Assembly (NCBI GenBank): GCA_017882905.1
Contig: JADGOO010000051.1
Location: 1-58,139 of the forward strand
Direction of reading: 5' to 3'
DNA length: 58,139 nucleotides
DNA from: Acidimicrobiia bacterium
Lineage (GTDB): Bacteria; Actinomycetota; Acidimicrobiia; IMCC26256; PALSA-610
Shown: positions 1 through 58,139 of the stretch, one piece after another
Layout of the letters: each line of letters begins with the position of its first letter
Position numbering within the stretch: position 1 is the first letter of the stretch
Made by a program: the position numbers and the translations under genes
The notes under the pieces: model-generated
The model's input: the letters and a program-made list of their open reading frames with translations, nothing else
Told to the model about the DNA's origin: nothing
Database searches by the model: none

Positions 1-1300
1 CCGTCCACGGGCCGATGCCGGGCACCTCGAGCAGCGCATCGCGAGCTGCTTCACGATCGGCGCCGGGATCGAGCACCACATCGCCGGCCGCGATCGCTCG
101 ACCCACGGCGTGCAGTGTGCGTACACGACCGCCCGTGAGGCCGAGGCCTTCGAGGTCGGCCTTGGCGATCGCCTCGGCAGTCGGGAAGGCGTGCGTGAGA
201 CCCGCCGCGACGTGTTCGCCCGCAGGATCGAGTGGCGTTCCGGCCCGTGCGACGACGCGGCCGGCAAGGGTGCGGGCGCCCGCCACGCTCACCTGCTGAC
301 CGAGCACGGCCCGAACCACGAGCTCGGTCGGGTCGACGGCGCCGGGCGCGCGACGGCCGGGAGTGGCGCGCACCACACGCCGCAGCGCGGGATCGCGCGC
401 CAGGTGCTCCGAAACGGTCGACGGGTCGGCGTCGAGATCTCCGAGCCGTCGCAACCGAGCGACGGCTGCACCGAGATCGCGCAGCTCGGCGAGGCGCAGC
501 GCCGCGATGAGCCCCCGACCGTCGGCCGCCGCACTCAAGCTCACCGTGGCCGAGCCGCTCGGCAGCGGCAACACGCGCGTGTATGTGGCGCCGTCGAACG
601 TCTCGATGCCCGCGATCGCACGCAGGCCCAAGAACGCGAGCAGCTCGGTGCCCTCGAACGGGGCGCGCGCCGCGAGCCGCAACGTGATCGACGCGCCATC
701 GCCCACCGCCTGACCGTTGGCTCGCGCCCGCAGCTCGCTCGGAGTGGACGCGAACACCTCACGCAACGTGTCGTTGAACTGGCGCACGCTCGCGAAACCG
801 GCGGCGAACGCCACATCGGCGGCACGCATCGACGTGCTCTCGAGCAGCACGCGCGCGGTGCGCGCTCGCTGCGAACGGGCGAGCGCGAGCGGGCCCGCGC
901 CCACCTCCGCGGCGAGCAGCCGTTGCAGCTGCCGTTCGCTGTAACCGACGCGTCGAGCGACACCACCCACGCCCTCGCGATCGATCACACCGTCGCCGAT
1001 GAGCCGCAGCGCGCGCCCCACGACGTCGCCCCGCCAGTGCCACTCCGGCGAACCCGGCACCGCGTCGGGCCGACAGCGCTTGCAGGCGCGGAACCCGGCC
1101 TGCTGCGCCGCGGCCGCGCTCGGGTAGTACCGGCAGTTCGCCGCGCGTGGCGTGGTCGCCGGGCAGCTCGGCCGACAGTAGATGCGGGTGCTCGTGACAC
1201 CCACGTAGAACACGCCGTCGAAACGAGCATCACGACTGCTCACAGCTCGATAGCAGCGTTCCGGGTCGGCGATCACACGACCAGTGTCGCGCCTCGCCAT
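1..1300 (-). CDS. alkA: Ada-AlkA fusion: methyl-sensing transcription factor and 3-methyladenine DNA glycosylase (3' end outside window)
   Basis: Alkylation-damage sensor fused to a base-excision glycosylase. The reading frame starts at an ATG at 1300 and runs off the left edge after about 433 residues. Residues 10-80 form the Ada zinc domain, with Cys42, Cys46, Cys73 and Cys76 (YCRPSC and CKRC); Cys42 matches the methyl-accepting Cys38 of E. coli Ada. Residues 92-190 are an AraC-type helix-turn-helix (GYSERQLQRLL, then AGFASVRQFN). The rest is AlkA-like, ending near the helix-hairpin-helix segment LLEVPGIGPWT. The catalytic Asp, normally just beyond, lies outside the window. The domain order matches mycobacterial AlkA. 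The gene starts 25 nt after the GH4 stop with no -10 box of its own, so it is probably co-transcribed with GH4. Confidence 0.9.
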   Translation of the reverse strand, partial: MARRDTGRVIADPERCYRAVSSRDARFDGVFYVGVTSTRIYCRPSCPATTPRAANCRYYPSAAAAQQAGFRACKRCRPDAVPGSPEWHWRGDVVGRALRLIGDGVIDREGVGGVARRVGYSERQLQRLLAAEVGAGPLALARSQRARTARVLLESTSMRAADVAFAAGFASVRQFNDTLREVFASTPSELRARANGQAVGDGASITLRLAARAPFEGTELLAFLGLRAIAGIETFDGATYTRVLPLPSGSATVSLSAAADGRGLIAALRLAELRDLGAAVARLRRLGDLDADPSTVSEHLARDPALRRVVRATPGRRAPGAVDPTELVVRAVLGQQVSVAGARTLAGRVVARAGTPLDPAGEHVAAGLTHAFPTAEAIAKADLEGLGLTGGRVRTLHAVGRAIAAGDVVLDPGADREAARDALLEVPGIGPWT

Positions 1301-1325
1301 GCAGGCTTCTGGCGGGTTTCCGACA

Positions 1326-2639
1326 TCAGCGTTTCCGTGCGCCTGCTTCGCCCGGCGGAGCGAGCTTGGCGAGGTGGGGGGCGTTGACTGCTTGGAGGCG
1401 GCGCCACAGCGCCGGGGCATCGTGGGCTTGCGGCCCGAGGGGGTTCGTGATGAGCGCGCGGAGGGCGGCTTCCTCGGAGCCTTCGACCGCGGCTTGCACC
1501 GTGAGCAGCTCGAAGCTCTTCATGGTGTGCACGAGCGCATCGACATCTGGTCGCAGCGGTGCCGTGGGGATCGCGGTCGCGCCGGCGCGCGTGACATGGG
1601 CGGCGGTCTCGACCACCACGTCGTCGGCAAGGTTCGGGATCGCGCCGCCGTTCACCACGTTCACGATGTGCGTGGTGCCCGCGTCGCTCCAGATGTCGGC
1701 CATCAGCGCGGCGGCCGTCTCCGAGTAGAACGCGCCACCGCGCAGCTCGAGCTCGGGCGGCTTCTCGTCGAGCGCGGGATCGCGGTAGCGCTCCATGAGC
1801 TGCTCCTCGATCGCCATCACCTCGCTCGCACGAGTCGGATGCGCGGCCTGGTGGCGCAGGAACGCGGCGGTCTCGTAGTAGTAGAGCAAGTAGTAGTTCG
1901 GCATCGCCGCGAGCATGCGGATCGACTCGGCCGTCCAGCCCGGTTCGCCATCGGGTGCGGGAGGGTGGCGTTCGGCCATCGCGGCCATGCCGTCGAGCAG
2001 CTCACCGATGCGCTCCTCGCCGTGCACACGCGCGCTCCGCACCCAGCTCAAGTGGTTGAGGCCCACATAGTCGAGCTCGAGCTCGTGGCGCTCCACGTGC
2101 AGGCCACGGGCGAAGTGCGTGATGAACGACCACGGCACGTTGCAGAGGCCGATCGTGTTCACCGTCGAATGCCGACAGAGCGCTTCGGTCACGAGCCCCG
2201 ACGGGTTCGTGAAGTTGAGCAGGATCGCCCCGGGCGCGTGCGCTTCGATGTCGCGTGCGATCGCGAGCGCGACGGGGATGGTGCGCAGCGCGTTCGCAAA
2301 GCCGCCCACACCCACCGTCTCCTGGCCGATGAGCCCGAACTCACGCCCGAGTAGCTCGTCGCGCTCGCGCGCCTCCATGCCGCCGACGCGGATCTGGCTC
2401 ACGACGAACGCCGCGTCGCGCACGCCTTCCACGCGGTCGCTCCCCCAGCGCACGACCACATCACCGGCGCCGGCACGGGCGCACATGCGCTGCGTGAGTG
2501 GGCCGAGCACCGCGAGCCGGTCGGCGTCGAGATCCACGAGATGGATCTCGGAGATCGGCAGACGGTCACGGCGGCGAACCAGGCCGTCGACGAGCTCGGG
2601 CGTGTAGGTCGAACCACCCCCGATCACGCAGACCTTCAC
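1326..2639 (-). CDS. glycoside hydrolase family 4 (6-phospho-beta-glucosidase / alpha-galactosidase type)
   Basis: GH4 enzymes cleave glycosides by an NAD+- and divalent-metal-dependent oxidation/elimination mechanism. The 437-residue protein is full length for the family. It begins with the dinucleotide-binding GGGSTYTPELVDGL, has NFTNPSGLVTEAL, and carries the metal-ligand regions GLCNVP (Cys) and GLNHLSW (His). Active-site tyrosines are likely in NYYLLYYY. The substrate cannot be told from sequence; no PTS or sugar transporter is nearby, so a non-phosphorylated substrate is possible. The start is GTG at 2639: a -10 box TAGATT (2646-2651) lies 6 nt upstream, which implies a leaderless mRNA. 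Ada-AlkA follows 25 nt downstream. Confidence 0.9.
   Translation of the reverse strand: MKVCVIGGGSTYTPELVDGLVRRRDRLPISEIHLVDLDADRLAVLGPLTQRMCARAGAGDVVVRWGSDRVEGVRDAAFVVSQIRVGGMEARERDELLGREFGLIGQETVGVGGFANALRTIPVALAIARDIEAHAPGAILLNFTNPSGLVTEALCRHSTVNTIGLCNVPWSFITHFARGLHVERHELELDYVGLNHLSWVRSARVHGEERIGELLDGMAAMAERHPPAPDGEPGWTAESIRMLAAMPNYYLLYYYETAAFLRHQAAHPTRASEVMAIEEQLMERYRDPALDEKPPELELRGGAFYSETAAALMADIWSDAGTTHIVNVVNGGAIPNLADDVVVETAAHVTRAGATAIPTAPLRPDVDALVHTMKSFELLTVQAAVEGSEEAALRALITNPLGPQAHDAPALWRRLQAVNAPHLAKLAPPGEAGARKR
1339..1356 (+). repeat. 18-mer repeat, copy 1
   Basis: GCGCCTGCTTCGCCCGGC. Exact copies lie at 50281-50298 and, inverted, at 54429-54446. Each copy is preceded by TTTC a few bases upstream. 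This copy lies inside the last codons of the GH4 gene on the other strand, where it encodes PGEAGA shortly before the stop. Confidence 0.7.
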
Positions 2640-2662
2640 AGGCTCAATCTACGAGAACGCGT

Positions 2663-2700
2663 CCCCCACTCACGTTGTGAAGTGGCGCGAGCGATGGGGG
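2663..2700 (-). terminator. possible hairpin terminator after the GNAT gene
   Basis: CCCCCA (2663-2668) pairs with TGGGGG (2695-2700), with a smaller TCAC/GTGA hairpin inside the loop. It begins right after the GNAT stop (2701 on the minus strand) and has no U-tract. Weak call. Confidence 0.35.
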
Positions 2701-3699
2701 TCAGGAGCCGGCGTCGACGTGGCTCGGGCCGGCGACGAACAGCGTGTTCACGAAGCGACGGATCGGCGGGTCGACCACCACGTCGGGGAACATCGCTTCC
2801 ACCTCGTCGAGGAGGTGGCGCCCGAACACGACTTTCCACAGCACACCCGGTGGGAACGCGGCGACCGTTCCGGCGGCCGCGTCACTGATCGCGGCGGGCC
2901 CGATGCCGGTGACGCGCCCGCCGTCGATCTCCAGCTCGACGGCCGTGTCGTAGTCGTGCAACACGAGCGCGGTCGAGGCGCTCCGCAACAACGACGCGCC
3001 GAGTCGAGCGTCGAGCGCAGGGCGGATCGCTGCGAGCAGCGCCACGAGATCGAGCACGCGCACATACCACGCGCCGGGGCGGATGGCTTCGAGCACACGA
3101 CCGCCGAGCACGTCGTACACAGGGTGGCGGGGCCCCAAGCGCATTCGTGTCGGCGTGCCATCGGCACGCGAACGCAGCGCGCACAACGCCACGTCGCGCA
3201 GATCGACCGTGGGCAGCCCGGCCAGCTCGACCATCTCGAAACCGTCGCCGCTCGCGGCCCATGCGGCGTAGCCGACCGCCGCACCATCGGCATCGACGAT
3301 CGCGTCGTAGTGGCGCGCGGGCACCGCGAGGAGCTCGGCCCATCGATCTGGGTCGCGCTGCTCGGCGACCACGAGCCGCCGCGCGTCGCGATCGAAGCAC
3401 TCGGCGGCAACTGAGACGTCGTCGGGTGTCATGGCGCGAACCGCAACGCGGGTTCCGGGCAGGTTCACCGTGTCGATCAGCACACCGGCGCCGGAGTCGA
3501 GGGCGTAGTCGTAGCCCGCGGCGCGCCAGACGAACGGGGCGCCCCGCACCGCAGCGACGGCGATGCCGTGCGCGCCCAGCTCGGCGTGCACACGATCGAG
3601 CACAGTGGCGTCGTCGATCGCGTCGGACGTCAACACCGCCGCCGGCAACGGCACACCGCCATAGGTCCACGTACGGGTTGCGTACGTGCCGGCAGTCAT
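2701..3699 (-). CDS. GNAT-family N-acetyltransferase with SCP2-like C-terminal domain (Eis-like layout)
   Basis: Likely acetyl-CoA-dependent acetyltransferase; the substrate is unknown. The 332-residue protein has a GNAT-type N-terminal half (APFVWRAAGYDYAL near residue 55 resembles the PFY.R.GYEYA segment of this group). A second GNAT-like half contains VADADGAAVGYAAW-type strands. The C-terminal part, from about residue 225 (VLDLVALLAAIRPALDARL), resembles the sterol-carrier-like domain of Eis-type proteins. Its ATG overlaps the acetoacetyl-CoA synthetase stop by 4 nt (ATGA), so the two are translationally coupled. The acetyl-CoA-binding loop is not clear by eye, so it could be catalytically weak or have another role. 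Confidence 0.65.
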   Translation of the reverse strand: MTAGTYATRTWTYGGVPLPAAVLTSDAIDDATVLDRVHAELGAHGIAVAAVRGAPFVWRAAGYDYALDSGAGVLIDTVNLPGTRVAVRAMTPDDVSVAAECFDRDARRLVVAEQRDPDRWAELLAVPARHYDAIVDADGAAVGYAAWAASGDGFEMVELAGLPTVDLRDVALCALRSRADGTPTRMRLGPRHPVYDVLGGRVLEAIRPGAWYVRVLDLVALLAAIRPALDARLGASLLRSASTALVLHDYDTAVELEIDGGRVTGIGPAAISDAAAGTVAAFPPGVLWKVVFGRHLLDEVEAMFPDVVVDPPIRRFVNTLFVAGPSHVDAGS

Positions 3700-5738
3700 G
3701 ACGCCCCGCCGCCCCGCGCGCTCGCGATGTTCACTACCGCGTCGAGCGCAGTCGCGTCCTTGAGCGCGCCGCGGCTCGCGACGTCGGCCGGGTCGGCGCC
3801 GAGCAGGATGCGCTTCACGGGCACCTCGAGCTTCTTGCCGGACAGCGTGGTCGGCACGGCGCGCACCGGGTGGATCTCGTCGGGGACGTGCCGGGGCGAG
3901 AGGTTGTTGCGCAACGCCGTGCGGATCGCGTCTTCGACACCTGGAGCGAGCACCACGCCGGGCTCGTCGGCGCTGACACCGTCGGGCACCACGAACAGGA
4001 GCAGCCGTCCCGCGCTACCACCCGAGTCTTCGAGATGCACGACGAGGCTGTCGGCCACGCCGTCGACGGCTTCGACGACGCGGTAGATCTCGCTCGTGCC
4101 GAGGCGCACGCCACCGCGGTTCAAGGTGGCATCGGAGCGGCCGGTGATCACGCACGTGCCGCGATCGGTGATCGTGATCCAGTCGCCGTGTCGCCACACG
4201 CCCGGGAACTCGCCGAAGTACGCGCCGCGATAACGACTGCCGTCGTCGTCGCCCCAGAAGCCGACTGGCATCGACGGCATCGGCGCGGTGATCACGAGCT
4301 CACCCTGCACGCCGGTGCACGGGTGCCCGCCCTCGTCGAACGCGGCCACCGCCGCGCCCAGGTACCGGCACGAGATCTCGCCCGCCCACACGGGCACGAT
4401 CGGACAGCCGCCGACGAACGCGGAGCACACATCGGTACCGCCACTGATCGACGAGAGCATCACGTTCGGGCTCACCGCGTCGTACACCCAACGAAATCCG
4501 TCGGCCGGCAGCGGAGCGCCGGTGGAACCGACGGCTCGCAGCGCGCCGAGTTCGAGGTCGGCGCCGGGTCGCAGGCCCGCCTTGCGGCACGCGAGGAGGA
4601 ACGGGGCGCTCGCACCGAACCAGGTGACGCGCTCCCGAGCGCACCACTGCCACAGCGCGTCGGGACCGGGCTGCATCGGGTCGCCGTCGAACAGGACGAT
4701 CGTGGCGCCCACGAGCAGACCCGACACGAGGTAGTTCCACATCATCCAGCCCGTGGTCGTGAACCACGCGAAGCGATCGGTAGGCCCGATGTCGCCGTGC
4801 AGACCGATCACTTTCAGATGCTCGACGAGGATGCCCGCATGGCCGTGCACGATCGGCTTCGGCAATCCCGTCGTCCCCGACGAGTACAACACGTAGAGCG
4901 GATGGTCACCCGGTACGGCAACGGGCGTTGCTGTCTCCGCAGGCCCGGCGAGCAGCTCGCTCCACGCAATCGCCCCATCGCCGGTCTTCTGTGCGTCTCC
5001 GAGCTGCTGTTCATCGGCGCTACGCGAGGCGTGGAGGTACGGGACGATCACGGTTGCCCGCAGCGACGGGAGCGCGGCACGGATCTGCGCGACCTCGGCG
5101 CGCCGATCGATCGCGCGCGTCCCATACTGGTAGCCGTCGACCGCGAAGAGCACGGTCGGCGTCACCTGGCCGAAGCGGTCGACCACGGCTTGCACACCGA
5201 ACTCCGGCGCGCATGTGGTGAAGACCGCGCCGAGGCTCGCGGTGGCGAGGAACGCGACGATGGCTTCGGTGATGTTGGGCAGGTACGCGGCCACTCGGTC
5301 GCCGCGTTGCACGCCGAGTCGTTCGAGGCCGGTGCGGGCGCGCGCCACGTGATCGCGCAGCTCACCCCACGTGAGCTCGTCGCGCGGGCGCGTTTGCGAG
5401 CAACCGACCACGGCGACGCGATCATCGGCTCCGCTGTCGGGACCGGTGAGCGCGTGGGTCGCGTAGTTGAGCTGCGCGCCGGTGAACCAGCGCGCGCCGG
5501 GCATCGTGCGCGACGACAGCACCTCGTCGTACGGGACGTCGGCGCGCACACCGAAGAAGTCCCACACGCAGGCCCACAGCTCTTCGAGCTCGGTCACCGA
5601 CCAGCGCCACAGGTCGTCGTAGTCGCGAAAGCCGTCGCCGGTCCGCGCACCGGCGAAACGCGCGAATCGGCCGATGGCGGTCGAGGCCATGGCATCGGGC
5701 GCCGGCGTCCACAGCACATCGGGCACGCTCGAAGCCAT
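3696..5738 (-). CDS. aacS: acetoacetyl-CoA synthetase (acetoacetate-CoA ligase)
   Basis: Activates acetoacetate with ATP and CoA, linking ketone bodies and polyhydroxybutyrate turnover to acetyl-CoA. The 680-residue length suits AacS, which is longer than typical acyl-CoA synthetases. The N-terminal segment has WSVTELEELWACVWDFF and the GARWFTGAQLNYA motif. The P-loop LYSSGTTGLPKPIVHGH lies near residues 284-300, followed by TTTGWMMWNYL. The catalytic Lys region LSGKKLEVPVKRIL is near the C-terminus. Start ATG 5738: -10 box TATGAT (5747-5752) lies 8 nt upstream, implying a leaderless transcript that continues into the GNAT gene. Confidence 0.92.
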   Translation of the reverse strand: MASSVPDVLWTPAPDAMASTAIGRFARFAGARTGDGFRDYDDLWRWSVTELEELWACVWDFFGVRADVPYDEVLSSRTMPGARWFTGAQLNYATHALTGPDSGADDRVAVVGCSQTRPRDELTWGELRDHVARARTGLERLGVQRGDRVAAYLPNITEAIVAFLATASLGAVFTTCAPEFGVQAVVDRFGQVTPTVLFAVDGYQYGTRAIDRRAEVAQIRAALPSLRATVIVPYLHASRSADEQQLGDAQKTGDGAIAWSELLAGPAETATPVAVPGDHPLYVLYSSGTTGLPKPIVHGHAGILVEHLKVIGLHGDIGPTDRFAWFTTTGWMMWNYLVSGLLVGATIVLFDGDPMQPGPDALWQWCARERVTWFGASAPFLLACRKAGLRPGADLELGALRAVGSTGAPLPADGFRWVYDAVSPNVMLSSISGGTDVCSAFVGGCPIVPVWAGEISCRYLGAAVAAFDEGGHPCTGVQGELVITAPMPSMPVGFWGDDDGSRYRGAYFGEFPGVWRHGDWITITDRGTCVITGRSDATLNRGGVRLGTSEIYRVVEAVDGVADSLVVHLEDSGGSAGRLLLFVVPDGVSADEPGVVLAPGVEDAIRTALRNNLSPRHVPDEIHPVRAVPTTLSGKKLEVPVKRILLGADPADVASRGALKDATALDAVVNIASARGGGAS

Positions 5739-5778
5739 CGCCCGGCATCATACGAACCGCCACCCGACACGAGGGGGG

Positions 5779-6696
5779 CTAGAGGGCGATGAGCACGAGG
5801 CCGACGAGGGCCATCACGAGTCCGGCCGCGCGCACACGGCCGATGCGCTCGTGGAGCACGAAGTGCGCGAGCACCACCGTGGTGGCCGGGAACAGCGCGC
5901 CCACCGGCGCGACCACCGACGTGAGGCCGTGACGGAACGCGAGGATGAACCCCGCGCTCCCCACGGCCTCGAGCAGCCCGGCCGTCCATGCGAAGCCGCG
6001 GTCGCGTCGATCGAGCGTTCGCGGCGCGCGCAGCGCCAGCAGCACGCCGGCGACCAGCACCACGCCCGTGAGGCGGGCGAGCAGCACGGGCCAGAAGCTG
6101 CCGGCCGCACCGGCCTCGGCGAACCCGATGAGCGACACCCCGAAACCGAGCCCGGCGCCGGCGGCCAACAGCAGCTCGTTCACGGTGTCGGGCGCGACGG
6201 CCGCGGCCGCGACACCAGCGCTGCTCGCCAACCGCGCGTCGTGTGGCATCGGCACACCCAGCACCTCGGGGATCTCGGGAACGTCGGGCTCGCTCCGCGC
6301 GACGAGTACCACGGCCATGAGGGCCAGCGCGGCACCGCTCAATGCCACCGCGCCCGGCCGTTCGCCGTGCCGCAATATCCCCCAGAGCATCGGCACGAGA
6401 CCGCTGCCCACCGCGCTCACGGGCGCGGCCACTGCCATGCGCCCGGCGCCGAGCGCGCGGTAGAGGCAGGCGATGCCGATCGCGGTGCCGATACCGGAGA
6501 CCACGCTCCAGCCCAGCACGTTCGCCGTGGGGGTGGGCGTGGGACCCGCACCCAGTAGGACCACGGCACCCACGAGCGACGCGACTTGCATGCCGAGCAG
6601 CGCAGCCGTCGACGACGAACGGCGCGACGCGAGGCCACCGCAGAAGTCACTGGTACCGAGCACGACCGCGACGAGGACACCCAGGGCGACGGCCAT
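5779..6696 (-). CDS. EamA/DMT-superfamily membrane transporter
   Basis: Probable small-molecule exporter or permease of the drug/metabolite transporter superfamily. The 305 residues form about ten hydrophobic helices in two EamA repeats (N-terminal LGTSDFCGGLASR; C-terminal repeat ending GRVRAAGLVMALVGLVLIAL). The substrate cannot be inferred. It is divergent from the dihydrodipicolinate-reductase-like gene, with start codons 27 nt apart; its -10 box TAGCAT (6706-6711) lies 9 nt upstream of the ATG. A second DMT protein is encoded at 32439-33275. Confidence 0.85.
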   Translation of the reverse strand: MAVALGVLVAVVLGTSDFCGGLASRRSSSTAALLGMQVASLVGAVVLLGAGPTPTPTANVLGWSVVSGIGTAIGIACLYRALGAGRMAVAAPVSAVGSGLVPMLWGILRHGERPGAVALSGAALALMAVVLVARSEPDVPEIPEVLGVPMPHDARLASSAGVAAAAVAPDTVNELLLAAGAGLGFGVSLIGFAEAGAAGSFWPVLLARLTGVVLVAGVLLALRAPRTLDRRDRGFAWTAGLLEAVGSAGFILAFRHGLTSVVAPVGALFPATTVVLAHFVLHERIGRVRAAGLVMALVGLVLIAL

Positions 6697-6705
6697 GTGG
6701 CGCGC

Positions 6706-6715
6706 ATGCTACGAA
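6706..6715. promoter_or_regulatory. fused bidirectional -10 element
   Basis: ATGCTACGAA. On the minus strand the first six bases read TAGCAT, 9 nt before the EamA ATG. On the plus strand the last six read TACGAA, 7 nt before the ATG at 6723. The two boxes share the central TA (6710-6711), so polymerase can presumably occupy only one orientation at a time. Confidence 0.55.
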
Positions 6716-6722
6716 GCGCCGC

Positions 6723-7784
6723 ATGACATACCGAGTGATCCAGTGGTCGACGGGCAACGTTGGTGTGCGTGCGCTGCGGCTGATCGCGCACCATCCCGAG
6801 CTCGAGCTCGTGGGCGTGTGGGTCCACAGCGCCGACAAGGCAGGCCGCGATGCCGGCGAGCTGGCGGGCATCGAGCCCCTCGGCGTCGCGGCCACGAACG
6901 ACGTCGACGCGCTGCTCGCCCTCGACGCCGACTGTGTCTGCTACACGGCCACCGCCGACCTGCGGCCGATGGAGGCACTCGCCGAGATGACGCGCATCGC
7001 CGCGTCGGGCAAGAACATCGTGTCGAGCTCGGTCGTTCCGCTCGTGTACCCGCCGCACGTGGAACCGTCGATGCGCGGACCGCTCGAGCAGGCGTGCCTC
7101 GACGCGGGTGTGTCGTGCTTCACGTCGGGCATCGACCCGGGTTGGGCGAACGACCTGTTACCGCTCGTGCTCACCGGAACCTGCGAATCGGTCGAGACGG
7201 TGCGCATGATGGAGATCGAGAACTACGGCGTGTACGCGCAGCCGACGGTGGTGTTCGACACGATGGGCTTCGGCAAGCCGCTCGATCACACGCCGCTGCT
7301 CCTCATCCCGGGCGTGCTCACGTTCGCGTGGGGCGGCGTGGTGAAGCAGGTCGCGGCCGGGCTCGGTGTGGAGATCGACGAGATCACCGAAGTGGTCGAG
7401 AAGGTTCCGGCCACACGCGATCTCGACCTCGGCTACGGCCGAATCGAGGAAGGCACGATGGGCGCGCTGCGCTTCGAGGTGCAAGGTCGCGTGAACGGCG
7501 TACCGCGCGTGATCGTGGAGCACGTGACGCGCCTCGACGACGCGCTCGCACCCGAATGGCCGCAGATCGCGAACCACAGCGGGTACCGCGTCGAGATCAC
7601 AGGCAGCCCGAGCTACACGTGCGACGTGCAGATGCGCGGCACGGCCGACGATCCCGCCGCCGGCCTGATCGGTACGGCCGGACGCATCGTGAACGCGATC
7701 CCCGCAGTGTGCGCGGCGAAGCCGGGCCTGCTGAGCGCGCTCGACCTGCCACTCATCACCGGCCACGGCCTCATGCGCACCTGA
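6723..7784 (+). CDS. dihydrodipicolinate reductase-like NAD(P)-dependent oxidoreductase, paralog 1
   Basis: NAD(P)-binding enzyme of the family that has the DapB N-terminal domain and also includes 2,4-diaminopentanoate dehydrogenase. The real substrate is unknown and a role in lysine synthesis is unlikely. The 353-residue protein has the Rossmann start YRVIQWSTGNVGVRALRLI. It shares with the protein at 15326-16375 the run HPELELVG.WVHS..K.GRDAGELAGIEPLG, so the two are clear paralogs 8.6 kb apart. Longer in-frame starts exist upstream, but ATG 6723 keeps the family N-terminus and sits 7 nt after a -10 box. It converges on the P450 gene with only 6 nt between stops. Confidence 0.82.
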   Translation: MTYRVIQWSTGNVGVRALRLIAHHPELELVGVWVHSADKAGRDAGELAGIEPLGVAATNDVDALLALDADCVCYTATADLRPMEALAEMTRIAASGKNIVSSSVVPLVYPPHVEPSMRGPLEQACLDAGVSCFTSGIDPGWANDLLPLVLTGTCESVETVRMMEIENYGVYAQPTVVFDTMGFGKPLDHTPLLLIPGVLTFAWGGVVKQVAAGLGVEIDEITEVVEKVPATRDLDLGYGRIEEGTMGALRFEVQGRVNGVPRVIVEHVTRLDDALAPEWPQIANHSGYRVEITGSPSYTCDVQMRGTADDPAAGLIGTAGRIVNAIPAVCAAKPGLLSALDLPLITGHGLMRT

Positions 7785-7790
7785 ACGCGA

Positions 7791-9020
7791 TTACTTCCAG
7801 ACCAGGGGGAGGCCATCGTTCGTCTGGCGGATGCCCGGCGAGTAGACGAGCTCGGTGCCCTCGGCGAGGCGGTACTCCGGGATCCGCTTGTGGAACTCGT
7901 CGAGCGCCACACGCAGCTCCATGCGCGCCAGATGCGAGCCGAGGCAGCGGTGCGGCCCCGCACCGAACGCGAGGTGACGGTTGCCGGACCGCTCGAAGTC
8001 GACCTCGTCGGGGTCGGTGAACTCGTGCTCGTCGTGGTTCGCGGCGCCGATGAGCGGCGTGAGACCGTCGCCCTTGCGCATCTGCATGCCGCCGAGCTCG
8101 AAGTCTTGCTTCACGACACGCGCCACCATCATCACCGGCGTCTCGTGGCGCAACAGGTCTTCGACCGCGCCGTCGATCAGCTCGGGGCGCGCCACGATCA
8201 TGGCGCGACGGTCGGGGTGCTGCGCGAGGTACGACACCATGCAGTCGAGCGTGGCGGTGACGGTGTCGAGGCCCGCGAGCAGCATCAAGTGGCAGGTACC
8301 GAGCAGCTCGCTGTCGGTGATCGGGCGCCCCTCGACAGTGCCGTGCACGAGCTCCGACAGCAGCGCGTCGTCGGGCTCGCGGCGCTTCATCGCGATCGCT
8401 TCGAGGAAGTACTCCGTGATCGCCTTGCCCGTCTCGTCGCGGATGCGCTGCGCGCCTTCCCAGTCGCCGGGTTCCACGTCGGGACGGATCGTGTTGTCTC
8501 GCCACTGGAGCAGCGTGGCAAGGTCGCTCTGCGGCATGCCCATGAGCCGCAGGAAGATCGTCGACGGCAGCGGCGTGGCGAACTCCTCGTGGAAGTCGCA
8601 GCTGCCGTTGGCCACGAAGCGCTCCACGAGCTCGCCGACGAGCTTGCGGGCGTCAGGCTCGATGACCGCGATGCGCTTCGGCGAGAAGAGCGGGTCGAGC
8701 CAGCGGCGGTACTTGGCGTGCTCGGGCGGGTCGATCTGGAGCGGGATGAGCGTGTGCTCCTGGCCCACATCGACAGCCTCCGGCGCCGACGAGAACACCT
8801 CAGGGTGGCGCAAGGCCCACATCACGTCGTCGTAGCGGGACAGCACCCACGTGGACCCTTCGCCCATCATGGCGTCGCCCCGGGCGATCGGGCACTCGTT
8901 GCGCAGGCGCCCGTACACCGGCCGCGGGTCGTTCGCCGTGTCGACCGCGAACAGCATCCCGAGGGCGTCGAGCGCCTCGTCGCCCGGCCCAACCGTCGCA
9001 ATCTCGCCATCTCCGTACAT
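7791..9020 (-). CDS. cytochrome P450 (bacterial class I type)
   Basis: Heme monooxygenase needing separate ferredoxin and reductase, neither of which is in the window. Of its 409 residues, the heme loop FGAGPHRCLGSHLAR holds the ligand Cys359. The I-helix motif AGLDT is at 249-253, and NRHLAFG precedes the heme loop. Oddly, the ExxR position reads AVEDLLR, so the conserved Glu is Asp288 (DLLR, 288-291). An alternative GTG start lies one codon upstream, but the -10 box TAGGGT (9027-9032) is exactly 6 nt before ATG 9020, favouring that start. A 33-bp palindrome sits in the promoter region. The substrate is unknown; the sequence resembles P450s acting on steroid- or terpene-like compounds. Confidence 0.92.
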   Translation of the reverse strand: MYGDGEIATVGPGDEALDALGMLFAVDTANDPRPVYGRLRNECPIARGDAMMGEGSTWVLSRYDDVMWALRHPEVFSSAPEAVDVGQEHTLIPLQIDPPEHAKYRRWLDPLFSPKRIAVIEPDARKLVGELVERFVANGSCDFHEEFATPLPSTIFLRLMGMPQSDLATLLQWRDNTIRPDVEPGDWEGAQRIRDETGKAITEYFLEAIAMKRREPDDALLSELVHGTVEGRPITDSELLGTCHLMLLAGLDTVTATLDCMVSYLAQHPDRRAMIVARPELIDGAVEDLLRHETPVMMVARVVKQDFELGGMQMRKGDGLTPLIGAANHDEHEFTDPDEVDFERSGNRHLAFGAGPHRCLGSHLARMELRVALDEFHKRIPEYRLAEGTELVYSPGIRQTNDGLPLVWK

Positions 9021-9035
9021 CACTGCACCCTAACC

Positions 9036-9068
9036 CTGACGCTCATGTCAGCCTGACACACACGTCAG
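9036..9068. promoter_or_regulatory. 33-bp double-dyad operator-like palindrome
   Basis: CTGAC, five bases, TGTCAG, C, CTGACA, five bases, GTCAG. The whole block is symmetric about 9052. It lies just upstream of the P450 -10 box (9027-9032), where the -35 region would be, and about 70 nt upstream of the fumarase start. This is the expected shape of a site bound by a dimeric or tetrameric repressor such as a TetR-type protein; no regulator gene is adjacent. Confidence 0.55.
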
Positions 9069-9135
9069 TTCGACGGATTTGAGAGTCTGATCGGCTCGTT
9101 GCCGCTTGCGTCCAGCGTCGACGCGACAATTGGGG

Positions 9136-10785
<1,650 letters not shown>

Positions 10786-10818
10786 CGCGCACGTGGCGGG
10801 CGCCGCTCCCGCGGTCGG

Positions 10819-11640
10819 TCACGGGTTCGCGGGGACGAGCGCGCCATCGATCCAACGGCCCGCGCCGGGCGCGGGCCACAACGGACCGGCGAGCCACGCA
10901 CCCGACGAGCGGAACCCATCGAGCAGCTGCTCGGTGCCGGGCGCGTCGACGTTCTGCTGCGGGCACTCCCCTGTGCCGAGATGCAGCGGCGTGACCGCGA
11001 GATGCCCGACGAAGATCGCACGCTGGCCGCGCGATTCGATGCGGACGATCGAGTGACCGGCGCAGTGGCCGCCCGAGTGCTCGATGACGACGCCGTCGGC
11101 GATCGCCGTGGCCGCATCGCCGACGGCATGGACCACGCCGTGGTCGCGCAGCTGAGCGAACGCGTCGGCGTTGGCCGGAGTCAACGTGCCCGCATCGAGC
11201 GCGGCGAGGTCGCGTCCGGGTGCGAACATCGCCGCGGCCGGGAAGAACGGCGACCACGACCCGTCGTCGTCGCGCCACGCGAACATGCCGATGGTCTCGA
11301 CGTGCGTGGCGACCACATGGGTGATCGTGGATCGTTCGAATCCCGCGGCGGCCATAGCCGCCGCGAACGCGCGCTGGTGTGCTGCCGCGTCGGAGGGCGT
11401 GCGCAGGATCTCGTCGGCCGCTTGTGCGGGGTCGATCACGATCCGCGCCGCTCCGCTCTCGACGATCCACGCGGCCGCACCGGCGAGGGGCTGCCCACCC
11501 GTGGCCCACACCGGTTCCGCCCACGCGAGCGCAGCGATCTGCGCCGCGTCGAGGCCAACGCGCGCCGGGTCGATCGGCACGTCGGCGTAGCCGACGCGTG
11601 TGAGCGTGATGTCGCCGACCACGATCTTGTTCGTCGTCAC
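10819..11640 (-). CDS. MBL-fold protein with degenerate metal site
   Basis: The fold is metallo-beta-lactamase-like but catalysis is doubtful. From GTG 11640 the protein has 273 residues. Where active members have HxHxDH, this one reads THVVATHVETIG, retaining only His113. The later GHxxGH segment is kept (GGHCAGH, His192 and His196), but the metal-bridging Asp that follows is replaced (VGHLAVTPLH instead of GD..H). It may be a non-hydrolytic relative or bind a different ligand. The GTG start is chosen because a weak -10 box CACCAT lies 6 nt upstream; a longer frame reaches 11673. It is divergent from the flavoprotein at 11742. Confidence 0.7.
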   Translation of the reverse strand: MTTNKIVVGDITLTRVGYADVPIDPARVGLDAAQIAALAWAEPVWATGGQPLAGAAAWIVESGAARIVIDPAQAADEILRTPSDAAAHQRAFAAAMAAAGFERSTITHVVATHVETIGMFAWRDDDGSWSPFFPAAAMFAPGRDLAALDAGTLTPANADAFAQLRDHGVVHAVGDAATAIADGVVIEHSGGHCAGHSIVRIESRGQRAIFVGHLAVTPLHLGTGECPQQNVDAPGTEQLLDGFRSSGAWLAGPLWPAPGAGRWIDGALVPANP

Positions 11641-11741
11641 CGCGCGATGGTGCCACACGCGCTGCCGGCGCACTCCGGAGATTCGCAGGTGCAGTGATCC
11701 GACACGCCTCGCCTGGCGAAGTAGGTCGGAGGGAGGCGGCG

Positions 11742-12956
11742 ATGGAAACGAGAGATGTCGTCATCGTGGGCGGGGGCATCGGCGGCAGCGCGCTCGGCGC
11801 GGCGCTGGCCGGCGACGGCCACGATGTCATCGTGGTCGAGCAGAGCGAGGTCTACGAAGACCGCGTACGCGGCGAGAGCATGGTGCCGTGGGGTGTAGCC
11901 GAAGCACGTGAGCTCGGGCTCGAACCGGTGCTGCTCGACGCGGGCGGCCGCATGACGGCCAGTTGGGTGAGCTACCACCTGCCCGATCAACGCGACGAGA
12001 TCCCGGCGTCGATGATCGTGCCGGAGGTCGCCGGCTCGATGAACCTGCGCCATCCCGATGCCTGTGCGGCGCTCGAAGCCGCGGCTCGGGCCGCGGGCGC
12101 GACCGTGACGCGTGGCACGCGCGACCTCGACCTCACGCTCGGAGCACGGCCGGTGGTGCGCTGGCGCGACGCCAGCGGCGCGCACGAGGTGCAGTGCCGG
12201 ATCGTGGTGGGCGCCGACGGTCGCGGCTCGCGGGTGCGCAAGGCGCTCGGTCGCGAGCTCGAACGCGCGCCCGTGCTCAACCACATCGCGGGCCTGCTCG
12301 TCGACGGCCTCGTCGACGTGGAAGACGACCACGACATCCTCGCCGGTGAAGGCGACCTGTTCATGGCCGCGTTCCACCAGGGCGGTGGGCGGGCACGCAT
12401 CTACTTGTGCCCGAGCGTGCCGCAAGCGGAACGTTTCGTGGGTGCCGGCAACGTGGAGCGGTTCCTCGCCGAGTGTGCCTTCGAGTGTCTCCCGTTCGGG
12501 AAGCGCTTGGCCGCCGGCGTACCCGTCGGTCCGTTGGCCACGTACCCGGGCGACGACACGTGGATCGACCTGCCGTACGGCGAGGGCGCGGTGCTGATCG
12601 CCGACGCGGGTGGCTACAGCAACCCGATCATCGGACAGGGCCTGTCGATCGCGATGCGCGACGTCCGCAGCGTGCGCGACGTGCTTCGCGGCGACGACTG
12701 GAGCGCGAGCGCGTTCGAGGGATACGGCGAGGAACGCCGTGAGCGCCTTCGCCGCTTGCGGTTCATCGCCAACACGGTCGCGGTGACCGAAGTCGAAGCC
12801 GCCGACAACCGCGACGCTCGGCGGGCGAAGTGGGCCGAGCTGATGGCCACCGACCCGCGGGCGTTCCTCTTGCTCGTGGGCGCGTTCGGCGGCCCCGAGA
12901 CGGTGCCCGACGATGCGTTCGCCGACGAGCTCTTCGCGATCGTGCGCGCCGCGTAG
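11742..12956 (+). CDS. FAD-dependent monooxygenase (PHBH-like fold)
   Basis: Flavin-dependent hydroxylase or oxidoreductase of the p-hydroxybenzoate hydroxylase group; the substrate is unknown. Its 404 residues begin with the FAD dinucleotide motif DVVIVGGGIGGSALGAALA. GADGRGSRVRKALG (DG motif) is in the middle, and VLIADAGGYSNPIIGQGLSIA (GD-type motif) contacts the FAD ribityl chain. ATG 11742 is preceded by a strong Shine-Dalgarno run, GGAGGGAGG, 5 nt upstream, unlike most genes here. It converges on the molybdenum hydroxylase gene with 6 nt between stops. Confidence 0.87.
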   Translation: METRDVVIVGGGIGGSALGAALAGDGHDVIVVEQSEVYEDRVRGESMVPWGVAEARELGLEPVLLDAGGRMTASWVSYHLPDQRDEIPASMIVPEVAGSMNLRHPDACAALEAAARAAGATVTRGTRDLDLTLGARPVVRWRDASGAHEVQCRIVVGADGRGSRVRKALGRELERAPVLNHIAGLLVDGLVDVEDDHDILAGEGDLFMAAFHQGGGRARIYLCPSVPQAERFVGAGNVERFLAECAFECLPFGKRLAAGVPVGPLATYPGDDTWIDLPYGEGAVLIADAGGYSNPIIGQGLSIAMRDVRSVRDVLRGDDWSASAFEGYGEERRERLRRLRFIANTVAVTEVEAADNRDARRAKWAELMATDPRAFLLLVGAFGGPETVPDDAFADELFAIVRAA

Positions 12957-12962
12957 CGGTCG

Positions 12963-15230
12963 TCAGCGGCGCGCGGCCTGCACGGCTTGCCACACGCGCT
13001 CGGGTGTGCACGGCATGTCGATGTGCCGGACGCCGAGGTGGGCCAGCGCGTCGATCACCGCGTTCTGTACGGCGGGCGTGGCGCCGATCGTGCCCGCCTC
13101 GCCGATCCCCTTGGCCCCGAGCGGGTTCAGTGGTGTGGGCGTCTCCATGGCGATGCGCTCGAAGCTCGGGAGCTCCGACGCGGCGGGCACGCAGTAGTCG
13201 GCGAGGTTCGTGGTGAGCGGGTTGCCGTCGACGTCGTACACGAAGTGCTCGAACAGCGCCTGACTGATGCCGGCCGCCACGCCGCCGTGCACCTGTCCAT
13301 CGAAGAGCACGGGGTTGATGATCGTGCCGGCATCGTCGCAGGCGATGTGGCGCAGCACGCGCACCGAGCCGGTCTCCGTGTCGACCTCGACCACGGCCAC
13401 GTGCGTGCCAAACGGGAACGTTCCTGCGCTGCGCTCCGTATCGCGCTCGGCGCGCAGACCGCCGTGCGCGGCCGCGAGATCGGTCCAGGTGCGCGCGATC
13501 GCTGGGGTGCCCTGCACGTGGAACGCGCCCGCGGCGGTATCGAGCACCACGTCGTCGGGATTCGCTTCGAGCATGTCGGCCGCCAGGTCGAGCGCGGCGC
13601 GCACGAAGTCTTCCGACGCCCGGTACACGGCCGTGCCACCGGCCTGCAGGCTCCGCGAGCCGCCGGTACCGCCGCCGCGGGGTACGTCGTCGGTGTCGCC
13701 GTGGCGCACCTCGATGCGGCTGAACGGGATGCCCGTGATCTCGCTCGCGATCATCGCGAACGCGGTGTGGTGACCCTGGCCGTGCGGGCTCGTGCCGGTG
13801 CGCACGATCGCGCCGCCGTCGTCGGTGAGCTCGATCGAGCCGAACTCGCCCGAGCCGTCGCCGTTCGTGATCTCCACGTAGCTCGACACGCCGATGCCGA
13901 GCAGGCGACCGTCGTCACCGGCCGCGCGCCGGCGCGCTTGCTCGTCGCGCAGCTGCACGTAGCCGGCCCCCGACAGGGCAAGCTCGAGCGCGCCGATGTA
14001 GTTGCCGCTGTCGTAGGTGGCCTTCGTCTTGGTGGTGTACGGGAAGGCGTCGGGCGAGATGAAGCTCTTGCGCCGCACCTCCGCCGGATCCACGCCCGCC
14101 TCCACGGCAAAGCGCTCCACCATCCGCTCGATCGCGGCGGTCGCTTCGGGGCGCCCCGCACCGCGGTACGCGTCGACCGGTGTGGTGTTCGTGACGACCA
14201 CCTCGATCTGCGCGTCGACCCGCTCGAGCTCGTACACGCCGCTCGCCATGAGCCGGGTGAGGTACGGCAAGAACACGCCACCACTCGGATACGCGCCGGC
14301 GTCTTGCACGATGCGGATGCGGTACGCGATCAGGCGGCCGTCGCGGGTGCCGCCGAGCTCGACATCGTGCACCTGCGCGCGACCGTGGTACAGCCCGAGC
14401 TGGCACTGCGTGCGGCTCTCGGCCCACCGAACCGGGCGGCCCACCCGGCGCGCGAGCTCACCGAGCAGCACCTCTTCCGGGTACGTGCCCATCTTGCCGC
14501 CGAAGCCGCCGCCCACGTCGGGGGCGACCACGCGCACCTGCTCGGGTTCGAGCCCGAACGCCTTGGCGAGACCGTCGCGCGTGCCGTGGGCGCCTTGCGT
14601 GCACGACCATGCGTGCAGTCGCCCGGCGTCGTCCCACCACATCGCGCCGGCGCGGGCTTCCATCGGCGTGACAGCCATGCGCTGGTTCACGAGTCGCTCG
14701 CGCACCACCACATCGCAACCGGCGAAGAAGTCGTCGTCGTCGCTGGTGCGAAAACCCGCGAACAGGGCGAGGTTCGACTCGGTCTCGGGGAACAGTCGCG
14801 GCGCCGACTCGGTGAGCGCCACGAGGGCATCGGCCACTGCGGGCAGCGGGTCGTAGTCGACGACCACGGCCTCGGCGGCGTCGATCGCCTGGCTCTGGGT
14901 CTCGGCGACCACCGCGGCGACGAGCTCACCCACGAAGCGCACCGTGTCGGTGGCGAGCAGCGGACGGCCCATCGACTCGGGTACGCGCGGGTTGCTCGTG
15001 GTCTGCGGCGCGAGATCGATGTCGGCGGCTGTGATCACGGCGAGCACGCCGGGCATCGCCCGCGCCGCCGACGTGTCGATGCCGGTGATGCGGGCGTGCG
15101 CGACGGGGCTCATCACGTACTCGGCGTGCACCGCACCGTCGAGCGGCAGGTTGTCGATGTAACGGTCGCCACCGGTGAGGAAGCGCGGATCCTCTGCCGC
15201 GCGCAGCACGCGCGTTCCCAAGATGCTCAT
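12963..15230 (-). CDS. molybdenum hydroxylase large subunit (form II CoxL / xanthine dehydrogenase family)
   Basis: Mo-cofactor-binding catalytic subunit that hydroxylates an unknown substrate. The 755 residues match the large subunit (ab-type, Ald_Xan_dh_C domains). The active-site loop is AYRGAGR (354-360), the form II signature, not AYRCSFR of true CO dehydrogenase. VAPDVGGGFGGKMG (about 235-248) and GAKGIGEAGTIGATP with the catalytic Glu (about 711) are present. The FAD-binding (CoxM) and 2Fe-2S (CoxS) partners are absent on both sides, so the gene is an orphan. ATG 15230 lies 8 nt after -10 box TAACAT (15239-15244). Confidence 0.92.
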   Translation of the reverse strand: MSILGTRVLRAAEDPRFLTGGDRYIDNLPLDGAVHAEYVMSPVAHARITGIDTSAARAMPGVLAVITAADIDLAPQTTSNPRVPESMGRPLLATDTVRFVGELVAAVVAETQSQAIDAAEAVVVDYDPLPAVADALVALTESAPRLFPETESNLALFAGFRTSDDDDFFAGCDVVVRERLVNQRMAVTPMEARAGAMWWDDAGRLHAWSCTQGAHGTRDGLAKAFGLEPEQVRVVAPDVGGGFGGKMGTYPEEVLLGELARRVGRPVRWAESRTQCQLGLYHGRAQVHDVELGGTRDGRLIAYRIRIVQDAGAYPSGGVFLPYLTRLMASGVYELERVDAQIEVVVTNTTPVDAYRGAGRPEATAAIERMVERFAVEAGVDPAEVRRKSFISPDAFPYTTKTKATYDSGNYIGALELALSGAGYVQLRDEQARRRAAGDDGRLLGIGVSSYVEITNGDGSGEFGSIELTDDGGAIVRTGTSPHGQGHHTAFAMIASEITGIPFSRIEVRHGDTDDVPRGGGTGGSRSLQAGGTAVYRASEDFVRAALDLAADMLEANPDDVVLDTAAGAFHVQGTPAIARTWTDLAAAHGGLRAERDTERSAGTFPFGTHVAVVEVDTETGSVRVLRHIACDDAGTIINPVLFDGQVHGGVAAGISQALFEHFVYDVDGNPLTTNLADYCVPAASELPSFERIAMETPTPLNPLGAKGIGEAGTIGATPAVQNAVIDALAHLGVRHIDMPCTPERVWQAVQAARR

Positions 15231-15325
15231 CGGGCGGCATGTTACGGATGACGCCGCCCCGGCCGACCCGTCTTCGCCGCGGTCACCTGGCTCCCGGGCG
15301 CCGCGAGCCCCTACGGTGCCCCTCC

Positions 15326-16375
15326 GTGACGTACCGAGTGATCCAGTGGGCGACCGGCTTCGTCGGTCAGGAAGCCATCAAGGGCATCGTGCAGCACCCC
15401 GAGCTCGAGCTCGTGGGCTGCTGGGTGCACAGCGACGCGAAGGTCGGCCGCGACGCCGGTGAGCTCGCCGGCATCGAGCCGCTCGGCGTGCTCGCCACGA
15501 ACAGCCTCGACGAGATCTGCGCGCTCGACGCCGACTGCGTGATCTACTCGCCGATGCTCGCGACCGACGGTGAGGTGATGCGCCTCCTCGAGTCGGGCAA
15601 GAACGTGGTCACACCCGTCGGCTGGATCTACCCCGACCGTGCCAACAAGCGCACGCTCGAGATCGAAGCGGCCGCGATCAAGGGCAACGCCACGCTGCAC
15701 GGCACCGGCATCCACCCGGGCGGCATCACCGAACGGTTCCCGCTCACGCTCTCCGCGCTGTGCCGCAACATCCGCCACGTGCGCATGGAGGAGTTCTCCG
15801 ACATCCGCAACTACGCGGCCGAGCTCATCGTGCGCGAGGTGATGCTGTTCGGCAAGCCGCCCGAGGTGGCTGCCGCGAGCCCGATGCTGCAGGTGCTGTC
15901 GAACGGCTTCCTGCAGTCGCTGCACATGGTGGCCGACGCGCTCGGGTTCGTGCTCGACGAGCACACAGTGACCCGCCACGAGATGGCCGTGGCCACCCGC
16001 CCGATCGAGTCGCCGGTGGGTGTGATCGAGGCCGGCACGGTCGCCGCGCAGCGCTTCACGTGGCAGGGCAGCGTGAACGGCGAACCGGTGATCACCGTGC
16101 GGGTGAACTGGCTGATGGACGACGGCCACCTCGACCCGCCCTGGACGTTCGGCGAAGGCGGCCAGCGCTTCGAAGTGGCATTCGACGCCGAGCCGCCCCT
16201 CGCCGTCACGTTCCACGGCCTGCACCCGCCGGTGCTCGGCGTCGACACCGAAGTCGGCCTCACCGCGCCGGCGATGCACTGCGTGAACGCTGTGCCCTTC
16301 GTGTGCGAAGCGGCACCCGGCATCGCCACGTACCTCGACCTCCCGATGATCACAGGACGCGCCCCGAAGGCCTGA
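15326..16375 (+). CDS. dihydrodipicolinate reductase-like NAD(P)-dependent oxidoreductase, paralog 2
   Basis: 349-residue paralog of the product of 6723-7784, with the same start (YRVIQWATGFVG) and the same HPELELVG.WVHS, GRDAGELAGIEPLG and C-terminal DLPMITG segments. It is predicted to be an NAD(P)-dependent oxidoreductase of unknown substrate. The start is GTG 15326, 8 nt after -10 box TACGGT (15312-15317), a leaderless arrangement. The frame is open further upstream, but that part is intergenic in character. Two 46-bp palindromic repeats follow the stop. Confidence 0.82.
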   Translation: MTYRVIQWATGFVGQEAIKGIVQHPELELVGCWVHSDAKVGRDAGELAGIEPLGVLATNSLDEICALDADCVIYSPMLATDGEVMRLLESGKNVVTPVGWIYPDRANKRTLEIEAAAIKGNATLHGTGIHPGGITERFPLTLSALCRNIRHVRMEEFSDIRNYAAELIVREVMLFGKPPEVAAASPMLQVLSNGFLQSLHMVADALGFVLDEHTVTRHEMAVATRPIESPVGVIEAGTVAAQRFTWQGSVNGEPVITVRVNWLMDDGHLDPPWTFGEGGQRFEVAFDAEPPLAVTFHGLHPPVLGVDTEVGLTAPAMHCVNAVPFVCEAAPGIATYLDLPMITGRAPKA

Positions 16376-16396
16376 CACCCGCACCTCTCCAGACCT

Positions 16397-16442
16397 CGTG
16401 GTCCCACGAATTCGCGCCACGCCCGCAACAACAGGGACCACG
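16397..16442. repeat. 46-bp palindromic element, copy 1
   Basis: Nine-base arms CGTGGTCCC and GGGACCACG enclose a 28-nt centre. Copy 2 (16460-16505) and copy 3 (17906-17951) have the same arms and exactly the same 46-nt length; the centres are only partly conserved between copies. Confidence 0.75.
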
Positions 16443-16459
16443 AACCCGGTCGTGGCGGC

Positions 16460-16505
16460 CGTGGTCCCACTGAGTCGTGCCAGAGCCGCACAATCAGGGA
16501 CCACG
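16460..16505. repeat. 46-bp palindromic element, copy 2
   Basis: Same arms and length as copy 1, 17 nt downstream of it and in the same orientation; about 37 of 46 positions agree. Its end overlaps a second small hairpin, CCACGC-TCGG-GCGTGG (16501-16516). It lies just ahead of the membrane beta-propeller gene. Confidence 0.75.
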
Positions 16506-16529
16506 CTCGGGCGTGGGACACTGGGGCGC

Positions 16530-17885
16530 GTGGGGAACGGGCTCGACGACACGCCGGGCGGACCGATCGAGGTCGTCGAGCTCACCGACGACGGGCGTCC
16601 CGGGCCCCGGCCGCGCAACGCCTCGAGGCGGACGCGGCCGTCGAAGCGTGGCCTCGTGATCGCCGCGGCCGTCGTGGTCGTCGTGGCCGCGGTGAGCGTC
16701 TGGCAGACGCGCGCACGGCACTCGCTGACGATGCGCGAACAATGGCGGAACGACTTGCATCTCGGGGCCACGGAAGAGGCGTTCGTGCTCGGTCAGCACG
16801 ACGGCATGCTGTTCGTGCAACTGTCGTTCCGGTCTGACACCAACACGGCGATCGTCGCGCTCGATGCGACGAGAGGCGCGGTGCGCTGGAGCGCTGCCGA
16901 TTCACAGGAACAGCAGCCGATCTTCGCCGGCGGTTTGGTCGCGTTCGCCACCGCGAGCAACGGCCCGACCGTCGTCGCCGACGCTCGCACCGGCCATGTC
17001 GTCGCGACCCTCGCCGTGGTGTCGAGCGCCGGCGGGCCATGCGCGATCTCGAGTGGCGTCGTCGCCTACGTGGCACTGCGCAGCATCGGCGACATGGGCA
17101 ACATCGCCGGGTTCGACATGCGCACCGGTCGGCAGCGATGGCTGCGCCACGATGCTCGGCTCAACGACGTGTGCCCGCCGAGCGACGGGACGAGCTTCCT
17201 CATGGGCGACGGCACGCTCGACATCGCCACCGGGCGCGCCCATCCGTACCCGACCGTGCACGGCGCGCTGCCGATCGTGGCGACCCCCACCACCGCCGTC
17301 GAGTGTGCCATCGTGAAGCAGCCCGCCTCGGTCGAGGGGATCGACCTGCGCCGGTCGCGCCGCCGCTGGCGCCTGCCGGGCTGGCGATGCGCGAACGCCC
17401 CCGACGACGCACCGGCCGGCGGCCACACAGTCGTGGTGACCCGCGGCGATGACCTGCGCGTGGTCGACATCGACTCCGGCGCGACCTTGAGCTCCACCAC
17501 CCAGACGAAGCTCGGCTGGCATCCGTCGTGCTTCACGTGCGACGGCGCAGCCGCGGGCACCGCGTACCTGCACGGCGACGCGCTGATCACACAAGCCGAC
17601 GATCCGTGCAGCACTCCCGTGAACGTGTTGCGCGGCGGTCGTATCGTCGCCGTGCCGTTCGCCTCGGAGATCGACGCGTTCGACACGGGCATGGTCGTGC
17701 TGCGCGCGGATCCGGGCCGGGGCTGTGCCCCGTCGTCGCTCGATCTGCTCGACACTCAGGGGCGATTGCAGATGCACCTGCCCCTCGCCAACGGCATCGG
17801 GCAGCTGTCCCGCGGCTCGCTCGAAGGCCACACGCTCTACGTCGTCAACACCGAAGGTGTGCTGATCGCCTTGCGAATCAGCTAG
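16530..17885 (+). CDS. single-pass membrane protein with PQQ-type beta-propeller repeats
   Basis: 451 residues. A short charged cytoplasmic N-terminus is followed by one transmembrane helix at about 38-57 (GLVIAAAVVVVVAAVSVW). The extracytoplasmic domain consists of repeated blades of the type IVALDATRGAVRWSA, VVADARTGHVVATL and IAGFDMRTGRQRWL, typical of PQQ-like quinoprotein-fold propellers. No PQQ-binding or enzymatic residues are evident, so a binding or sensing role is likelier than a dehydrogenase. The GTG at 16530 is chosen because upstream in-frame sequence is the 46-bp repeat DNA. The gene is bracketed by repeat copies on both sides. Confidence 0.72.
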   Translation: MGNGLDDTPGGPIEVVELTDDGRPGPRPRNASRRTRPSKRGLVIAAAVVVVVAAVSVWQTRARHSLTMREQWRNDLHLGATEEAFVLGQHDGMLFVQLSFRSDTNTAIVALDATRGAVRWSAADSQEQQPIFAGGLVAFATASNGPTVVADARTGHVVATLAVVSSAGGPCAISSGVVAYVALRSIGDMGNIAGFDMRTGRQRWLRHDARLNDVCPPSDGTSFLMGDGTLDIATGRAHPYPTVHGALPIVATPTTAVECAIVKQPASVEGIDLRRSRRRWRLPGWRCANAPDDAPAGGHTVVVTRGDDLRVVDIDSGATLSSTTQTKLGWHPSCFTCDGAAAGTAYLHGDALITQADDPCSTPVNVLRGGRIVAVPFASEIDAFDTGMVVLRADPGRGCAPSSLDLLDTQGRLQMHLPLANGIGQLSRGSLEGHTLYVVNTEGVLIALRIS

Positions 17886-17905
17886 CGCGCGAGCCGCGCG
17901 TCTCC

Positions 17906-17951
17906 CGTGGTCCCTCGAATCCACGCCCGAGCGTCACTTCGTGGGACCACG
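17906..17951. repeat. 46-bp palindromic element, copy 3
   Basis: Same nine-base arms and 46-nt length as copies 1 and 2. It fills the junction between two convergent genes, and its right arm encodes the final residues (R-G-P-T-K then stop) of the hydroxyacid dehydrogenase on the minus strand. It could act as a bidirectional terminator. Confidence 0.72.
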
Positions 17952-18932
17952 ACGGTTCGGGGTGGCGAGCACCGCTGGGTTGACCACGTTGGTCGGCGTG
18001 CCCGCGGCGTAGGCGTTGATCTGATCGAACACGTCGGCGAACTGGAGATCCCATTCGTCGACGGTCACGTAGCCGATGTGTGGCGTGGCGACCACGTTGG
18101 GGAAAGCCAGGAGCGGGTCGTGGGGATCGCGCAGTGGCTCGTGCTCGTACACGTCGACGGCGGCGCGACCGGGCCGACCCTCTCGCAGCGCGGCGACGAG
18201 CGCGCCCGGCTCGATCAACCCGGCGCGGCTCGTGTTCACGATGAGCGCCGTGGGCTTCATCCGCGCCAGATCGTGCGCGGTCACGACGCCGCGTGTGGCG
18301 TCGACGAGCCGCATGTGCAGCGAGATCACGTCGCACGTCTCGAAGAACGCGTCCTTGCTCGCCGCCACGATCGCGCCGTCGGCCACGGCACGGGCGCGCG
18401 ACGCCTCGCTCGCCCACACCTGCACGGGCATGCCGAACGCGGCGCCGTAGCCGGCCACGACTCGGCCGATGCGCCCGTAGCCGTAGACGCCGAGGGTCTT
18501 GTCGCGCAGCGTGGTGCCCACACCCATCTGCCACCGCCCGGCGCGCAGCGACTCCACCTGCTGCGGGATCTGGCGCATCGCGGCCAGCACGAGCGCCCAG
18601 GTGAGCTCGGCGGTGGCGTACGACGGCGAGCCCGCGTGCAGGTCCGACGACACCACGATGCCGAGCCGCGTGCACGCGTCGATGTCGATGTGCGGGTACA
18701 CGCTGCGCTGGCTGATGAGCCGAAGGTTGGGGAGGAGCTCCAGCAGCGGGGCCCGGATCTCGGCGCGCTCGCGGATGAGCACGAGTGCCTCGCAGTCGTG
18801 GAGGCGCGCGGCGAGGGCGTCGGTGTCCTGCACGTGGTCGTTCCACACGGTCACGTCGTGGCGTGCGAGCTTCGTGAAGCACGGCAGCGTCCGCAGCGTG
18901 TCGAAGTAGTCGTCGAGGATGGTGACCTTCAT
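17934..18932 (-). CDS. D-2-hydroxyacid dehydrogenase family protein
   Basis: NAD(P)-dependent dehydrogenase of the D-3-phosphoglycerate/formate dehydrogenase-like family; the substrate is unknown. Its 332 residues include the nucleotide-binding segment [20 protein letters not shown] near the middle. The catalytic Arg is in [10 protein letters not shown], and the Glu and His are in DVYEHEPL and TPHIGYVT. The start at ATG 18932 is supported by a weak -10 box TACGAC 6 nt upstream; an in-frame GTG lies 18 nt further out. The last codons are supplied by the 46-bp repeat element, which suggests an insertion reshaped the C-terminus. Confidence 0.87.
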
Positions 18933-19000
18933 GCGCAGGTCGTACCACACTTGTATGGCTTTTGTCTACGGCCTTCCAGCCAAGTGGCTCGGCGGTGCGC

Positions 19001-19789
19001 TCAGAGCCGCTCGAACGGGATCGTGAACGCGGGCGCCTCCACCCCGCCGTCGACCTCGAAGACCTTGCCCGTCACGAACGACGAGGCGGGCGACGCCAGA
19101 TACAGGACCGCGGCGGCGATGTCGTCGGGGAGGCCCACCCGCTGCATCGGCGTGTTGTCCTCGAGCATGCGGCGCACCGACTCATCGGTGAGCACGGTGG
19201 CCAGGGCAGCCGTCTCGATGCCGCCGACCTCGATCGCGTTGACCCGTACCTTCGGGGCCAGCTCGGGCGCCATCGCCCGGGTGAGCATCGACAGTGCTGC
19301 CTTGGCGCTCGCGTAGGCGGTGAAGCACGGCTGCACCATGCTCGCCGCACGCGACGAGATGTTGACGATGGCACCGCCGCCCCGCTCCACCATCACGGGC
19401 ACGACCATCTGCGAGAGCAGGAACGCGCTGGTCACGTTGAACCGCAGCGCCGCCTCGAAGCTGCGCTCGCTCGTGCGCAAGAAGGGCCGCGGCGGCCAGC
19501 CGCCGGCGTTGTTCACGAGCACGTCCACGCCGCCGAGCTCGGCCGTGGTCGCATCGACGAGGGCGCGGAGCTGCTCGGTGACAGTCACATCCGTCGGTAC
19601 GGCGATCGCCCGCCGCCCGCGGTCGCGCACCGCGGCCGCCACCGCTTCGATGTCGGCAACCGTGCGTGCGGCGCAGGCCACGTCGGCCCCGGCGTCGGCG
19701 AGCGCCAGGGCGGTGGCCGCACCGATGCCCTGGCCGGCGCCGGTGACGATCGCGACGCGGCCGTCGAGTCGGAACTGTTCGAGGATCAT
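19001..19789 (-). CDS. short-chain dehydrogenase/reductase (SDR)
   Basis: Classical SDR of 262 residues. The cofactor motif is TGAGQGIGAA near residue 17, NNAG is near 93, the catalytic Ser lies in NISSRAAS and the Tyr-Lys pair in YASAK. It resembles 7-alpha-hydroxysteroid dehydrogenase or beta-ketoacyl reductase-type enzymes, but the substrate is not predictable. The frame is open far upstream, yet ATG 19789 gives the standard short N-terminus before the Rossmann strand. It is one of three SDRs in the window (see also 25001 and 43178). Confidence 0.88.
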   Translation of the reverse strand: MILEQFRLDGRVAIVTGAGQGIGAATALALADAGADVACAARTVADIEAVAAAVRDRGRRAIAVPTDVTVTEQLRALVDATTAELGGVDVLVNNAGGWPPRPFLRTSERSFEAALRFNVTSAFLLSQMVVPVMVERGGGAIVNISSRAASMVQPCFTAYASAKAALSMLTRAMAPELAPKVRVNAIEVGGIETAALATVLTDESVRRMLEDNTPMQRVGLPDDIAAAVLYLASPASSFVTGKVFEVDGGVEAPAFTIPFERL

Positions 19790-19814
19790 GAGAGCGAGCC
19801 TCGCCGACAGCGAG

Positions 19815-19834
19815 CCGGGCGGGCAACCCGCCGG
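19815..19834. other. intergenic hairpin
   Basis: CCGGGCGGG (19815-19823) pairs with CCCGCCGG (19827-19834) around a CAA loop, with one bulged base. It lies in the 156-nt gap between the SDR and DUF1996 start codons, 25 nt upstream of the SDR ATG, so it would fall in the SDR 5' leader if that mRNA has one. Confidence 0.4.
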
Positions 19835-19945
19835 CCGCACGTGGCGATCTCCACCCTCGGGAAGGAGTCTCAAGGGCCCGCGCGGCGCCGCCGATAGCAG
19901 AGCCGGGTGACGGGCTGGGGCCACGCTCGGGAGGCAGGCCCCAAC

Positions 19946-20965
19946 ATGAGTTTCCGGCGACGGACCGCGATCGCGGCCGTGCTGTTGGCGGCGATCCCCG
20001 TGGCGGGTGGGATGCCGGCGGCGACGGCGCACACGGCACGCACACACGGCGCTCGAACGCACGCTGCAGCTCGGCCCCGAGCCGCGCGCGTGCGCGCCGC
20101 CAAGGTGCACACGGCTGCGACCCGCGCCGGCACGAAGCAGGCGACGGCCACACGCCACGGACTGCTCGTCTCGCTCTGCGACTTCTCGCACCGCGCTCCC
20201 GACGACCCGATCGTGCACGCGGGCATGCCGGGCATGAGCCACTCCCACGACTTCTTCGGCAACACGACGACCGATTCCGCGTCGACGACGACGTCGCTGC
20301 TCGCCGGCACCACCACGTGTCGCATCGCCGGCGACCGCGCCGCGTACTGGGCGCCGACGCTCTCGGCGAACGGCGCGCCCATCACGCCCGCCGGCATCCT
20401 GGCGTACTACACGCGCAGCACTGCCGTCGCTCCGCAACCGCTGCCCGAAGGGCTCGAGATCGTGGCGGGCGGACGCGCCGTCGTGCGGTACTCGTGCTTC
20501 TCGCACGGCATGCCGAAGGCGCAGCGCATGACTCCTCCGTCGTGCGGTGTCGGTGAGCTGCTCTCGATCGGCGTGCGCTTCCCCGACTGCTGGAACGGCG
20601 TCGACCTCGACAGCGCGGACCACCGAAGCCACATGGCGTACTCGGTGCAGGGCGTGTGCCCGAGCACGCATTCCGTAGCCGTGCCGCGCCTCACGGTGTG
20701 GATGCTCTACCCGCACCAGGAGCGCGGCGCGACCTTCACGCTCTCGTCGGGCGGCATGGAGACGGCGCATGCCGACTTCTTCAACGCCTGGGTGCCGCAC
20801 GACTACGCCGCGCTCCACCAGCTCTGCTTGGTGGAGGGCCACACCTGTTACAAGGACATGTACAAGGTGCTCACGCGGCTCGGCCTGTCGCGCAACCTCG
20901 GCCGGCGCGGCCGCGTGCAGCTCGCGTTGGCAGTCGCCGGACTCGGACCCGAGTTCCGCCGCTGA
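19946..20965 (+). CDS. secreted DUF1996-domain protein
   Basis: 339-residue exported protein of the DUF1996 family, whose function is not established (common in fungi and actinobacteria). The signal peptide is RRRTAIAAVLLAAIPVAGG with cleavage likely near ATA-H. Residues of about 28-75 are a low-complexity Ala/His/Thr/Arg linker. The DUF1996 core carries HAGMPGMSHSHDFFGN, AAYWAPTL, RFPDCWNG and the paired late segments ETAHADFFNAW and CLVEGHTC. An in-frame GTG at 19907 sits 6 nt after a TAGCAG box and could be the leaderless start, adding 13 residues before the signal. ATG 19946 is preferred for the signal peptide and an upstream GGGAGG. Confidence 0.82.
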   Translation: MSFRRRTAIAAVLLAAIPVAGGMPAATAHTARTHGARTHAAARPRAARVRAAKVHTAATRAGTKQATATRHGLLVSLCDFSHRAPDDPIVHAGMPGMSHSHDFFGNTTTDSASTTTSLLAGTTTCRIAGDRAAYWAPTLSANGAPITPAGILAYYTRSTAVAPQPLPEGLEIVAGGRAVVRYSCFSHGMPKAQRMTPPSCGVGELLSIGVRFPDCWNGVDLDSADHRSHMAYSVQGVCPSTHSVAVPRLTVWMLYPHQERGATFTLSSGGMETAHADFFNAWVPHDYAALHQLCLVEGHTCYKDMYKVLTRLGLSRNLGRRGRVQLALAVAGLGPEFRR

Positions 20966-20985
20966 GCGACGCGGCGTCGATCAGC
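20961..20985. terminator. bidirectional hairpin spanning two stop codons
   Basis: GCTGA-g-CGACG-CGG-CGTCG-a-TCAGC. The TGA stop of the DUF1996 gene (20963-20965) is in the left arm and the stop of the MerB-like gene (20981-20983) in the right arm. It is nearly perfectly palindromic, with no U-tract. Confidence 0.55.
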
Positions 20986-21703
20986 CCCAGTTGCTGGTGT
21001 CGACGCCGAGCATCTGCATGCCCTTGAGGATCATCGCGGGGTTCACGATGTCGGGCGGACGGTGATAGTCGTAGCCACGCGTGTCGGCCGTGCCCTTCGT
21101 GAACAGCAACGCCTGCGCCATCGTGAACAGCACACCGCGCCGACCCACCTGGCGTTCGTAACGCTCGGCGTGGTCGGCGTCGAGGACGAAGTTCATCGAG
21201 TCGCACATCAACGTGATGTCGACGTTGTTCCAGTCCCAGACTGGCAGGCTCACGTGGATGAGCGGCTCGCTCGGCGCGTAGCCGGAGAGCACGCCTTCAC
21301 TCGCGGTGAACGAGATCGGCTCGAGACAGCACGCGCACCACGACTCCATGCGGAACGTGCGACCGGCATGTTCGGGCATCTTGGAGAACGCCGTCGATTC
21401 CATCGCGCAGCCCACGAAGCAGAACAGCTCGTCGTCGAGGAACGCCTGCACCTGGCTCGGGAAGGCCGAGTAGGGCTGGAACTTCAACAGGTTGCAGTTC
21501 TGCGTGTCGCCGTCGACCACGCAATACGTGGCGAGCCCGAGCTCCTTGTAGGCATGGATCGCCTGGCGCCGTTCGAAGCCGAGCGCCTCGTGCACGTCGC
21601 GCAACGTGGGACCTACGCCGTGACGACCCCAGTGCTCGTAGACGAACGCCCGGAGCTGGAGGGCCCGCTCCGACAGATCCCACATCGGCACGTTCTGCGG
21701 CAT
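20981..21703 (-). CDS. alkylmercury lyase-like (MerB-family) protein
   Basis: 240 residues. The N-terminal part (about 8-60) is a winged-helix-like domain as in MerB. The core aligns by eye with MerB: GCAMESTAF corresponds to CALDT around the catalytic Cys96 and Asp99, giving Cys99 and Glu102. A GRT segment follows, and MCDSMNF matches CCHVHFF, so Cys167 is at the second catalytic Cys position. True MerB breaks carbon-mercury bonds; the Asp-to-Glu change and the absence of merA, merR or merT nearby make organomercurial lysis uncertain. The start ATG 21703 is 8 nt after -10 box TAGGGT, part of a bidirectional promoter. Confidence 0.6.
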   Translation of the reverse strand: MPQNVPMWDLSERALQLRAFVYEHWGRHGVGPTLRDVHEALGFERRQAIHAYKELGLATYCVVDGDTQNCNLLKFQPYSAFPSQVQAFLDDELFCFVGCAMESTAFSKMPEHAGRTFRMESWCACCLEPISFTASEGVLSGYAPSEPLIHVSLPVWDWNNVDITLMCDSMNFVLDADHAERYERQVGRRGVLFTMAQALLFTKGTADTRGYDYHRPPDIVNPAMILKGMQMLGVDTSNWG

Positions 21704-21711
21704 GGCGCGGG

Positions 21712-21721
21712 ACCCTAGCCT
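21712..21721. promoter_or_regulatory. fused bidirectional -10 element
   Basis: ACCCTAGCCT. The minus strand reads TAGGGT, 8 nt before the MerB-like ATG (21703). The plus strand reads TAGCCT, 8 nt before the methyltransferase GTG (21730). The shared TA is at 21716-21717. Both predicted transcripts would be leaderless. Confidence 0.65.
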
Positions 21722-21729
21722 CGGGCGCC

Positions 21730-22392
21730 GTGGATCGTGTCGCCGAGCCGGAGCTCATGGACGACCCCGAGCAGGCCCGCGCGTACAGCGACGCCGACTT
21801 CGCCGACGCGCACGACGCGTTCGTCGCGAACGTCGCCGCCGCGTTCCCCACGATCACCGGTCGTGTGATCGACCTCGGCTGCGGACCGGCCGACGTGACA
21901 GTGCGGTTCGCGCGGGCGTTCCCCGGTTGCGTCGTGGTCGGCGTCGACGCAGGCGAGAACATGCTCGCGCTCGCCCACGAGCGCGCCCTGCGGGCGGGGC
22001 TCGCCGGGCGCCTCGCCTTCGAGCGCCGTCACCTGCCCGATCCCGATCTTGCCGGCAACGGCTTCGACGCGGTGATCTCGAACAGCCTCCTGCACCACCT
22101 CGACGACCCACTCACGCTGTGGCACACCGTGCTGGCGTGCGCGCGTCCCGGAGCGCCGGTGGCAGTGGGCGACCTGTGCCGCCCGGCGTCGCGCGTCGAG
22201 CTCGACTCGCTCGTCGCCCGCTACGCGCACGGAGCCCCCGACGTGCTGCGCACCGACTTCGCGCACTCGCTCGCGGCCGCGTACGAACCCGATGAGATCC
22301 GCGCGCAGCTCCGCGAGGCGGGCCTGGCCCACTTCACAGTCGCGGTCACCACCGACCGGCACGTGCTCGTCACCGGACGGACGCCCGAATGA
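21730..22392 (+). CDS. class I SAM-dependent methyltransferase
   Basis: 220 residues with SAM motif I VIDLGCGPADVTVRFA, an acidic residue after strand 2 (GVDAGENML), and motif IV FDAVISNSLLHHLDDP. The substrate is unknown. The GTG start is set by the -10 box TAGCCT 8 nt upstream. Its stop overlaps the DNA ligase ATG by 4 nt (ATGA), so methyltransferase and ligase are one translationally coupled operon. That pairing is unusual and might hint at modification of a nucleic acid or DNA-associated substrate, which is inference only. Confidence 0.85.
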   Translation: MDRVAEPELMDDPEQARAYSDADFADAHDAFVANVAAAFPTITGRVIDLGCGPADVTVRFARAFPGCVVVGVDAGENMLALAHERALRAGLAGRLAFERRHLPDPDLAGNGFDAVISNSLLHHLDDPLTLWHTVLACARPGAPVAVGDLCRPASRVELDSLVARYAHGAPDVLRTDFAHSLAAAYEPDEIRAQLREAGLAHFTVAVTTDRHVLVTGRTPE

Positions 22393-23936
22393 CGGCGCTC
22401 GCCGAGCTGGTGGCCACGTCGGATGCCGTCGCATCGACGCGGGCACGCGGCGAGAAGCTCGCCGCGCTGAGCGCACTCCTTGTGCGCCTCGATCCCGGCG
22501 AGATCGAGATCGCGGTCGGCTTCCTCATCGGCCGGCCCCGCCAAGGCCGCGTGGGTGTCGGCTGGGCGAGCGCCTGGCGGATCGAGACCCCGCCGGCAGC
22601 GACATCGTCGCTCGTGCTGCGCGACATCGACGACGCGATCACGCGCATCGAGAGCACCACGGGCAGCGGATCGGCCGGCGCCCGACAGGCGATCCTCGCC
22701 GGGCTGTTCGCACGCGCGACCGCGCCCGAGACCGATTTCATCCGCCGCCTGTTCGTCGGTGAGCTGCGCCAAGGCGCCTTGGCCGGCCTGATGACCGACG
22801 CGATCGCGCGGGCCGCCGGCGTGCCGCTCGCCACGATGCGGCGAGCGGCAATGCTCGACGGCGATCTCGGTCGCACGGCGCGCGTCGCGCTCACCGAGGG
22901 CGACGCGGCGCTCCACGCGATTGGGTTGCACGTGCTGCGCGGCGTGCAACCGATGTTGGCGGCGAGCGCGCCCGACGTGGCCACCGCGCTCGGTCACACC
23001 GGCCTCGCGTCGGTGGAGTGGAAGCTCGACGGAGCGCGCGTGCAGATCCATCGCAACGGCGACGACGTGCGCGTCTTCACGCGCAACCTCAACGATGTGA
23101 CGGCGCGACTACCCGAGCTCGCCGCGTCGATGCGTGCGCTCCCCGCGTCGTCGTTCGTGCTCGATGGCGAGATCATCGGTCTCGGCCCGGCCGGAACCGA
23201 CGACGACATCGACGGCGACACGGCGGAGGAGGAGCGCCCGCAGCGCTTCCAGGACACGATGAGCAGCTTCGGGCGATCGAAGCGGGTGGCGACAAGCGGG
23301 CTGCAGACGTTCTTCTTCGACGCGCTGCACCTCGACGGCGACGACCTGCTCGAAGCGCCGCTCGAGGTGCGCCGCGCCGCGCTCACGTCGGTGGCCGGCT
23401 TGCCGGTCGTGCCTGCGATCGTGACTGCCGACGCCCACGAGGCGGCCACGTTCCTCGAGCGAGCGGTGGCGACGGGCCATGAAGGCGTGATGGTGAAGGC
23501 GCTCGACGCGCCGTACGACGCGGGCCGCCGCGGTGGCTCGTGGCGCAAGGTGAAGCCGGTGCGCACCCTCGATCTCGTGGTGCTCGCCGCCGAGTGGGGC
23601 CACGGCCGGCGGCGCGGCTGGCTGAGCAACTTGCATCTCGGTGCGCGGGGCGCCGACGGCACGTTCGTGATGGTGGGCAAGACGTTCAAGGGGCTCACCG
23701 ACGTGTTGCTCGCCTGGCAGACCGAGGCGTTGCAGGCGCTCGCCATCGGCGAGGAGGGCATCACCGTGCACGTGCGGCCCGAGCTGGTGGTCGAGATCGC
23801 ACTCGACGGTGTGCAGGTGTCGCGGCGCTACCCGGGCGGTGTGGCCCTGCGGTTCGCCCGCGTGCGGCGCTACCGGCCCGACAAGACGCCCGCCGAAGCC
23901 GACACGATCGAAGCCGTTCAAGGCCTGCTCGCCTAA
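22389..23936 (+). CDS. ligB: ATP-dependent DNA ligase (LigB type)
   Basis: Seals DNA nicks using ATP; actinobacterial LigB is accessory to the NAD-dependent LigA. The 515 residues comprise an N-terminal DNA-binding domain, an adenylation domain with motif I EWKLDGARVQIHR (adenylated Lys212), motif III FFFDALHLDG, motif IV GHEGVMVK and motif V SWRKVKP. A C-terminal OB domain follows. It is coupled to the upstream methyltransferase. Its TAA overlaps the TAG of the convergent oxidoreductase (23933-23936), so there is no room for a terminator. Confidence 0.93.
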   Translation: MTALAELVATSDAVASTRARGEKLAALSALLVRLDPGEIEIAVGFLIGRPRQGRVGVGWASAWRIETPPAATSSLVLRDIDDAITRIESTTGSGSAGARQAILAGLFARATAPETDFIRRLFVGELRQGALAGLMTDAIARAAGVPLATMRRAAMLDGDLGRTARVALTEGDAALHAIGLHVLRGVQPMLAASAPDVATALGHTGLASVEWKLDGARVQIHRNGDDVRVFTRNLNDVTARLPELAASMRALPASSFVLDGEIIGLGPAGTDDDIDGDTAEEERPQRFQDTMSSFGRSKRVATSGLQTFFFDALHLDGDDLLEAPLEVRRAALTSVAGLPVVPAIVTADAHEAATFLERAVATGHEGVMVKALDAPYDAGRRGGSWRKVKPVRTLDLVVLAAEWGHGRRRGWLSNLHLGARGADGTFVMVGKTFKGLTDVLLAWQTEALQALAIGEEGITVHVRPELVVEIALDGVQVSRRYPGGVALRFARVRRYRPDKTPAEADTIEAVQGLLA

Positions 23937-24958
23937 CGGGCATCCTTGTCCACGCGCACCACCAGCTTGCCCAGGTGGTCGCCGCGGAAGAGTCGGACGA
24001 GCGCGTCGGGCGCATGCTCGAGACCTTCCACGATCTCTTCGCGCCGGATCAGGCTGCCGTCGGCGAGCCAGCCGGCGAGCGCGTCGTAGGCCTCGCCCAA
24101 CCGGGCCCAGTGGTCAAGCGTGTTGAAGCCTTCCATGCGTGCTCGGCGCCCCATGAGGTAGCGCAGGTTGCGCAACGGCGGCGCGGGCTCGTCGGTGTCG
24201 TAGGTGGACACGTCGCCGCACAACACCACGCGCCCGCGCGTAGCGATGCGGCGCAACACCGTGTCGAGCAGCTCGCCGCCGACGTTGTCGAAGAACACGT
24301 CGACACCGTTGGGTGCGAGCTCCTTCAGGCGCGCGCTCACATCTTCGGTGCGGTAGTTGATGCAGCCTTCGAAACCGAGCTCGTCGACCACCCACCGGCA
24401 CTTGCGGTCGGTGCCGGCAATGCCGATCACGCGAGCGCCTTGCAGCCGCGCGATCTGGCCCGCAAGCGATCCCACGCCGCTCGCAGCCGACGACACGAGC
24501 ACCGTCTCGCCCGGTTGCGGCTTGGCGACGTCGAGGATGCCGAGGAACGCAGTCATCCCGAGCTGGCCAAGCGTGTTCATCGCGTCGATCACTCGCACGC
24601 CGTCGGGGACAGGCGTGATCGGCAGCACGTCGTCGGGGGCTACGTCGTGGTACTCCTGCCAACCGCTCATCGCGGTGTACACACCTCCGAGCGGGTAGCG
24701 CTCGGGATCGTCGGTGGCCACCACGACGCCGCTGCCGCTGCTGCGGACCACTTCGCCGATGCCGACGGGCGCCATGTACGAGCCGCGCTCGTTGATCCAG
24801 CCGCGGATCGTCGGGTCGATGCCGACCCACTGCACTCGGAGTCGCGCCCCACCCGGAGGGACGGCGCCGAGCGGCTCTTCCACCATCTCGAAGCAGTCGG
24901 TGGTGACGGCACCGTGCGGGCGCGACCGCAGCACGACCTTGCGATTCAGCGAGCTCAT
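23933..24958 (-). CDS. NADP-dependent MDR-family oxidoreductase (CurA / prostaglandin reductase-like)
   Basis: 341-residue zinc-independent medium-chain reductase that probably reduces the C=C bond of enones, as in curcumin or leukotriene B4 reductases. Visible features are the N-terminal NRKVVLRSRPHG, GMTAFLGILDVAKPQPGETVLVSSAASGVGSLAGQIA with the AxxGxxG cofactor loop, and FFDNVGGELLD. Zinc ligands of alcohol dehydrogenases are absent. ATG 24958 fits the family N-terminus, with a weak -10 AAGATT 7 nt upstream. It is divergent from the SDR at 25001. Confidence 0.87.
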   Translation of the reverse strand: MSSLNRKVVLRSRPHGAVTTDCFEMVEEPLGAVPPGGARLRVQWVGIDPTIRGWINERGSYMAPVGIGEVVRSSGSGVVVATDDPERYPLGGVYTAMSGWQEYHDVAPDDVLPITPVPDGVRVIDAMNTLGQLGMTAFLGILDVAKPQPGETVLVSSAASGVGSLAGQIARLQGARVIGIAGTDRKCRWVVDELGFEGCINYRTEDVSARLKELAPNGVDVFFDNVGGELLDTVLRRIATRGRVVLCGDVSTYDTDEPAPPLRNLRYLMGRRARMEGFNTLDHWARLGEAYDALAGWLADGSLIRREEIVEGLEHAPDALVRLFRGDHLGKLVVRVDKDAR

Positions 24959-25000
24959 CAGCGCCAATCTTGTGCAGCGGCGCCGCTAGCGTCCAACGCC

Positions 25001-25777
25001 ATGTCGAACTCGGATCTCTTCTCGGTGGCCGGCAAGGTCGCGGTCGTCACCGGCGGCAGCCGCGGCATCGGCTTGATGATCGCCCGCGGCTTCGTCGAAG
25101 CCGGCGCCCGCGTCTACATCTCGAGCCGCAAGGCCGACGACTGTGCGGCGGTGGAGGCCGAGCTCGCCAAGGTGGGTGAGTGCTTCGCGATCCCCGCCGA
25201 CCTCGCTGAAGAGAAGGAATGCGACCGGCTCGCGGCCGCTGTCGCCGAACGCGAAGCGGCCGTGCACGTACTCGTGAACAACGCCGGTGCCACGTGGGGC
25301 GCACCGATCGCGGAGTTCCCGGCGAGCGCCTTCGACAAGGTGCTCACGCTCAACGTGCGCTCGCCGTTCCTGCTCACCCGCGCGCTGCTCCCCCAGCTCG
25401 AGGCGGCCGGCACTCCCGACGACCCGGCGCGCGTCATCAACATCGGCTCGATCGACGGCATCCACGTGCCGTTGCTCGAGACGTACTCGTACAGCGCGAG
25501 CAAGGCGGCCATCCACCAGCTCACCCGCCACCTCGCGCGCCAGCTGGGTCGCCGCAACATCACTGTCAACGCGATCGCGCCAGGGCCCTTCGAGAGCAAG
25601 ATGATGGCCGCGACCTTGCGCGACTTCGGCGACTCGATCGCAGCGAGCAGCCCGCTCGGGCGCATCGGCCGGCCCGACGACATGGCGGGCGCCGCCATCT
25701 TCCTCGCCTCGCGCGCCGGCTCCTACATCACCGGCAGCGTGCTGGCCGTGGACGGCGGCATCGCCACCACGAAGTGA
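25001..25777 (+). CDS. short-chain dehydrogenase/reductase (SDR)
   Basis: 258-residue classical SDR. The cofactor loop is TGGSRGIG, NNAG is near residue 90, the Ser motif is NIGSIDG and the catalytic pair lies in YSASKAA. AIAPGPFESKMM is typical of RhlG- and gluconate-5-dehydrogenase-like SDRs; the substrate is unknown. ATG 25001 lies 8 nt after -10 box TAGCGT (24987-24992), so the mRNA is probably leaderless. The stop is one base from the stop of the convergent Rieske gene. Confidence 0.88.
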   Translation: MSNSDLFSVAGKVAVVTGGSRGIGLMIARGFVEAGARVYISSRKADDCAAVEAELAKVGECFAIPADLAEEKECDRLAAAVAEREAAVHVLVNNAGATWGAPIAEFPASAFDKVLTLNVRSPFLLTRALLPQLEAAGTPDDPARVINIGSIDGIHVPLLETYSYSASKAAIHQLTRHLARQLGRRNITVNAIAPGPFESKMMAATLRDFGDSIAASSPLGRIGRPDDMAGAAIFLASRAGSYITGSVLAVDGGIATTK

Positions 25778-25778
25778 T

Positions 25779-27098
25779 CTACGGCGCGAGCAAGTAGCGA
25801 TCGATCGCGCGGTGCATCGCCAGCACGTTGCTCTCCTGGCGCGGGTTGAGGCGTAGCCCGGTGTAGCCGTCGGAGCGCATGCCCTGCTGGACGGGCTCCA
25901 TGTTCTCGTAGTCCTGTGTGGTGACCTCGCCCCAGTCGCGATCGCGCCACTGCTCATAGAACCGCTTGCGCAGCGCACGCGGCGGCCGATCCGCGTCGGG
26001 CCACTCGAGCACCCACGTGTCCTTGATGCAGGAGTCGGGGTCGAGGCCGTTGGGCCGGATCCGGAAGAGGATCGCGGAACCCGGATAGATCGGCCCGACC
26101 ACGTTGGGGAACCAGTACACGTCGTCGGCGCTCGTGAGCTCGTCGTCGCCGAACGCGCCCACGTCGAGACCGCGGCCCGAGAGCAGCTCGCGCCGGCGCG
26201 CTTGATAGGCACCGAGGAGGTTCGAGGGGTGCTCGGCGCGCACCTCCTCCACCAGTGCGCGCTCATCGCCCAGGAACGCGCCGCCGAGGCCCTCCACCAG
26301 GCCCGCGAGGATCGTGCCCTCGTCGTAGTCGCCGGCCGCGAGGCCGAGCCGCGGGCTCGGCGCGAGCGTGCGCCGTGCGTGCGGCAAACGGCCGTAGTGC
26401 GCGTGGCCCTGATCGCCGAGCTGCTCGTAGGCGATGCTCACGTCGTCGGTCCACTCCAGCAGCTGCGGATGGGTCGACTGCACGTGATACGCCTCGTTGA
26501 ACGCGTCGACCGCCACCTTCCAGTTCGCGGGAAGCACCGTCGTGAGATACGAGCGGAAGCGCATCTCGTCGAGGCGATACCGGCCGAGCAGCGTGGGCAG
26601 CGGGTCGAGGAACTCGCACAGCGGCGCGGCGTTCGAGTCGAGGTTCACGAACACGAAACCGCCCGAGCACTCGGCGCGGACCGACCCGAGGTGCTGGCCG
26701 TCGAACGAGACAGCCCCGAAGTCGTCGCGGTCGACCACGTGCACGAGCGAGCCGTCGAGCGCGTACTTCCAGCCGTGGTACGGGCACTGGATGCACGCGG
26801 CACCGTCGACCACCTCCTCGTGACCGGCATCGTGACGCAACCGGCGGCCGCGGTGCAGGCACGCGTTGTGGAACGCGCCGATCGTGCCGTCGGCGCGGCG
26901 CGTGATGAGCACCGACTGATCGGCGATCGCGTATTCGACCCAGTCGCCAGGCTCCGGGATCTCTTCGGCGCGGCACGCGATCTGCCAGACGCGCTTCCAG
27001 AGCCGGTCGGCTTCGAGCTCGGCATACTCGCGAGACAGGTAACGCAGCTTGGGCACGAACCCGTCGTCGTGCACGAGCCAGTCGTCGGGCGCGAGCAT
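25779..27098 (-). CDS. Rieske 2Fe-2S aromatic ring-hydroxylating oxygenase, alpha subunit
   Basis: 439 residues. The N-terminal Rieske domain has ACLHRGRR (Cys, His) and QCPYHGW (Cys, His) as cluster ligands near 80-110. The C-terminal catalytic domain has the mononuclear iron site in NWKVAVDAFNEAYHVQSTHP and a late acidic ligand in QDYENMEPVQQG. No beta subunit, ferredoxin or reductase is adjacent, as in single-component oxygenases acting on steroids or terpenoids. ATG 27098 is 6 nt after TAAGGT, a -10 box that overlaps the start codon of the divergent acyl-CoA synthetase. The pair may act on the same substrate. Confidence 0.92.
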   Translation of the reverse strand: MLAPDDWLVHDDGFVPKLRYLSREYAELEADRLWKRVWQIACRAEEIPEPGDWVEYAIADQSVLITRRADGTIGAFHNACLHRGRRLRHDAGHEEVVDGAACIQCPYHGWKYALDGSLVHVVDRDDFGAVSFDGQHLGSVRAECSGGFVFVNLDSNAAPLCEFLDPLPTLLGRYRLDEMRFRSYLTTVLPANWKVAVDAFNEAYHVQSTHPQLLEWTDDVSIAYEQLGDQGHAHYGRLPHARRTLAPSPRLGLAAGDYDEGTILAGLVEGLGGAFLGDERALVEEVRAEHPSNLLGAYQARRRELLSGRGLDVGAFGDDELTSADDVYWFPNVVGPIYPGSAILFRIRPNGLDPDSCIKDTWVLEWPDADRPPRALRKRFYEQWRDRDWGEVTTQDYENMEPVQQGMRSDGYTGLRLNPRQESNVLAMHRAIDRYLLAP

Positions 27099-27104
27099 GG
27101 CACC

Positions 27105-27110
27105 ACCTTA
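27105..27110 (-). promoter_or_regulatory. -10 box of the Rieske gene overlapping the neighbour's start codon
   Basis: TAAGGT on the minus strand, 6 nt from the Rieske ATG (27098). Its first base pair is the A of the ATG at 27110 of the divergent acyl-CoA synthetase; only 11 nt separate the two start codons. Confidence 0.5.
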
Positions 27111-28723
27111 TGGCGTTCCAGATCGCTGACCTCTTCGAGCATGTGGCCGACGCCGTGGGCGCCCGCGTCGCGCTCGTCGACGACCGCGGCGCACAGCTCA
27201 CGTATCCCGAGCTCGATCGGGCCGCCAATCGGTGCGCGCACGCGCTCGACGCGCACGGCGTCGCCGTCGGCGATCACGTGGGCCTTGCGCTGCACAACTC
27301 GATCGAGCACGTGGTCGCCATGCTCGGCTGCTACAAGCGGCGCGCGGTGCCGGTGAACGTGAACTACCGCTACACGAGCCGCGAGCTCGACCACCTCGCA
27401 ACCGACGGCCGTTTGGTCGCGCTCCTCCACGACGACGACCTCACCGACGCGGTCTCCGGGATGGCGCACGCGCCACGAGTCACGATGCCGCTCGCCGAGC
27501 TGTTGCGTGAAGACCATCCCGACACGCGCGACTTCGCGCCCCGCTCGGGCGACGACCACTACATCCTCTACACGGGCGGCACGACCGGCCTGCCCAAGGG
27601 TGTGGTGTGGCGCCAGGAAGACATCTTCTTCGCCGCGATGGGCGGCGGCAATCCCGGCGGCCCTGCGCTGGAGCGGCCCGAGGACATCGGCGCCGCGGTG
27701 CTCGCCAACCCCGCGCAGAGAATCCGGCCGTTCCTCCCCGCCGGTCATCCCGGTCCGGCGCGACTCGTGGCCCTCTCGCTCGGGCCGCTCGTGCACGCCT
27801 CCGGGCAATGGGGTGCGCTCGGCACACTGCTCGGCGGCGGCACGCTCGTGATCAACACGCAGCGCCACATGGACCTCGGCAACGTGGTGGAGCTCGTGGA
27901 GCGCGAGCAGATCGCGATGCTCACCCTCGTGGGCGACGCGAGCGCGCGCCCGTTGCTCGACGCGTTGCGGTCGCGCACCTACGACACGTCGTCGTTGCTG
28001 CTGCTCGGATCGGGTGGCTCGATCCTGTCGGGCGACGTGAAGAGCGCGCTGCTCGACGCGCTGCCGACCGTGCTCGCGATCCTCGAAGCGATCGGCAGCA
28101 GCGAATCGCCATCGCAAGCAGTGTCGGTGGTCACCCGCGACTCGGCACCGACCAGCGGCCAATCGCTCACTTTCGCGCCGAAGCCCGAGACGCTGATCCT
28201 CGACGACCACCTCCGCCCGATCGAGCCGGGACGCGGCATCGCGGGCCGGCTCGCCACGAGGGGCCGCGTTCCGATCGGCTACCTCGGCGATCCCGAGCGC
28301 ACCGCGCGCACGATCGTCGAGCTCGACGGCATGCGATGGGTGCTACCCGGCGACTACGCCATCGCCGACGCCGACGGCACGATCCACCTGCTCGGCCGGG
28401 GCTCGCTGTGCATCAACACCGGCGGCGAGAAGGTGTACCCCGAGGAGGTGGAGGCCGTGCTGAAGCAGCACCCGTCGGTCGCTGATGTGCTCGTGGTCGG
28501 TCGCCCCGACGCGCGGTATGGCCAGCGTGTGGTCGCCGTCGTCGCGCCGCACGACGCCGCCGAGCCACCGTCGCTCGATTCCGTGCAGGAGCACGCGCGC
28601 CCCTTGCTCGCCGGCTACAAGCTGCCGCGCGCTCTCGTTCTCGTGGATGCGGTGCAACGGTCAGCCGCCGGGAAGGGTGACTACGCCTGGGCCCAGGAGG
28701 TGGCCGCCGCGGCATTCCCGTAG
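27110..28723 (+). CDS. acyl-CoA synthetase (FadD19/FadD17-like AMP-binding ligase)
   Basis: Forms an acyl-AMP and then an acyl-CoA from a carboxylic acid. The 537 residues carry the P-loop LYTGGTTGLPKGVVWRQEDIFF, a signature close to the mycobacterial ligases that activate steroid side-chain acids. GYLGDPERTARTI, GDYAIADADGTIHLLGRG and the C-terminal catalytic Lys in SAAGKGDY are also present. A branched or ring-containing acid is plausible, given the divergent Rieske oxygenase. No clear -10 box fits the 11-nt gap before the ATG, so its promoter must lie within the Rieske coding sequence. It converges on the TesB gene. Confidence 0.88.
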   Translation: MAFQIADLFEHVADAVGARVALVDDRGAQLTYPELDRAANRCAHALDAHGVAVGDHVGLALHNSIEHVVAMLGCYKRRAVPVNVNYRYTSRELDHLATDGRLVALLHDDDLTDAVSGMAHAPRVTMPLAELLREDHPDTRDFAPRSGDDHYILYTGGTTGLPKGVVWRQEDIFFAAMGGGNPGGPALERPEDIGAAVLANPAQRIRPFLPAGHPGPARLVALSLGPLVHASGQWGALGTLLGGGTLVINTQRHMDLGNVVELVEREQIAMLTLVGDASARPLLDALRSRTYDTSSLLLLGSGGSILSGDVKSALLDALPTVLAILEAIGSSESPSQAVSVVTRDSAPTSGQSLTFAPKPETLILDDHLRPIEPGRGIAGRLATRGRVPIGYLGDPERTARTIVELDGMRWVLPGDYAIADADGTIHLLGRGSLCINTGGEKVYPEEVEAVLKQHPSVADVLVVGRPDARYGQRVVAVVAPHDAAEPPSLDSVQEHARPLLAGYKLPRALVLVDAVQRSAAGKGDYAWAQEVAAAAFP

Positions 28724-28744
28724 CGGCGCGCCCAGAGCGGTGCG

Positions 28745-29545
28745 TCAGTGGCGGCGGCGCATCAAGCCCTCTTGCGCGATCGTCGCCACGTGCGCACCCT
28801 CGGAGTCGAACACGCGGGCGAGCGCGAGGCCGCGCACGTCGGCCACGCCGTGGCCGTCGAGGTCGAAGCACAGCCAGCTGTCAGCGCGCAGCGGGCGGTG
28901 GAACCAGATGGCGTGATCGAGGCTCGCCGTCATGAGGTTCTCCCAGTCGCCGCCGAGCGGGTGCGGCAACATGGCGATGCCGAGCAGGTCTTCGTCGGAC
29001 AGGTACGCGAACGCGCAGGCCTGCAACATCGGGTCGTCGGGCAACGATTCCGGCACCCTGAGCCACGACACGCCGTGGGCCCGCGGTTCGCGAGCCCGCA
29101 CCACCACTCGGTGCTCGAAGAACGCGTCGCTCGGCGAGAGCACGGCGTCTTCGGGGCGGCCCGCGTCGGGCGCACGCACCGACTGCACATCGTCACCGTC
29201 CTCGGGTGCGTGGAACGACGCGATGAGGTTCAAGATCGCGCCGCCTTCTTGATAGGCGACCACTTGGCGAGTCGTGAACGACCGGCCGTCACGCACCCGC
29301 TCCACCTCGAACAGCACCGGGCGCCGTTCGTCGCCGGCGCGCACGAAGTACGCGTGCAGCGAATGGGGGCGATGGTCGGTGTCGACGGTGTGCCCGGCCG
29401 CGCGCAGCGCCTGGGCCACGACCTGACCGCCGTAGATCCGGCCCCAGCCGAGCTCGGGGCCGGCGCCGAGGAAGGCGTCGGGCTTCACGCGCTCGAGCTC
29501 GAGTAGCGAGACGAGATCGGTCACGGGGTGTAGCAGCACGCTCAT
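28745..29545 (-). CDS. tesB: acyl-CoA thioesterase II (TesB)
   Basis: Hydrolyses acyl-CoA to acid and CoA. The 266 residues form a double hotdog fold. The first half has GWGRIYGGQVVAQALRAA and HSLHAYFVRAGD; the second has ATASLDHAIWFHRPLRADSWL-type sequence (here TASLDHAIWFHRP). The catalytic Asp sits in SLDHAIW. ATG 29545 lies 8 nt after -10 box TAGCCT (29554-29559), which itself overlaps the end of the upstream sulfatase gene, so the gene can be expressed separately from it. Confidence 0.9.
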   Translation of the reverse strand: MSVLLHPVTDLVSLLELERVKPDAFLGAGPELGWGRIYGGQVVAQALRAAGHTVDTDHRPHSLHAYFVRAGDERRPVLFEVERVRDGRSFTTRQVVAYQEGGAILNLIASFHAPEDGDDVQSVRAPDAGRPEDAVLSPSDAFFEHRVVVRAREPRAHGVSWLRVPESLPDDPMLQACAFAYLSDEDLLGIAMLPHPLGGDWENLMTASLDHAIWFHRPLRADSWLCFDLDGHGVADVRGLALARVFDSEGAHVATIAQEGLMRRRH

Positions 29546-29556
29546 GGGCGCGCAGG

Positions 29557-31065
29557 CTACGAAGTTGGCGGTACCGGCTTCGTCTCGGCGCTCCGACACG
29601 TTGCCCCGACGCACTTCTCGAGTGGCGCCAGATAGGCATGCCACTGCGCCAGCACGGCCGCCGATGTGGTGCCGGCGAGGTTCTGGAGCTCGTCGGGGTC
29701 GGTCGACAGGTTGTACAGCTCGCGTTCGCCGGTCGTGTACTCCACATAGAGGGAGTGCGCCGTGCGCACCCCTTCGTAGGTGGGGATCACCGCCGGTTCG
29801 GCCTTGGCGAGGACGCCCTTGCCGGCGGTCTCGATATCGAGGTCGCCCGCGAGCTGTTCGGGCGCGTGTTCGAGCAGATAGCCGTCGCGCCAGTCGGTGG
29901 GCGTCGCCGCGCCGTGCCAGATGTCGAGCATCGAACGACCGTCGGCGGTCGACGGCACCGTTGCACCGGCGACTGCGGCAATCGTCGGCGCGATGTCGAC
30001 GTTGCCGGTGAGCGCGCTCGAGTGCGATCCGGCCGTGATGCCCGGGCCCCGCACGTAAAAGGGAACGTGGATGTCGTCGTCGTACGGGGTGCGCTTCCCC
30101 GCCGCGAGCCGGTGCTCGCCGAGATGGAATCCGTTGTCGGAGGTGAAGACCACGTAGGTGTCGGAGAGGATCCCGTCGTGTTGCAGTTCCGTCATCAGCT
30201 CGGCGACTCCCCGATCGACGGCTTGGAGCGAACGGATCCGTCGGCGGTACAGGTCGTCGCTCGCCGCAATCACCGTGGGCGAGAGCTCCGGCAGCTTGCG
30301 CAACCAGGCCGGCTTGTCGGAGACATCGGCCTCGTTGAACGAGGGCGGCCGCGGCGCGATCGCGTTGGGGAACAGCTTCATGTCGCGCGGCGCCGGCGTG
30401 GCGGGCTGGTGAGGCGCGAAGTACGCGAGATCGAGGAAGAACGACTTGCCGTGTTGCGCTTCGCTGTGGATGAACTGCTTGGCGTACGCCGTGTAGGCGT
30501 TCGTGCCGTAGTCGGCGGCGGCGTGCGCGCGGTGGATCTTCGTTCCGTTGTGGATGAGGTCGTAGTTGTACTCGCCGTAGGCCGCGGGCGAGTCGATCGC
30601 ACCCCACCATTGCGTCCAACCCGGCGGCTGGTAGGTGCGCCCGGCGGGAACCGGATAGCCATTCAGGTACTTGCCGATCAGCGCGCTGTCGTAGCTGCCC
30701 GACTGCAGCCACGTGGCAATCGTCGATTGCTCGCCCTTGCGGTGGTACAGAGCTTGAAAGCCTCCGTTCGGCCCGGCGTTGGCGAACACTCCCGTGTTGT
30801 GCGCGTATTGACCGAGGATCATCGATGTGCGCGACGGGCAGCACAGCGAGTTGCTGATGAAGTAGTCGTCGAGCGTCATGCCCTGGCTCGCGATGAGCTG
30901 GCGCACATGCGGGAGGTACGAGACCTCGCGCAGGTCGAGGTCGTCGGTGAGCACGACGACGACGTTCGGACGGCTCGGCTTCTTGAACCCGTGCGAGCTT
31001 CCGCCCGAGCACGCAGCCAGCGCCAGCAGGGCGATAACAATCGCAACGGAAGTGAGGCGGCGCAC
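29557..31065 (-). CDS. sulfatase lipoprotein
   Basis: Extracytoplasmic, membrane-anchored sulfate ester hydrolase of the alkaline-phosphatase superfamily, 502 residues. The signal peptide ends in the lipobox LALAAC, lipidated at Cys19. The metal-binding PNVVVVLTDD (33-42) and the formylglycine motif CCPSR (75-79, Cys75 converted) are intact. GKYLNGY and SDNGFHLGEHRL complete the site. It is closest in style to N-sulfoglucosamine or glucosamine-6-sulfatases, so a sulfated polysaccharide is a reasonable guess. The GTG start follows TAGGGT (31075-31080) by 9 nt. No formylglycine-generating enzyme is in the window. Confidence 0.9.
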   Translation of the reverse strand: MRRLTSVAIVIALLALAACSGGSSHGFKKPSRPNVVVVLTDDLDLREVSYLPHVRQLIASQGMTLDDYFISNSLCCPSRTSMILGQYAHNTGVFANAGPNGGFQALYHRKGEQSTIATWLQSGSYDSALIGKYLNGYPVPAGRTYQPPGWTQWWGAIDSPAAYGEYNYDLIHNGTKIHRAHAAADYGTNAYTAYAKQFIHSEAQHGKSFFLDLAYFAPHQPATPAPRDMKLFPNAIAPRPPSFNEADVSDKPAWLRKLPELSPTVIAASDDLYRRRIRSLQAVDRGVAELMTELQHDGILSDTYVVFTSDNGFHLGEHRLAAGKRTPYDDDIHVPFYVRGPGITAGSHSSALTGNVDIAPTIAAVAGATVPSTADGRSMLDIWHGAATPTDWRDGYLLEHAPEQLAGDLDIETAGKGVLAKAEPAVIPTYEGVRTAHSLYVEYTTGERELYNLSTDPDELQNLAGTTSAAVLAQWHAYLAPLEKCVGATCRSAETKPVPPTS

Positions 31066-31133
31066 GAGCGCCGGACCCTAGGCGGAGGTTCACGGCGCCC
31101 CGGCGCGGCTCTCAGGTTACGTACGCTGCGCGC

Positions 31134-31637
31134 GTGCAATCGGCGCAACCACACGACCGGGCGAGGCCGTCAGGACCACCGCGACTCCTGGTCGTATGGC
31201 ATTCCCGAACCGGTGGAGCTCGCGCGTTGGCCGACGCGCTCGTTCAGGGTGCGTGCGATCCTGAGGCCGGCGACATCGACGTCGTGGTGCGCCGAACCCC
31301 CGATGCGAGCGCCCGCGACGTGCGCTCGTGCAACGCGCTCGCGCTCGTGACGCCCACCCATTTCGGCTACATGAGCGGTCTCACAAAGGACTTCTTCGAG
31401 CGAGTGTTCCTCGCGTGCCTCGACAACACCGTCGGCCTGCCGTGGGCGCTCGTGGTCAAGGGCACGACCGATGCCTCGGGCGCGGTGCAGAGCGTCGAGC
31501 GGATCGTGACCGGCTTGAAGTGGCGCGCGATCGCACCCCCGCTCGTGGTACAGGGAGACGTGGATCAGCGCGCGCTCGATGCCGCGCACGAGCTGGGCCA
31601 GACGCTCACGGCCAGTCTCGACGCCGGCCTGTTCTGA
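31134..31637 (+). CDS. flavodoxin-family FMN-binding protein
   Basis: 167 residues with the FMN phosphate loop WHSRTGGARALADAL and the isoalloxazine-side segment THFGYMSGLTKDFFERVF, as in WrbA- or NADPH-dependent FMN-reductase-like proteins. It probably binds FMN and acts as an oxidoreductase or electron carrier; the partner is unknown. GTG 31134 lies 6 nt after -10 box TACGCT (31122-31127). It leads a plus-strand run with the EthD-like and DMT genes. Confidence 0.72.
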   Translation: MQSAQPHDRARPSGPPRLLVVWHSRTGGARALADALVQGACDPEAGDIDVVVRRTPDASARDVRSCNALALVTPTHFGYMSGLTKDFFERVFLACLDNTVGLPWALVVKGTTDASGAVQSVERIVTGLKWRAIAPPLVVQGDVDQRALDAAHELGQTLTASLDAGLF

Positions 31638-31670
31638 GATGCCAGAATCGGCGTCGATGAGGGGCGCACC

Positions 31671-32423
31671 ATGAACAAGGTCCAGGTCGGCTTCTTCTCC
31701 TTCACGGAGATCACCGACCCTGCCGAGCACCATGCCTACAACGAGTGGCACATGCTCGACCACATGCCGGAGCAGTACCCGATCCCGGGCGTCGCCTACG
31801 GCCAACGGTGGGTGCGCACGCCGGCGTTGCGCGCGGCGTCGCTGGTGGCCGCCGACTCTCCGTTCGACCCGGTGCACTACGTGACGCTCTACCTGATGAC
31901 CGACCCGGTCGATCGCACGTTGCGCGACTTCTACACACTGGGCGGCGACCTCCGCGCGCTGGGTCGCTTCCACGCCTTTCGCCGCTCGCACCTGTCGGGG
32001 CCGCTGCGGTTCCTCGAGTCGACGGTGGCCCAACGCGTGCTGGTCTCGGCCGACGCGGTGCCGTACCGCCCGCACCGCGGCGTGCACGTGATCGTCGAGC
32101 GAGTCGAGCAGCACGATGCCGACTACCTCCAGTGGTGCCACACGCATCATGCGACGGCGCTGTGCGCGCTCGAGGGCGTGGCCGGCGTGTGGCAGTTCGC
32201 AACGAGTCCGGCGTACAAGGACCACGTGTGGGAGCCCGGCAATCGCCGCGTCACGGTGTGCTGGCTCGACGGCGACGTGAACGAGACGAGCGCCACCGCC
32301 CACCGGCTCGACCGAGTACGACGCGAGCGCGCCGCGGGCCTCACCACCACGGAGCTCTCCAGCGGCTTCGAGACGATCACGCCGTGGCAGTGGAGCTGGT
32401 TCGACGACCCGCGCCACGCCTGA
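31671..32423 (+). CDS. tandem EthD-like (dimeric alpha-beta barrel) protein
   Basis: I do not recognise a specific family. The 250 residues look like two ferredoxin-like repeats. The first, residues of about 1-50, has YNEWHMLDHMPEQYPIPGVAYGQRW; the second, about 140-185, has YLQWCHTHHATALCALEGVAGVWQF. This W..H..EH...PGV pattern is that of EthD and related ring-cleavage or monooxygenase accessory folds. It has a good Shine-Dalgarno, GAGGGG, 6 nt before the ATG. The function is unknown. It lies between a flavodoxin and a DMT transporter in one transcription direction. Confidence 0.5.
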   Translation: MNKVQVGFFSFTEITDPAEHHAYNEWHMLDHMPEQYPIPGVAYGQRWVRTPALRAASLVAADSPFDPVHYVTLYLMTDPVDRTLRDFYTLGGDLRALGRFHAFRRSHLSGPLRFLESTVAQRVLVSADAVPYRPHRGVHVIVERVEQHDADYLQWCHTHHATALCALEGVAGVWQFATSPAYKDHVWEPGNRRVTVCWLDGDVNETSATAHRLDRVRRERAAGLTTTELSSGFETITPWQWSWFDDPRHA

Positions 32424-32438
32424 GATCGCACCGACTGC

Positions 32439-33275
32439 ATGGCGATCGCACTGAGCCTCGTCGGCGCGATCGTCTTCGGTTGCGCCGACTTCTGGGGTGG
32501 CCTCGCCACCCGCCGGTCCGACGCCACAGTCGCGGTGGTGGTCATCACCCAGGTCGCCGGGCTGGCTGCGCTCATGGTGATCGCTCCGTTGTCGGGAGCG
32601 ACCCACGTGGCCGTGTCGGATCTGGTGTGGGGCGCGGGCGCAGGGCTGTGCGGCGCCACCGGACTCTTGTTCTTCTACCGCGCGCTCGCCGACGGCACGA
32701 TGAGCATCGTGTCGCCGATCACCGCGGTGGTCTCGGCGATCGTGCCGCTGCTCGCCGGCGTCGCGCTCGGTGACCGACCCGCAGCCTGGGCGTGGGCCGG
32801 GATCGTGATCGGACTCGGCGCCATCATCTTGTTCGGCGGCGTGCCCCACCCGCACGGCGTGGCGCGTGTCGCGGTCACCGGCGCCGTGCTCGGCGGACTC
32901 GGCTTCGGCACGTTCTTCGTGCTGCTGGCGCGCAGTGGATCGACCGCGGGCATGTGGCCGCTCGTGGCCGCCCGCGGCTGTTCCGGTGCGCTGCTCTTCG
33001 CGTGGGCGAAGGCGCGCCGCCAACCGATCGGGCTACCCCGCGCGGTGTGGAAGATCGCGCTCGCCGCGGGCATCGGCGACGTGAGCGCCAACGCCCTGTA
33101 CCTCGCGGCCACCCACCACGGCCTGCTCGCCGTGGTGGGCGTGATCATCGCGCTCTACCCGGCGAGCACCCTCGTGCTGGCGCGCATCGTCTTGCACGAG
33201 CGCCTCCAGCCGTTGCACTGGGTGGCGCTCGTGGCAGCCGCCGGTGCCGTCACGATGATCGTCGTCGGCAGCTGA
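32439..33275 (+). CDS. EamA/DMT-superfamily membrane transporter
   Basis: 278 residues, about ten transmembrane helices in two EamA halves, starting IALSLVGAIVFGCADFWGGLATRR. It is a paralog of the protein encoded at 5779-6696 (both have a CADFWGG/TSDFCGG start and an APV or SPI-TAVVSAIVPLL segment). The substrate is unknown. It lies 15 nt after the EthD-like gene, probably in an operon. Short complementary segments AGCTGA/TCAGCT (33270-33296) straddle the convergent stops. Confidence 0.85.
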   Translation: MAIALSLVGAIVFGCADFWGGLATRRSDATVAVVVITQVAGLAALMVIAPLSGATHVAVSDLVWGAGAGLCGATGLLFFYRALADGTMSIVSPITAVVSAIVPLLAGVALGDRPAAWAWAGIVIGLGAIILFGGVPHPHGVARVAVTGAVLGGLGFGTFFVLLARSGSTAGMWPLVAARGCSGALLFAWAKARRQPIGLPRAVWKIALAAGIGDVSANALYLAATHHGLLAVVGVIIALYPASTLVLARIVLHERLQPLHWVALVAAAGAVTMIVVGS

Positions 33276-33290
33276 CCCACCGGGCGCTGC

Positions 33291-33779
33291 TCAGCTCTTG
33301 AGTGCCGTCTCGATCGCGCTGACGAGCGGCTCCGCTTCGGGCTCGACCATCGGCGAGAACCGCGCGATGACGCTGCCGTCGCGATCGACGAGGAACTTCT
33401 CGAAGTTCCAGCGGATGTCGCCGTCGTGGCCTTCGGCGTCGGCCGTCTTGGTGAGCTCCTGATAGAGAGCGTGACGGTCGTCGCCGTTCACGTCGATCTT
33501 CTCGAAGATCGGGAACTGCACCCCGTAGTTCACCGAGCAGAACTCGGCGATCTCGTCGGGGCTGCCCGGCTCCTGGGCACCGAATTGGTTGCACGGGAAC
33601 CCGAGCACCTCGAAGCCCTGGTCGCCGTAGCGATCGTGCAGGTTCTGGAGACCCGTGTACTGCGGCGTGAGGCCGCACTTCGACGCCACGTTCACCATGA
33701 GCGTGACCTTGCCGGACTGCTCGGCGAGCCGGCCGGACTTGCCATCGAGTGAGCTGATCGCTGTGTCGTAAAGGGACAT
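33291..33779 (-). CDS. glutathione peroxidase family protein (Cys-type thiol peroxidase)
   Basis: 162 residues. The peroxidatic Cys lies in ASKCGLTPQYTGL; a conserved GFPCNQFGAQEPG (with the likely resolving-Cys region) and WNFEKFLVDRDG follow. Bacterial Cys-GPx enzymes usually use thioredoxin rather than glutathione; actinobacteria lack glutathione, so thioredoxin or mycoredoxin is the likely reductant. ATG 33779 is 7 nt after -10 box TACCCT (33787-33792). It is divergent from the aminopropyltransferase, with start codons 31 nt apart. Confidence 0.92.
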   Translation of the reverse strand: MSLYDTAISSLDGKSGRLAEQSGKVTLMVNVASKCGLTPQYTGLQNLHDRYGDQGFEVLGFPCNQFGAQEPGSPDEIAEFCSVNYGVQFPIFEKIDVNGDDRHALYQELTKTADAEGHDGDIRWNFEKFLVDRDGSVIARFSPMVEPEAEPLVSAIETALKS

Positions 33780-33809
33780 GGAGCGCAGGGTACTCATTAG
33801 CCTCGGGTC

Positions 33810-34748
33810 ATGGAAGACGCCGGGATCTGGCTGCGCGAGCTGATCACGCCCTACGACGTGTACCTGCACGGTGCGAGCGAGATCCTGCTGTGGCGGCGCA
33901 CCGAGTTCCAAGAGATCTGCATCGTGCAGACCGAAGCCTTTGGCAAGAAGCTGTTCCTCGACGGCATCGTCCAGTCGAGCGAGGCCGACGAGTTCATCTA
34001 CCACGAGGCGCTCGTGCAGCCTGCGATGCTGACGGCAGGGATGCCGCGCCGGGTGCTCGTGCTCGGCGGCGGCGAGGGCGCGTGCCTGCGCGAAGTGCTG
34101 CGCTGGGACACCGTCACCGAGGCGGTGATGATCGATATCGACGCCGAGGTCGTGAGTGCGTGCCGCGCCCACCTCCCCGAATGGAGCCAGGGCGCCTTCC
34201 ACGATCCCCGGGTACAGCTCCTCCACACCGACGCGGTGCAGTACCTCGAGCACGTGCGCGAGCCCTTCGACGTGATCATCTCCGACATGACCGACCCGGT
34301 CGAAGACGGACCTTCCACGTTCTGCTTCACGCGTGAGTACTTCCGGCGCGTGCAAGCAGCCCTCGGCGACCACGGCGTCTTCGCGCTCCAGGCCGGTCCG
34401 CTCTCACCACCAGAGATCTCGCTCCACGCCAAGGTGTTGCGCACCATGGAGCTCGAGTTCGGGCACGTCCAGGCGTATCCGTGCAACGCCGCCGTCTACG
34501 GCCGCCCGCTCGGCTTCGCTGTCGCGAGCCGCACGCCGATCCACGCGCGCCTCGATCCCGAGCGCACGGCACCGGTGCTCGACGCGCACGTGCGCGGCCC
34601 GCTGCGCTACATCGACGCGCACGTGGCGCGTGGTCTCATGGCCACCCCACCTTTCGTGCGCGCGGCCATCGACGCGAGCGACGTGGTGTACACCGACGCC
34701 GTTCCGCCCCGAACCGCGCACGCCGCGGGATGGGAGGCCGGCGCATGA
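33810..34748 (+). CDS. speE: polyamine aminopropyltransferase, thermospermine-synthase-like
   Basis: Transfers aminopropyl from decarboxylated SAM to a polyamine. The 312 residues carry the SAM-binding GGGEG (86-90, instead of GGGDG) and SDMTDPVEDGP at 158-167, where classical spermidine synthases have SSDP. These features, with YHEALVQPAM and QAGPLSPPE, match the plant ACL5/bacterial thermospermine or agmatine-aminopropyl group better than canonical SpeE. ATG 33810 is 6 nt after -10 box TAGCCT. It overlaps the DinB-MOSC gene by ATGA. No SAM decarboxylase gene is nearby. Confidence 0.85.
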   Translation: MEDAGIWLRELITPYDVYLHGASEILLWRRTEFQEICIVQTEAFGKKLFLDGIVQSSEADEFIYHEALVQPAMLTAGMPRRVLVLGGGEGACLREVLRWDTVTEAVMIDIDAEVVSACRAHLPEWSQGAFHDPRVQLLHTDAVQYLEHVREPFDVIISDMTDPVEDGPSTFCFTREYFRRVQAALGDHGVFALQAGPLSPPEISLHAKVLRTMELEFGHVQAYPCNAAVYGRPLGFAVASRTPIHARLDPERTAPVLDAHVRGPLRYIDAHVARGLMATPPFVRAAIDASDVVYTDAVPPRTAHAAGWEAGA

Positions 34749-35719
34749 TCGAGCAGTGCCACGAGTGCGGCTTCGACAGCGCGGCGTACACCGACGACGA
34801 CGTGCAGGGTTCGTTGCGCGCTGTCGCACCCTGGTGGGGCCTGCTCACCGAAGGCGTCGCCGACGATGTCCTGCACGCCCGCCCGGCCGATGGCGTGTGG
34901 TCGGCGATCGAGTACGGCGAGCACACGGCCGAGGTGCTGCGCCTGCTCACGTTCGGACTGAGCTGGATGCTCACCGACGACAACCCTGTGTTCCCGTCGG
35001 TCGAGCCGCCCCCGTTGAGTGCCCCGCCGTCGTCGGCGTCGCTCGCCGATGTGAGCGCGGCGCTCGCCACGGCCGCTGCGGAGCTGGGTGCGCAGACTGC
35101 GCAGGTCAGTGCCGGGCTCGGCGCACGCACGGCGACGCTCGGCGACGGCTCGGCGATCGACGCCGCGTGGCTAGCCCGCCACGCCGTGCACGACGCGCTG
35201 CACCACCTGCACGACGTGGGCCGCAACCTCGTAGCCCTGGGCGCCGGAGCCGCACCACACCGCGGCGTCGTCGAGCAGGTGAGCTCCTCCGATGGCGGCG
35301 TCCCGAAGCGAGCCGTACCGTCCGCGCAGGTGGGCCCACGCGGGCTCGAGGGCGACCGCCAGGGAACGCGACGCCATCATGGGCGCCAGTGGCAGGCGCT
35401 GTGTCTCATGAGCGCCGAGGCCATCGAGCGCATGCAGGCCGAGGGCCACCCGATCAGCTTCGCCGCCGCGGGCGAGAACATCACCGTGCGCGGCATCGAC
35501 TGGGCCGCGCTGCGGCCCGGCAACCGCGTGCAGATCGGCGGGGCGCTCTGCGAGGTGACGGTGCCCGCTCTGCCGTGCGCGAACAACGCCCAGTGGTTCT
35601 CCGACCGCGACTTCATGCGCATGCACCATGAGCACCACCGAGGTGAGACCCGCTGGTACGCAAGCGTCGTCGACGGCGGCACCGTGTGCGCGGGCGACGA
35701 CGTCGTGCTCGAGCCGTGA
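34745..35719 (+). CDS. DinB-like / MOSC-domain fusion protein
   Basis: 324 residues. Residues 1-165 are a DinB/maleylpyruvate-isomerase-N-like four-helix domain starting CHECGFD, with candidate metal ligands His60 and the HDALHHLHD cluster (149-157). Residues of about 180-320 are a MOSC domain (molybdenum-cofactor sulfurase C-terminal type): SDGGVPKRAV, GLEGDRQ, ENITVRGIDWAALRPG, and the conserved Cys278 in LPCANN. MOSC proteins bind sulfur at this Cys or reduce N-hydroxylated compounds. DinB domains in this phylum often use thiol cofactors such as mycothiol. The function of the fusion is unknown. It is translationally coupled to the aminopropyltransferase and followed by a sulfatase. Confidence 0.75.
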   Translation: MIEQCHECGFDSAAYTDDDVQGSLRAVAPWWGLLTEGVADDVLHARPADGVWSAIEYGEHTAEVLRLLTFGLSWMLTDDNPVFPSVEPPPLSAPPSSASLADVSAALATAAAELGAQTAQVSAGLGARTATLGDGSAIDAAWLARHAVHDALHHLHDVGRNLVALGAGAAPHRGVVEQVSSSDGGVPKRAVPSAQVGPRGLEGDRQGTRRHHGRQWQALCLMSAEAIERMQAEGHPISFAAAGENITVRGIDWAALRPGNRVQIGGALCEVTVPALPCANNAQWFSDRDFMRMHHEHHRGETRWYASVVDGGTVCAGDDVVLEP

Positions 35720-35747
35720 GTCGAACGAATCAGAGGATCACCGCTCG

Positions 35748-37994
35748 ATGAGCACACTACGAATCGGACGAACGATCGCCGAGTCGACGCCGGAGTTCGC
35801 GCCGCTGCCACGCCCGCCGCAGGGCGCACCCAACGTGGTGATGATCGTGCTCGACGACACCGGCTTCGGCCAGCTCGGCTGCTTCGGGTCCGACATCGAA
35901 ACGCCGAACATCGACGGCCTGGCCGCGGGCGGGCTGCGATTCAATCGGTTCCACGTGACCGCGTTGTGCTCGCCGACGCGAGCGTGCCTGCTCACCGGGC
36001 GCAACCACCACAGCGTCGGCATGGGCTTCCTGCCCGACATCCCGATCGGCTTCCCCGGCTACAACGGCCGCATCCCCGACGCCACACCAACGTTGCCGCG
36101 CGTGTTGCGCGCGCATGGCTACAACACGTTCGCGGTGGGCAAGTGGCATCTCGCACCGCGATGGGAGCTGAGTGCGTCGGGCCCCTTCGATCGATGGCCA
36201 CTCGGGCTCGGCTTCGAGCGCTACTACGGCTTCCTCGGCGGCGACACGAACCAGTTCGCGCCCGAGCTCGTGCGCGACAACGGGTTCATCGAGCCGCCGC
36301 GCACTCCCGACTCCGGCTACCACCTCACCGAAGACCTCGCCGATCAGGCGATGCGCCTCGTCGTCGATCAACAGCACGCCACGCCGGGCAAGCCGTTCTT
36401 CTTGTACTTCGCCACCGGCGCGATGCATGCGCCACACCAGGCACCCCGAGAGTGGATCGACCGCTACGCCGGCCGCTTCGACGCCGGTTGGGATGACTGG
36501 CGCGACGGCGTGTTCGCCCGCCAGCAGACGCTCGGCGTGGTGCCCGCGGGCACGGCACTGCCGCCCCGTCCGAGCTGGGTCCCCGAATGGAGCTCGCTCG
36601 CCGACGATCGCCAACGGCTCTTCGCCCGCATGATGGAGGTGTTCGCGGGCTTTCTCTCGCACACCGACGCGCAGATCGGCAAGCTGATGACGTTCCTCGA
36701 ACGGCTCGGCGTGCTCGACAACACGATCGTGCTGTTGCTCTCCGACAACGGCACCAGCGCGGAGGGCGGCCCGCACGGATCGTTGAACGAGCACCGCTTC
36801 ACCCACGACATGCTCGACGATGTCGGCGACACGATCGCGCACATCGACGATCTCGGCGGGCCGCGCGCGTACAACCACTACGCATGGGGTTGGGCGTGGG
36901 CCGGCAACACGCCCATGCGGCTGTGGAAGCGCTACACGTGGCTCGGTGGCGTACGCACGCCGCTCGTGATGCACTGGCCGGCCGGGCTCGACGCGTCGGG
37001 CGAGATACGCAGCCAGTTCGCGCACGCGATCGACGTGATGCCCACCGTGCTCGACTGCATCGGGCTCGACGCGCCGGCTGGCATGCACGGCGCGTCGCTG
37101 CGCCCGGCGCTCACCGATCTCGCGGCACCGAGCGCGCGGTCCACCCAGTACTTCGAGATGCTCGGCTCCCGGGCGATCTTCCACGACGGCTGGAAGGCCG
37201 TCACGGACCACATCGGCAAGCAGCTCACGGTGGAGCGCGAGCTGCTCGAAGGCAGCCTCGACTTCGGCACCGACACGTGGTCGTTGTTCCATCTCGACGC
37301 CGACTTCGCCGAGGCCGACGACCTCGCCGCGCAGGAGCCGGAACGACTCACCGAGATGATGGAACTGTGGTGGGCCGAGGCCGGTCGCTTCGGCGTGCTG
37401 CCGCTCGACGACAGCTTCATCGGTCGTGCCGTCGCGCTCGAGCCGCGCCCCTACATGCCGGCCCACCGAACCCGCTACCTCGCGGGCGGTGGTGCGATCT
37501 CCGAAGACGCGCTGCCGCCGCTCGGCGCGGGCTTCCTGCTGCGCGCCACGGTCGACACCGTCGCGCCCGGCGCGCTCTGCGCGCTCGGCGACTGGAACAA
37601 CGGCTTCGCGCTCTACGTGCAGGGCGGCGAGCTCATCCTCACCGTGAACCTGTTCGGCGCCATCACTCGCGTGGCCGCGCCCATCCGCGATGCACGGGTG
37701 CTGGGGTTCGACTACCGGCGGGGCCGCGGCGACGCGCGCACGCTCGTGCTGACGGCCGACGGCGATGATCTTGCGAGCGCGCCCTTGCCCGCCGACCTCC
37801 CGTTCCGATGGCAGATCGCCGGTGGCGGCTTCACGGTCGGCTTCGACCGCGGCTTCCCGGTGTGCGACGACTACGAGCCGCCGTTCGCGTACACAGGCGG
37901 TCTGCACGAGATCGAGATCGAGGTCCCGTTCCTCGCCCCGCGCGCCGCGCCGCCCGCCGCCGAGACGATCGCCCGCGCCCTCCACCACGAGTGA
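35748..37994 (+). CDS. arylsulfatase, cytoplasmic type
   Basis: 748-residue sulfatase with no signal peptide. PNVVMIVLDDTGFGQLGCFG is the metal site, the formylglycine motif is CSPTR (Cys74, Thr in place of Ser), and AVGKWHLAP and LLLSDNGTSAEGG follow. A C-terminal beta-domain (about 600-745) is the extra region of the large AtsA-like group. It is probably the third gene of the aminopropyltransferase operon, 28 nt after DinB-MOSC. ATG 35748 is preceded by a modest AGAGG. It faces a homologous sulfatase across a long hairpin. An activating formylglycine-generating enzyme is needed but not seen here. Confidence 0.92.
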   Translation: MSTLRIGRTIAESTPEFAPLPRPPQGAPNVVMIVLDDTGFGQLGCFGSDIETPNIDGLAAGGLRFNRFHVTALCSPTRACLLTGRNHHSVGMGFLPDIPIGFPGYNGRIPDATPTLPRVLRAHGYNTFAVGKWHLAPRWELSASGPFDRWPLGLGFERYYGFLGGDTNQFAPELVRDNGFIEPPRTPDSGYHLTEDLADQAMRLVVDQQHATPGKPFFLYFATGAMHAPHQAPREWIDRYAGRFDAGWDDWRDGVFARQQTLGVVPAGTALPPRPSWVPEWSSLADDRQRLFARMMEVFAGFLSHTDAQIGKLMTFLERLGVLDNTIVLLLSDNGTSAEGGPHGSLNEHRFTHDMLDDVGDTIAHIDDLGGPRAYNHYAWGWAWAGNTPMRLWKRYTWLGGVRTPLVMHWPAGLDASGEIRSQFAHAIDVMPTVLDCIGLDAPAGMHGASLRPALTDLAAPSARSTQYFEMLGSRAIFHDGWKAVTDHIGKQLTVERELLEGSLDFGTDTWSLFHLDADFAEADDLAAQEPERLTEMMELWWAEAGRFGVLPLDDSFIGRAVALEPRPYMPAHRTRYLAGGGAISEDALPPLGAGFLLRATVDTVAPGALCALGDWNNGFALYVQGGELILTVNLFGAITRVAAPIRDARVLGFDYRRGRGDARTLVLTADGDDLASAPLPADLPFRWQIAGGGFTVGFDRGFPVCDDYEPPFAYTGGLHEIEIEVPFLAPRAAPPAAETIARALHHE

Positions 37995-38001
37995 CAGACC
38001 T

Positions 38002-38054
38002 CCCAACCAGCGTTGCGGATACGTCACCATGACGTATCCGTCACGCTGGTTGGG
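38002..38054. terminator. long near-perfect palindrome between two sulfatase genes (bidirectional terminator)
   Basis: Left arm 38002-38026 and right arm 38030-38054 are complementary at 23 of 25 positions, the two mismatches being adjacent, around a CCA loop. The left side starts 8 nt after the plus-strand stop; the right arm abuts the stop of the minus-strand sulfatase. No U-tract. Confidence 0.7.
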
Positions 38055-40355
38055 TCACTGCTCGCTCATGATGGCGGCGAACTCGCTTTCCGGGTCGACG
38101 ATCGCGGTGCCCTGCACGTCGATGAGCGCACCGACGATGTCGACGTTGGCGGTGAACGGCGCCGTGTAGTCGGGACTGATCGCCGGCCCCACCTCGTAAC
38201 CGCAGGTGAGCCCCGACCCGGTGATCGAGAACCGCGCCGCGGTGAACGACGGCACGTTGCCTTCGCCCACCGTCGCGTCATCGACCACGAGGCGTACGTC
38301 GGCCGAGAAGTCGCCCGGCGCGGTCACCTCGGCGCGCAACACGTGCCGGCCGGGGCCGACAACGGTGTTCGACTCGACGCGGTCGATGCGCCGACCTACG
38401 TGGTTGTGCACGTAGGTGAGCCGCCCGTCGAGCAGGTAGAGCACCCAGCCGCCGAGCACGGAGCCCAACCCGACGAGCACACCGTTCCCCACCACGCCTT
38501 CAGGCACCTCGATCGTGACCGTGATGGCATGGGTTCGATTGCGCACGTTCGGTGCCACCAGCTCGGGGATCATGGCACCGTGCGCACGCAGCACCGTGCG
38601 CGAACGATCGGCGCGCCGGCGCGGGCGCGGGTTCATCAGCGCGGCGAGCGGCCGGTTGTCGAGCGGGAGCACGTCGTTGCGGCGCGCTTCGCTCCACCAG
38701 AGCTCGATCATCGCGGCCAGCCGGCTGGGCTCACTCGCGGCGAGGTCCACGCACTCCGAGAAGTCGTTGCGCTTGTCGTAGAGCTCCCACACGTCATCGT
38801 CGAACGGCGCGTCGGGATCGAGACCGTCGCCATACATGCCGCCGAGAGGCTTGAACGTGACGGCCTTCCAGCCGTCGTGATAGATCGCCCGTGAGCCCAG
38901 CATCTCGAAGTACTGCGTGGTGTGTCTCTCGCCCGCGTCGCGGCCGCCGGCACCGAGCAGGTACGCGAAGCTCGCACCGTCGATCGGCGTCTGCGGCACG
39001 TCGGCGATCACGGCCGGCGCTTCGATACCGCACAGCTCGAGGACGGTCGGCAGCACGTCGATCGCGTGCGCGAACTGATGCCGGATCGCGCCGCGCTCAC
39101 CGACCGGCACGGCCGCCGGGAAGCGGATGATGCACGGGTCGGCGATGCCGCCTTCGTGCACCTCGCGCTTCCAGCGCTTCAACGGCGTGTTGCCCGCCAT
39201 CGTCCAGCCCCACGGGTAGTTGTTGTGCGCGGTGGGCGTGCCGAGCTCGTCGATGCGCTCGCGTAGCTCACGCCGGCCGGCGGGAATGCCGTTCCAGAGC
39301 CGCGCGTCGTTGATCGACCCGCGCTCGCCACCTTCGGCGCTCGCACCGTTGTCACTCACGAGGATCACGAGCGTGTCGTCGAGCTCGCCCGTCGCTTCGA
39401 GATGGCCGAGCAGGCGCCCGATCTGATCGTCGGTGTACGACAGGAACGCGGCGAAGCACTCCATGAAGCGGGCCGCGACCGCCTGGTCTTCCGGAGCGAG
39501 CGACTCCCACGCCGGCACCCAGGGAGGGCGGGGCGCGAGCTGGGTGCCCGGGCGCACGAGTCCCGACGCGAGCTGGCGCTCGTGCGTGCGCGTGCGCCAT
39601 GCGTCCCAGCCGTCGTCGAACTGGCCGCGGTAGCGATCGATCCATTCGCGGGGCGCGTGGTGCGGCGAATGGCACGCACCAGTGGCGAAGTAGAGCAAGA
39701 AGCGTTGCGTGTCGTCGACCGCGCGCAGATCGCCCAGGTACTCGATGGCCTTGTCGGCGAGATCGGCACTGAGGTGGTAGCCCTCGGCGGGCGAACGCGG
39801 CGGGCGCACCGAGTGGTTGTCGTGATAGAGCGCGGGCACGAACTGATGCGTCTCGCCGCCGTGGAAGCCGTACCACCGTTGGAAGCCGCGGCTCACGGGC
39901 CAGGTGTCGCGCGGCGCGGCCATGTGCGTCTCGTCTTCAGGCGTGAGATGCCACTTGCCCACGGCATAGGTGGCGTACCCGTTGGCGCCGAGGATCTCGC
40001 CGAGGAACCCGTTGCGCTTCGGGATCCGGCCCGAGTAGCCGGGGAAGCCCACCGCGAGGTCGGCGACGCGTGCCATGCCGTTGCGATGATGGTTGCGGCC
40101 GGTGAGCAGGCACGAGCGCGTGGGCGAGCACAGCGCCGTGGTGTGGAAGTTCGCGAGCCGCACTCCGTGCGCGGCCAAGCCGTCGATGTGCGGGGTGGCG
40201 ATGTCGGAGCCGTAGCAGCCGAGCTGCGCGTAGCCCACGTCGTCGAGCACGATCACCAGCACGTTGGGTGCACCCGCCGGCGGTTCCGGTTCCGGCGGCC
40301 ACCACGGCGTCGACTCACGCCACGTCGGGCCGATGACACCCTGGAACTCGTCCAC
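38055..40355 (-). CDS. arylsulfatase, cytoplasmic type (homolog of 35748-37994)
   Basis: 766 residues, homologous over the full length to the facing sulfatase: PNVLVIVLDDVGYAQLGCYG, the formylglycine motif CSPTR (Cys76), AVGKWHLTP, VSDNGASAEGG, YFEMLGSRAIYHDGWKAV and the C-terminal beta-domain. No signal peptide. The start is GTG 40355 with a strong Shine-Dalgarno GGGGGAG 7 nt upstream, so this transcript, unlike many neighbours, is leadered. The inverted paralog pair probably arose by duplication and targets related sulfate esters. Confidence 0.92.
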   Translation of the reverse strand: MDEFQGVIGPTWRESTPWWPPEPEPPAGAPNVLVIVLDDVGYAQLGCYGSDIATPHIDGLAAHGVRLANFHTTALCSPTRSCLLTGRNHHRNGMARVADLAVGFPGYSGRIPKRNGFLGEILGANGYATYAVGKWHLTPEDETHMAAPRDTWPVSRGFQRWYGFHGGETHQFVPALYHDNHSVRPPRSPAEGYHLSADLADKAIEYLGDLRAVDDTQRFLLYFATGACHSPHHAPREWIDRYRGQFDDGWDAWRTRTHERQLASGLVRPGTQLAPRPPWVPAWESLAPEDQAVAARFMECFAAFLSYTDDQIGRLLGHLEATGELDDTLVILVSDNGASAEGGERGSINDARLWNGIPAGRRELRERIDELGTPTAHNNYPWGWTMAGNTPLKRWKREVHEGGIADPCIIRFPAAVPVGERGAIRHQFAHAIDVLPTVLELCGIEAPAVIADVPQTPIDGASFAYLLGAGGRDAGERHTTQYFEMLGSRAIYHDGWKAVTFKPLGGMYGDGLDPDAPFDDDVWELYDKRNDFSECVDLAASEPSRLAAMIELWWSEARRNDVLPLDNRPLAALMNPRPRRRADRSRTVLRAHGAMIPELVAPNVRNRTHAITVTIEVPEGVVGNGVLVGLGSVLGGWVLYLLDGRLTYVHNHVGRRIDRVESNTVVGPGRHVLRAEVTAPGDFSADVRLVVDDATVGEGNVPSFTAARFSITGSGLTCGYEVGPAISPDYTAPFTANVDIVGALIDVQGTAIVDPESEFAAIMSEQ

Positions 40356-40445
40356 GTTCGCGCTCCCCCGATCGGTGTGCTGCCGCCGCGCCGGCGGTCA
40401 CCTTCGGCCGACACTAGGGAGTTGCCGATCTATCCTGCACGCCGC

Positions 40446-41288
40446 ATGCGAGCGTTCGTGCTGTCGGGTGGAGCGAGCCTCGGCGCCGTGCAAGTGGGCA
40501 TGTTGCGCGCGCTCGACGAAGCCGATGTCCGCCCCGACCTCCTGGTCGGCACCTCGGCCGGCGCGATCAACGCGGCATGGGTGGCAGGGCATCCCGGACC
40601 CGGTCAGATCGAGGGTCTCGCCGAGCTGTGGCTCGGGTTGCGGCGCAACAAGGTCTTCCCCACCCGGCCGCTGCTCGGCCTGTTGGGCTTCCTCGGCCAC
40701 ACCGATCATCTCGTTCCGCCCGGCGGGCTGCGCGGGCTCGTGAAGCCGCACCTCACCTTCGACCGCCTCGAAGATGCCAAGGTGCCCATCCACGTGGTGG
40801 TCACCGAAGCGGTGAGTGGCCGCGAGCTGGTGCTCTCGACCGGCAGCGCGCTCGACGCGATCGTGGCAAGCGCATCGATCCCCGGTGTGCTGCCACCCGT
40901 CGACATCGAGGGCGTCCTGTGCGTCGACGGCGGCGTGTGCGACAACACGCCGATCTCCGTGGCGCACACCATCGGCGCCGACGAGATCTGGGTGCTTCCC
41001 TCGGGCCACGCCTGCTCGCTGCTCAACCCACCGGTGAGCGCGCTCGCCATGATCTTGCACGCCGTCACGCTGCTCGTGCACCAACGGCTCGTGACCGACA
41101 TCGCGAAGTACGAACCGATCGTGGACCTGCGCGTCGCGCCGCCGCTCTGCCCGCTCGACGTGAGCCCGGCCGATTTCAGCAAGGCCGCCACGCTCATCGA
41201 GCGCTCCTACGTGTCGACGCGCGACTGGATCGAAGCCGGGCAGTTCGACGGCGCGGCGGCCGACATGCTCGAACCGCACACGCACTGA
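40446..41288 (+). CDS. patatin-like phospholipase
   Basis: 280-residue lipid acyl hydrolase with a Ser-Asp dyad. The oxyanion loop is SGGASLGAVQVG near residue 7, the nucleophile Ser lies in GTSAGAIN (GxSxG) near 40, and the Asp is in VDGGVCDNTP near 161. The complete fold has no signal peptide. It is similar to the NTE/RssA-type bacterial patatins. ATG 40446 is 9 nt after -10 box TATCCT (40431-40436). It converges on the Pr6Pr gene. Confidence 0.9.
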   Translation: MRAFVLSGGASLGAVQVGMLRALDEADVRPDLLVGTSAGAINAAWVAGHPGPGQIEGLAELWLGLRRNKVFPTRPLLGLLGFLGHTDHLVPPGGLRGLVKPHLTFDRLEDAKVPIHVVVTEAVSGRELVLSTGSALDAIVASASIPGVLPPVDIEGVLCVDGGVCDNTPISVAHTIGADEIWVLPSGHACSLLNPPVSALAMILHAVTLLVHQRLVTDIAKYEPIVDLRVAPPLCPLDVSPADFSKAATLIERSYVSTRDWIEAGQFDGAAADMLEPHTH

Positions 41289-41298
41289 GACGCGCTCG

Positions 41299-41952
41299 CT
41301 AGGCGTCGGTCTCCGGCGGCGCGGGCCCGACGGCGAGGCGGCGGTCGACGGCCGTGGCCCCGGCCGCGATGCCGAACACGAGCAAGGCGACCCACACGCA
41401 GTTCGCCGCGACCTTGAGATACCCGAGCCGGTCGACATCGATGAACGGGTACGGATACCAGTGGATCGCCGCGCCGCGGATCATCGTGAACGTGACCCAG
41501 GCCACGGGATAGAGCACGGTGGCCGACGCGACGGCGCTCGAGGTGAGCCGGCGTGGGCCGTAGAGCAGCCAGCCCACGATCGCGAGGATCGGCACGACGG
41601 TGTGCAAGAGGTGATCGGCGACGAGCCCCCAGCTGTCGAGCTCGAGGTACGCCCGGAGCGCCACGTGGTACACGATGCCGGTCACGACGATCCCGACGAG
41701 TCCCATGAGGCGCGCCACCCGGAACACGGGTGCTGATGCATCCGGACGTGCGGCGAGCCACAGGCTCGTGACGCCCACGAGGATGTTCGACTGGATCGTG
41801 AAGAACGCGAAGACGTTCAACACGCGCGCCGTCGTGTCGTGGAAGTGCACTCCGTGCATGATGCTTGCCGTCACGAAGAGCTGGACCACCACGCCCACGA
41901 CGACGCACATTCCGGGGGCCGCGAACCAGGCTCGCGCTCGAGTCTGTTGCAC
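41299..41952 (-). CDS. Pr6Pr-family six-helix membrane protein
   Basis: 217 residues with six hydrophobic helices, matching the Pr6Pr (actinobacterial FAR-17a/AIG1-like) family of unknown function. The typical signature IHWYPYPFIDVDRLGY lies between helices five and six. The GTG start at 41952 is chosen because a -10 box TACGAT (41959-41964) is 6 nt upstream. The frame extends to 42108, but that stretch overlaps the divergent P450 coding sequence and is rich in unlikely residues. The start codons of the pair are 35 nt apart. Confidence 0.78.
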   Translation of the reverse strand: MQQTRARAWFAAPGMCVVVGVVVQLFVTASIMHGVHFHDTTARVLNVFAFFTIQSNILVGVTSLWLAARPDASAPVFRVARLMGLVGIVVTGIVYHVALRAYLELDSWGLVADHLLHTVVPILAIVGWLLYGPRRLTSSAVASATVLYPVAWVTFTMIRGAAIHWYPYPFIDVDRLGYLKVAANCVWVALLVFGIAAGATAVDRRLAVGPAPPETDA

Positions 41953-41986
41953 GACACGATCGTACGAGAGCGGGCAGACTGAGTTC

Positions 41987-43171
41987 GTGCCTCCCGTCGC
42001 GCCGATGACCTTGCCATGGGACGACGCGGCTGCGCCTGACCCCGTTGAGGCGCTCCGGGCTGCACGCCGCGACCTTGGCGACCGCTTCTGGATCGAGTCG
42101 GGCAGCACTCGCTACCTGTTCGTGTTCTCGCCCGATGATCTGTCCGCGTTCTACGCACTGGCGGAACGCGACGCGAGCAAGGGCCTCGCCGACTACCGGA
42201 TGCTCGCGCGCAAGCTCCCTCCCGAGCTGTTCGCCGATCGCCGCACCTTCGCCCACGACCTCTTCGGCGCGCACGATGTGGAGGGCTACCTCGACGATCT
42301 CGATGCGGCGATCGCCGCGCAGATCGACACCATGGGCGAGGCGGGCACGCTCGACGTGTTCGAGTGGTCCCGAACGGTCGGGCACCGCCTTGCGCTCGCG
42401 TGCTGGTGCGGCCGCGACATCGACGCCTCCGCCGTGACGTTCGCCGATCTCGTGCGCGACATGGAGGTGCTCGACGGCGCCGACGCATTCGTGCGCCCGC
42501 ACACCACCATCGCCGCCAGCCTCGAGCGCGAGCGGGACGCACTCGCTCGCGTCGAGGCCACGATCGCACAGCGCCTCGCCGACCCCACCCGGATTGCGAG
42601 CTTCCTCGACCTGATCGCCGAGCGATGGGCCGACGGGCCCGACAGCGCCGAGCGCGCCGCCGGCATCGCGGGCGACGTGGTGCTGCTGCACGTGGCCACG
42701 ATGACCAACCTGTTCGCCGCGCTCGGCTGGACGTTCGCCCTGTTGCTCCTCGAGGGCCAAGGCGACGACACGATCGAGGATTGCGCACTCGAGGCGATCC
42801 GCATCGGTCAGCGCTCCATCATGCTGCGCGAGGTGCTGCGGCCCATCGAGTTCGCGGGCGAGCAGCTCGAGCGTGGTGTGCAGATCGCGACGATGCTGCC
42901 GCTCACGAACGAGCGCGCGGGCGGTTGGGACCCACATCGGTGGCGCGACCGAGCGTTGCGCCACGACGTGAACGTCACCACCTTCGGGCATGGCGCGCAC
43001 CGGTGCCCGGCGGCACGCTTCTCCACGACAGCGATCGTGCGCGCCGTCAACAGGGTGCGCGCCGAGTTCGACCTCACGCCCCGCTTCACCGAGCTGCACC
43101 CGCTACCCGGCCAGATCGGCGGGATGGCCCGCGCCGCGGCGCCCTGCCCCGTCGACTACCGGCGCCGCTGA
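41987..43171 (+). CDS. cytochrome P450 with non-canonical I-helix
   Basis: 394 residues. The heme loop FGHGAHRCPAARFS holds Cys340; the ExxR motif is EAIR (269-272). The I-helix region reads LHVATMTNLFAALGW (234-248), lacking the AG.D/E-T acid-alcohol pair of ordinary monooxygenases. It resembles the CYP7/CYP8/CYP51-like branch, some of which do not use a standard monooxygenation cycle. No redox partner is nearby. GTG 41987 is 6 nt after a CAGACT box (41975-41980); ATG 42005 is an alternative start. It converges on an SDR. Confidence 0.88.
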   Translation: MPPVAPMTLPWDDAAAPDPVEALRAARRDLGDRFWIESGSTRYLFVFSPDDLSAFYALAERDASKGLADYRMLARKLPPELFADRRTFAHDLFGAHDVEGYLDDLDAAIAAQIDTMGEAGTLDVFEWSRTVGHRLALACWCGRDIDASAVTFADLVRDMEVLDGADAFVRPHTTIAASLERERDALARVEATIAQRLADPTRIASFLDLIAERWADGPDSAERAAGIAGDVVLLHVATMTNLFAALGWTFALLLLEGQGDDTIEDCALEAIRIGQRSIMLREVLRPIEFAGEQLERGVQIATMLPLTNERAGGWDPHRWRDRALRHDVNVTTFGHGAHRCPAARFSTTAIVRAVNRVRAEFDLTPRFTELHPLPGQIGGMARAAAPCPVDYRRR

Positions 43172-43177
43172 GCTCGT

Positions 43178-43972
43178 TCAGGCTCCGCGGTCTTCCACGA
43201 TCGAGTTCCCTCCATCGACCACGACGACGGTCCCCGTCGTGTATGACGATCCCGGGCGCACGAGGTATGCGACCGCGTGGGCCACCTCGTCGGGCAGCCC
43301 CGGCCGGCCCACCGGCGTGCGGTCACCGGCGGCCCGCTCCGCGGCGGTCGCCGAGCTCGTGTGGATCCAGCCGGGGGCCACGGCGTTCACGGTGATGCCG
43401 TCGGCCGCCACTTCGAGCGCGAGCGCGCGCGTGAAGCCGACCATGCCCGCCTTCGCGGTCGCGTACGCGGATTGCTGTGGCATCGCGACCACGGCACCCG
43501 TGGTCGATGCGATGTTCACGATCCGCCCACCGCCCTGCGCGCGCATCGCGGGGACGACCGCACGCGACATCAGGAACGCGGTTGTGAGGTTGCGGGCGAG
43601 CGTCGCGTTCCAGTCGGCGAGGGAGATCGCCTCGATCGGTGCCGTTGCGTCGTCGCCGTGCGCGACCGACATCATCCCCGCGTTGTTCACCAGCACATCG
43701 AGATGGCCCTCGAGATCGAGCGCCGCACTGACGAGGGCGCCGACGTCACGTTCTTCGGTGAGGTCACCGACGCAGCCGTGCCCGTCGATGCCCAATGCGC
43801 GCAGCTCCTCGACACGGTCGTGGACGCGATCGGTGGTCGCACCGATCACGACGCGTGCACCGAGGAGGCCGAGGTGTCGTGCCGTCGCGATCCCGATCCC
43901 GTTCGGCGATCCGCAGCCGGTGACGAGCGCGACATGACGCGCCAGTGGTTGCCCGCGATCGTCTGTCGTCAC
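43178..43972 (-). CDS. short-chain dehydrogenase/reductase (SDR)
   Basis: 264 residues. The cofactor loop is the spaced variant TGCGSPNGIG; NNAG is near residue 98, the catalytic Ser is in NIASTTG and the Tyr-Lys in YATAKAG. AVAPGWIHTSSAT is typical of FabG- and 3-hydroxyacyl-type SDRs. The substrate is unknown. GTG 43972 is 6 nt after a CAGACT box (43979-43984), the same hexamer used by the facing P450. It may act on the P450 product, which is inference from position. Confidence 0.88.
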   Translation of the reverse strand: MTTDDRGQPLARHVALVTGCGSPNGIGIATARHLGLLGARVVIGATTDRVHDRVEELRALGIDGHGCVGDLTEERDVGALVSAALDLEGHLDVLVNNAGMMSVAHGDDATAPIEAISLADWNATLARNLTTAFLMSRAVVPAMRAQGGGRIVNIASTTGAVVAMPQQSAYATAKAGMVGFTRALALEVAADGITVNAVAPGWIHTSSATAAERAAGDRTPVGRPGLPDEVAHAVAYLVRPGSSYTTGTVVVVDGGNSIVEDRGA

Positions 43973-44006
43973 TGCGCCAGTCTGCCGCGGCGCCGAATCC
44001 CCTGCG

Positions 44007-45188
44007 TCACGCAGGGCGAAGCGTGTTCAGCTCCCGGGCGTTGTCCCGCAAGATGCGCAGCTGCGACGCGGCGTCGAGCTCTTTGATCTCCGGCACGTAG
44101 TCGAGCGGCTTCGGCATCCCCTCGATGTGAGGCCAGTCGGACCCGAAGATCACACGATCGGCACCCATCAGCTCGGTGACCTCGTAGGGGTCGTCCTCCC
44201 AGAACGGGTTGATCCAGATGTGCCGGCGGAACGTGTCGACGGGGTTCTCGCGGTAGTAGCCGGGCGTCTTTTTCACCTGCGAGCCGAGCTTGGCGAACAG
44301 GTCGCGCAGGAACGTGGAGCCGTTCTCGACCGAGGCGATGCGCAGGTTCGGGAAGCGGTCGAAGTGCTTCGCGAACACGAGCGTGATGAGGAAGTCGTGC
44401 GCGGCGCGCTCGATCGAGAACGCCTTGATGCTCGGCTGCCACACCCCGCCGGTGAAGTTCGCGGCGAACCCGTCGTCGGCGTACCCGTTGCTGCTGTAAC
44501 CGCTGTCGCCGGCATGGACCACGACCGTGATGCCGGCCTCGTTCACGAGCGACCAGAAGGGATCGAAGTCGGTGTGGGTGGGCGGCTTCGGCCCGTCGCC
44601 GGTGAACACGGCGGCGGGGCGGATCACGATCACGCGCGCGCCCTCGGCGAGCGCCCACTCGAGCTCGTGGCACGCCCAGCTCACATCGGCGAGCGAGATG
44701 TAGGGCGCCGCGAAGATGCGGTTCTGGTAGTGGAAGCCCCAGTCTTCGCTGAGCCACTGGTTGAACGCTCGGAACGTGTGGTTCACGGCCTCGGGGTCGT
44801 GCTTGAGGAGCTCCTCGTAGAGCACCCCGAGCGTGGGGAAGAGCCACATCGCTTCGAGACCTTGCTCGTCGAGCTTGGCGAGCCGCGCGTCGCGGTCTCG
44901 GTAGGCGGCCGGGATCGGCTCGCGGTCGCGCAGGAACTCGAGCGGGTTGAGTCCGTTCGGGTTGCCGCGGAAGTAGTCGTGCATCGCGCCGGCCTTCGCG
45001 ATCGGGTCGAAGGTGGGGTTCGCCACGGCATGACTCACCCGCCCGCCGACCACGTGGTACTGGCGCCCGTTGATCGTGGCCCACTGCACGCAGCGCGGCC
45101 CGAGGCGAGGATCGAGGTGCCGGGTGAAGGCGTCGAGGGCCTCGTAGTAATGGTTGTCGGCGTCGAATGCGTCGAAGGTCAGCTCCAC
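44007..45188 (-). CDS. amidohydrolase family 2 (ACMSD-like) protein
   Basis: 393 residues from GTG 45188. TIM-barrel metal hydrolase or decarboxylase of the amidohydrolase-2 group; the substrate is unknown. The start FDADNHYYE carries the altered first metal motif (DNHYYE instead of HxH). VVVHAGDSGY, SVENGS and FGSDWPHIEGM carry later metal and catalytic residues. Such proteins often sit in aromatic or xenobiotic degradation clusters. The GTG is chosen because -10 box TAGCCT (45196-45201) is 7 nt upstream; ATG 45212 would place the start upstream of that box. It forms a divergent pair with the 2OG oxygenase. Confidence 0.85.
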   Translation of the reverse strand: MELTFDAFDADNHYYEALDAFTRHLDPRLGPRCVQWATINGRQYHVVGGRVSHAVANPTFDPIAKAGAMHDYFRGNPNGLNPLEFLRDREPIPAAYRDRDARLAKLDEQGLEAMWLFPTLGVLYEELLKHDPEAVNHTFRAFNQWLSEDWGFHYQNRIFAAPYISLADVSWACHELEWALAEGARVIVIRPAAVFTGDGPKPPTHTDFDPFWSLVNEAGITVVVHAGDSGYSSNGYADDGFAANFTGGVWQPSIKAFSIERAAHDFLITLVFAKHFDRFPNLRIASVENGSTFLRDLFAKLGSQVKKTPGYYRENPVDTFRRHIWINPFWEDDPYEVTELMGADRVIFGSDWPHIEGMPKPLDYVPEIKELDAASQLRILRDNARELNTLRPA

Positions 45189-45195
45189 GCCCACC

Positions 45196-45205
45196 AGGCT
45201 AGATG
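45196..45205. promoter_or_regulatory. fused bidirectional -10 element (plus-strand half weaker)
   Basis: AGGCTAGATG. The minus strand reads TAGCCT, 7 nt before GTG 45188. The plus strand reads TAGATG, 13 nt before GTG 45219, leaving a short leader. The shared TA is at 45200-45201. Confidence 0.45.
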
Positions 45206-45218
45206 CGAACATGGGGCC

Positions 45219-46205
45219 GTGAGCCAGCCGGACGACGTGCCCGTGATCGACATCACGCCGTTGGTCACGGGGGTGGGCGACCCGAGACCGGTTGCGGCGG
45301 CGATCGACCGGGCCTGCCGTGAGGTCGGCTTCTTCGCGATTGCCGGCCATGGCGTGGCCGCGGCCGACCTCGACGCGCTCATCGACGCCACCCAACGGTT
45401 CTTCGCCCTGCCGGCCGCCGACAAGCAAGCGGTGGCGATGGCACGGGCCGGGCTCGCCTGGCGCGGCTGGTTCCCACTGGGCGGCGAGCTCACGTCGGGC
45501 CGCCCCGATGCCAAGGAGGGCTACTACTTCGGGCGCGAGCTCCCGGCGGGCGATCCCCGACCGTTGCACGGCCCCAACCTCTGGCCGTCGGAGCCGAGCG
45601 CGCTGCGCCCCGCCGTCGACACCTGGATGCGGGCGATGGAGCAGCTGGCGCAGCTCGTCCTCAGCGCCATCGCGGTCGGGCTCGGTCTCGACGCGCAATG
45701 GTTCGTCGACGAGCTCACTGCCGATCCGGTCGTGCTGTTCCGCGCCTTTCGCTACCCGGCCCTCGGTGCGGATCCCGGGTTCGAGTGGTCGGTGGGCGAG
45801 CACACCGATTACGGCTTGCTCACGCTGCTCGCTCAAGACGGCACGCCGGGTCTGGAAGTGCGCGTCGACGGCTCCTGGCGCGCGGTACCGGCCGATCGCG
45901 ACCTGATCGTGTGCAACCTCGGCGACATGCTCGATCGGATGACCGGCGGCCGATACCGCTCCACGACGCACCGGGTGCGCAACGTCACGGACCACGAACG
46001 TCTGTCGTTCCCGTTCTTCTGCGATCCAGGGTGGGACGCGGCAGTGCAGCCGCTGCCGGTGCTCGCGGGCGACCCGCCGCCCGACGACGGGCCGACTCGG
46101 TGGGACGGCACGAGCCTGCGCATGCTCTCGGGCACCTACGGCGAGTACCTGTGGGCGAAGGTGCAGAAGGTCTTCCCCGCCCTCTCCCCCCAAGAGCTTG
46201 CTTGA
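45219..46205 (+). CDS. 2-oxoglutarate/Fe(II)-dependent oxygenase (isopenicillin N synthase-like)
   Basis: 328-residue non-heme iron oxygenase of the DIOX/IPNS family. The N-terminal DIOX_N segment has VPVIDITPL and CREVGFFAIAGHGV. The iron site is the HTD of GEHTDYGLLTLL with the distal His in STTHRV; the 2OG-binding Arg is in RLSFPFF. The substrate is unknown; relatives act on amino-acid-derived metabolites, purine-like compounds and hormones. GTG 45219 is the first sensible start. Its TGA lies in the left arm of a hairpin. Next comes a PLP decarboxylase, then a TauD-type oxygenase. Confidence 0.88.
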   Translation: MSQPDDVPVIDITPLVTGVGDPRPVAAAIDRACREVGFFAIAGHGVAAADLDALIDATQRFFALPAADKQAVAMARAGLAWRGWFPLGGELTSGRPDAKEGYYFGRELPAGDPRPLHGPNLWPSEPSALRPAVDTWMRAMEQLAQLVLSAIAVGLGLDAQWFVDELTADPVVLFRAFRYPALGADPGFEWSVGEHTDYGLLTLLAQDGTPGLEVRVDGSWRAVPADRDLIVCNLGDMLDRMTGGRYRSTTHRVRNVTDHERLSFPFFCDPGWDAAVQPLPVLAGDPPPDDGPTRWDGTSLRMLSGTYGEYLWAKVQKVFPALSPQELA

Positions 46206-46235
46206 GTGGAGGGTCGCAGAGCGACCCCTCCGCTC
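46204..46235 (+). terminator. hairpin beginning in the stop codon of the 2OG oxygenase
   Basis: Left arm 46204-46217 pairs with 46221-46235 around an AGA loop (GAGTGGAGG.GTCGC with GCGACCCCTCCGCTC; one bulge, one wobble). The left arm includes the last two bases of the TGA stop. No U-tract. Confidence 0.55.
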
Positions 46236-46274
46236 ACCAGAACATGCGTCGGGCCGCTCACTAGGGTCGCCGCG

Positions 46275-47621
46275 ATGCGAATGTTCGACTTCGACGACGA
46301 AGCGGCCGAGCTCGCCGAGATGTGCTTCTCGTGGATTCGCGGCCGCGTCGACAACCCGCCACCGTTCGTCGCGCCGCCCACTCCGACCGAGCTCGCGATG
46401 CACCTCGGTCGGACGATCACACCGCACGGCCTCGGCAGCACCGAAGCGATGCACCTCTTTGCCCGGCACATCGCCACGAGCGCGATCGTGCTCGACAGCC
46501 CGCGCCACGGCGCGCTCGTACCCGGAGCGCCCACGATCGCAGCCACGCTCTTCGACGCGTGTGTCGGTGCCAGCGCCCTCGTTGCCGAAGCGTGGCTCGA
46601 AGCGTCCGGCGCGATCGCAGCCGAGAACCAGGCGCTGCGCTGGCTGTCGGATCTCGCAGGCCTGCCGCCCGACGCGGGCGGCTGCTTCGTGAGCGGCGGA
46701 ACGGCCGGCAACCTCTCGGCGTTGTGCACCGCGCGCGACGCGCACGCCATGGAGCGCCGTACGGTCGCCGTGGGCGCCGACGCCCACGCGTCGATCGCCA
46801 AGGCGCTGCGCGTGCTCGGCCTTCACGCGCTCATCGTGCCGTCCGACGAACGCGGCCGCCTCACCGGCGCCGCGCTCTCCGACGCGTTGCTCGCCGCCGA
46901 CGACGACGGCCGCTCCGTCGACGTGTTCGCCGTGGTCGCGACTGCAGGCGCCACCAACGCGGGCAGCATCGACGACCTCGCGGGCGTCGCCGAGATCTCG
47001 CACGAGCGCGACTTGTGGTTCCACGTCGATGCCGCGTACGGCGGCGCCGCGCTCTGCGCGCCGAGCGCACGCGACCGGTTCACGGGGATCGAAGCCGTCG
47101 ACTCGCTGATCATCGATCCGCACAAGTGGCTGTTCGCACCGCTCGACTGCTGCGGGCTCCTCTACCGCGAGCCGGCCCGTGCCCTCCCGGTGCACCAGCA
47201 GTCGGCGAGCTACCTCGACGCGATGCGGGTGGAAGGCGAATGGGACCCGGCCGACTACGCGCTGCACCTCACCCGACGCGCGCGCGGCCTGCCGTTCTGG
47301 TTCTCGCTCGCCACCTACGGCACCGACGCCTACGCCGAGGCCGTGGAAGCCGTGCTCGCCACCACTCGCACCGCCGCGCGCCACATCGATGCCGCGCCGC
47401 ACGTGGAGCTGATCCTCGAACCAGAGCTCGGCGTGCTCCTGTTCCGCCGACCCGGCTGGTCCGAGGGCGACTACCTGGCGTGGAGCCGTGCGCTCTTCAG
47501 CGACGGCACGGCGTTCGTGCTGCCGACCCGCTGGCACGGCGAGACCGTCGGCCGCTTCGTGTTCCTCCACCCCAAGACCACCATCGAGCTGTTCGACGAG
47601 GTCCTCGCGGCCATGGCCTAG
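46275..47621 (+). CDS. PLP-dependent group II decarboxylase (aromatic/diaminobutyrate type)
   Basis: 448 residues. PLP fold type I with the cofactor Lys in DPHKWLF, HVDAAYGG (Asp and His contacting PLP) and VATAGATNAGSIDDL. It is similar to aromatic-L-amino-acid, glutamate and 2,4-diaminobutyrate decarboxylases; the substrate cannot be told. The N-terminal PTPTELAMHLGRTITPHGLG is typical of actinobacterial members. ATG 46275 lies 7 nt after -10 box TAGGGT (46262-46267), so it is transcribed on its own and leaderless. It stands between two different Fe(II)/2OG oxygenases. Confidence 0.88.
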   Translation: MRMFDFDDEAAELAEMCFSWIRGRVDNPPPFVAPPTPTELAMHLGRTITPHGLGSTEAMHLFARHIATSAIVLDSPRHGALVPGAPTIAATLFDACVGASALVAEAWLEASGAIAAENQALRWLSDLAGLPPDAGGCFVSGGTAGNLSALCTARDAHAMERRTVAVGADAHASIAKALRVLGLHALIVPSDERGRLTGAALSDALLAADDDGRSVDVFAVVATAGATNAGSIDDLAGVAEISHERDLWFHVDAAYGGAALCAPSARDRFTGIEAVDSLIIDPHKWLFAPLDCCGLLYREPARALPVHQQSASYLDAMRVEGEWDPADYALHLTRRARGLPFWFSLATYGTDAYAEAVEAVLATTRTAARHIDAAPHVELILEPELGVLLFRRPGWSEGDYLAWSRALFSDGTAFVLPTRWHGETVGRFVFLHPKTTIELFDEVLAAMA

Positions 47622-47665
47622 CGGTGGCCCTCGCCGCCGCGCCCGGTGGGCTTTACGCTCTGCGC

Positions 47666-48595
47666 ATGGCCGTCACCGATACCGCCGACGCACGGCTCGT
47701 CCCGGTGCCTGCCGCGCCGGCGGGCCAGGAGCCTTGCCTCATCACCGTGCAACCACACGCCGGTGCGTGCGGTGCCGTGATCGGCGGCGTCGACCTGCGC
47801 TCCGACCTCGACGACGACGTGGTCGCCGAGATCCGCCGGGCCTTGCTCGACCACGGCGTGATCTTCTTCCGCGACCAGTCGCTCACGCCCCGGCAACAGG
47901 TCGCGTTCTCACGGCGCTTCGGTCCTTACTCGCCCGTGCCCTTCATCGAACCCGTCGCCGACCACCCCGAAGTGATCGCGGTCGTCCGCGAACCGAGCGA
48001 ACGCCAAGGCTTCGCGTTCGGCGGTCTCTGGCACTCCGACTTCTCCTTCCTCGCCGAGCCGCCCACCGGGTCGATCCTGCACGCCATCGAGGTACCGCCG
48101 TACGGCGCCGACACGATCTGGGCGAACCAGTACCTCGCGCTGTCCACGCTCTCTCCCGGCCTGCGCGCCACGTTGCGTGGCCTGCGCGGCGTGCACAGCG
48201 CCGTCAACGCGTACTCGCCCAAGATGCAAGGCATCCACGATCAGTTCGTCGGCATGACAGTGCGCACCAGTACCGACGCCGAACGCACGCAGGTCCATCC
48301 GGTCGTGCGCGTGCACGCCGAGACCGGCAAGGAAGTGCTCTTCGTGAACGCGCAGTACACCGTCGGTCTCGACGGATGGTGGCCGCACGAAGCAAAGCCG
48401 CTACTCGACCACCTCGCGCGCCACTCCACGCAGGAGTCGTTCACGTGCCGGTGGCAGTGGCGCGCCGGCGACGTCGCGTTCTGGGACAACCGATGCGTGC
48501 AGCACATGGCGCTCGCCGACGTGTCGGGCCACCGTCGCTACATGCACCGCACCACCGTTGCCGGTGAGGCGCCGATCGCCGCGCCGACGGTCTGA
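47666..48595 (+). CDS. TauD/TfdA-family Fe(II)/2OG dioxygenase
   Basis: 309 residues. The iron motif HxD is in LWHSDFSF, with the distal His in WDNRCVQHMALAD; the 2OG-binding Arg is in HRRYMHRTT. GVIFFRDQSLTPRQQVAFSRRFG is typical of TauD/TfdA. Substrates in the family include taurine, alkyl sulfates and phenoxyacetates; the neighbouring sulfatase genes make a sulfated or sulfonated compound conceivable, but that is inference. ATG 47666 is 6 nt after -10 box TACGCT (47654-47659). Confidence 0.9.
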   Translation: MAVTDTADARLVPVPAAPAGQEPCLITVQPHAGACGAVIGGVDLRSDLDDDVVAEIRRALLDHGVIFFRDQSLTPRQQVAFSRRFGPYSPVPFIEPVADHPEVIAVVREPSERQGFAFGGLWHSDFSFLAEPPTGSILHAIEVPPYGADTIWANQYLALSTLSPGLRATLRGLRGVHSAVNAYSPKMQGIHDQFVGMTVRTSTDAERTQVHPVVRVHAETGKEVLFVNAQYTVGLDGWWPHEAKPLLDHLARHSTQESFTCRWQWRAGDVAFWDNRCVQHMALADVSGHRRYMHRTTVAGEAPIAAPTV

Positions 48596-48607
48596 TCCAC
48601 AACGCGA

Positions 48608-48633
48608 AACGGCGCGCCTTGCGGCGCGCCGTT
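48608..48633 (-). terminator. terminator of the cold-shock gene (bidirectional)
   Basis: AACGGCGCGCC (48608-48618) pairs perfectly with GGCGCGCCGTT (48623-48633) around TTGC. On the minus strand the stem is followed by a short TTT run. It separates the convergent TauD and csp genes. Confidence 0.75.
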
Positions 48634-48659
48634 CCTCGAGATGTCAGTGGTTCGAACGG

Positions 48660-48860
48660 TCAGACGACGCGCACGTCGCGCGCCTCTTCGCCCTTCTTGC
48701 CCGGGCCGACCTCGAACTCGACCTTCTGGCCCTCTTCGAGTGTGCGGTAGCCGTTGCCCTGAATGGCCGAGAAGTGCACGAAGACATCCTTGCCGCCGTC
48801 ACGGCTGATGAAGCCGTAGCCCTTCTCGGAGTTGAACCACTTGACCGTGCCTGTTGCCAC
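48660..48860 (-). CDS. cspA: cold-shock protein (CspA family RNA chaperone)
   Basis: 66 residues, full length. It binds single-stranded nucleic acid and melts RNA structure. RNP1 is KGYGFI (about 13-18) and RNP2 is VFVHF (about 26-30). It begins [14 protein letters not shown]. It has one of the few clearly leadered transcripts here: more than 70 nt separate a candidate -10 box from the ATG, as usual for csp genes that regulate themselves through the 5' leader. Confidence 0.97.
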
Positions 48861-48946
48861 TTCTTGCTCTCTGTTCTGCCCGCCCGGTCTTTAGGTTCGG
48901 AGTCCTCGAGTGGGTGGGCGAACCTCGAGACCGTGCGAAAATGGTA
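48861..48946 (-). promoter_or_regulatory. cspA 5' leader and candidate -10 box
   Basis: Minus-strand TACCAT (48946-48941) would start transcription near 48934, giving a leader of about 74 nt. A stem between 48924-48931 and 48902-48910 (GTC-TCGAG with CTCGAGGAC) lies near the 5' end. No good -35 box is seen. Confidence 0.4.
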
Positions 48947-49036
48947 GCTCACAGAATCCCGCAGGGGTACCTCGGCCTCGGGACACGGCTCGGGCGAACG
49001 TTGCGGTGGCACGGCGGGTCCTGCAAGGGTGGACAC

Positions 49037-50137
49037 GTGGAGTTCGCGATGTTCTACGAGATCCCCGTGGCCAAGCCCTGGACCCGCGACGGCGAGTACC
49101 AGGCCTACCGCGACACGATCGAGCAGGCGAAGCTCGGCGACAAGATGGGCTTCCACTCCTTTTGGACGGTGGAGCACCACTTCCTCGACGAGTACTCGCA
49201 CTGCTCCAACCCCGAGGTGCTCTACGGCCACCTCGCGGCCGTCACCGAGAACCTGCGCATCGGGTACGGCGTCCGCCTCTTGCCCCAGCCGTACAACCAT
49301 CCCGTGCGCACCGCCGAGAGCGTCGCGACGCTCGACCTGATCTCGAACGGCCGGGTCGAGTTCGGCACCGGCCGCAGCTCCACGCGTGCCGAGCTCGAGG
49401 GCTTCGGCGTCGACCCCAAACAGACGCGCCAGATGTGGGACGAAGCGCTGCGCCACATCGTGGGGTGCTGGACCGAAGACGAGCATTCCTTCGACGGCAC
49501 CTACTGGTCGATGCCGAAGCGGCGCGTGCACCCGAAGCCTCGCCAGGACCCGCATCCGCCGATCTGGGGCGCGACATCGAGCGTCGAAGGTCACTACGAG
49601 ATCGGCTCGCGCGGCATCGGCCTGCTGAGCTTCACCGTGGGGAACCCGCCTGAGACGCTCGCCGAGCGACTCGACGCCTACCGCAAGGGTCAGGCTGCGT
49701 GCAGCGAGCCGGTCGGCAAGTTCCGCAACAGCCGCGCGGCCACGTTCACAATGGTGCATTGTGCCGACACGAACGAGCGGGCGAAGGCCGAGGCCGACGA
49801 ATCGTTCACCTGGTACCCGCGCACGGCCGTCGCCCGCATCGCCGAGCTCGGTGACTGGATGGCCGGCCAGGAGCTCGGGAACTACGCCTACGTGGGCGAG
49901 GCCGCCAAGACCCGGGACTCAGGCGTGCTGGACCACATGAACATGGACTACCTGTACGACAGCGGGGCGGCCGTGGTTGGTGATCCGGACCGTTGCATCG
50001 AGATCTGCAAGCGGTACGAGGCGGTCGGCTGCGAGCTGCTCTTCTGCCTGCTGAACCCGTACAAGATGACGCACGAACAAGTGATGCACAGCATCGAGCT
50101 GTTGGGCCGTCACGTGATCCCCGAGTTCCGTCACTGA
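49037..50137 (+). CDS. LLM-class flavin-dependent oxidoreductase (luciferase-like monooxygenase)
   Basis: 366-residue bacterial-luciferase-fold enzyme using reduced FMN (or F420 in some actinobacterial relatives). VEFAMFYEIPVAKPW begins the barrel; FWTVEHHFLDEYSH, GYGVRLLPQPYNHPVR and GRVEFGTGRSSTRAEL are typical. The substrate is unknown. GTG 49037 is preceded by AAGGGT, which can be read either as a Shine-Dalgarno or as a -10 box 6 nt upstream. The long frame upstream of it overlaps the csp leader and is not coding. Confidence 0.87.
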   Translation: MEFAMFYEIPVAKPWTRDGEYQAYRDTIEQAKLGDKMGFHSFWTVEHHFLDEYSHCSNPEVLYGHLAAVTENLRIGYGVRLLPQPYNHPVRTAESVATLDLISNGRVEFGTGRSSTRAELEGFGVDPKQTRQMWDEALRHIVGCWTEDEHSFDGTYWSMPKRRVHPKPRQDPHPPIWGATSSVEGHYEIGSRGIGLLSFTVGNPPETLAERLDAYRKGQAACSEPVGKFRNSRAATFTMVHCADTNERAKAEADESFTWYPRTAVARIAELGDWMAGQELGNYAYVGEAAKTRDSGVLDHMNMDYLYDSGAAVVGDPDRCIEICKRYEAVGCELLFCLLNPYKMTHEQVMHSIELLGRHVIPEFRH

Positions 50138-50185
50138 GGCCCGCCGTTCGGGGCACATCTTGCTGAATCTTTCACCTACCGCGAC

Positions 50186-50215
50186 TTCTCATCGCCGCAG
50201 GGCGCGCGGTATAAA
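50186..50215 (+). promoter_or_regulatory. sigma70-like promoter in the 257-nt gap
   Basis: TTCTCA (50186-50191), 18-nt spacer, TATAAA (50210-50215). It is the most AT-rich spot in the region. Predicted start near 50222, at the foot of the hairpin below, so it does not serve the alcohol dehydrogenase gene in an obvious way. Confidence 0.4.
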
Positions 50216-50222
50216 TGGAAAC

Positions 50223-50279
50223 GGCGGGGTTGAGCGGAGGTTGCCCCCACCACCCTCCTGCTCACCCCGCCATTTCTTC
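50223..50279 (+). terminator. strong hairpin with U-rich tail
   Basis: GGCGGGG, TGAGC and GGAGG (50223-50240) pair with CCTCC, GCTCA and CCCCGCC (50254-50271), with two bulged Ts, followed by ATTTCTTC. It could be the terminator of the LLM gene (stop at 50137) or the body of a short RNA made from the promoter at 50186. Confidence 0.6.
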
Positions 50280-50280
50280 T

Positions 50281-50298
50281 GCGCCTGCTTCGCCCGGC
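50281..50298 (+). repeat. 18-mer repeat, copy 2
   Basis: Exact copy of the 18-mer at 1339-1356, directly after the U-rich tail of the hairpin; again preceded by TTTC. Intergenic. The remainder up to 50394 (G+C-rich, with a -10 box TAGATT at 50382) holds no gene that I can support. Confidence 0.7.
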
Positions 50299-50394
50299 CC
50301 CAGTCCCCCCAACATTGCGTGCACACGGCGTGCAAGAACGACGCTCCGCCGCGGCGGTGGACCCGAGTGCGGGCCGCTCCGTAGATTCGCCTCC

Positions 50395-51435
50395 ATGCCC
50401 GGTGCGACGATGCCGGCGGCCGTCTACGTCGGCGACGGCCGCATCGAGGTGCAACAGCTCGACGTGCCCGAACCAGCGGCCGGTGAAGTGCTCGTCGAGG
50501 TGTCGCACTGTGGCATCTGCGGCACCGACCTGCACCTCGTCCTGCAGCAGTACGCGCGGCCGGGTTCCGTGCTCGGCCACGAGTGGGCCGGCACCGTCGT
50601 GGCGACGGGCGCCGGCGTCACGGGTTGGGCGGTCGGCGAGCGGATCGTGGCCGGTCCGCGCGGCGGCTGCGGCGACTGCTACGCGTGTCGCCGCGACCGG
50701 CCGTCGGTCTGCCGCAGCCGCGCACGCGGCGACATGCTCGGCGGGCGCGGCGCGTACTGCCGGTACGTCACGGTCGACGCCGCGCGCTTGTTGCGCCTGC
50801 CCGACACTTTGAGCACGCGCGCCGCTGCATTGAGCGAACCCACTGCGATCGCGCTGCACACCATCTCGCTGAGCGGCGTGGCGCCGGGCGATCGCGTGCT
50901 CGTCACGGGCGGCGGACCGGTCGGTCTGCTCACCACTGCGGTGCTCGGCGCGCAGGGCGTGGCCGATGTGACCGTGTCGGAACCGTCGGCCGTGCGACGC
51001 GCGCAAGCGCTCACCGTCGGCGCGCGACGTGCCATCGAGCCGACCGTGCTCGAACGGGCGGCCATCGGGCAGCCGGTGGCCGAGCCGTACGACGTGATCT
51101 TCGAGTGCTCCGGTGTCGCGGCCGCCGCCGAGCGCGCACTCGACCAGCTCGACGAGGCGGGCACGTTCGTGTTCGTCGGCACCGGTCACGACTGGCCACG
51201 CGTGAACCACAACCGGGCCATCATCTTCGAGATGACGATCCTCGGCGCGTACAACTACAACGCCGACGGCTTCGCGGGCGCGGTGGCATTGCTCGACTCC
51301 GGACGCCTGCCGCTCGACGCGCTCATCGCGCCGATCGATGTCGGCCTCGACGCGTTGGGCGTCACGATGGAACGGCTCTCGCGCGCCGAGATCGCCGGCA
51401 AGGTGATGGTGCGGCCCACGGTCGAAGGCGGTTGA
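50395..51435 (+). CDS. zinc-dependent alcohol dehydrogenase (MDR family)
   Basis: 346 residues. Catalytic zinc ligands are Cys in HCGICGTDLH and His-Glu in LGHEWAG; structural zinc Cys are in GGCGDCYACRRDRPSVC. The NAD(P) loop is VTGGGPVGLLTTAVLGA. It is related to sorbitol, threonine and formaldehyde-type dehydrogenases; the substrate is unknown. ATG 50395 is 7 nt after -10 box TAGATT (50382-50387), so the hairpin upstream is not in its leader. The VOC gene starts one base after its stop, so both are one unit. Confidence 0.9.
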   Translation: MPGATMPAAVYVGDGRIEVQQLDVPEPAAGEVLVEVSHCGICGTDLHLVLQQYARPGSVLGHEWAGTVVATGAGVTGWAVGERIVAGPRGGCGDCYACRRDRPSVCRSRARGDMLGGRGAYCRYVTVDAARLLRLPDTLSTRAAALSEPTAIALHTISLSGVAPGDRVLVTGGGPVGLLTTAVLGAQGVADVTVSEPSAVRRAQALTVGARRAIEPTVLERAAIGQPVAEPYDVIFECSGVAAAAERALDQLDEAGTFVFVGTGHDWPRVNHNRAIIFEMTILGAYNYNADGFAGAVALLDSGRLPLDALIAPIDVGLDALGVTMERLSRAEIAGKVMVRPTVEGG

Positions 51436-51436
51436 C

Positions 51437-51886
51437 ATGCCCGCAACCTTGAATCACGTCGCGATCACGCTCGATCCCGAGCTGCTCGACGACGCAGGGC
51501 GCGCCGAGCTGCTCGCGTTCTTCGGCGAAGTGTTCGGCTGGACCGAAGGCGACAACAGCGGCGAGCAGGGCAATCCGCTGATCATGTACACGGGCACCTT
51601 CGGCCAGTTCGTGTACCTGCTCGGCGCCGAGAATCCGCTCCGCGCACCCGAGCTCGATCACTTCGGGCTGATGGTCGACTCGCTCGACGAGCTGCACGCG
51701 ATCGTCGAGCGTGCGAAGGCGTATGGCGCGCACGACGAGCGTGTGCGCATCATCGACGTGCACGCGCGCACCACGACCGGACCAACGCGCGACTACACGC
51801 TCACGAGTGCGTACATCGGTTTCGTGCTGCCACTGATGATCGAGCTCCAGCACCTCGTCGCCGGCCCCGAGCACCAACCAGCGTGA
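51437..51886 (+). CDS. VOC-superfamily (glyoxalase/dioxygenase-fold) protein
   Basis: 149 residues with the paired beta-alpha-beta-beta-beta modules of the vicinal oxygen chelate fold. LNHVAITLD gives a first His ligand, ELDHFGLMVDS a second, and LMIELQHL the Glu. Such enzymes isomerise, epimerise or cleave substrates at a metal centre; the exact reaction is unknown. It starts one base after the alcohol dehydrogenase stop (TGACATG), so it is translationally coupled. Its stop lies within a 17-bp hairpin. Confidence 0.75.
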   Translation: MPATLNHVAITLDPELLDDAGRAELLAFFGEVFGWTEGDNSGEQGNPLIMYTGTFGQFVYLLGAENPLRAPELDHFGLMVDSLDELHAIVERAKAYGAHDERVRIIDVHARTTTGPTRDYTLTSAYIGFVLPLMIELQHLVAGPEHQPA

Positions 51887-51917
51887 CGAGATAGCGCATA
51901 GCGCTATCTCGTCGCGC
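51881..51917. terminator. hairpin containing the VOC stop codon
   Basis: 51881-51897 pairs with 51901-51917 around an ATA loop: 17 bp with one T-G wobble (core GACGAGATAGCGC). The TGA stop (51884-51886) is inside the left arm. It separates convergent VOC and aldo/keto reductase genes. Confidence 0.68.
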
Positions 51918-51952
51918 AAGAAACGGCCGGGTCTCGGCGGGGATTCGGCGAG

Positions 51953-52942
51953 CTACTGGTCGATGCCCCACCAACCGACGGCTTCGTTGATGCGCTGCCG
52001 CAGATCGCGATCGTCGAGCTTCGGGAGCACGTCGAGCGCGCCGAGGTTGTCGGTCACCTGCTCCGGGCGGCTCGCGCCCGTGATGACGGTCGACACGTGG
52101 CGGTTGCGTGCGCACCACGCGAGCGCGAGCTGCGGGAGCGTGCAGCCGAGCTCGTCGGCGATCACCTTCAGCGCCTTCACCTTCTGGTTGCGACCTTCGT
52201 CGACGAGCATGTCGTGGAGCCACTCGTAGCCAGGCAGGTTCGCCCGACTGTCGGCCGGCGCGCCGTCGACGTACTTGCCCGACCACAGCCCCGACGCGAG
52301 CGGGCTCCACGTGGTGATCCCGAGGCCCCAATCGTCGTAGAGGCGCCGGTACTCCTGTTCGACCTTGTTGCGATGCGTGAGGTGGTACTGCGGTTGTTCC
52401 ATCACCGGGCGGCGCAGATGGTGACGCTCGGCGATCTCGATCGCGGCGCGGATCTCATCGGCCGACCATTCCGACGTGCCCCAGTAGGTGGCCTGACCGC
52501 TCGCCACGATGTCGCTCATCGCCCACACCGTCTCTTCGATCGGCGTGTTCGGGTCGGGCCGGTGGCAGAACAGCAGGTCGACGAAGTCGAGACCAAGCCG
52601 ATCGAGTGAGCCTTCGATCGAATGCAGCAGGTACTTGCGGTTCAGCGTGTTCGTCATGTTCACGCCACCGTGGATTCCCCAGAACACCTTCGTGGAGATC
52701 ACGTAGGAATGGCGGGGCCAGCCGAGCTCGGCGATGGCGTTGCCCATGATCCGTTCCGACTCACCACCTGCGTACGACTCGGCGTTGTCGAAGAAGTTCA
52801 TGCCGCCGTCGTAGGCGGCCGCGAGACAGTCCTTCGCACGGCCGACGTCGAGCTGCGGACCGAAGCTCACCCACGACCCGAACGAGAGCACGCTCACCTG
52901 GAGCCCGGTCGGGCCGAGCCGTCGGTACACCATGTCTGCCAT
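51953..52942 (-). CDS. aldo/keto reductase (potassium-channel beta-subunit-like)
   Basis: 329-residue NADPH-dependent (beta/alpha)8 reductase of the AKR6/Kv-beta-like group. [21 protein letters not shown] begins the barrel. The tetrad is Asp and Tyr in [11 protein letters not shown], Lys in VISTKVFWG and His in [22 protein letters not shown] is typical of AKR6-type members. The frame is open to 53233, but ATG 52942 gives the family start and is 8 nt after -10 box TAGGCT (52951-52956). Confidence 0.92.
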
Positions 52943-52970
52943 GGTGGGCGAGCCTACGGGGCGCGTGTCG

Positions 52971-54320
52971 TCACGCCGGCTCGTCGGTCGCGAACACGCG
53001 CCACGTGCCGGGGAGGCCTTTGAGCTCGTGCTCGCCGCGATCGCGGAACGCGAGGCCGGAACCCGCCACGAGATCTCGCACCGTCGACGACACAAGGATC
53101 TCGCCACCTGCCGCGAGCGCGCACACCCGCGCCGCAGTGTGCACGGCGATCCCGGCGACGTCGTCGCCGCGCCGCTCGATCTCGCCAGTGTGCATGCCGG
53201 CACGCACCGTGACGCCGATCTGCTGCGCCGCATCGCGCATCGCCTGCGCGGCCTGCACGGCGCGAGCCGGACTGTCGAACGTGGCGAGGATGCCGTCGCC
53301 GGTGGTCTTCACGAGCCGGCCGCCGAAGCGCACGATCTGTCGCTCGACGAGCCGGTCGTGCTGGTCGAGCACCGCGCGCCATGCCTGATCGCCCGCCGCA
53401 ACCGCTTGGCTGGTGGAGTCGGCGATGTCGGTGAAGACCACGGTGGCGAGCACCCGATTCGAGAAATCGGCTTGGCGCGTGCCGGTGAGGAACTCCTCGA
53501 TCTCTCCGGCGAAGTCGCCCGGACTCGCCCACGGCACGTGGTCGCCGACGGGCAGCTCGCGGTACACGGCACCGGGGATGTGCTCGGCGAGATAGCGACC
53601 ATGGTCGGCGCGCACGAAGCCGTTGTCGCGTGCGTGCAGCACGAGCGTGGGCACGCGCACCTCCGACAGCAACGCGCGCACGTCGACGGCGATCGAGCTC
53701 GAGATCATCGCCCGTGCCGACGCCGGGCTCGCGCCGCGTTGCCCGGCCGCGCGCCACCACGCCGCGAACGACGCGTTGTCGGCCATCGACGGCACCATCA
53801 TCGGCATGTCGGACGTCTCGGGTTCTCCGTCGCTCGGCATCGTGCTGTCACGGAACCGCTCGAGGACCGCGGCGGGCACCCCGATCGGGTAGTCGTCGCT
53901 GCGCGTCATGTGCGCGAAGGCGTTCACGAGCACGAGGGCTCGCACTCGCTCCGGCTGCGTCGCCGCGAGCAGCACGGCTCCAGCGCCGGCGAACGCCGTG
54001 CCCACGAGTGCGGCCGATTCGGATCCGGCCGCGTCGAGGACGGCCAGACCGTCGTCGGCCCATCGTTGCGCGCCCGGGACGTCGAAGCCGACGAGCGGGT
54101 CGGAGAGCCCAACGCCTCGCGGGTCGAAGCGCAGCAGGCGGCTGAACGAAGCCAGTCGGTCCTCGTAGCGCCGCCAGATCTCCTGCTCGTCGGCTGCCGC
54201 GAAGGAGAAGAGCGTGCCGTTCGACATCTCGAGCACGTCGAAGGGCCCCGAGCCGACGGCCGTGTACGCGACGAAGGAGCCATCGGCGAGCTGCGCGTAT
54301 CCCGGATGCACGGCGGCCAT
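52971..54320 (-). CDS. alpha/beta-hydrolase domain fused to class III adenylate/guanylate cyclase
   Basis: 449 residues from ATG 54320. The N-terminal alpha/beta-hydrolase fold (about 1-270) has lost its nucleophile: the GxSxG elbow reads GTAFAG, so it probably senses a ligand. The C-terminal cyclase homology domain has [10 protein letters not shown] (metal Asp), [12 protein letters not shown] (second Asp) and [13 protein letters not shown], with His at the usual Asn position. cAMP or cGMP is the probable product. A GAGACT box 8 nt upstream favours this start. A longer frame to 54416 would add a Cys-rich CCAGC/CGC segment that could be a zinc ribbon. Confidence 0.85.
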
Positions 54321-54428
54321 GAGCAACGAGTCTCGCGCGCACCCGCAGGCGACCGGCAGAGACAGATCGGTGGCGCAGCCCGCGCAGCAGCGAGGAACGA
54401 GCGAGATGCGGGGCAAGCCACTCGCCGC

Positions 54429-54446
54429 GCCGGGCGAAGCAGGCGC
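54429..54446 (-). repeat. 18-mer repeat, copy 3 (inverted)
   Basis: Reverse complement of the 18-mer at 1339-1356 and 50281-50298, again with TTTC just before it on that strand. It lies in the 152-nt gap between the cyclase and EEP start codons; apart from the EEP -10 box the rest of that gap holds nothing that I recognise. Confidence 0.7.
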
Positions 54447-54472
54447 CAGAGAAACCGCGCCATGATGCGAGG

Positions 54473-55327
54473 GTGACGACGACCTACGACGCCGGGTACG
54501 GCGAGCTGCTCGACACGACCGTGCGCATCGCGACCTGGAACGTGTGGGGACGCTACGGCCCCTGGACCGATCGGATGCCCGTGATCGTGGAGACGCTGCG
54601 CGGCGTGAACGCCGACATCGTGTGCCTCCAGGAGTGCTGGGAGCATCCCGGCGAAGGCCAGAGCCAGGCGGCCGAGATCGCCGATGCGCTCGGTTTCGTC
54701 ACGCCGATCTACGCGCACAACCTCGAGTGGCCCGACGGTACGCGCTCGGGCAACGCGGTGCTCGCCCGCTGGCCCCGAGCGCGCGACGGCGTGCTCGTGC
54801 TGCCGCGTGCGGCCGGAGCGACGATCGACGAAGAAGGCGAGGAGCGGCTCTGCGTGTTCGCCGAGATCGATGGTCCACGGGGGCCGATCCAGGTGTACTG
54901 CGCGCACCTGTCGTGGCGGGGCGATCACGGCGCGGTTCGTCAGCTGCAGGTGGCGGCGATTGCCGCGTGGGTGCGCGAGCAACGCCCGCGGTCGTTCCCG
55001 GCCGTGCTGTGCGGCGATCTCAACGCGCCGCCCGACAGCGATGAGATCCGCATGCTCATGGCCACGGCCGCGGTGCCCGTTCCCGGTGTGTGGTTCCGCG
55101 ATGCGTGGGCCGAGTACGGCGACGGCCCGGGACACACCTGGTCGAACACGAACCCGTTCGCGGCCGCGTCGCTCGATCGGGACACCCGAATCGACTACGT
55201 CCTGACGGGCGCGCCCAAGGCCCACGGAAGCGGCCATGTTCGCCGAATCGAGGTGATCGGCGACACCCCGGTCGGCACCATGTTCGGTTCCGACCACTTC
55301 GGCCTCGCCGCCGACCTGCGCTACTAG
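54473..55327 (+). CDS. endonuclease/exonuclease/phosphatase (EEP) family protein
   Basis: 284-residue metal-dependent phosphodiesterase-fold protein. RIATWNVWG, VCLQECWE (metal Glu), HLSWRGDH, LCGDLNAPPDS and FGSDHFGLAADL are the EEP motifs in order, with the catalytic His in SDH. The substrate may be DNA, a phospholipid or a nucleotide; there is no signal peptide. GTG 54473 is 6 nt after the -10-like CATGAT (54461-54466). Confidence 0.88.
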   Translation: MTTTYDAGYGELLDTTVRIATWNVWGRYGPWTDRMPVIVETLRGVNADIVCLQECWEHPGEGQSQAAEIADALGFVTPIYAHNLEWPDGTRSGNAVLARWPRARDGVLVLPRAAGATIDEEGEERLCVFAEIDGPRGPIQVYCAHLSWRGDHGAVRQLQVAAIAAWVREQRPRSFPAVLCGDLNAPPDSDEIRMLMATAAVPVPGVWFRDAWAEYGDGPGHTWSNTNPFAAASLDRDTRIDYVLTGAPKAHGSGHVRRIEVIGDTPVGTMFGSDHFGLAADLRY

Positions 55328-55407
55328 CGACCGCTCGCCGACAGCGACATCCGAGCGCCCTGCGATGATGGGCGCGCCGCCGCCCCGAGTCCCTAGCGTC
55401 GTCGACC

Positions 55408-56307
55408 ATGGTCTCCGAGATCTTCGATCCGAACGCGTGGAGCACGGTCGACGGCTTCGACTTCACCGACATCACGTACCACCGTGCGGTCGCGCACGGC
55501 ACGGTGCGCATCGCGTTCAACCGCCCCGAGATCCGCAACGCGTTTCGGCCGCACACGGTCGATGAGCTCTACCGGGCGCTCGACCATGCCCGACAGCAGA
55601 CCGACGTGGGTTGCGTTCTGCTCACCGGTAATGGGCCGTCGCCACGCGACGGCGTCTGGGCGTTCTGCTCGGGCGGTGATCAACGCATTCGCGGCAAGAG
55701 CGGCTACCAGTACGCGCAGGGCGACACCGCCGAGACCGTCGACCCGGGGCGGACGGGCCGGCTGCACATCCTGGAAGTGCAGCGTCTGATCCGCTTCATG
55801 GGCAAGGTCGTGATCGCTGTGGTGCCCGGGTGGGCGGCCGGCGGCGGGCACTCCCTGCACGTGGTGTGCGATCTCAGCATCGCGTCACAGGAGCACGCCC
55901 GCTTCAAGCAGACCGATGCCGACGTCGCGAGCTTCGACGGCGGATTCGGATCGGCATACCTGGCGCGCCAGGTCGGTCAGAAGTTCGCGCGCGAGATCTT
56001 CTTCCTCGGTCGCGAGTACTCGGCCGACGACGCGCACCGCATGGGCATGGTCAACGCCGTCGTGCCGCACGCCGATCTCGAACGCGTCGCGCTCGAATGG
56101 GGCGCGGCGATCAATGCGAAGAGCCCCACCGCGCAGCGGATGTTGAAGTTCGCGTTCAACCTGATCGACGACGGACTCGTCGGCCAGCAGGTGTTCGCCG
56201 GCGAGGCCACGCGCCTCGCGTACATGACCGACGAAGCCGCTGAGGGACGCGATTCGTTCCTCGAGAAGCGCCCGCCTGATTGGGGCGCATATCCCTGGCA
56301 CTACTGA
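55408..56307 (+). CDS. menB: 1,4-dihydroxy-2-naphthoyl-CoA synthase
   Basis: Ring-closing crotonase-fold enzyme of menaquinone synthesis. Its 299 residues carry FCSGGDQRIRGKSGYQYA, DVASFDGGFGSAYLARQVGQ with the catalytic Asp-Ser region, and the C-terminal EGRDSFLEKRPPDW..YPWHY, all diagnostic of MenB. No other men gene is nearby. The 80-nt gap before it holds only the -10 box TAGCGT (55394-55399), 8 nt from the ATG. Confidence 0.95.
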   Translation: MVSEIFDPNAWSTVDGFDFTDITYHRAVAHGTVRIAFNRPEIRNAFRPHTVDELYRALDHARQQTDVGCVLLTGNGPSPRDGVWAFCSGGDQRIRGKSGYQYAQGDTAETVDPGRTGRLHILEVQRLIRFMGKVVIAVVPGWAAGGGHSLHVVCDLSIASQEHARFKQTDADVASFDGGFGSAYLARQVGQKFAREIFFLGREYSADDAHRMGMVNAVVPHADLERVALEWGAAINAKSPTAQRMLKFAFNLIDDGLVGQQVFAGEATRLAYMTDEAAEGRDSFLEKRPPDWGAYPWHY

Positions 56308-56332
56308 ACGGGCGGCGCGTACGGTGCTCGCA

Positions 56333-57037
56333 GTGATGACGAGCCCTGCCGACTCCGGCGCGCGTCCCGACGCCGTACTGGCCGCCGTGGCCGGCGCGCA
56401 CGCCGATCTGCTCGCCGACCTACGCGCCACCGACTTCGATCCCGCCGCGCCGAGCCTCCTGCCCGACTGGACGCTCGGCCACGTGGTCACGCATATCGCG
56501 CGCAACGCCGACAGCTTCACCCACCTCGCCGGCGAAGCAGCGCGCGGCGTGGTGGGTGTGCAGTACCCCGGCGGCTTCGCTCAGCGCCGCGACGACATCG
56601 CCGCCGGCGCGGCCCGCGCGCGCGACGCACTCGTCGACGACGCGGCCGGCGCGTGCGAGCGACTCGATGCCGCGTTCGCGTCGCTCGACGATGCGGTGTG
56701 GCGCTCCGGCCGCAGCCGGGTCACGGGCGGCGAGCAGCCCATCACGGCCCTCCCGTGGCGGCGCTGGCGCGAGACGATGGTGCACCACACCGATCTCGGC
56801 TTCGGCTACACGATCGACGACTTCCCCGACACGTTCGTCGACGGCGAGCTCCCCCAGCTCGTCGCCACGCTCCCCGACCGGCTCCCCGAGGGGATCACGG
56901 TCGCGCTCGTCGTCACCGAGACCGGCGTGTGCCTCGGCGCCGGCGACCTCGAGCTGCGGGCGCCGCGCCACGCGTTACTGGCCTGGCTGATGCGCGGTCG
57001 CGACCTCGACGGCGCGCCGCCGCTGCGGCCCTGGTGA
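56333..57037 (+). CDS. maleylpyruvate isomerase family mycothiol-dependent protein
   Basis: 234 residues from GTG 56333 (ATG 56336 is the next codon). The N-terminal DinB-like four-helix domain has LLPDWTLGHVVTHIARNADSF (first metal His) and RWRETMVHHTDLGFG (later His and Asp ligands). The C-terminal domain is the small SCP2-like part of NagL-type enzymes. The family isomerises maleylpyruvate or otherwise uses mycothiol; the substrate here is unknown. -10 box TACGGT (56320-56325) is 7 nt before the GTG. Confidence 0.83.
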   Translation: MMTSPADSGARPDAVLAAVAGAHADLLADLRATDFDPAAPSLLPDWTLGHVVTHIARNADSFTHLAGEAARGVVGVQYPGGFAQRRDDIAAGAARARDALVDDAAGACERLDAAFASLDDAVWRSGRSRVTGGEQPITALPWRRWRETMVHHTDLGFGYTIDDFPDTFVDGELPQLVATLPDRLPEGITVALVVTETGVCLGAGDLELRAPRHALLAWLMRGRDLDGAPPLRPW

Positions 57038-57057
57038 TGGCCGCGTAGGGTTCGGGT

Positions 57058-57540
57058 ATGACCGAATTTCCCCGTGCCGAGATCGAAGCAGCCGTCGAGC
57101 ACTACCGCGCCGTGCGCGAGTCGATCGATCGCGGTGAACGACCGTGGGACGCCATGGCGACGCTCTTCACCGACGACGCCGTCTACATCGATCCGGCGTG
57201 GGGCCGAGTGGAGGGCATCACGAACCTGCGCGAGTTCTTCACCGAGAGCATGGCCGGCCTCGACGACTGGGAGTTCCCGATCGAGGCCACCGCGATCGCC
57301 GGCAACCTCGTGTTCGTGAAGTGGACGCAGATCACCCCGGGCGCCAAGCCCGACGGCACCCGCTACATGCAGTCGGGACTTTCGACGTTGCGCTACGCGG
57401 GCAACAACAAGTTCGACTACGACGAAGACCTGCTCAACATGACGCACGTGAACGAGGACCTGCGCGCTTCGGGGTGGCGACCGAGCGAAGGCTTCAACTT
57501 CCCGCCCAAGGACCCCAACCGCGACTGGTCGAAGCCCTGA
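57058..57540 (+). CDS. SnoaL/NTF2-like domain protein
   Basis: 160 residues with an NTF2-like cone fold: helix EAAVEHYRAVRESIDRG, then LFTDDAVYIDPAWGRVEG and strands ending NKFDYDEDLLNMTHV. Members include polyketide cyclases, hydratases and delta-5-ketosteroid isomerase relatives. The catalytic residues are not clear, so the reaction is unknown. ATG 57058 is 6 nt after -10 box TAGGGT (57046-57051). It converges on the F420-type gene with 7 nt between stops. Confidence 0.75.
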   Translation: MTEFPRAEIEAAVEHYRAVRESIDRGERPWDAMATLFTDDAVYIDPAWGRVEGITNLREFFTESMAGLDDWEFPIEATAIAGNLVFVKWTQITPGAKPDGTRYMQSGLSTLRYAGNNKFDYDEDLLNMTHVNEDLRASGWRPSEGFNFPPKDPNRDWSKP

Positions 57541-57547
57541 CGAGCAC

Positions 57548-57970
57548 TCAGCTGCCCACCATGCCGTAGGCGTGATCGGGCACGAGTCGCGCCACGAGCC
57601 GGCGGTCGTTCACCATCGACGCGCGGTACTCGTTCCAATCGGGGTGCTCACCGGCCACGGCGCGGTACAGCGCCACCAGCTCGTCGACCGTCGCGTCGTC
57701 GGGCGACGTCGCCACGGGTGTCAGCTCGGCGGTCCCCTCGATCACCACGTACGCCCAGAAGCTGTCGCCGGGCACGTAGAGCGAGGCGCGCGCATCGCGG
57801 CCGAGGTTCTTCGTCTTGGCACGATCTGCTGTGATCGAGATGCGGATGCGGCCGTCGTCGCCGAGGGCGTAGATGATGTTCGACAGCTGCGGCCGGCCGT
57901 CGCGCTTGAGCGTGACGAGCACGCCGTTCTTGCGGTCTTTGGCGAAGGCGAGTGCGCCAGTGAGGTCCAT
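57548..57970 (-). CDS. PPOX-class split-barrel flavin/F420-dependent protein
   Basis: 140 residues of the pyridoxamine-phosphate-oxidase-like split barrel, in the actinobacterial F420H2-dependent (FDOR-B) style. KNGVLVTLKRDGRPQLSNIIYALGDDGRIRISIT is the core, and ADRAKTKNLGRD.RASLYV the cofactor-phosphate region. It probably binds F420 or FMN and reduces an unknown substrate. ATG 57970 lies 8 nt after -10 box TACGGT, half of a bidirectional promoter. Confidence 0.85.
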   Translation of the reverse strand: MDLTGALAFAKDRKNGVLVTLKRDGRPQLSNIIYALGDDGRIRISITADRAKTKNLGRDARASLYVPGDSFWAYVVIEGTAELTPVATSPDDATVDELVALYRAVAGEHPDWNEYRASMVNDRRLVARLVPDHAYGMVGS

Positions 57971-57978
57971 GGGGGCTC

Positions 57979-57988
57979 ACCGTAGACT
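57979..57988. promoter_or_regulatory. fused bidirectional -10 element
   Basis: ACCGTAGACT. The minus strand reads TACGGT, 8 nt before ATG 57970; the plus strand reads TAGACT, 6 nt before GTG 57995. The shared TA is at 57983-57984. Start codons are 25 nt apart. Confidence 0.62.
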
Positions 57989-57994
57989 CCGGTC

Positions 57995-58139
57995 GTGGGC
58001 GCGATCCTCCGGGCTGTCGAGCACGTGACCGTCGACATCGATGTCAACCGTGCCCACGCGTACAACCAGGCGAGCGTGCGACTCCTCGCGAACGGCGATC
58101 TGCTCGCCGTGTACAACGAGGAACGGTGGCCGTTCCATC
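57995..58139 (+). CDS. start of a BNR/sialidase-like protein (3' end outside window)
   Basis: Only the first 48 codons are in the window. The frame opens at GTG 57995, 6 nt after -10 box TAGACT. The visible segment QASVRLLANGDLLAVYNEE has the strand-turn-strand look of BNR/sialidase propeller proteins (R.PNGDLLA). No signal peptide is seen. The family call is tentative. Confidence 0.45.
   Translation, partial: MGAILRAVEHVTVDIDVNRAHAYNQASVRLLANGDLLAVYNEERWPFH

Follow-up and report, generated by a model that had tools for sequence, protein, structure and literature searches.

A DinB four-helix bundle fused to a MOSC domain in Acidimicrobiia: conservation, erosion and a possible role beside a putative molybdenum site

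The fusion gene and its neighbours

The window, that is, the whole stretch of DNA that was analysed (58,139 nucleotides of contig JADGOO010000051.1 from an Acidimicrobiia bacterium), carries a gene whose product joins a DinB-like domain to a MOSC domain. The gene, its domains and the two genes that flank it are arranged as follows.

33810..34748, + strand: upstream gene, spermidine synthase-like (Spermine_synth by Pfam; below the equivalog cut-off in NCBIfam)
34745..35719, + strand: DinB-MOSC fusion gene, a single open frame of 324 amino acids with full-length homologues in related genomes
34757..34768, + strand: Cys5-x-x-Cys8 knuckle ahead of DinB helix 1, present in 15/15 full fusions, 3/3 truncated proteins and 0/10 remnants
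34766..35248, + strand: DinB four-helix bundle, residues ~8-168, with the metal triad His60/His149/His153 (Pfam DinB_2; structural superposition)
35249..35716, + strand: MOSC domain, residues 169-324, with Cys278 and the clade motif HGRQWQA at 212-218 (Pfam MOSC; superposition)
35748..37994, + strand: downstream gene, sulfatase family (Pfam)

The fusion gene and the upstream gene overlap by four bases, with the ATG start codon and the upstream stop codon sharing the sequence ATGA, and the hexamer GGGAGG is present at 34732-34737, 7 bases 5' of this ATG. The coordinates and both domain names given in an earlier sequence-only reading of this DNA agree with Pfam, in which the protein matches DinB_2 (PF12867) with 40.3 bits over residues 34-156 (cut-off 24.8 bits) and MOSC (PF03473) with 72.3 bits over residues 209-320 (cut-off 22.7 bits). 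Both profile and fold place the protein in the MOSC superfamily as well as in the DinB/YfiT superfamily, and the three-histidine metal site of the latter is represented by His60, His149 and His153. DinB_2 fills the N-terminus, and no MOSC_N, ferredoxin, flavin or cysteine-desulfurase domain was found by Pfam. The presence of DinB and MOSC in one protein is a new domain architecture, of which searches of the review and full-text literature returned no description; the sequence-only reading had likewise been unable to match it to a described system.

An AlphaFold model of the window protein, which was built from a 14-sequence alignment, has a mean pLDDT of 89.9 and a pTM of 0.86, and the high pTM suggests that the two domains are held in a fixed arrangement, as far as the prediction goes. 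In this model, the DinB part (residues 8-168) superposes on YfiT with a Z score of 17.9, and residues 15-165 superpose on the Mycobacterium tuberculosis mycothiol S-transferase 8F5V with a Z score of 14.8. The MOSC part (residues ~165-324) matches YuaD (Z 17.8), YiiM (Z 17.1) and mARC1 (Z 14.0), and the protein terminates at the last MOSC strand.

Polyamine and sulfatase genes had been proposed as informative neighbours, and neither turned out to be a conserved partner. No spermidine synthase counterpart is located beside other fusions, and of 26 other neighbourhoods examined a single one (G580, L079) has a sulfatase next to the fusion, with another sulfatase ~6 kb off in G012. Sulfatases are common here, with a second copy within the window: two related sulfatase genes stand convergent just downstream of the fusion (35748-37994 on the + strand and ~38055-40355 on the - strand). 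As well, a glutathione-peroxidase family gene is located at 33291-33716 (- strand), divergent from the spermidine synthase-like gene. A conserved operon was also rejected, as the neighbours differ among lineages. In the two f12 genomes (L046 6158-10854 and L047 8431-10044), P450 genes are adjacent to the fusion, on both sides in L046, while a HAD-acyltransferase lies near the fusion in G005 and G009 (f1 g6), and an MFS transporter and a histidine kinase are upstream of the f98 fusions.

Distribution and origin of the fusion

Besides the window protein, 14 full-length fusion homologues were identified in the window's own family code and five further ones, including genomes of the same family or order (G005, G009, G012, G011, G045 and G048) and of the same class (G580, G562, G630, G470, G472, G615, G530 and G589). 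In an alignment of these 14, identity to the window protein is 32-50% over both domains, and Cys5, Cys8, His149, His153, Asp204, His212-Gly213, Gly243-Glu244-Asn245 and Cys278 are invariant. The joined frame is real and evolutionarily conserved, because full-length homologues span both domains in related genomes. It had been envisaged that the fusion might be a frame-joining artefact, with separate genes in close relatives. Instead, close relatives carry the fusion, MOSC-only relatives exist as an outgroup to it, and the alignment of the fifteen full-length fusions, which come from independent genomes, continues across the linker with no break in frame. Nothing was found in favour of a frame-joining or assembly artefact, the probability of which we regard as negligible.

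A phylum-wide survey of an even sample of 396 genomes (E 1e-20), which was repeated with a profile, returned no full fusion except the window's own. The matches in this sample were truncated or remnant relatives from the same class and from one other family (f69), together with standalone MOSC proteins (e.g., in G234) and one standalone DinB protein.

In the MOSC-domain tree (41 rows, 200 bootstrap trees), 28/28 N-terminally extended proteins fall on one side of a branch with support of 100/99, which is recovered in 100% of the bootstrap trees, while standalone MOSC proteins of ~150 residues and other MOSC proteins lie outside this clade. Within the extended clade, grouping the rows with an intact DinB as a single clade was rejected (AU p 0.007). 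The DinB-domain tree divides the fused domains into several groups, and a single clade of them was not rejected (AU p 0.286). The most economical account is a single fusion, after which DinB eroded repeatedly. According to this account, an ancestral standalone MOSC protein would have gained a DinB four-helix bundle at its N-terminus, and sister lineages would have shed first the metal site and later the greater part of the bundle.

Metal site and erosion of the DinB half

The BstA/YfiT transferases are metal dependent and possess three conserved histidines, which are His67, His160 and His164 in BstA (PMC5815605). The window protein and the BstA/YfiT family, including the M. tuberculosis mycothiol S-transferase, have in common the four-helix bundle and a His triad with H-x3-H, and by this comparison His60, His149 and His153 form an S-transferase-like metal triad. 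The N-terminal histidine cluster of the sequence-only reading thus contains a recognizable site, which may bind a metal, judging from its residues. Unlike these S-transferases, the DinB domain studied here is joined to MOSC, and both the metal site and the bundle were lost in several fused relatives. All three histidines are retained in 9/15 full fusions; in the other 6/15, the position of His60 is occupied by Arg, Gly, Ser or Asp. The triad is present in all five f1 fusions as well as in the f12 and f110 fusions, which suggests that DinB is still doing something in these lineages.

Elsewhere the bundle itself is reduced. Three truncated proteins (L050, L067 and L068) keep CxxC and H-x3-H, with the middle of the bundle missing through deletion of helices, and ten remnants (L049, L051, L052, L054, L055, L056, L069, L072, L074 and L078) have an N-terminal part of only 77-130 residues. 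In HHalign, a profile of the remnants matches helix 1 of the DinB profile with a probability of 94% (E 1.2e-7). When scored individually against the fused-DinB profile, L049, L074, L052 and L055 exceed 1000/1000 shuffled controls, as does L056 by a narrow margin, while the other five of the ten are not significant against such controls. In remnant L069, which has no Pfam DinB match, the N-terminus is modelled as a hairpin plus helices with pLDDT 94-98 (whole-model pTM 0.91), and among solved structures this model matched only MOSC and unrelated barrels, in a comparison that barely probes the helical stub. These findings suggest that the main work falls to the MOSC half and that the DinB half was repeatedly reduced to a structural stub in relatives. 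Since sister lineages discarded the metal site and, later, the bulk of the bundle, the core function does not depend on DinB catalysis.

What the DinB half contributes can be explained in several ways. One is that a structural zinc site made of Cys5, Cys8, His149 and His153 joins helices 1 and 4, so that DinB is a pure scaffold. These four residues are kept in 18/18 full or truncated proteins, nine of them without His60, and the CxxC is gone from the 10 remnants. However, standalone DinB proteins keep the same four residues plus His60, and co-retention may therefore reflect shared ancestry; moreover, remnant L056 seems to retain just the first of the two histidines. We consider a pure zinc scaffold unlikely. 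The C-x2-C and H-x3-H pattern, which persists in L050, L067, L068 and L061-L065 despite the loss of His60 or helices, could nevertheless be a zinc site by its arrangement of residues.

Another explanation is a bifunctional thiol-linked detoxification enzyme, in which the DinB metal site would activate mycothiol, and the thiol would then conjugate the substrate or feed electrons to the Moco of the MOSC domain. Consistent with this, the window protein and the f1, f12 and f110 fusions all retain His60, His149, His153 and the CxxC, and mycothiol S-transferase 8F5V is among the closest DinB structures. The electron donor of YiiM is, moreover, not known (PMC5818509). Genes for mycothiol synthesis were also searched for in the host genomes, and although all MshC and MshA matches are below the curated cut-offs, an MshC-like match clearly above the CysS-level copy was present in 17/20 genomes (G011 was ambiguous) and an MshA-like match of at least 253 bits was present in 22/22, with the window genome positive in both searches. 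In both f98 genomes tested (G470 and G472), whose fusions lack His60, the MshC search gave a CysS-level match only, with an MshA-like match present. The absence of His60 in f98 alongside an MshC match of CysS level only would fit a thiol link, but this correlation comes from one lineage. Against it, DinB is eroded or a stub in f20, f30, f31, f69 and f112, yet those tested keep MshC-like genes; f20 members, for instance, retain MshC while losing DinB. Taken together, a thiol-linked enzyme of this kind is possible but rather doubtful. A more specific proposal, in which mycothiol or another thiol docks at the DinB metal site and electrons pass, perhaps via the CxxC, to the MOSC Moco, is in our judgement distinctly unlikely; if true, the protein would be the first MOSC reductase to carry its own thiol electron donor.

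The MOSC site and the predicted activity

The MOSC half is far better conserved than the DinB half. Among the full fusions (105 pairs), mean pairwise identity is 52.3% for MOSC and 28.5% for DinB, with MOSC higher in 104/105 pairs, and Asp204, His212, Gly213, Gly243-Glu244-Asn245 and Cys278 are never lost. The retention of the MOSC cysteine, as noted in the sequence-only reading, is supported by its alignment with YiiM C120; this cysteine, which is invariant in MOSC proteins (C119/C120 in YiiM; PMC5818509) and is the presumed molybdenum ligand (PMC10637980), is present in 41/41 rows compared. Counting along the alignment, Gln217, Ala218, Asn245 and Cys278 of the window protein lie at YiiM Arg55, Ala56, Asn87 and Cys120, respectively.

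YiiM and YuaD (PDB 1O65, 5YHH, 5YHI and 1ORU) share with the fusion protein the MOSC fold (Z 14-18), the invariant cysteine, the GEN motif and the Asp-His-Gly region. In contrast to YiiM, which has a C-terminal 3-alpha domain, the fusion protein possesses an N-terminal DinB domain instead. It scores 38.4 bits against the NCBIfam 6-hydroxyaminopurine reductase model, far below the cut-off of 294, and so falls outside the YiiM subfamily. The YiiM/YuaD motif HGGPDRA is changed to HGRxWQA in the fusion clade, YiiM Gln115, Arg117 and Ser118 are not retained, and Ser200 and Trp201 have no counterpart in a protein that ends with the last MOSC strand. Similarly, mARC/YcbX proteins share the MOSC fold with the molybdenum-ligand cysteine (mARC1 Z 14.0), whereas the MOSC_N beta-barrel that precedes MOSC in this subfamily is absent from the fusion protein.

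The pocket motif distinguishes the extended clade from its relatives. Standalone MOSC proteins and YiiM carry HG[G/S]P[D/E][Q/R], while the extended clade mostly carries HGRP[W/F]QA, and no letter at residue 214 or 216 occurs in both the extended and the standalone group. This shift is found in 28/28 extended proteins, eroded ones included, and it adjoins the positions of the YiiM cofactor residues Arg55 and Ala56 (PMC5818509). The motif change connects the N-terminal module with the pocket of MOSC and not with thiol chemistry, and we infer that the DinB bundle packs near the pocket motif.

All MOSC proteins assayed in vitro were N-reductive (PMC10637980), and a Moco-dependent N-reductase core is therefore the likeliest for the fusion protein as well. 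MoaA matches in 20/20 genomes searched, including the window genome, are compatible with Moco use. On balance, and with somewhat better than even confidence, we propose that the fusion protein is a Moco-dependent MOSC reductase of the YuaD/YiiM type, in which a captured DinB bundle is an accessory wall of the cavity. Cys278 would serve as the molybdenum ligand, and the MOSC core would probably deoxygenate N-hydroxylated or other N-oxygenated compounds. The DinB bundle would pack on MOSC as an accessory module that walls the cofactor or substrate cavity, a role corresponding to that of the C-terminal helical bundle in YiiM and of MOSC_N in mARC/YcbX; the YiiM bundle has itself been compared to the further barrel-like part of mARC/YcbX (PMC5818509). 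The computation itself demonstrates the fusion, the one clade of extended proteins in the MOSC tree, the erosion, the invariance of the MOSC site and the change of the pocket motif; Moco binding, N-reduction and the cavity-wall role are what we infer for the fusion protein. Several findings count against this reading: standalone sister MOSC proteins (~150 residues) manage without such a module, the metal triad persists in the f1, f12 and f110 fusions, the YiiM residues Gln115, Arg117 and Ser118 are not retained, and in the DinB tree the fused domains do not come together as a single clade.

The sequence-only reading had proposed a thiol-cofactor-linked sulfur-transfer or detoxification enzyme. 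Of these, detoxification, by way of Moco-dependent N-reduction, is the likeliest activity. Thiol-linked sulfur transfer as the core function is not supported, given the loss of the DinB site or domain in several lineages beside an invariant MOSC site and the N-reductive activity of all MOSC proteins assayed in vitro (PMC10637980). A sulfur-carrier or Moco-sulfurase-like protein, with a persulfide on Cys278 and a sulfur donor supplied by the DinB part, would recall the first prediction for MOSC domains, that of metal-sulfur cluster biosynthesis (Anantharaman and Aravind 2002, as cited in PMC10637980). As well, EgtB and OvsA, which form C-S bonds, share the DinB fold and appeared in the fold search. 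These sulfoxide/selenoxide synthases resemble the fusion protein in having an N-terminal DinB bundle with a catalytic partner domain. There, DinB is paired with an FGE-sulfatase-like domain and contributes its His site to the active site. In the fusion protein, however, the C-terminal domain is MOSC and not FGE-sulfatase-like, and the His site, like the DinB catalytic residues in general, is dispensable in the clade. Furthermore, the protein has no cysteine-desulfurase domain, no sulfur-transfer neighbour was found beside the fusion genes in the neighbourhoods examined, and the assayed MOSC proteins are N-reductases whose cysteine is likely a molybdenum ligand (PMC10637980). A sulfur carrier thus appears very improbable.

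MOSC proteins are a large and poorly studied group of molybdenum enzymes, and the redox partner of the standalone YiiM type is not known (PMC5818509). The graded series described here, from an intact DinB through loss of the metal site and loss of helices to a helical stub, resembles an enzyme domain becoming a scaffold in another enzyme, and its eroded members are natural variants for asking whether DinB chemistry feeds the molybdenum site.

Finally, further DinB and MOSC genes are adjacent in the window genome. At L003 1492-2972 (G000:C207), a pentapeptide-DinB gene immediately precedes a mARC/YcbX-like gene (MOSC_N-MOSC) of the same orientation; a general DinB-MOSC link was not upheld by this pair, as 0 homologous DinB loci fetched elsewhere have a MOSC_N-MOSC neighbour. 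At L004 335-2049 (G000:C196), a small MOSC gene is convergent, end to end, with a gene matching DinB_2. Overall, 3/4 MOSC genes in this genome, which has only 15 DinB matches, have a DinB partner, either fused or adjacent.

Follow-up and report, generated by a model that had tools for sequence, protein, structure and literature searches.

In our judgement, the closest known kind to the palindrome family described here is that of the REP elements, and the family is a variant of that kind. The GTAG/CGTC REPs are 20-40 bp long, end on one side in an unpaired tag (GTAG or CGTC) and frequently occur as dimers, and the REPs of E. coli are targeted by gyrase (Di Nocera et al. 2013, excerpts of PMC3733652). 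Genomes with classical REPs often contain more than 100 of them (PMC2817692, in excerpt). The RepRanger survey tabulates predicted palindromic elements for Acidimicrobium ferrooxidans, and regards REPs that follow an ORF within 15 nt as candidates for a part in translational control (excerpts of PMC12306157). A further related system is the uptake-signal word of Neisseria and Pasteurellaceae, which is present in hundreds to over a thousand copies, generally 1,000 or more (PMC1852404, in excerpt).

The family shares with the GTAG/CGTC REPs, as those excerpts present them, the character of dispersed intergenic palindromes with variable stems, which mainly follow coding regions and lie between genes in convergent or tandem arrangement; like the CGTC REPs, it has no known dedicated transposase (PMC3733652). 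It differs from them in consisting of single hairpins of 46-48 nt (mostly 47), mostly paired to their ends and with untagged flanks, and because of this length, and because no unpaired tag is present, it falls outside the GTAG/CGTC super-families. In being dispersed, repeated and mainly extragenic palindromes, the copies nevertheless agree with REP elements in the broad sense. The RepRanger entry is a generic prediction count, and the excerpted parts of that survey do not name a 47-nt family with these arms (PMC12306157). With the terminators formed by uptake signals, as excerpted, the family has in common a conserved short word, its inverted pairing and hairpins at gene ends, but those terminators have A/T-rich tails (PMC1852404), whereas the 47-nt family is low in copy number and flanked by C-rich and G-rich sequence. 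No published description of the 47-nt family was found among the open-access papers listed in literature searches.

The palindrome between two sulfatase genes

The window (the whole 58,139-nt stretch of DNA that was analysed) contains two convergent ORFs, both matching Pfam Sulfatase (E 1.7e-64 and 1.6e-62), here called sulfatases A and B. The frame of A is open from 35628, and 35748 is taken as its provisional start. By the look of its N-terminal sequence, a − strand ORF at 29557-31065 may encode a third sulfatase. A sequence-only reading had reported a near-perfect 25-nt palindrome between A and B, with its right arm abutting a stop codon, and both observations proved correct. The arms (38002-38026 and 38030-38054) pair at 23 of 25 positions (92% complementary) around a 3-nt loop (38027-38029), which is far beyond chance, and the repeat was the first among 24 inverted repeats listed for the window. 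It scored 19 in a palindrome scan with a cut-off of 14, in which block-shuffled sequence gave no matches. RNA folding of 37980-38070 yielded −56.6 kcal/mol (z −9.5) on the + strand and −56.4 kcal/mol (z −8.4) on the − strand, with none of 200 shuffles as good on either. The stop codon of A lies 7 nt before the left arm, and that of B directly adjoins the right arm.

The true repeat unit is the inner 47 nt, since the outer CCC/GGG is absent from most other copies. This unit scored 66.9 bits on one strand and 63.9 on the other. The features of the locus are collected in Table 1.

Table 1. Coordinates of the palindrome, its repeat unit and neighbouring features in the window
Feature	Position	Strand	Basis
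Palindrome as first read; 25-nt arms, 3-nt loop	38002..38054		Inverted-repeat search and RNA folding
47-nt family unit; outer arms 38005-38013 (AACCAGCGT) and 38043-38051 (ACGCTGGTT)	38005..38051		DNA search and pattern matches
Another copy, decayed; AACCAGCGT preserved as left arm, palindrome core at 51881-51917, no right outer arm left	51876..51922		17.1 bits, E 0.09
Sulfatase A, left neighbour; stop codon 37992-37994	35748..37994	+	ORF list, Pfam
Sulfatase B, right neighbour; stop codon 38055-38057, abutting the palindrome	38055..40355	−	ORF list, Pfam

A dispersed family of 47-nt palindromes

The palindrome of the sulfatase pair is one copy of a dispersed 47-nt repeat family. In its own genome (4.36 Mb in 259 contigs), a DNA search gave matches on other contigs, the best with E 6e-17. 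A pattern made of the outer arms, in which the gap was left free and a total length of 38-64 nt was permitted, matched 12 palindromes, all 47 nt long except for a single one of 48 nt, and nothing with the control. The covariance model built from these 12 copies found 18 sites at E <= 0.001, and a de novo palindrome scan of 478 kb added a copy (C234:638-688). Members of the family made up eight of the 13 strongest palindromes in that scan and held its first six ranks; no palindrome came from shuffled sequence. The genome holds at least 20 copies, a lower bound because the covariance search scored 106 candidates per genome; other genomes contain up to 43 strict pattern matches. Neither the window nor five loci matched any Rfam family at the gathering score, and a known RNA family was set aside on that ground. 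Integron attC sites, which have conserved end triplets, were provisionally set aside because the repeat is short, constant in length and scattered as single copies. Another contig of the same genome (C16, L299:7597-7630) carries an unrelated near-perfect palindrome of 34 nt with repeated GTACCATATGGTAC-like halves.

The distribution of the family was surveyed with two arm motifs. The AACC-arm pattern was present in eight of 58 genomes of the order, which belongs to Acidimicrobiia, and absent from 50, with one control match in one genome; the matches numbered 12 in G000, 39 in G037, 32 in G027, 14 in G010, four in G014, two each in G012 and G042, and one in G036. A sister arm, CGTGCGTC..GACGCACG, was present in seven of the 58 and absent from 51, again with one control match (G007 43, G026 30, G036 5, G016 3, and one each in G003, G050 and G051). 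Since most genomes of the order are without these motifs, the element is dispensable. In a draw of 396 genomes from the phylum three matched, namely the own genome (14) and two genomes of the same class (one each), against one control match; the family is almost absent from this draw. De novo scans of partial sequence found one strong palindrome in G030, three in G004, two in G021 and none in G028 or G020, and none of those found has AACC or CGTGCGTC arms; a rich family is therefore no general feature of the order. The suggestion, drawn from a few ispG loci, of a GCGTC core common to all lineages has support only for the two arm types searched.

Two related observations came from more distant matches. 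In Candidatus Microthrix sp. UBA4742, sites on two contigs (L088 and L118) have the same outer arms, followed by an unpaired stretch and then an inner stem, and are near reverse complements of each other. Among the matches listed, sites far outside the order, in Oscillospiraceae and other Firmicutes (L062, L066, L074, L095 and L100), also fold well; these outer-arm matches may be ordinary terminators picked up by chance, or may be of another kind.

The copies have fixed outer arms (AACCnGCGT/ACGCnGGTT) and variable interiors that are mostly still paired. Across 26 copies from eight genomes, the outer nine pairs were constant save the fifth (21 G-C, four A-U, one unpaired), and inner pairs were of up to four types; the constancy is partly by construction, because copies were selected by their outer arms while the interior was free. 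In the 19 own copies analysed, the interior arms agreed at 9.5 of 12 positions within copies compared with 5.7 of 12 across copies, the poorly paired exceptions being C134 (3/12) and C254 (6/12). Compensated changes were found at nine of 19 pairs in one analysis and 11 of 19 in another. In G007, 15 of 22 copies had identical interior arms against 7.8 expected. The excess in G026 was small, with three identical against 2.8 expected and 1.52 mismatches against 1.80 (P 0.08). By these comparisons, pairing has been clearly kept in two lineages and only weakly, at the variable positions, in the third. Several G007 copies (L352-L371) join left and right arms of two or three interior subtypes, and look as if arms had been exchanged between elements. 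The copies of G026 (L372-L391) differ from one another at a two-base site within each arm, and the two arms vary almost independently.

Placement of copies at gene ends

We then placed the copies relative to genes, using a simple GC3-based gene caller. All 19 own copies lie at gene 3′ ends, nine between tandem genes, none between divergent genes, and ten between convergent genes, which is the recurrence at convergent pairs that the earlier reading proposed to check; on longer stretches, the same caller assigned those on C56 and C254 as tandem, not convergent. Element-free intergenic length is 13% convergent, 56% tandem and 30% divergent, which gives P ~0.001 for zero divergent and 5e-5 for at least ten convergent copies. 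Most own copies are located 3-27 nt from a stop codon, and a few have a called frame running into the element.

About half of the copies in G007 and two thirds of those in G026 could be placed in the same way. The 22 G007 copies, in 20 stretches, comprise ten convergent, 11 tandem and one unassigned, most of them 0-12 nt from a stop codon. The 21 G026 copies comprise 13 tandem, five convergent and three called divergent, most of them 4-16 nt from a stop codon; two of the three divergent calls are doubtful and may be miscalls, since their flanks show a TGA shortly ahead of the element. At several G007 loci (L353, L359, L364, L369 and others) the called frames stop 13 or 24 nt into the element, which itself seems to supply the stop codon there. 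The genes that have the palindrome at their end in the own genome include those for a sigma factor, GcpE/IspG, an alcohol dehydrogenase, a luciferase-like oxidoreductase, an amidohydrolase and an ABC ATPase. The neighbours are functionally unrelated, and three of ten scanned proteins had no Pfam match.

Competing explanations and turnover of copies

The position of the palindrome on the axis between two convergent paralogues had led the earlier reading to suggest an inversion or duplication junction, that is, the junction of an inverted duplication that produced the sulfatase pair. A and B are 46% identical, whereas orthologues of B in other genera reach 71-72% identity with it, so the split between A and B predates their present neighbourhood. 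Among 19 aligned B orthologues (L168-L186, a subset of many more sequence matches to B), none has A within ~1.5 kb and none has the palindrome downstream, although one (L180) stops at the end of B and so carries no information on that side. No relative sharing this gene order was found. Unrelated genes are flanked by the same palindrome as well. On the identity figures and orthologue neighbourhoods we rejected the junction, leaving it next to no probability. An uptake-signal pair of the Neisseria/Pasteurellaceae type, co-opted as a terminator, would present the same geometry of a 9-nt word, inverted pairs and gene ends (PMC1852404, in excerpt). In the own genome, AACCRGCGT occurs 116 times on both strands against 46 for a reversed control, and since this is too low a number compared with ~1,000 or more, an uptake signal is rejected as very unlikely. 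Somewhat less improbable, yet still poorly favoured, is a signal acting at the DNA level, extruded or bound by a protein (gyrase, a nucleoid or a segregation protein), with a placement that follows supercoiling between convergent genes. Perfect symmetry and constant outer arms would suit a dimeric DNA-binding protein, and the gyrase targeting of E. coli REPs offers a precedent (PMC3733652, in excerpt); however, about half of the own copies (9/19) lie between tandem genes, and the interior changes its sequence while pairing stays, so that a folded strand fits better than a fixed binding word. The evidence neither favours nor disfavours the cruciform that the earlier reading also mentioned.

The most serious rival is a non-autonomous mobile element (MITE- or REPIN-like) of little or no host function, which sits at gene ends because it does least harm there. 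Near-identical copies at unrelated genes, above all in G007, speak for it, as does its patchy occurrence in the order. So does the turnover of units, as BP_133 has two adjacent units with differing interiors where BP_132 has one, a net difference of ~111 nt. Against it, no target-site duplication was seen by eye in the flanks inspected (own, G007 and G026 copies), among which there was no clean single-copy empty site. No Y1-type transposase (PF01797, Y1_Tnp) was found in eight element-bearing genomes, several of them incomplete and G007 and G026 not among them; RAYT or IS200-type mobilisation was set aside on this result. The tight clustering after stop codons and the kept pairing also exceed what avoidance of harm would need. 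We regard this explanation as rather unlikely, albeit well ahead of the other rivals. When a transposase gene was sought between copies, the gene between two C205 copies had no Pfam match and that between two G007 copies was a calcineurin-like phosphoesterase.

Other comparisons of relatives also bear on turnover. The element that follows ispG is of the AACC type in the own genome and of the CGTGCGTC type in G026, and other relatives have different hairpins or none at this place. Orthologous copies in BP_132 and BP_133 show a C-G to G-C exchange on both arms, and one copy position is kept between BP_133 and CF_bin.45 at ~73% identity. At several BP_132/BP_133 loci (L221-L223 and L228-L231) the units recur about every 70 bp in short tandem arrays. 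In this they resemble BIMEs, which are arrays of REPs; unlike in BIMEs, alternating orientation is not discernible in near-perfect palindromes, and most copies elsewhere are single.

A candidate role at transcript ends

The earlier reading had also proposed a strong bidirectional terminator. The recurrence at convergent pairs agrees with it, but the lack of a T-tract does not: there were no terminator-like sites within 30000-46000, the 8 nt after each of the 19 own copies contain 0-3 T, and the flanks of the own copies are C-rich before (52%) and G-rich after (53%). The element thus does not qualify as a canonical intrinsic terminator.

What the sequences show is a family of many copies that have one length, constant outer arms, a variable but mostly paired interior and a position closely behind stop codons, and its members probably serve as portable gene-end hairpins. 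Of the explanations considered, we favour, with somewhat more confidence than doubt, a dispersed REP-like 47-bp family of this order that forms hairpins at mRNA 3′ ends in both directions and has spread by copying. A copy transcribed from either side would form a strong hairpin at the 3′ end of the mRNA, which would block read-through, protect the 3′ end of both transcripts, or both, with no need of a U-tract. Copies would spread, perhaps by mobilisation in trans or by recombining with one another, and would be retained where they arrive immediately behind a stop codon. By analogy with the REPs close to ORFs in the RepRanger survey (PMC12306157), hairpins so near to stop codons could also affect ribosome release. 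We hold only tentatively, and with more doubt than belief, to the wider proposal of order-wide, portable 47-bp gene-end hairpins with lineage-specific arms, copied to sites immediately behind stop codons and in some cases providing the stop codon themselves, which would form U-less 3′ ends in both directions and owe their movement to an enzyme that differs from the known REP transposases.

The gain and loss of this palindrome family can be traced between close species. Two questions thereby become testable: whether hairpins lacking a U-tract truly form 3′ ends in these bacteria, and by what means short palindromes are copied in genomes where no RAYT transposase is found. If the favoured explanation is true, the family would represent a possible way for high-GC bacteria to mark the ends of transcripts without a T-tract.
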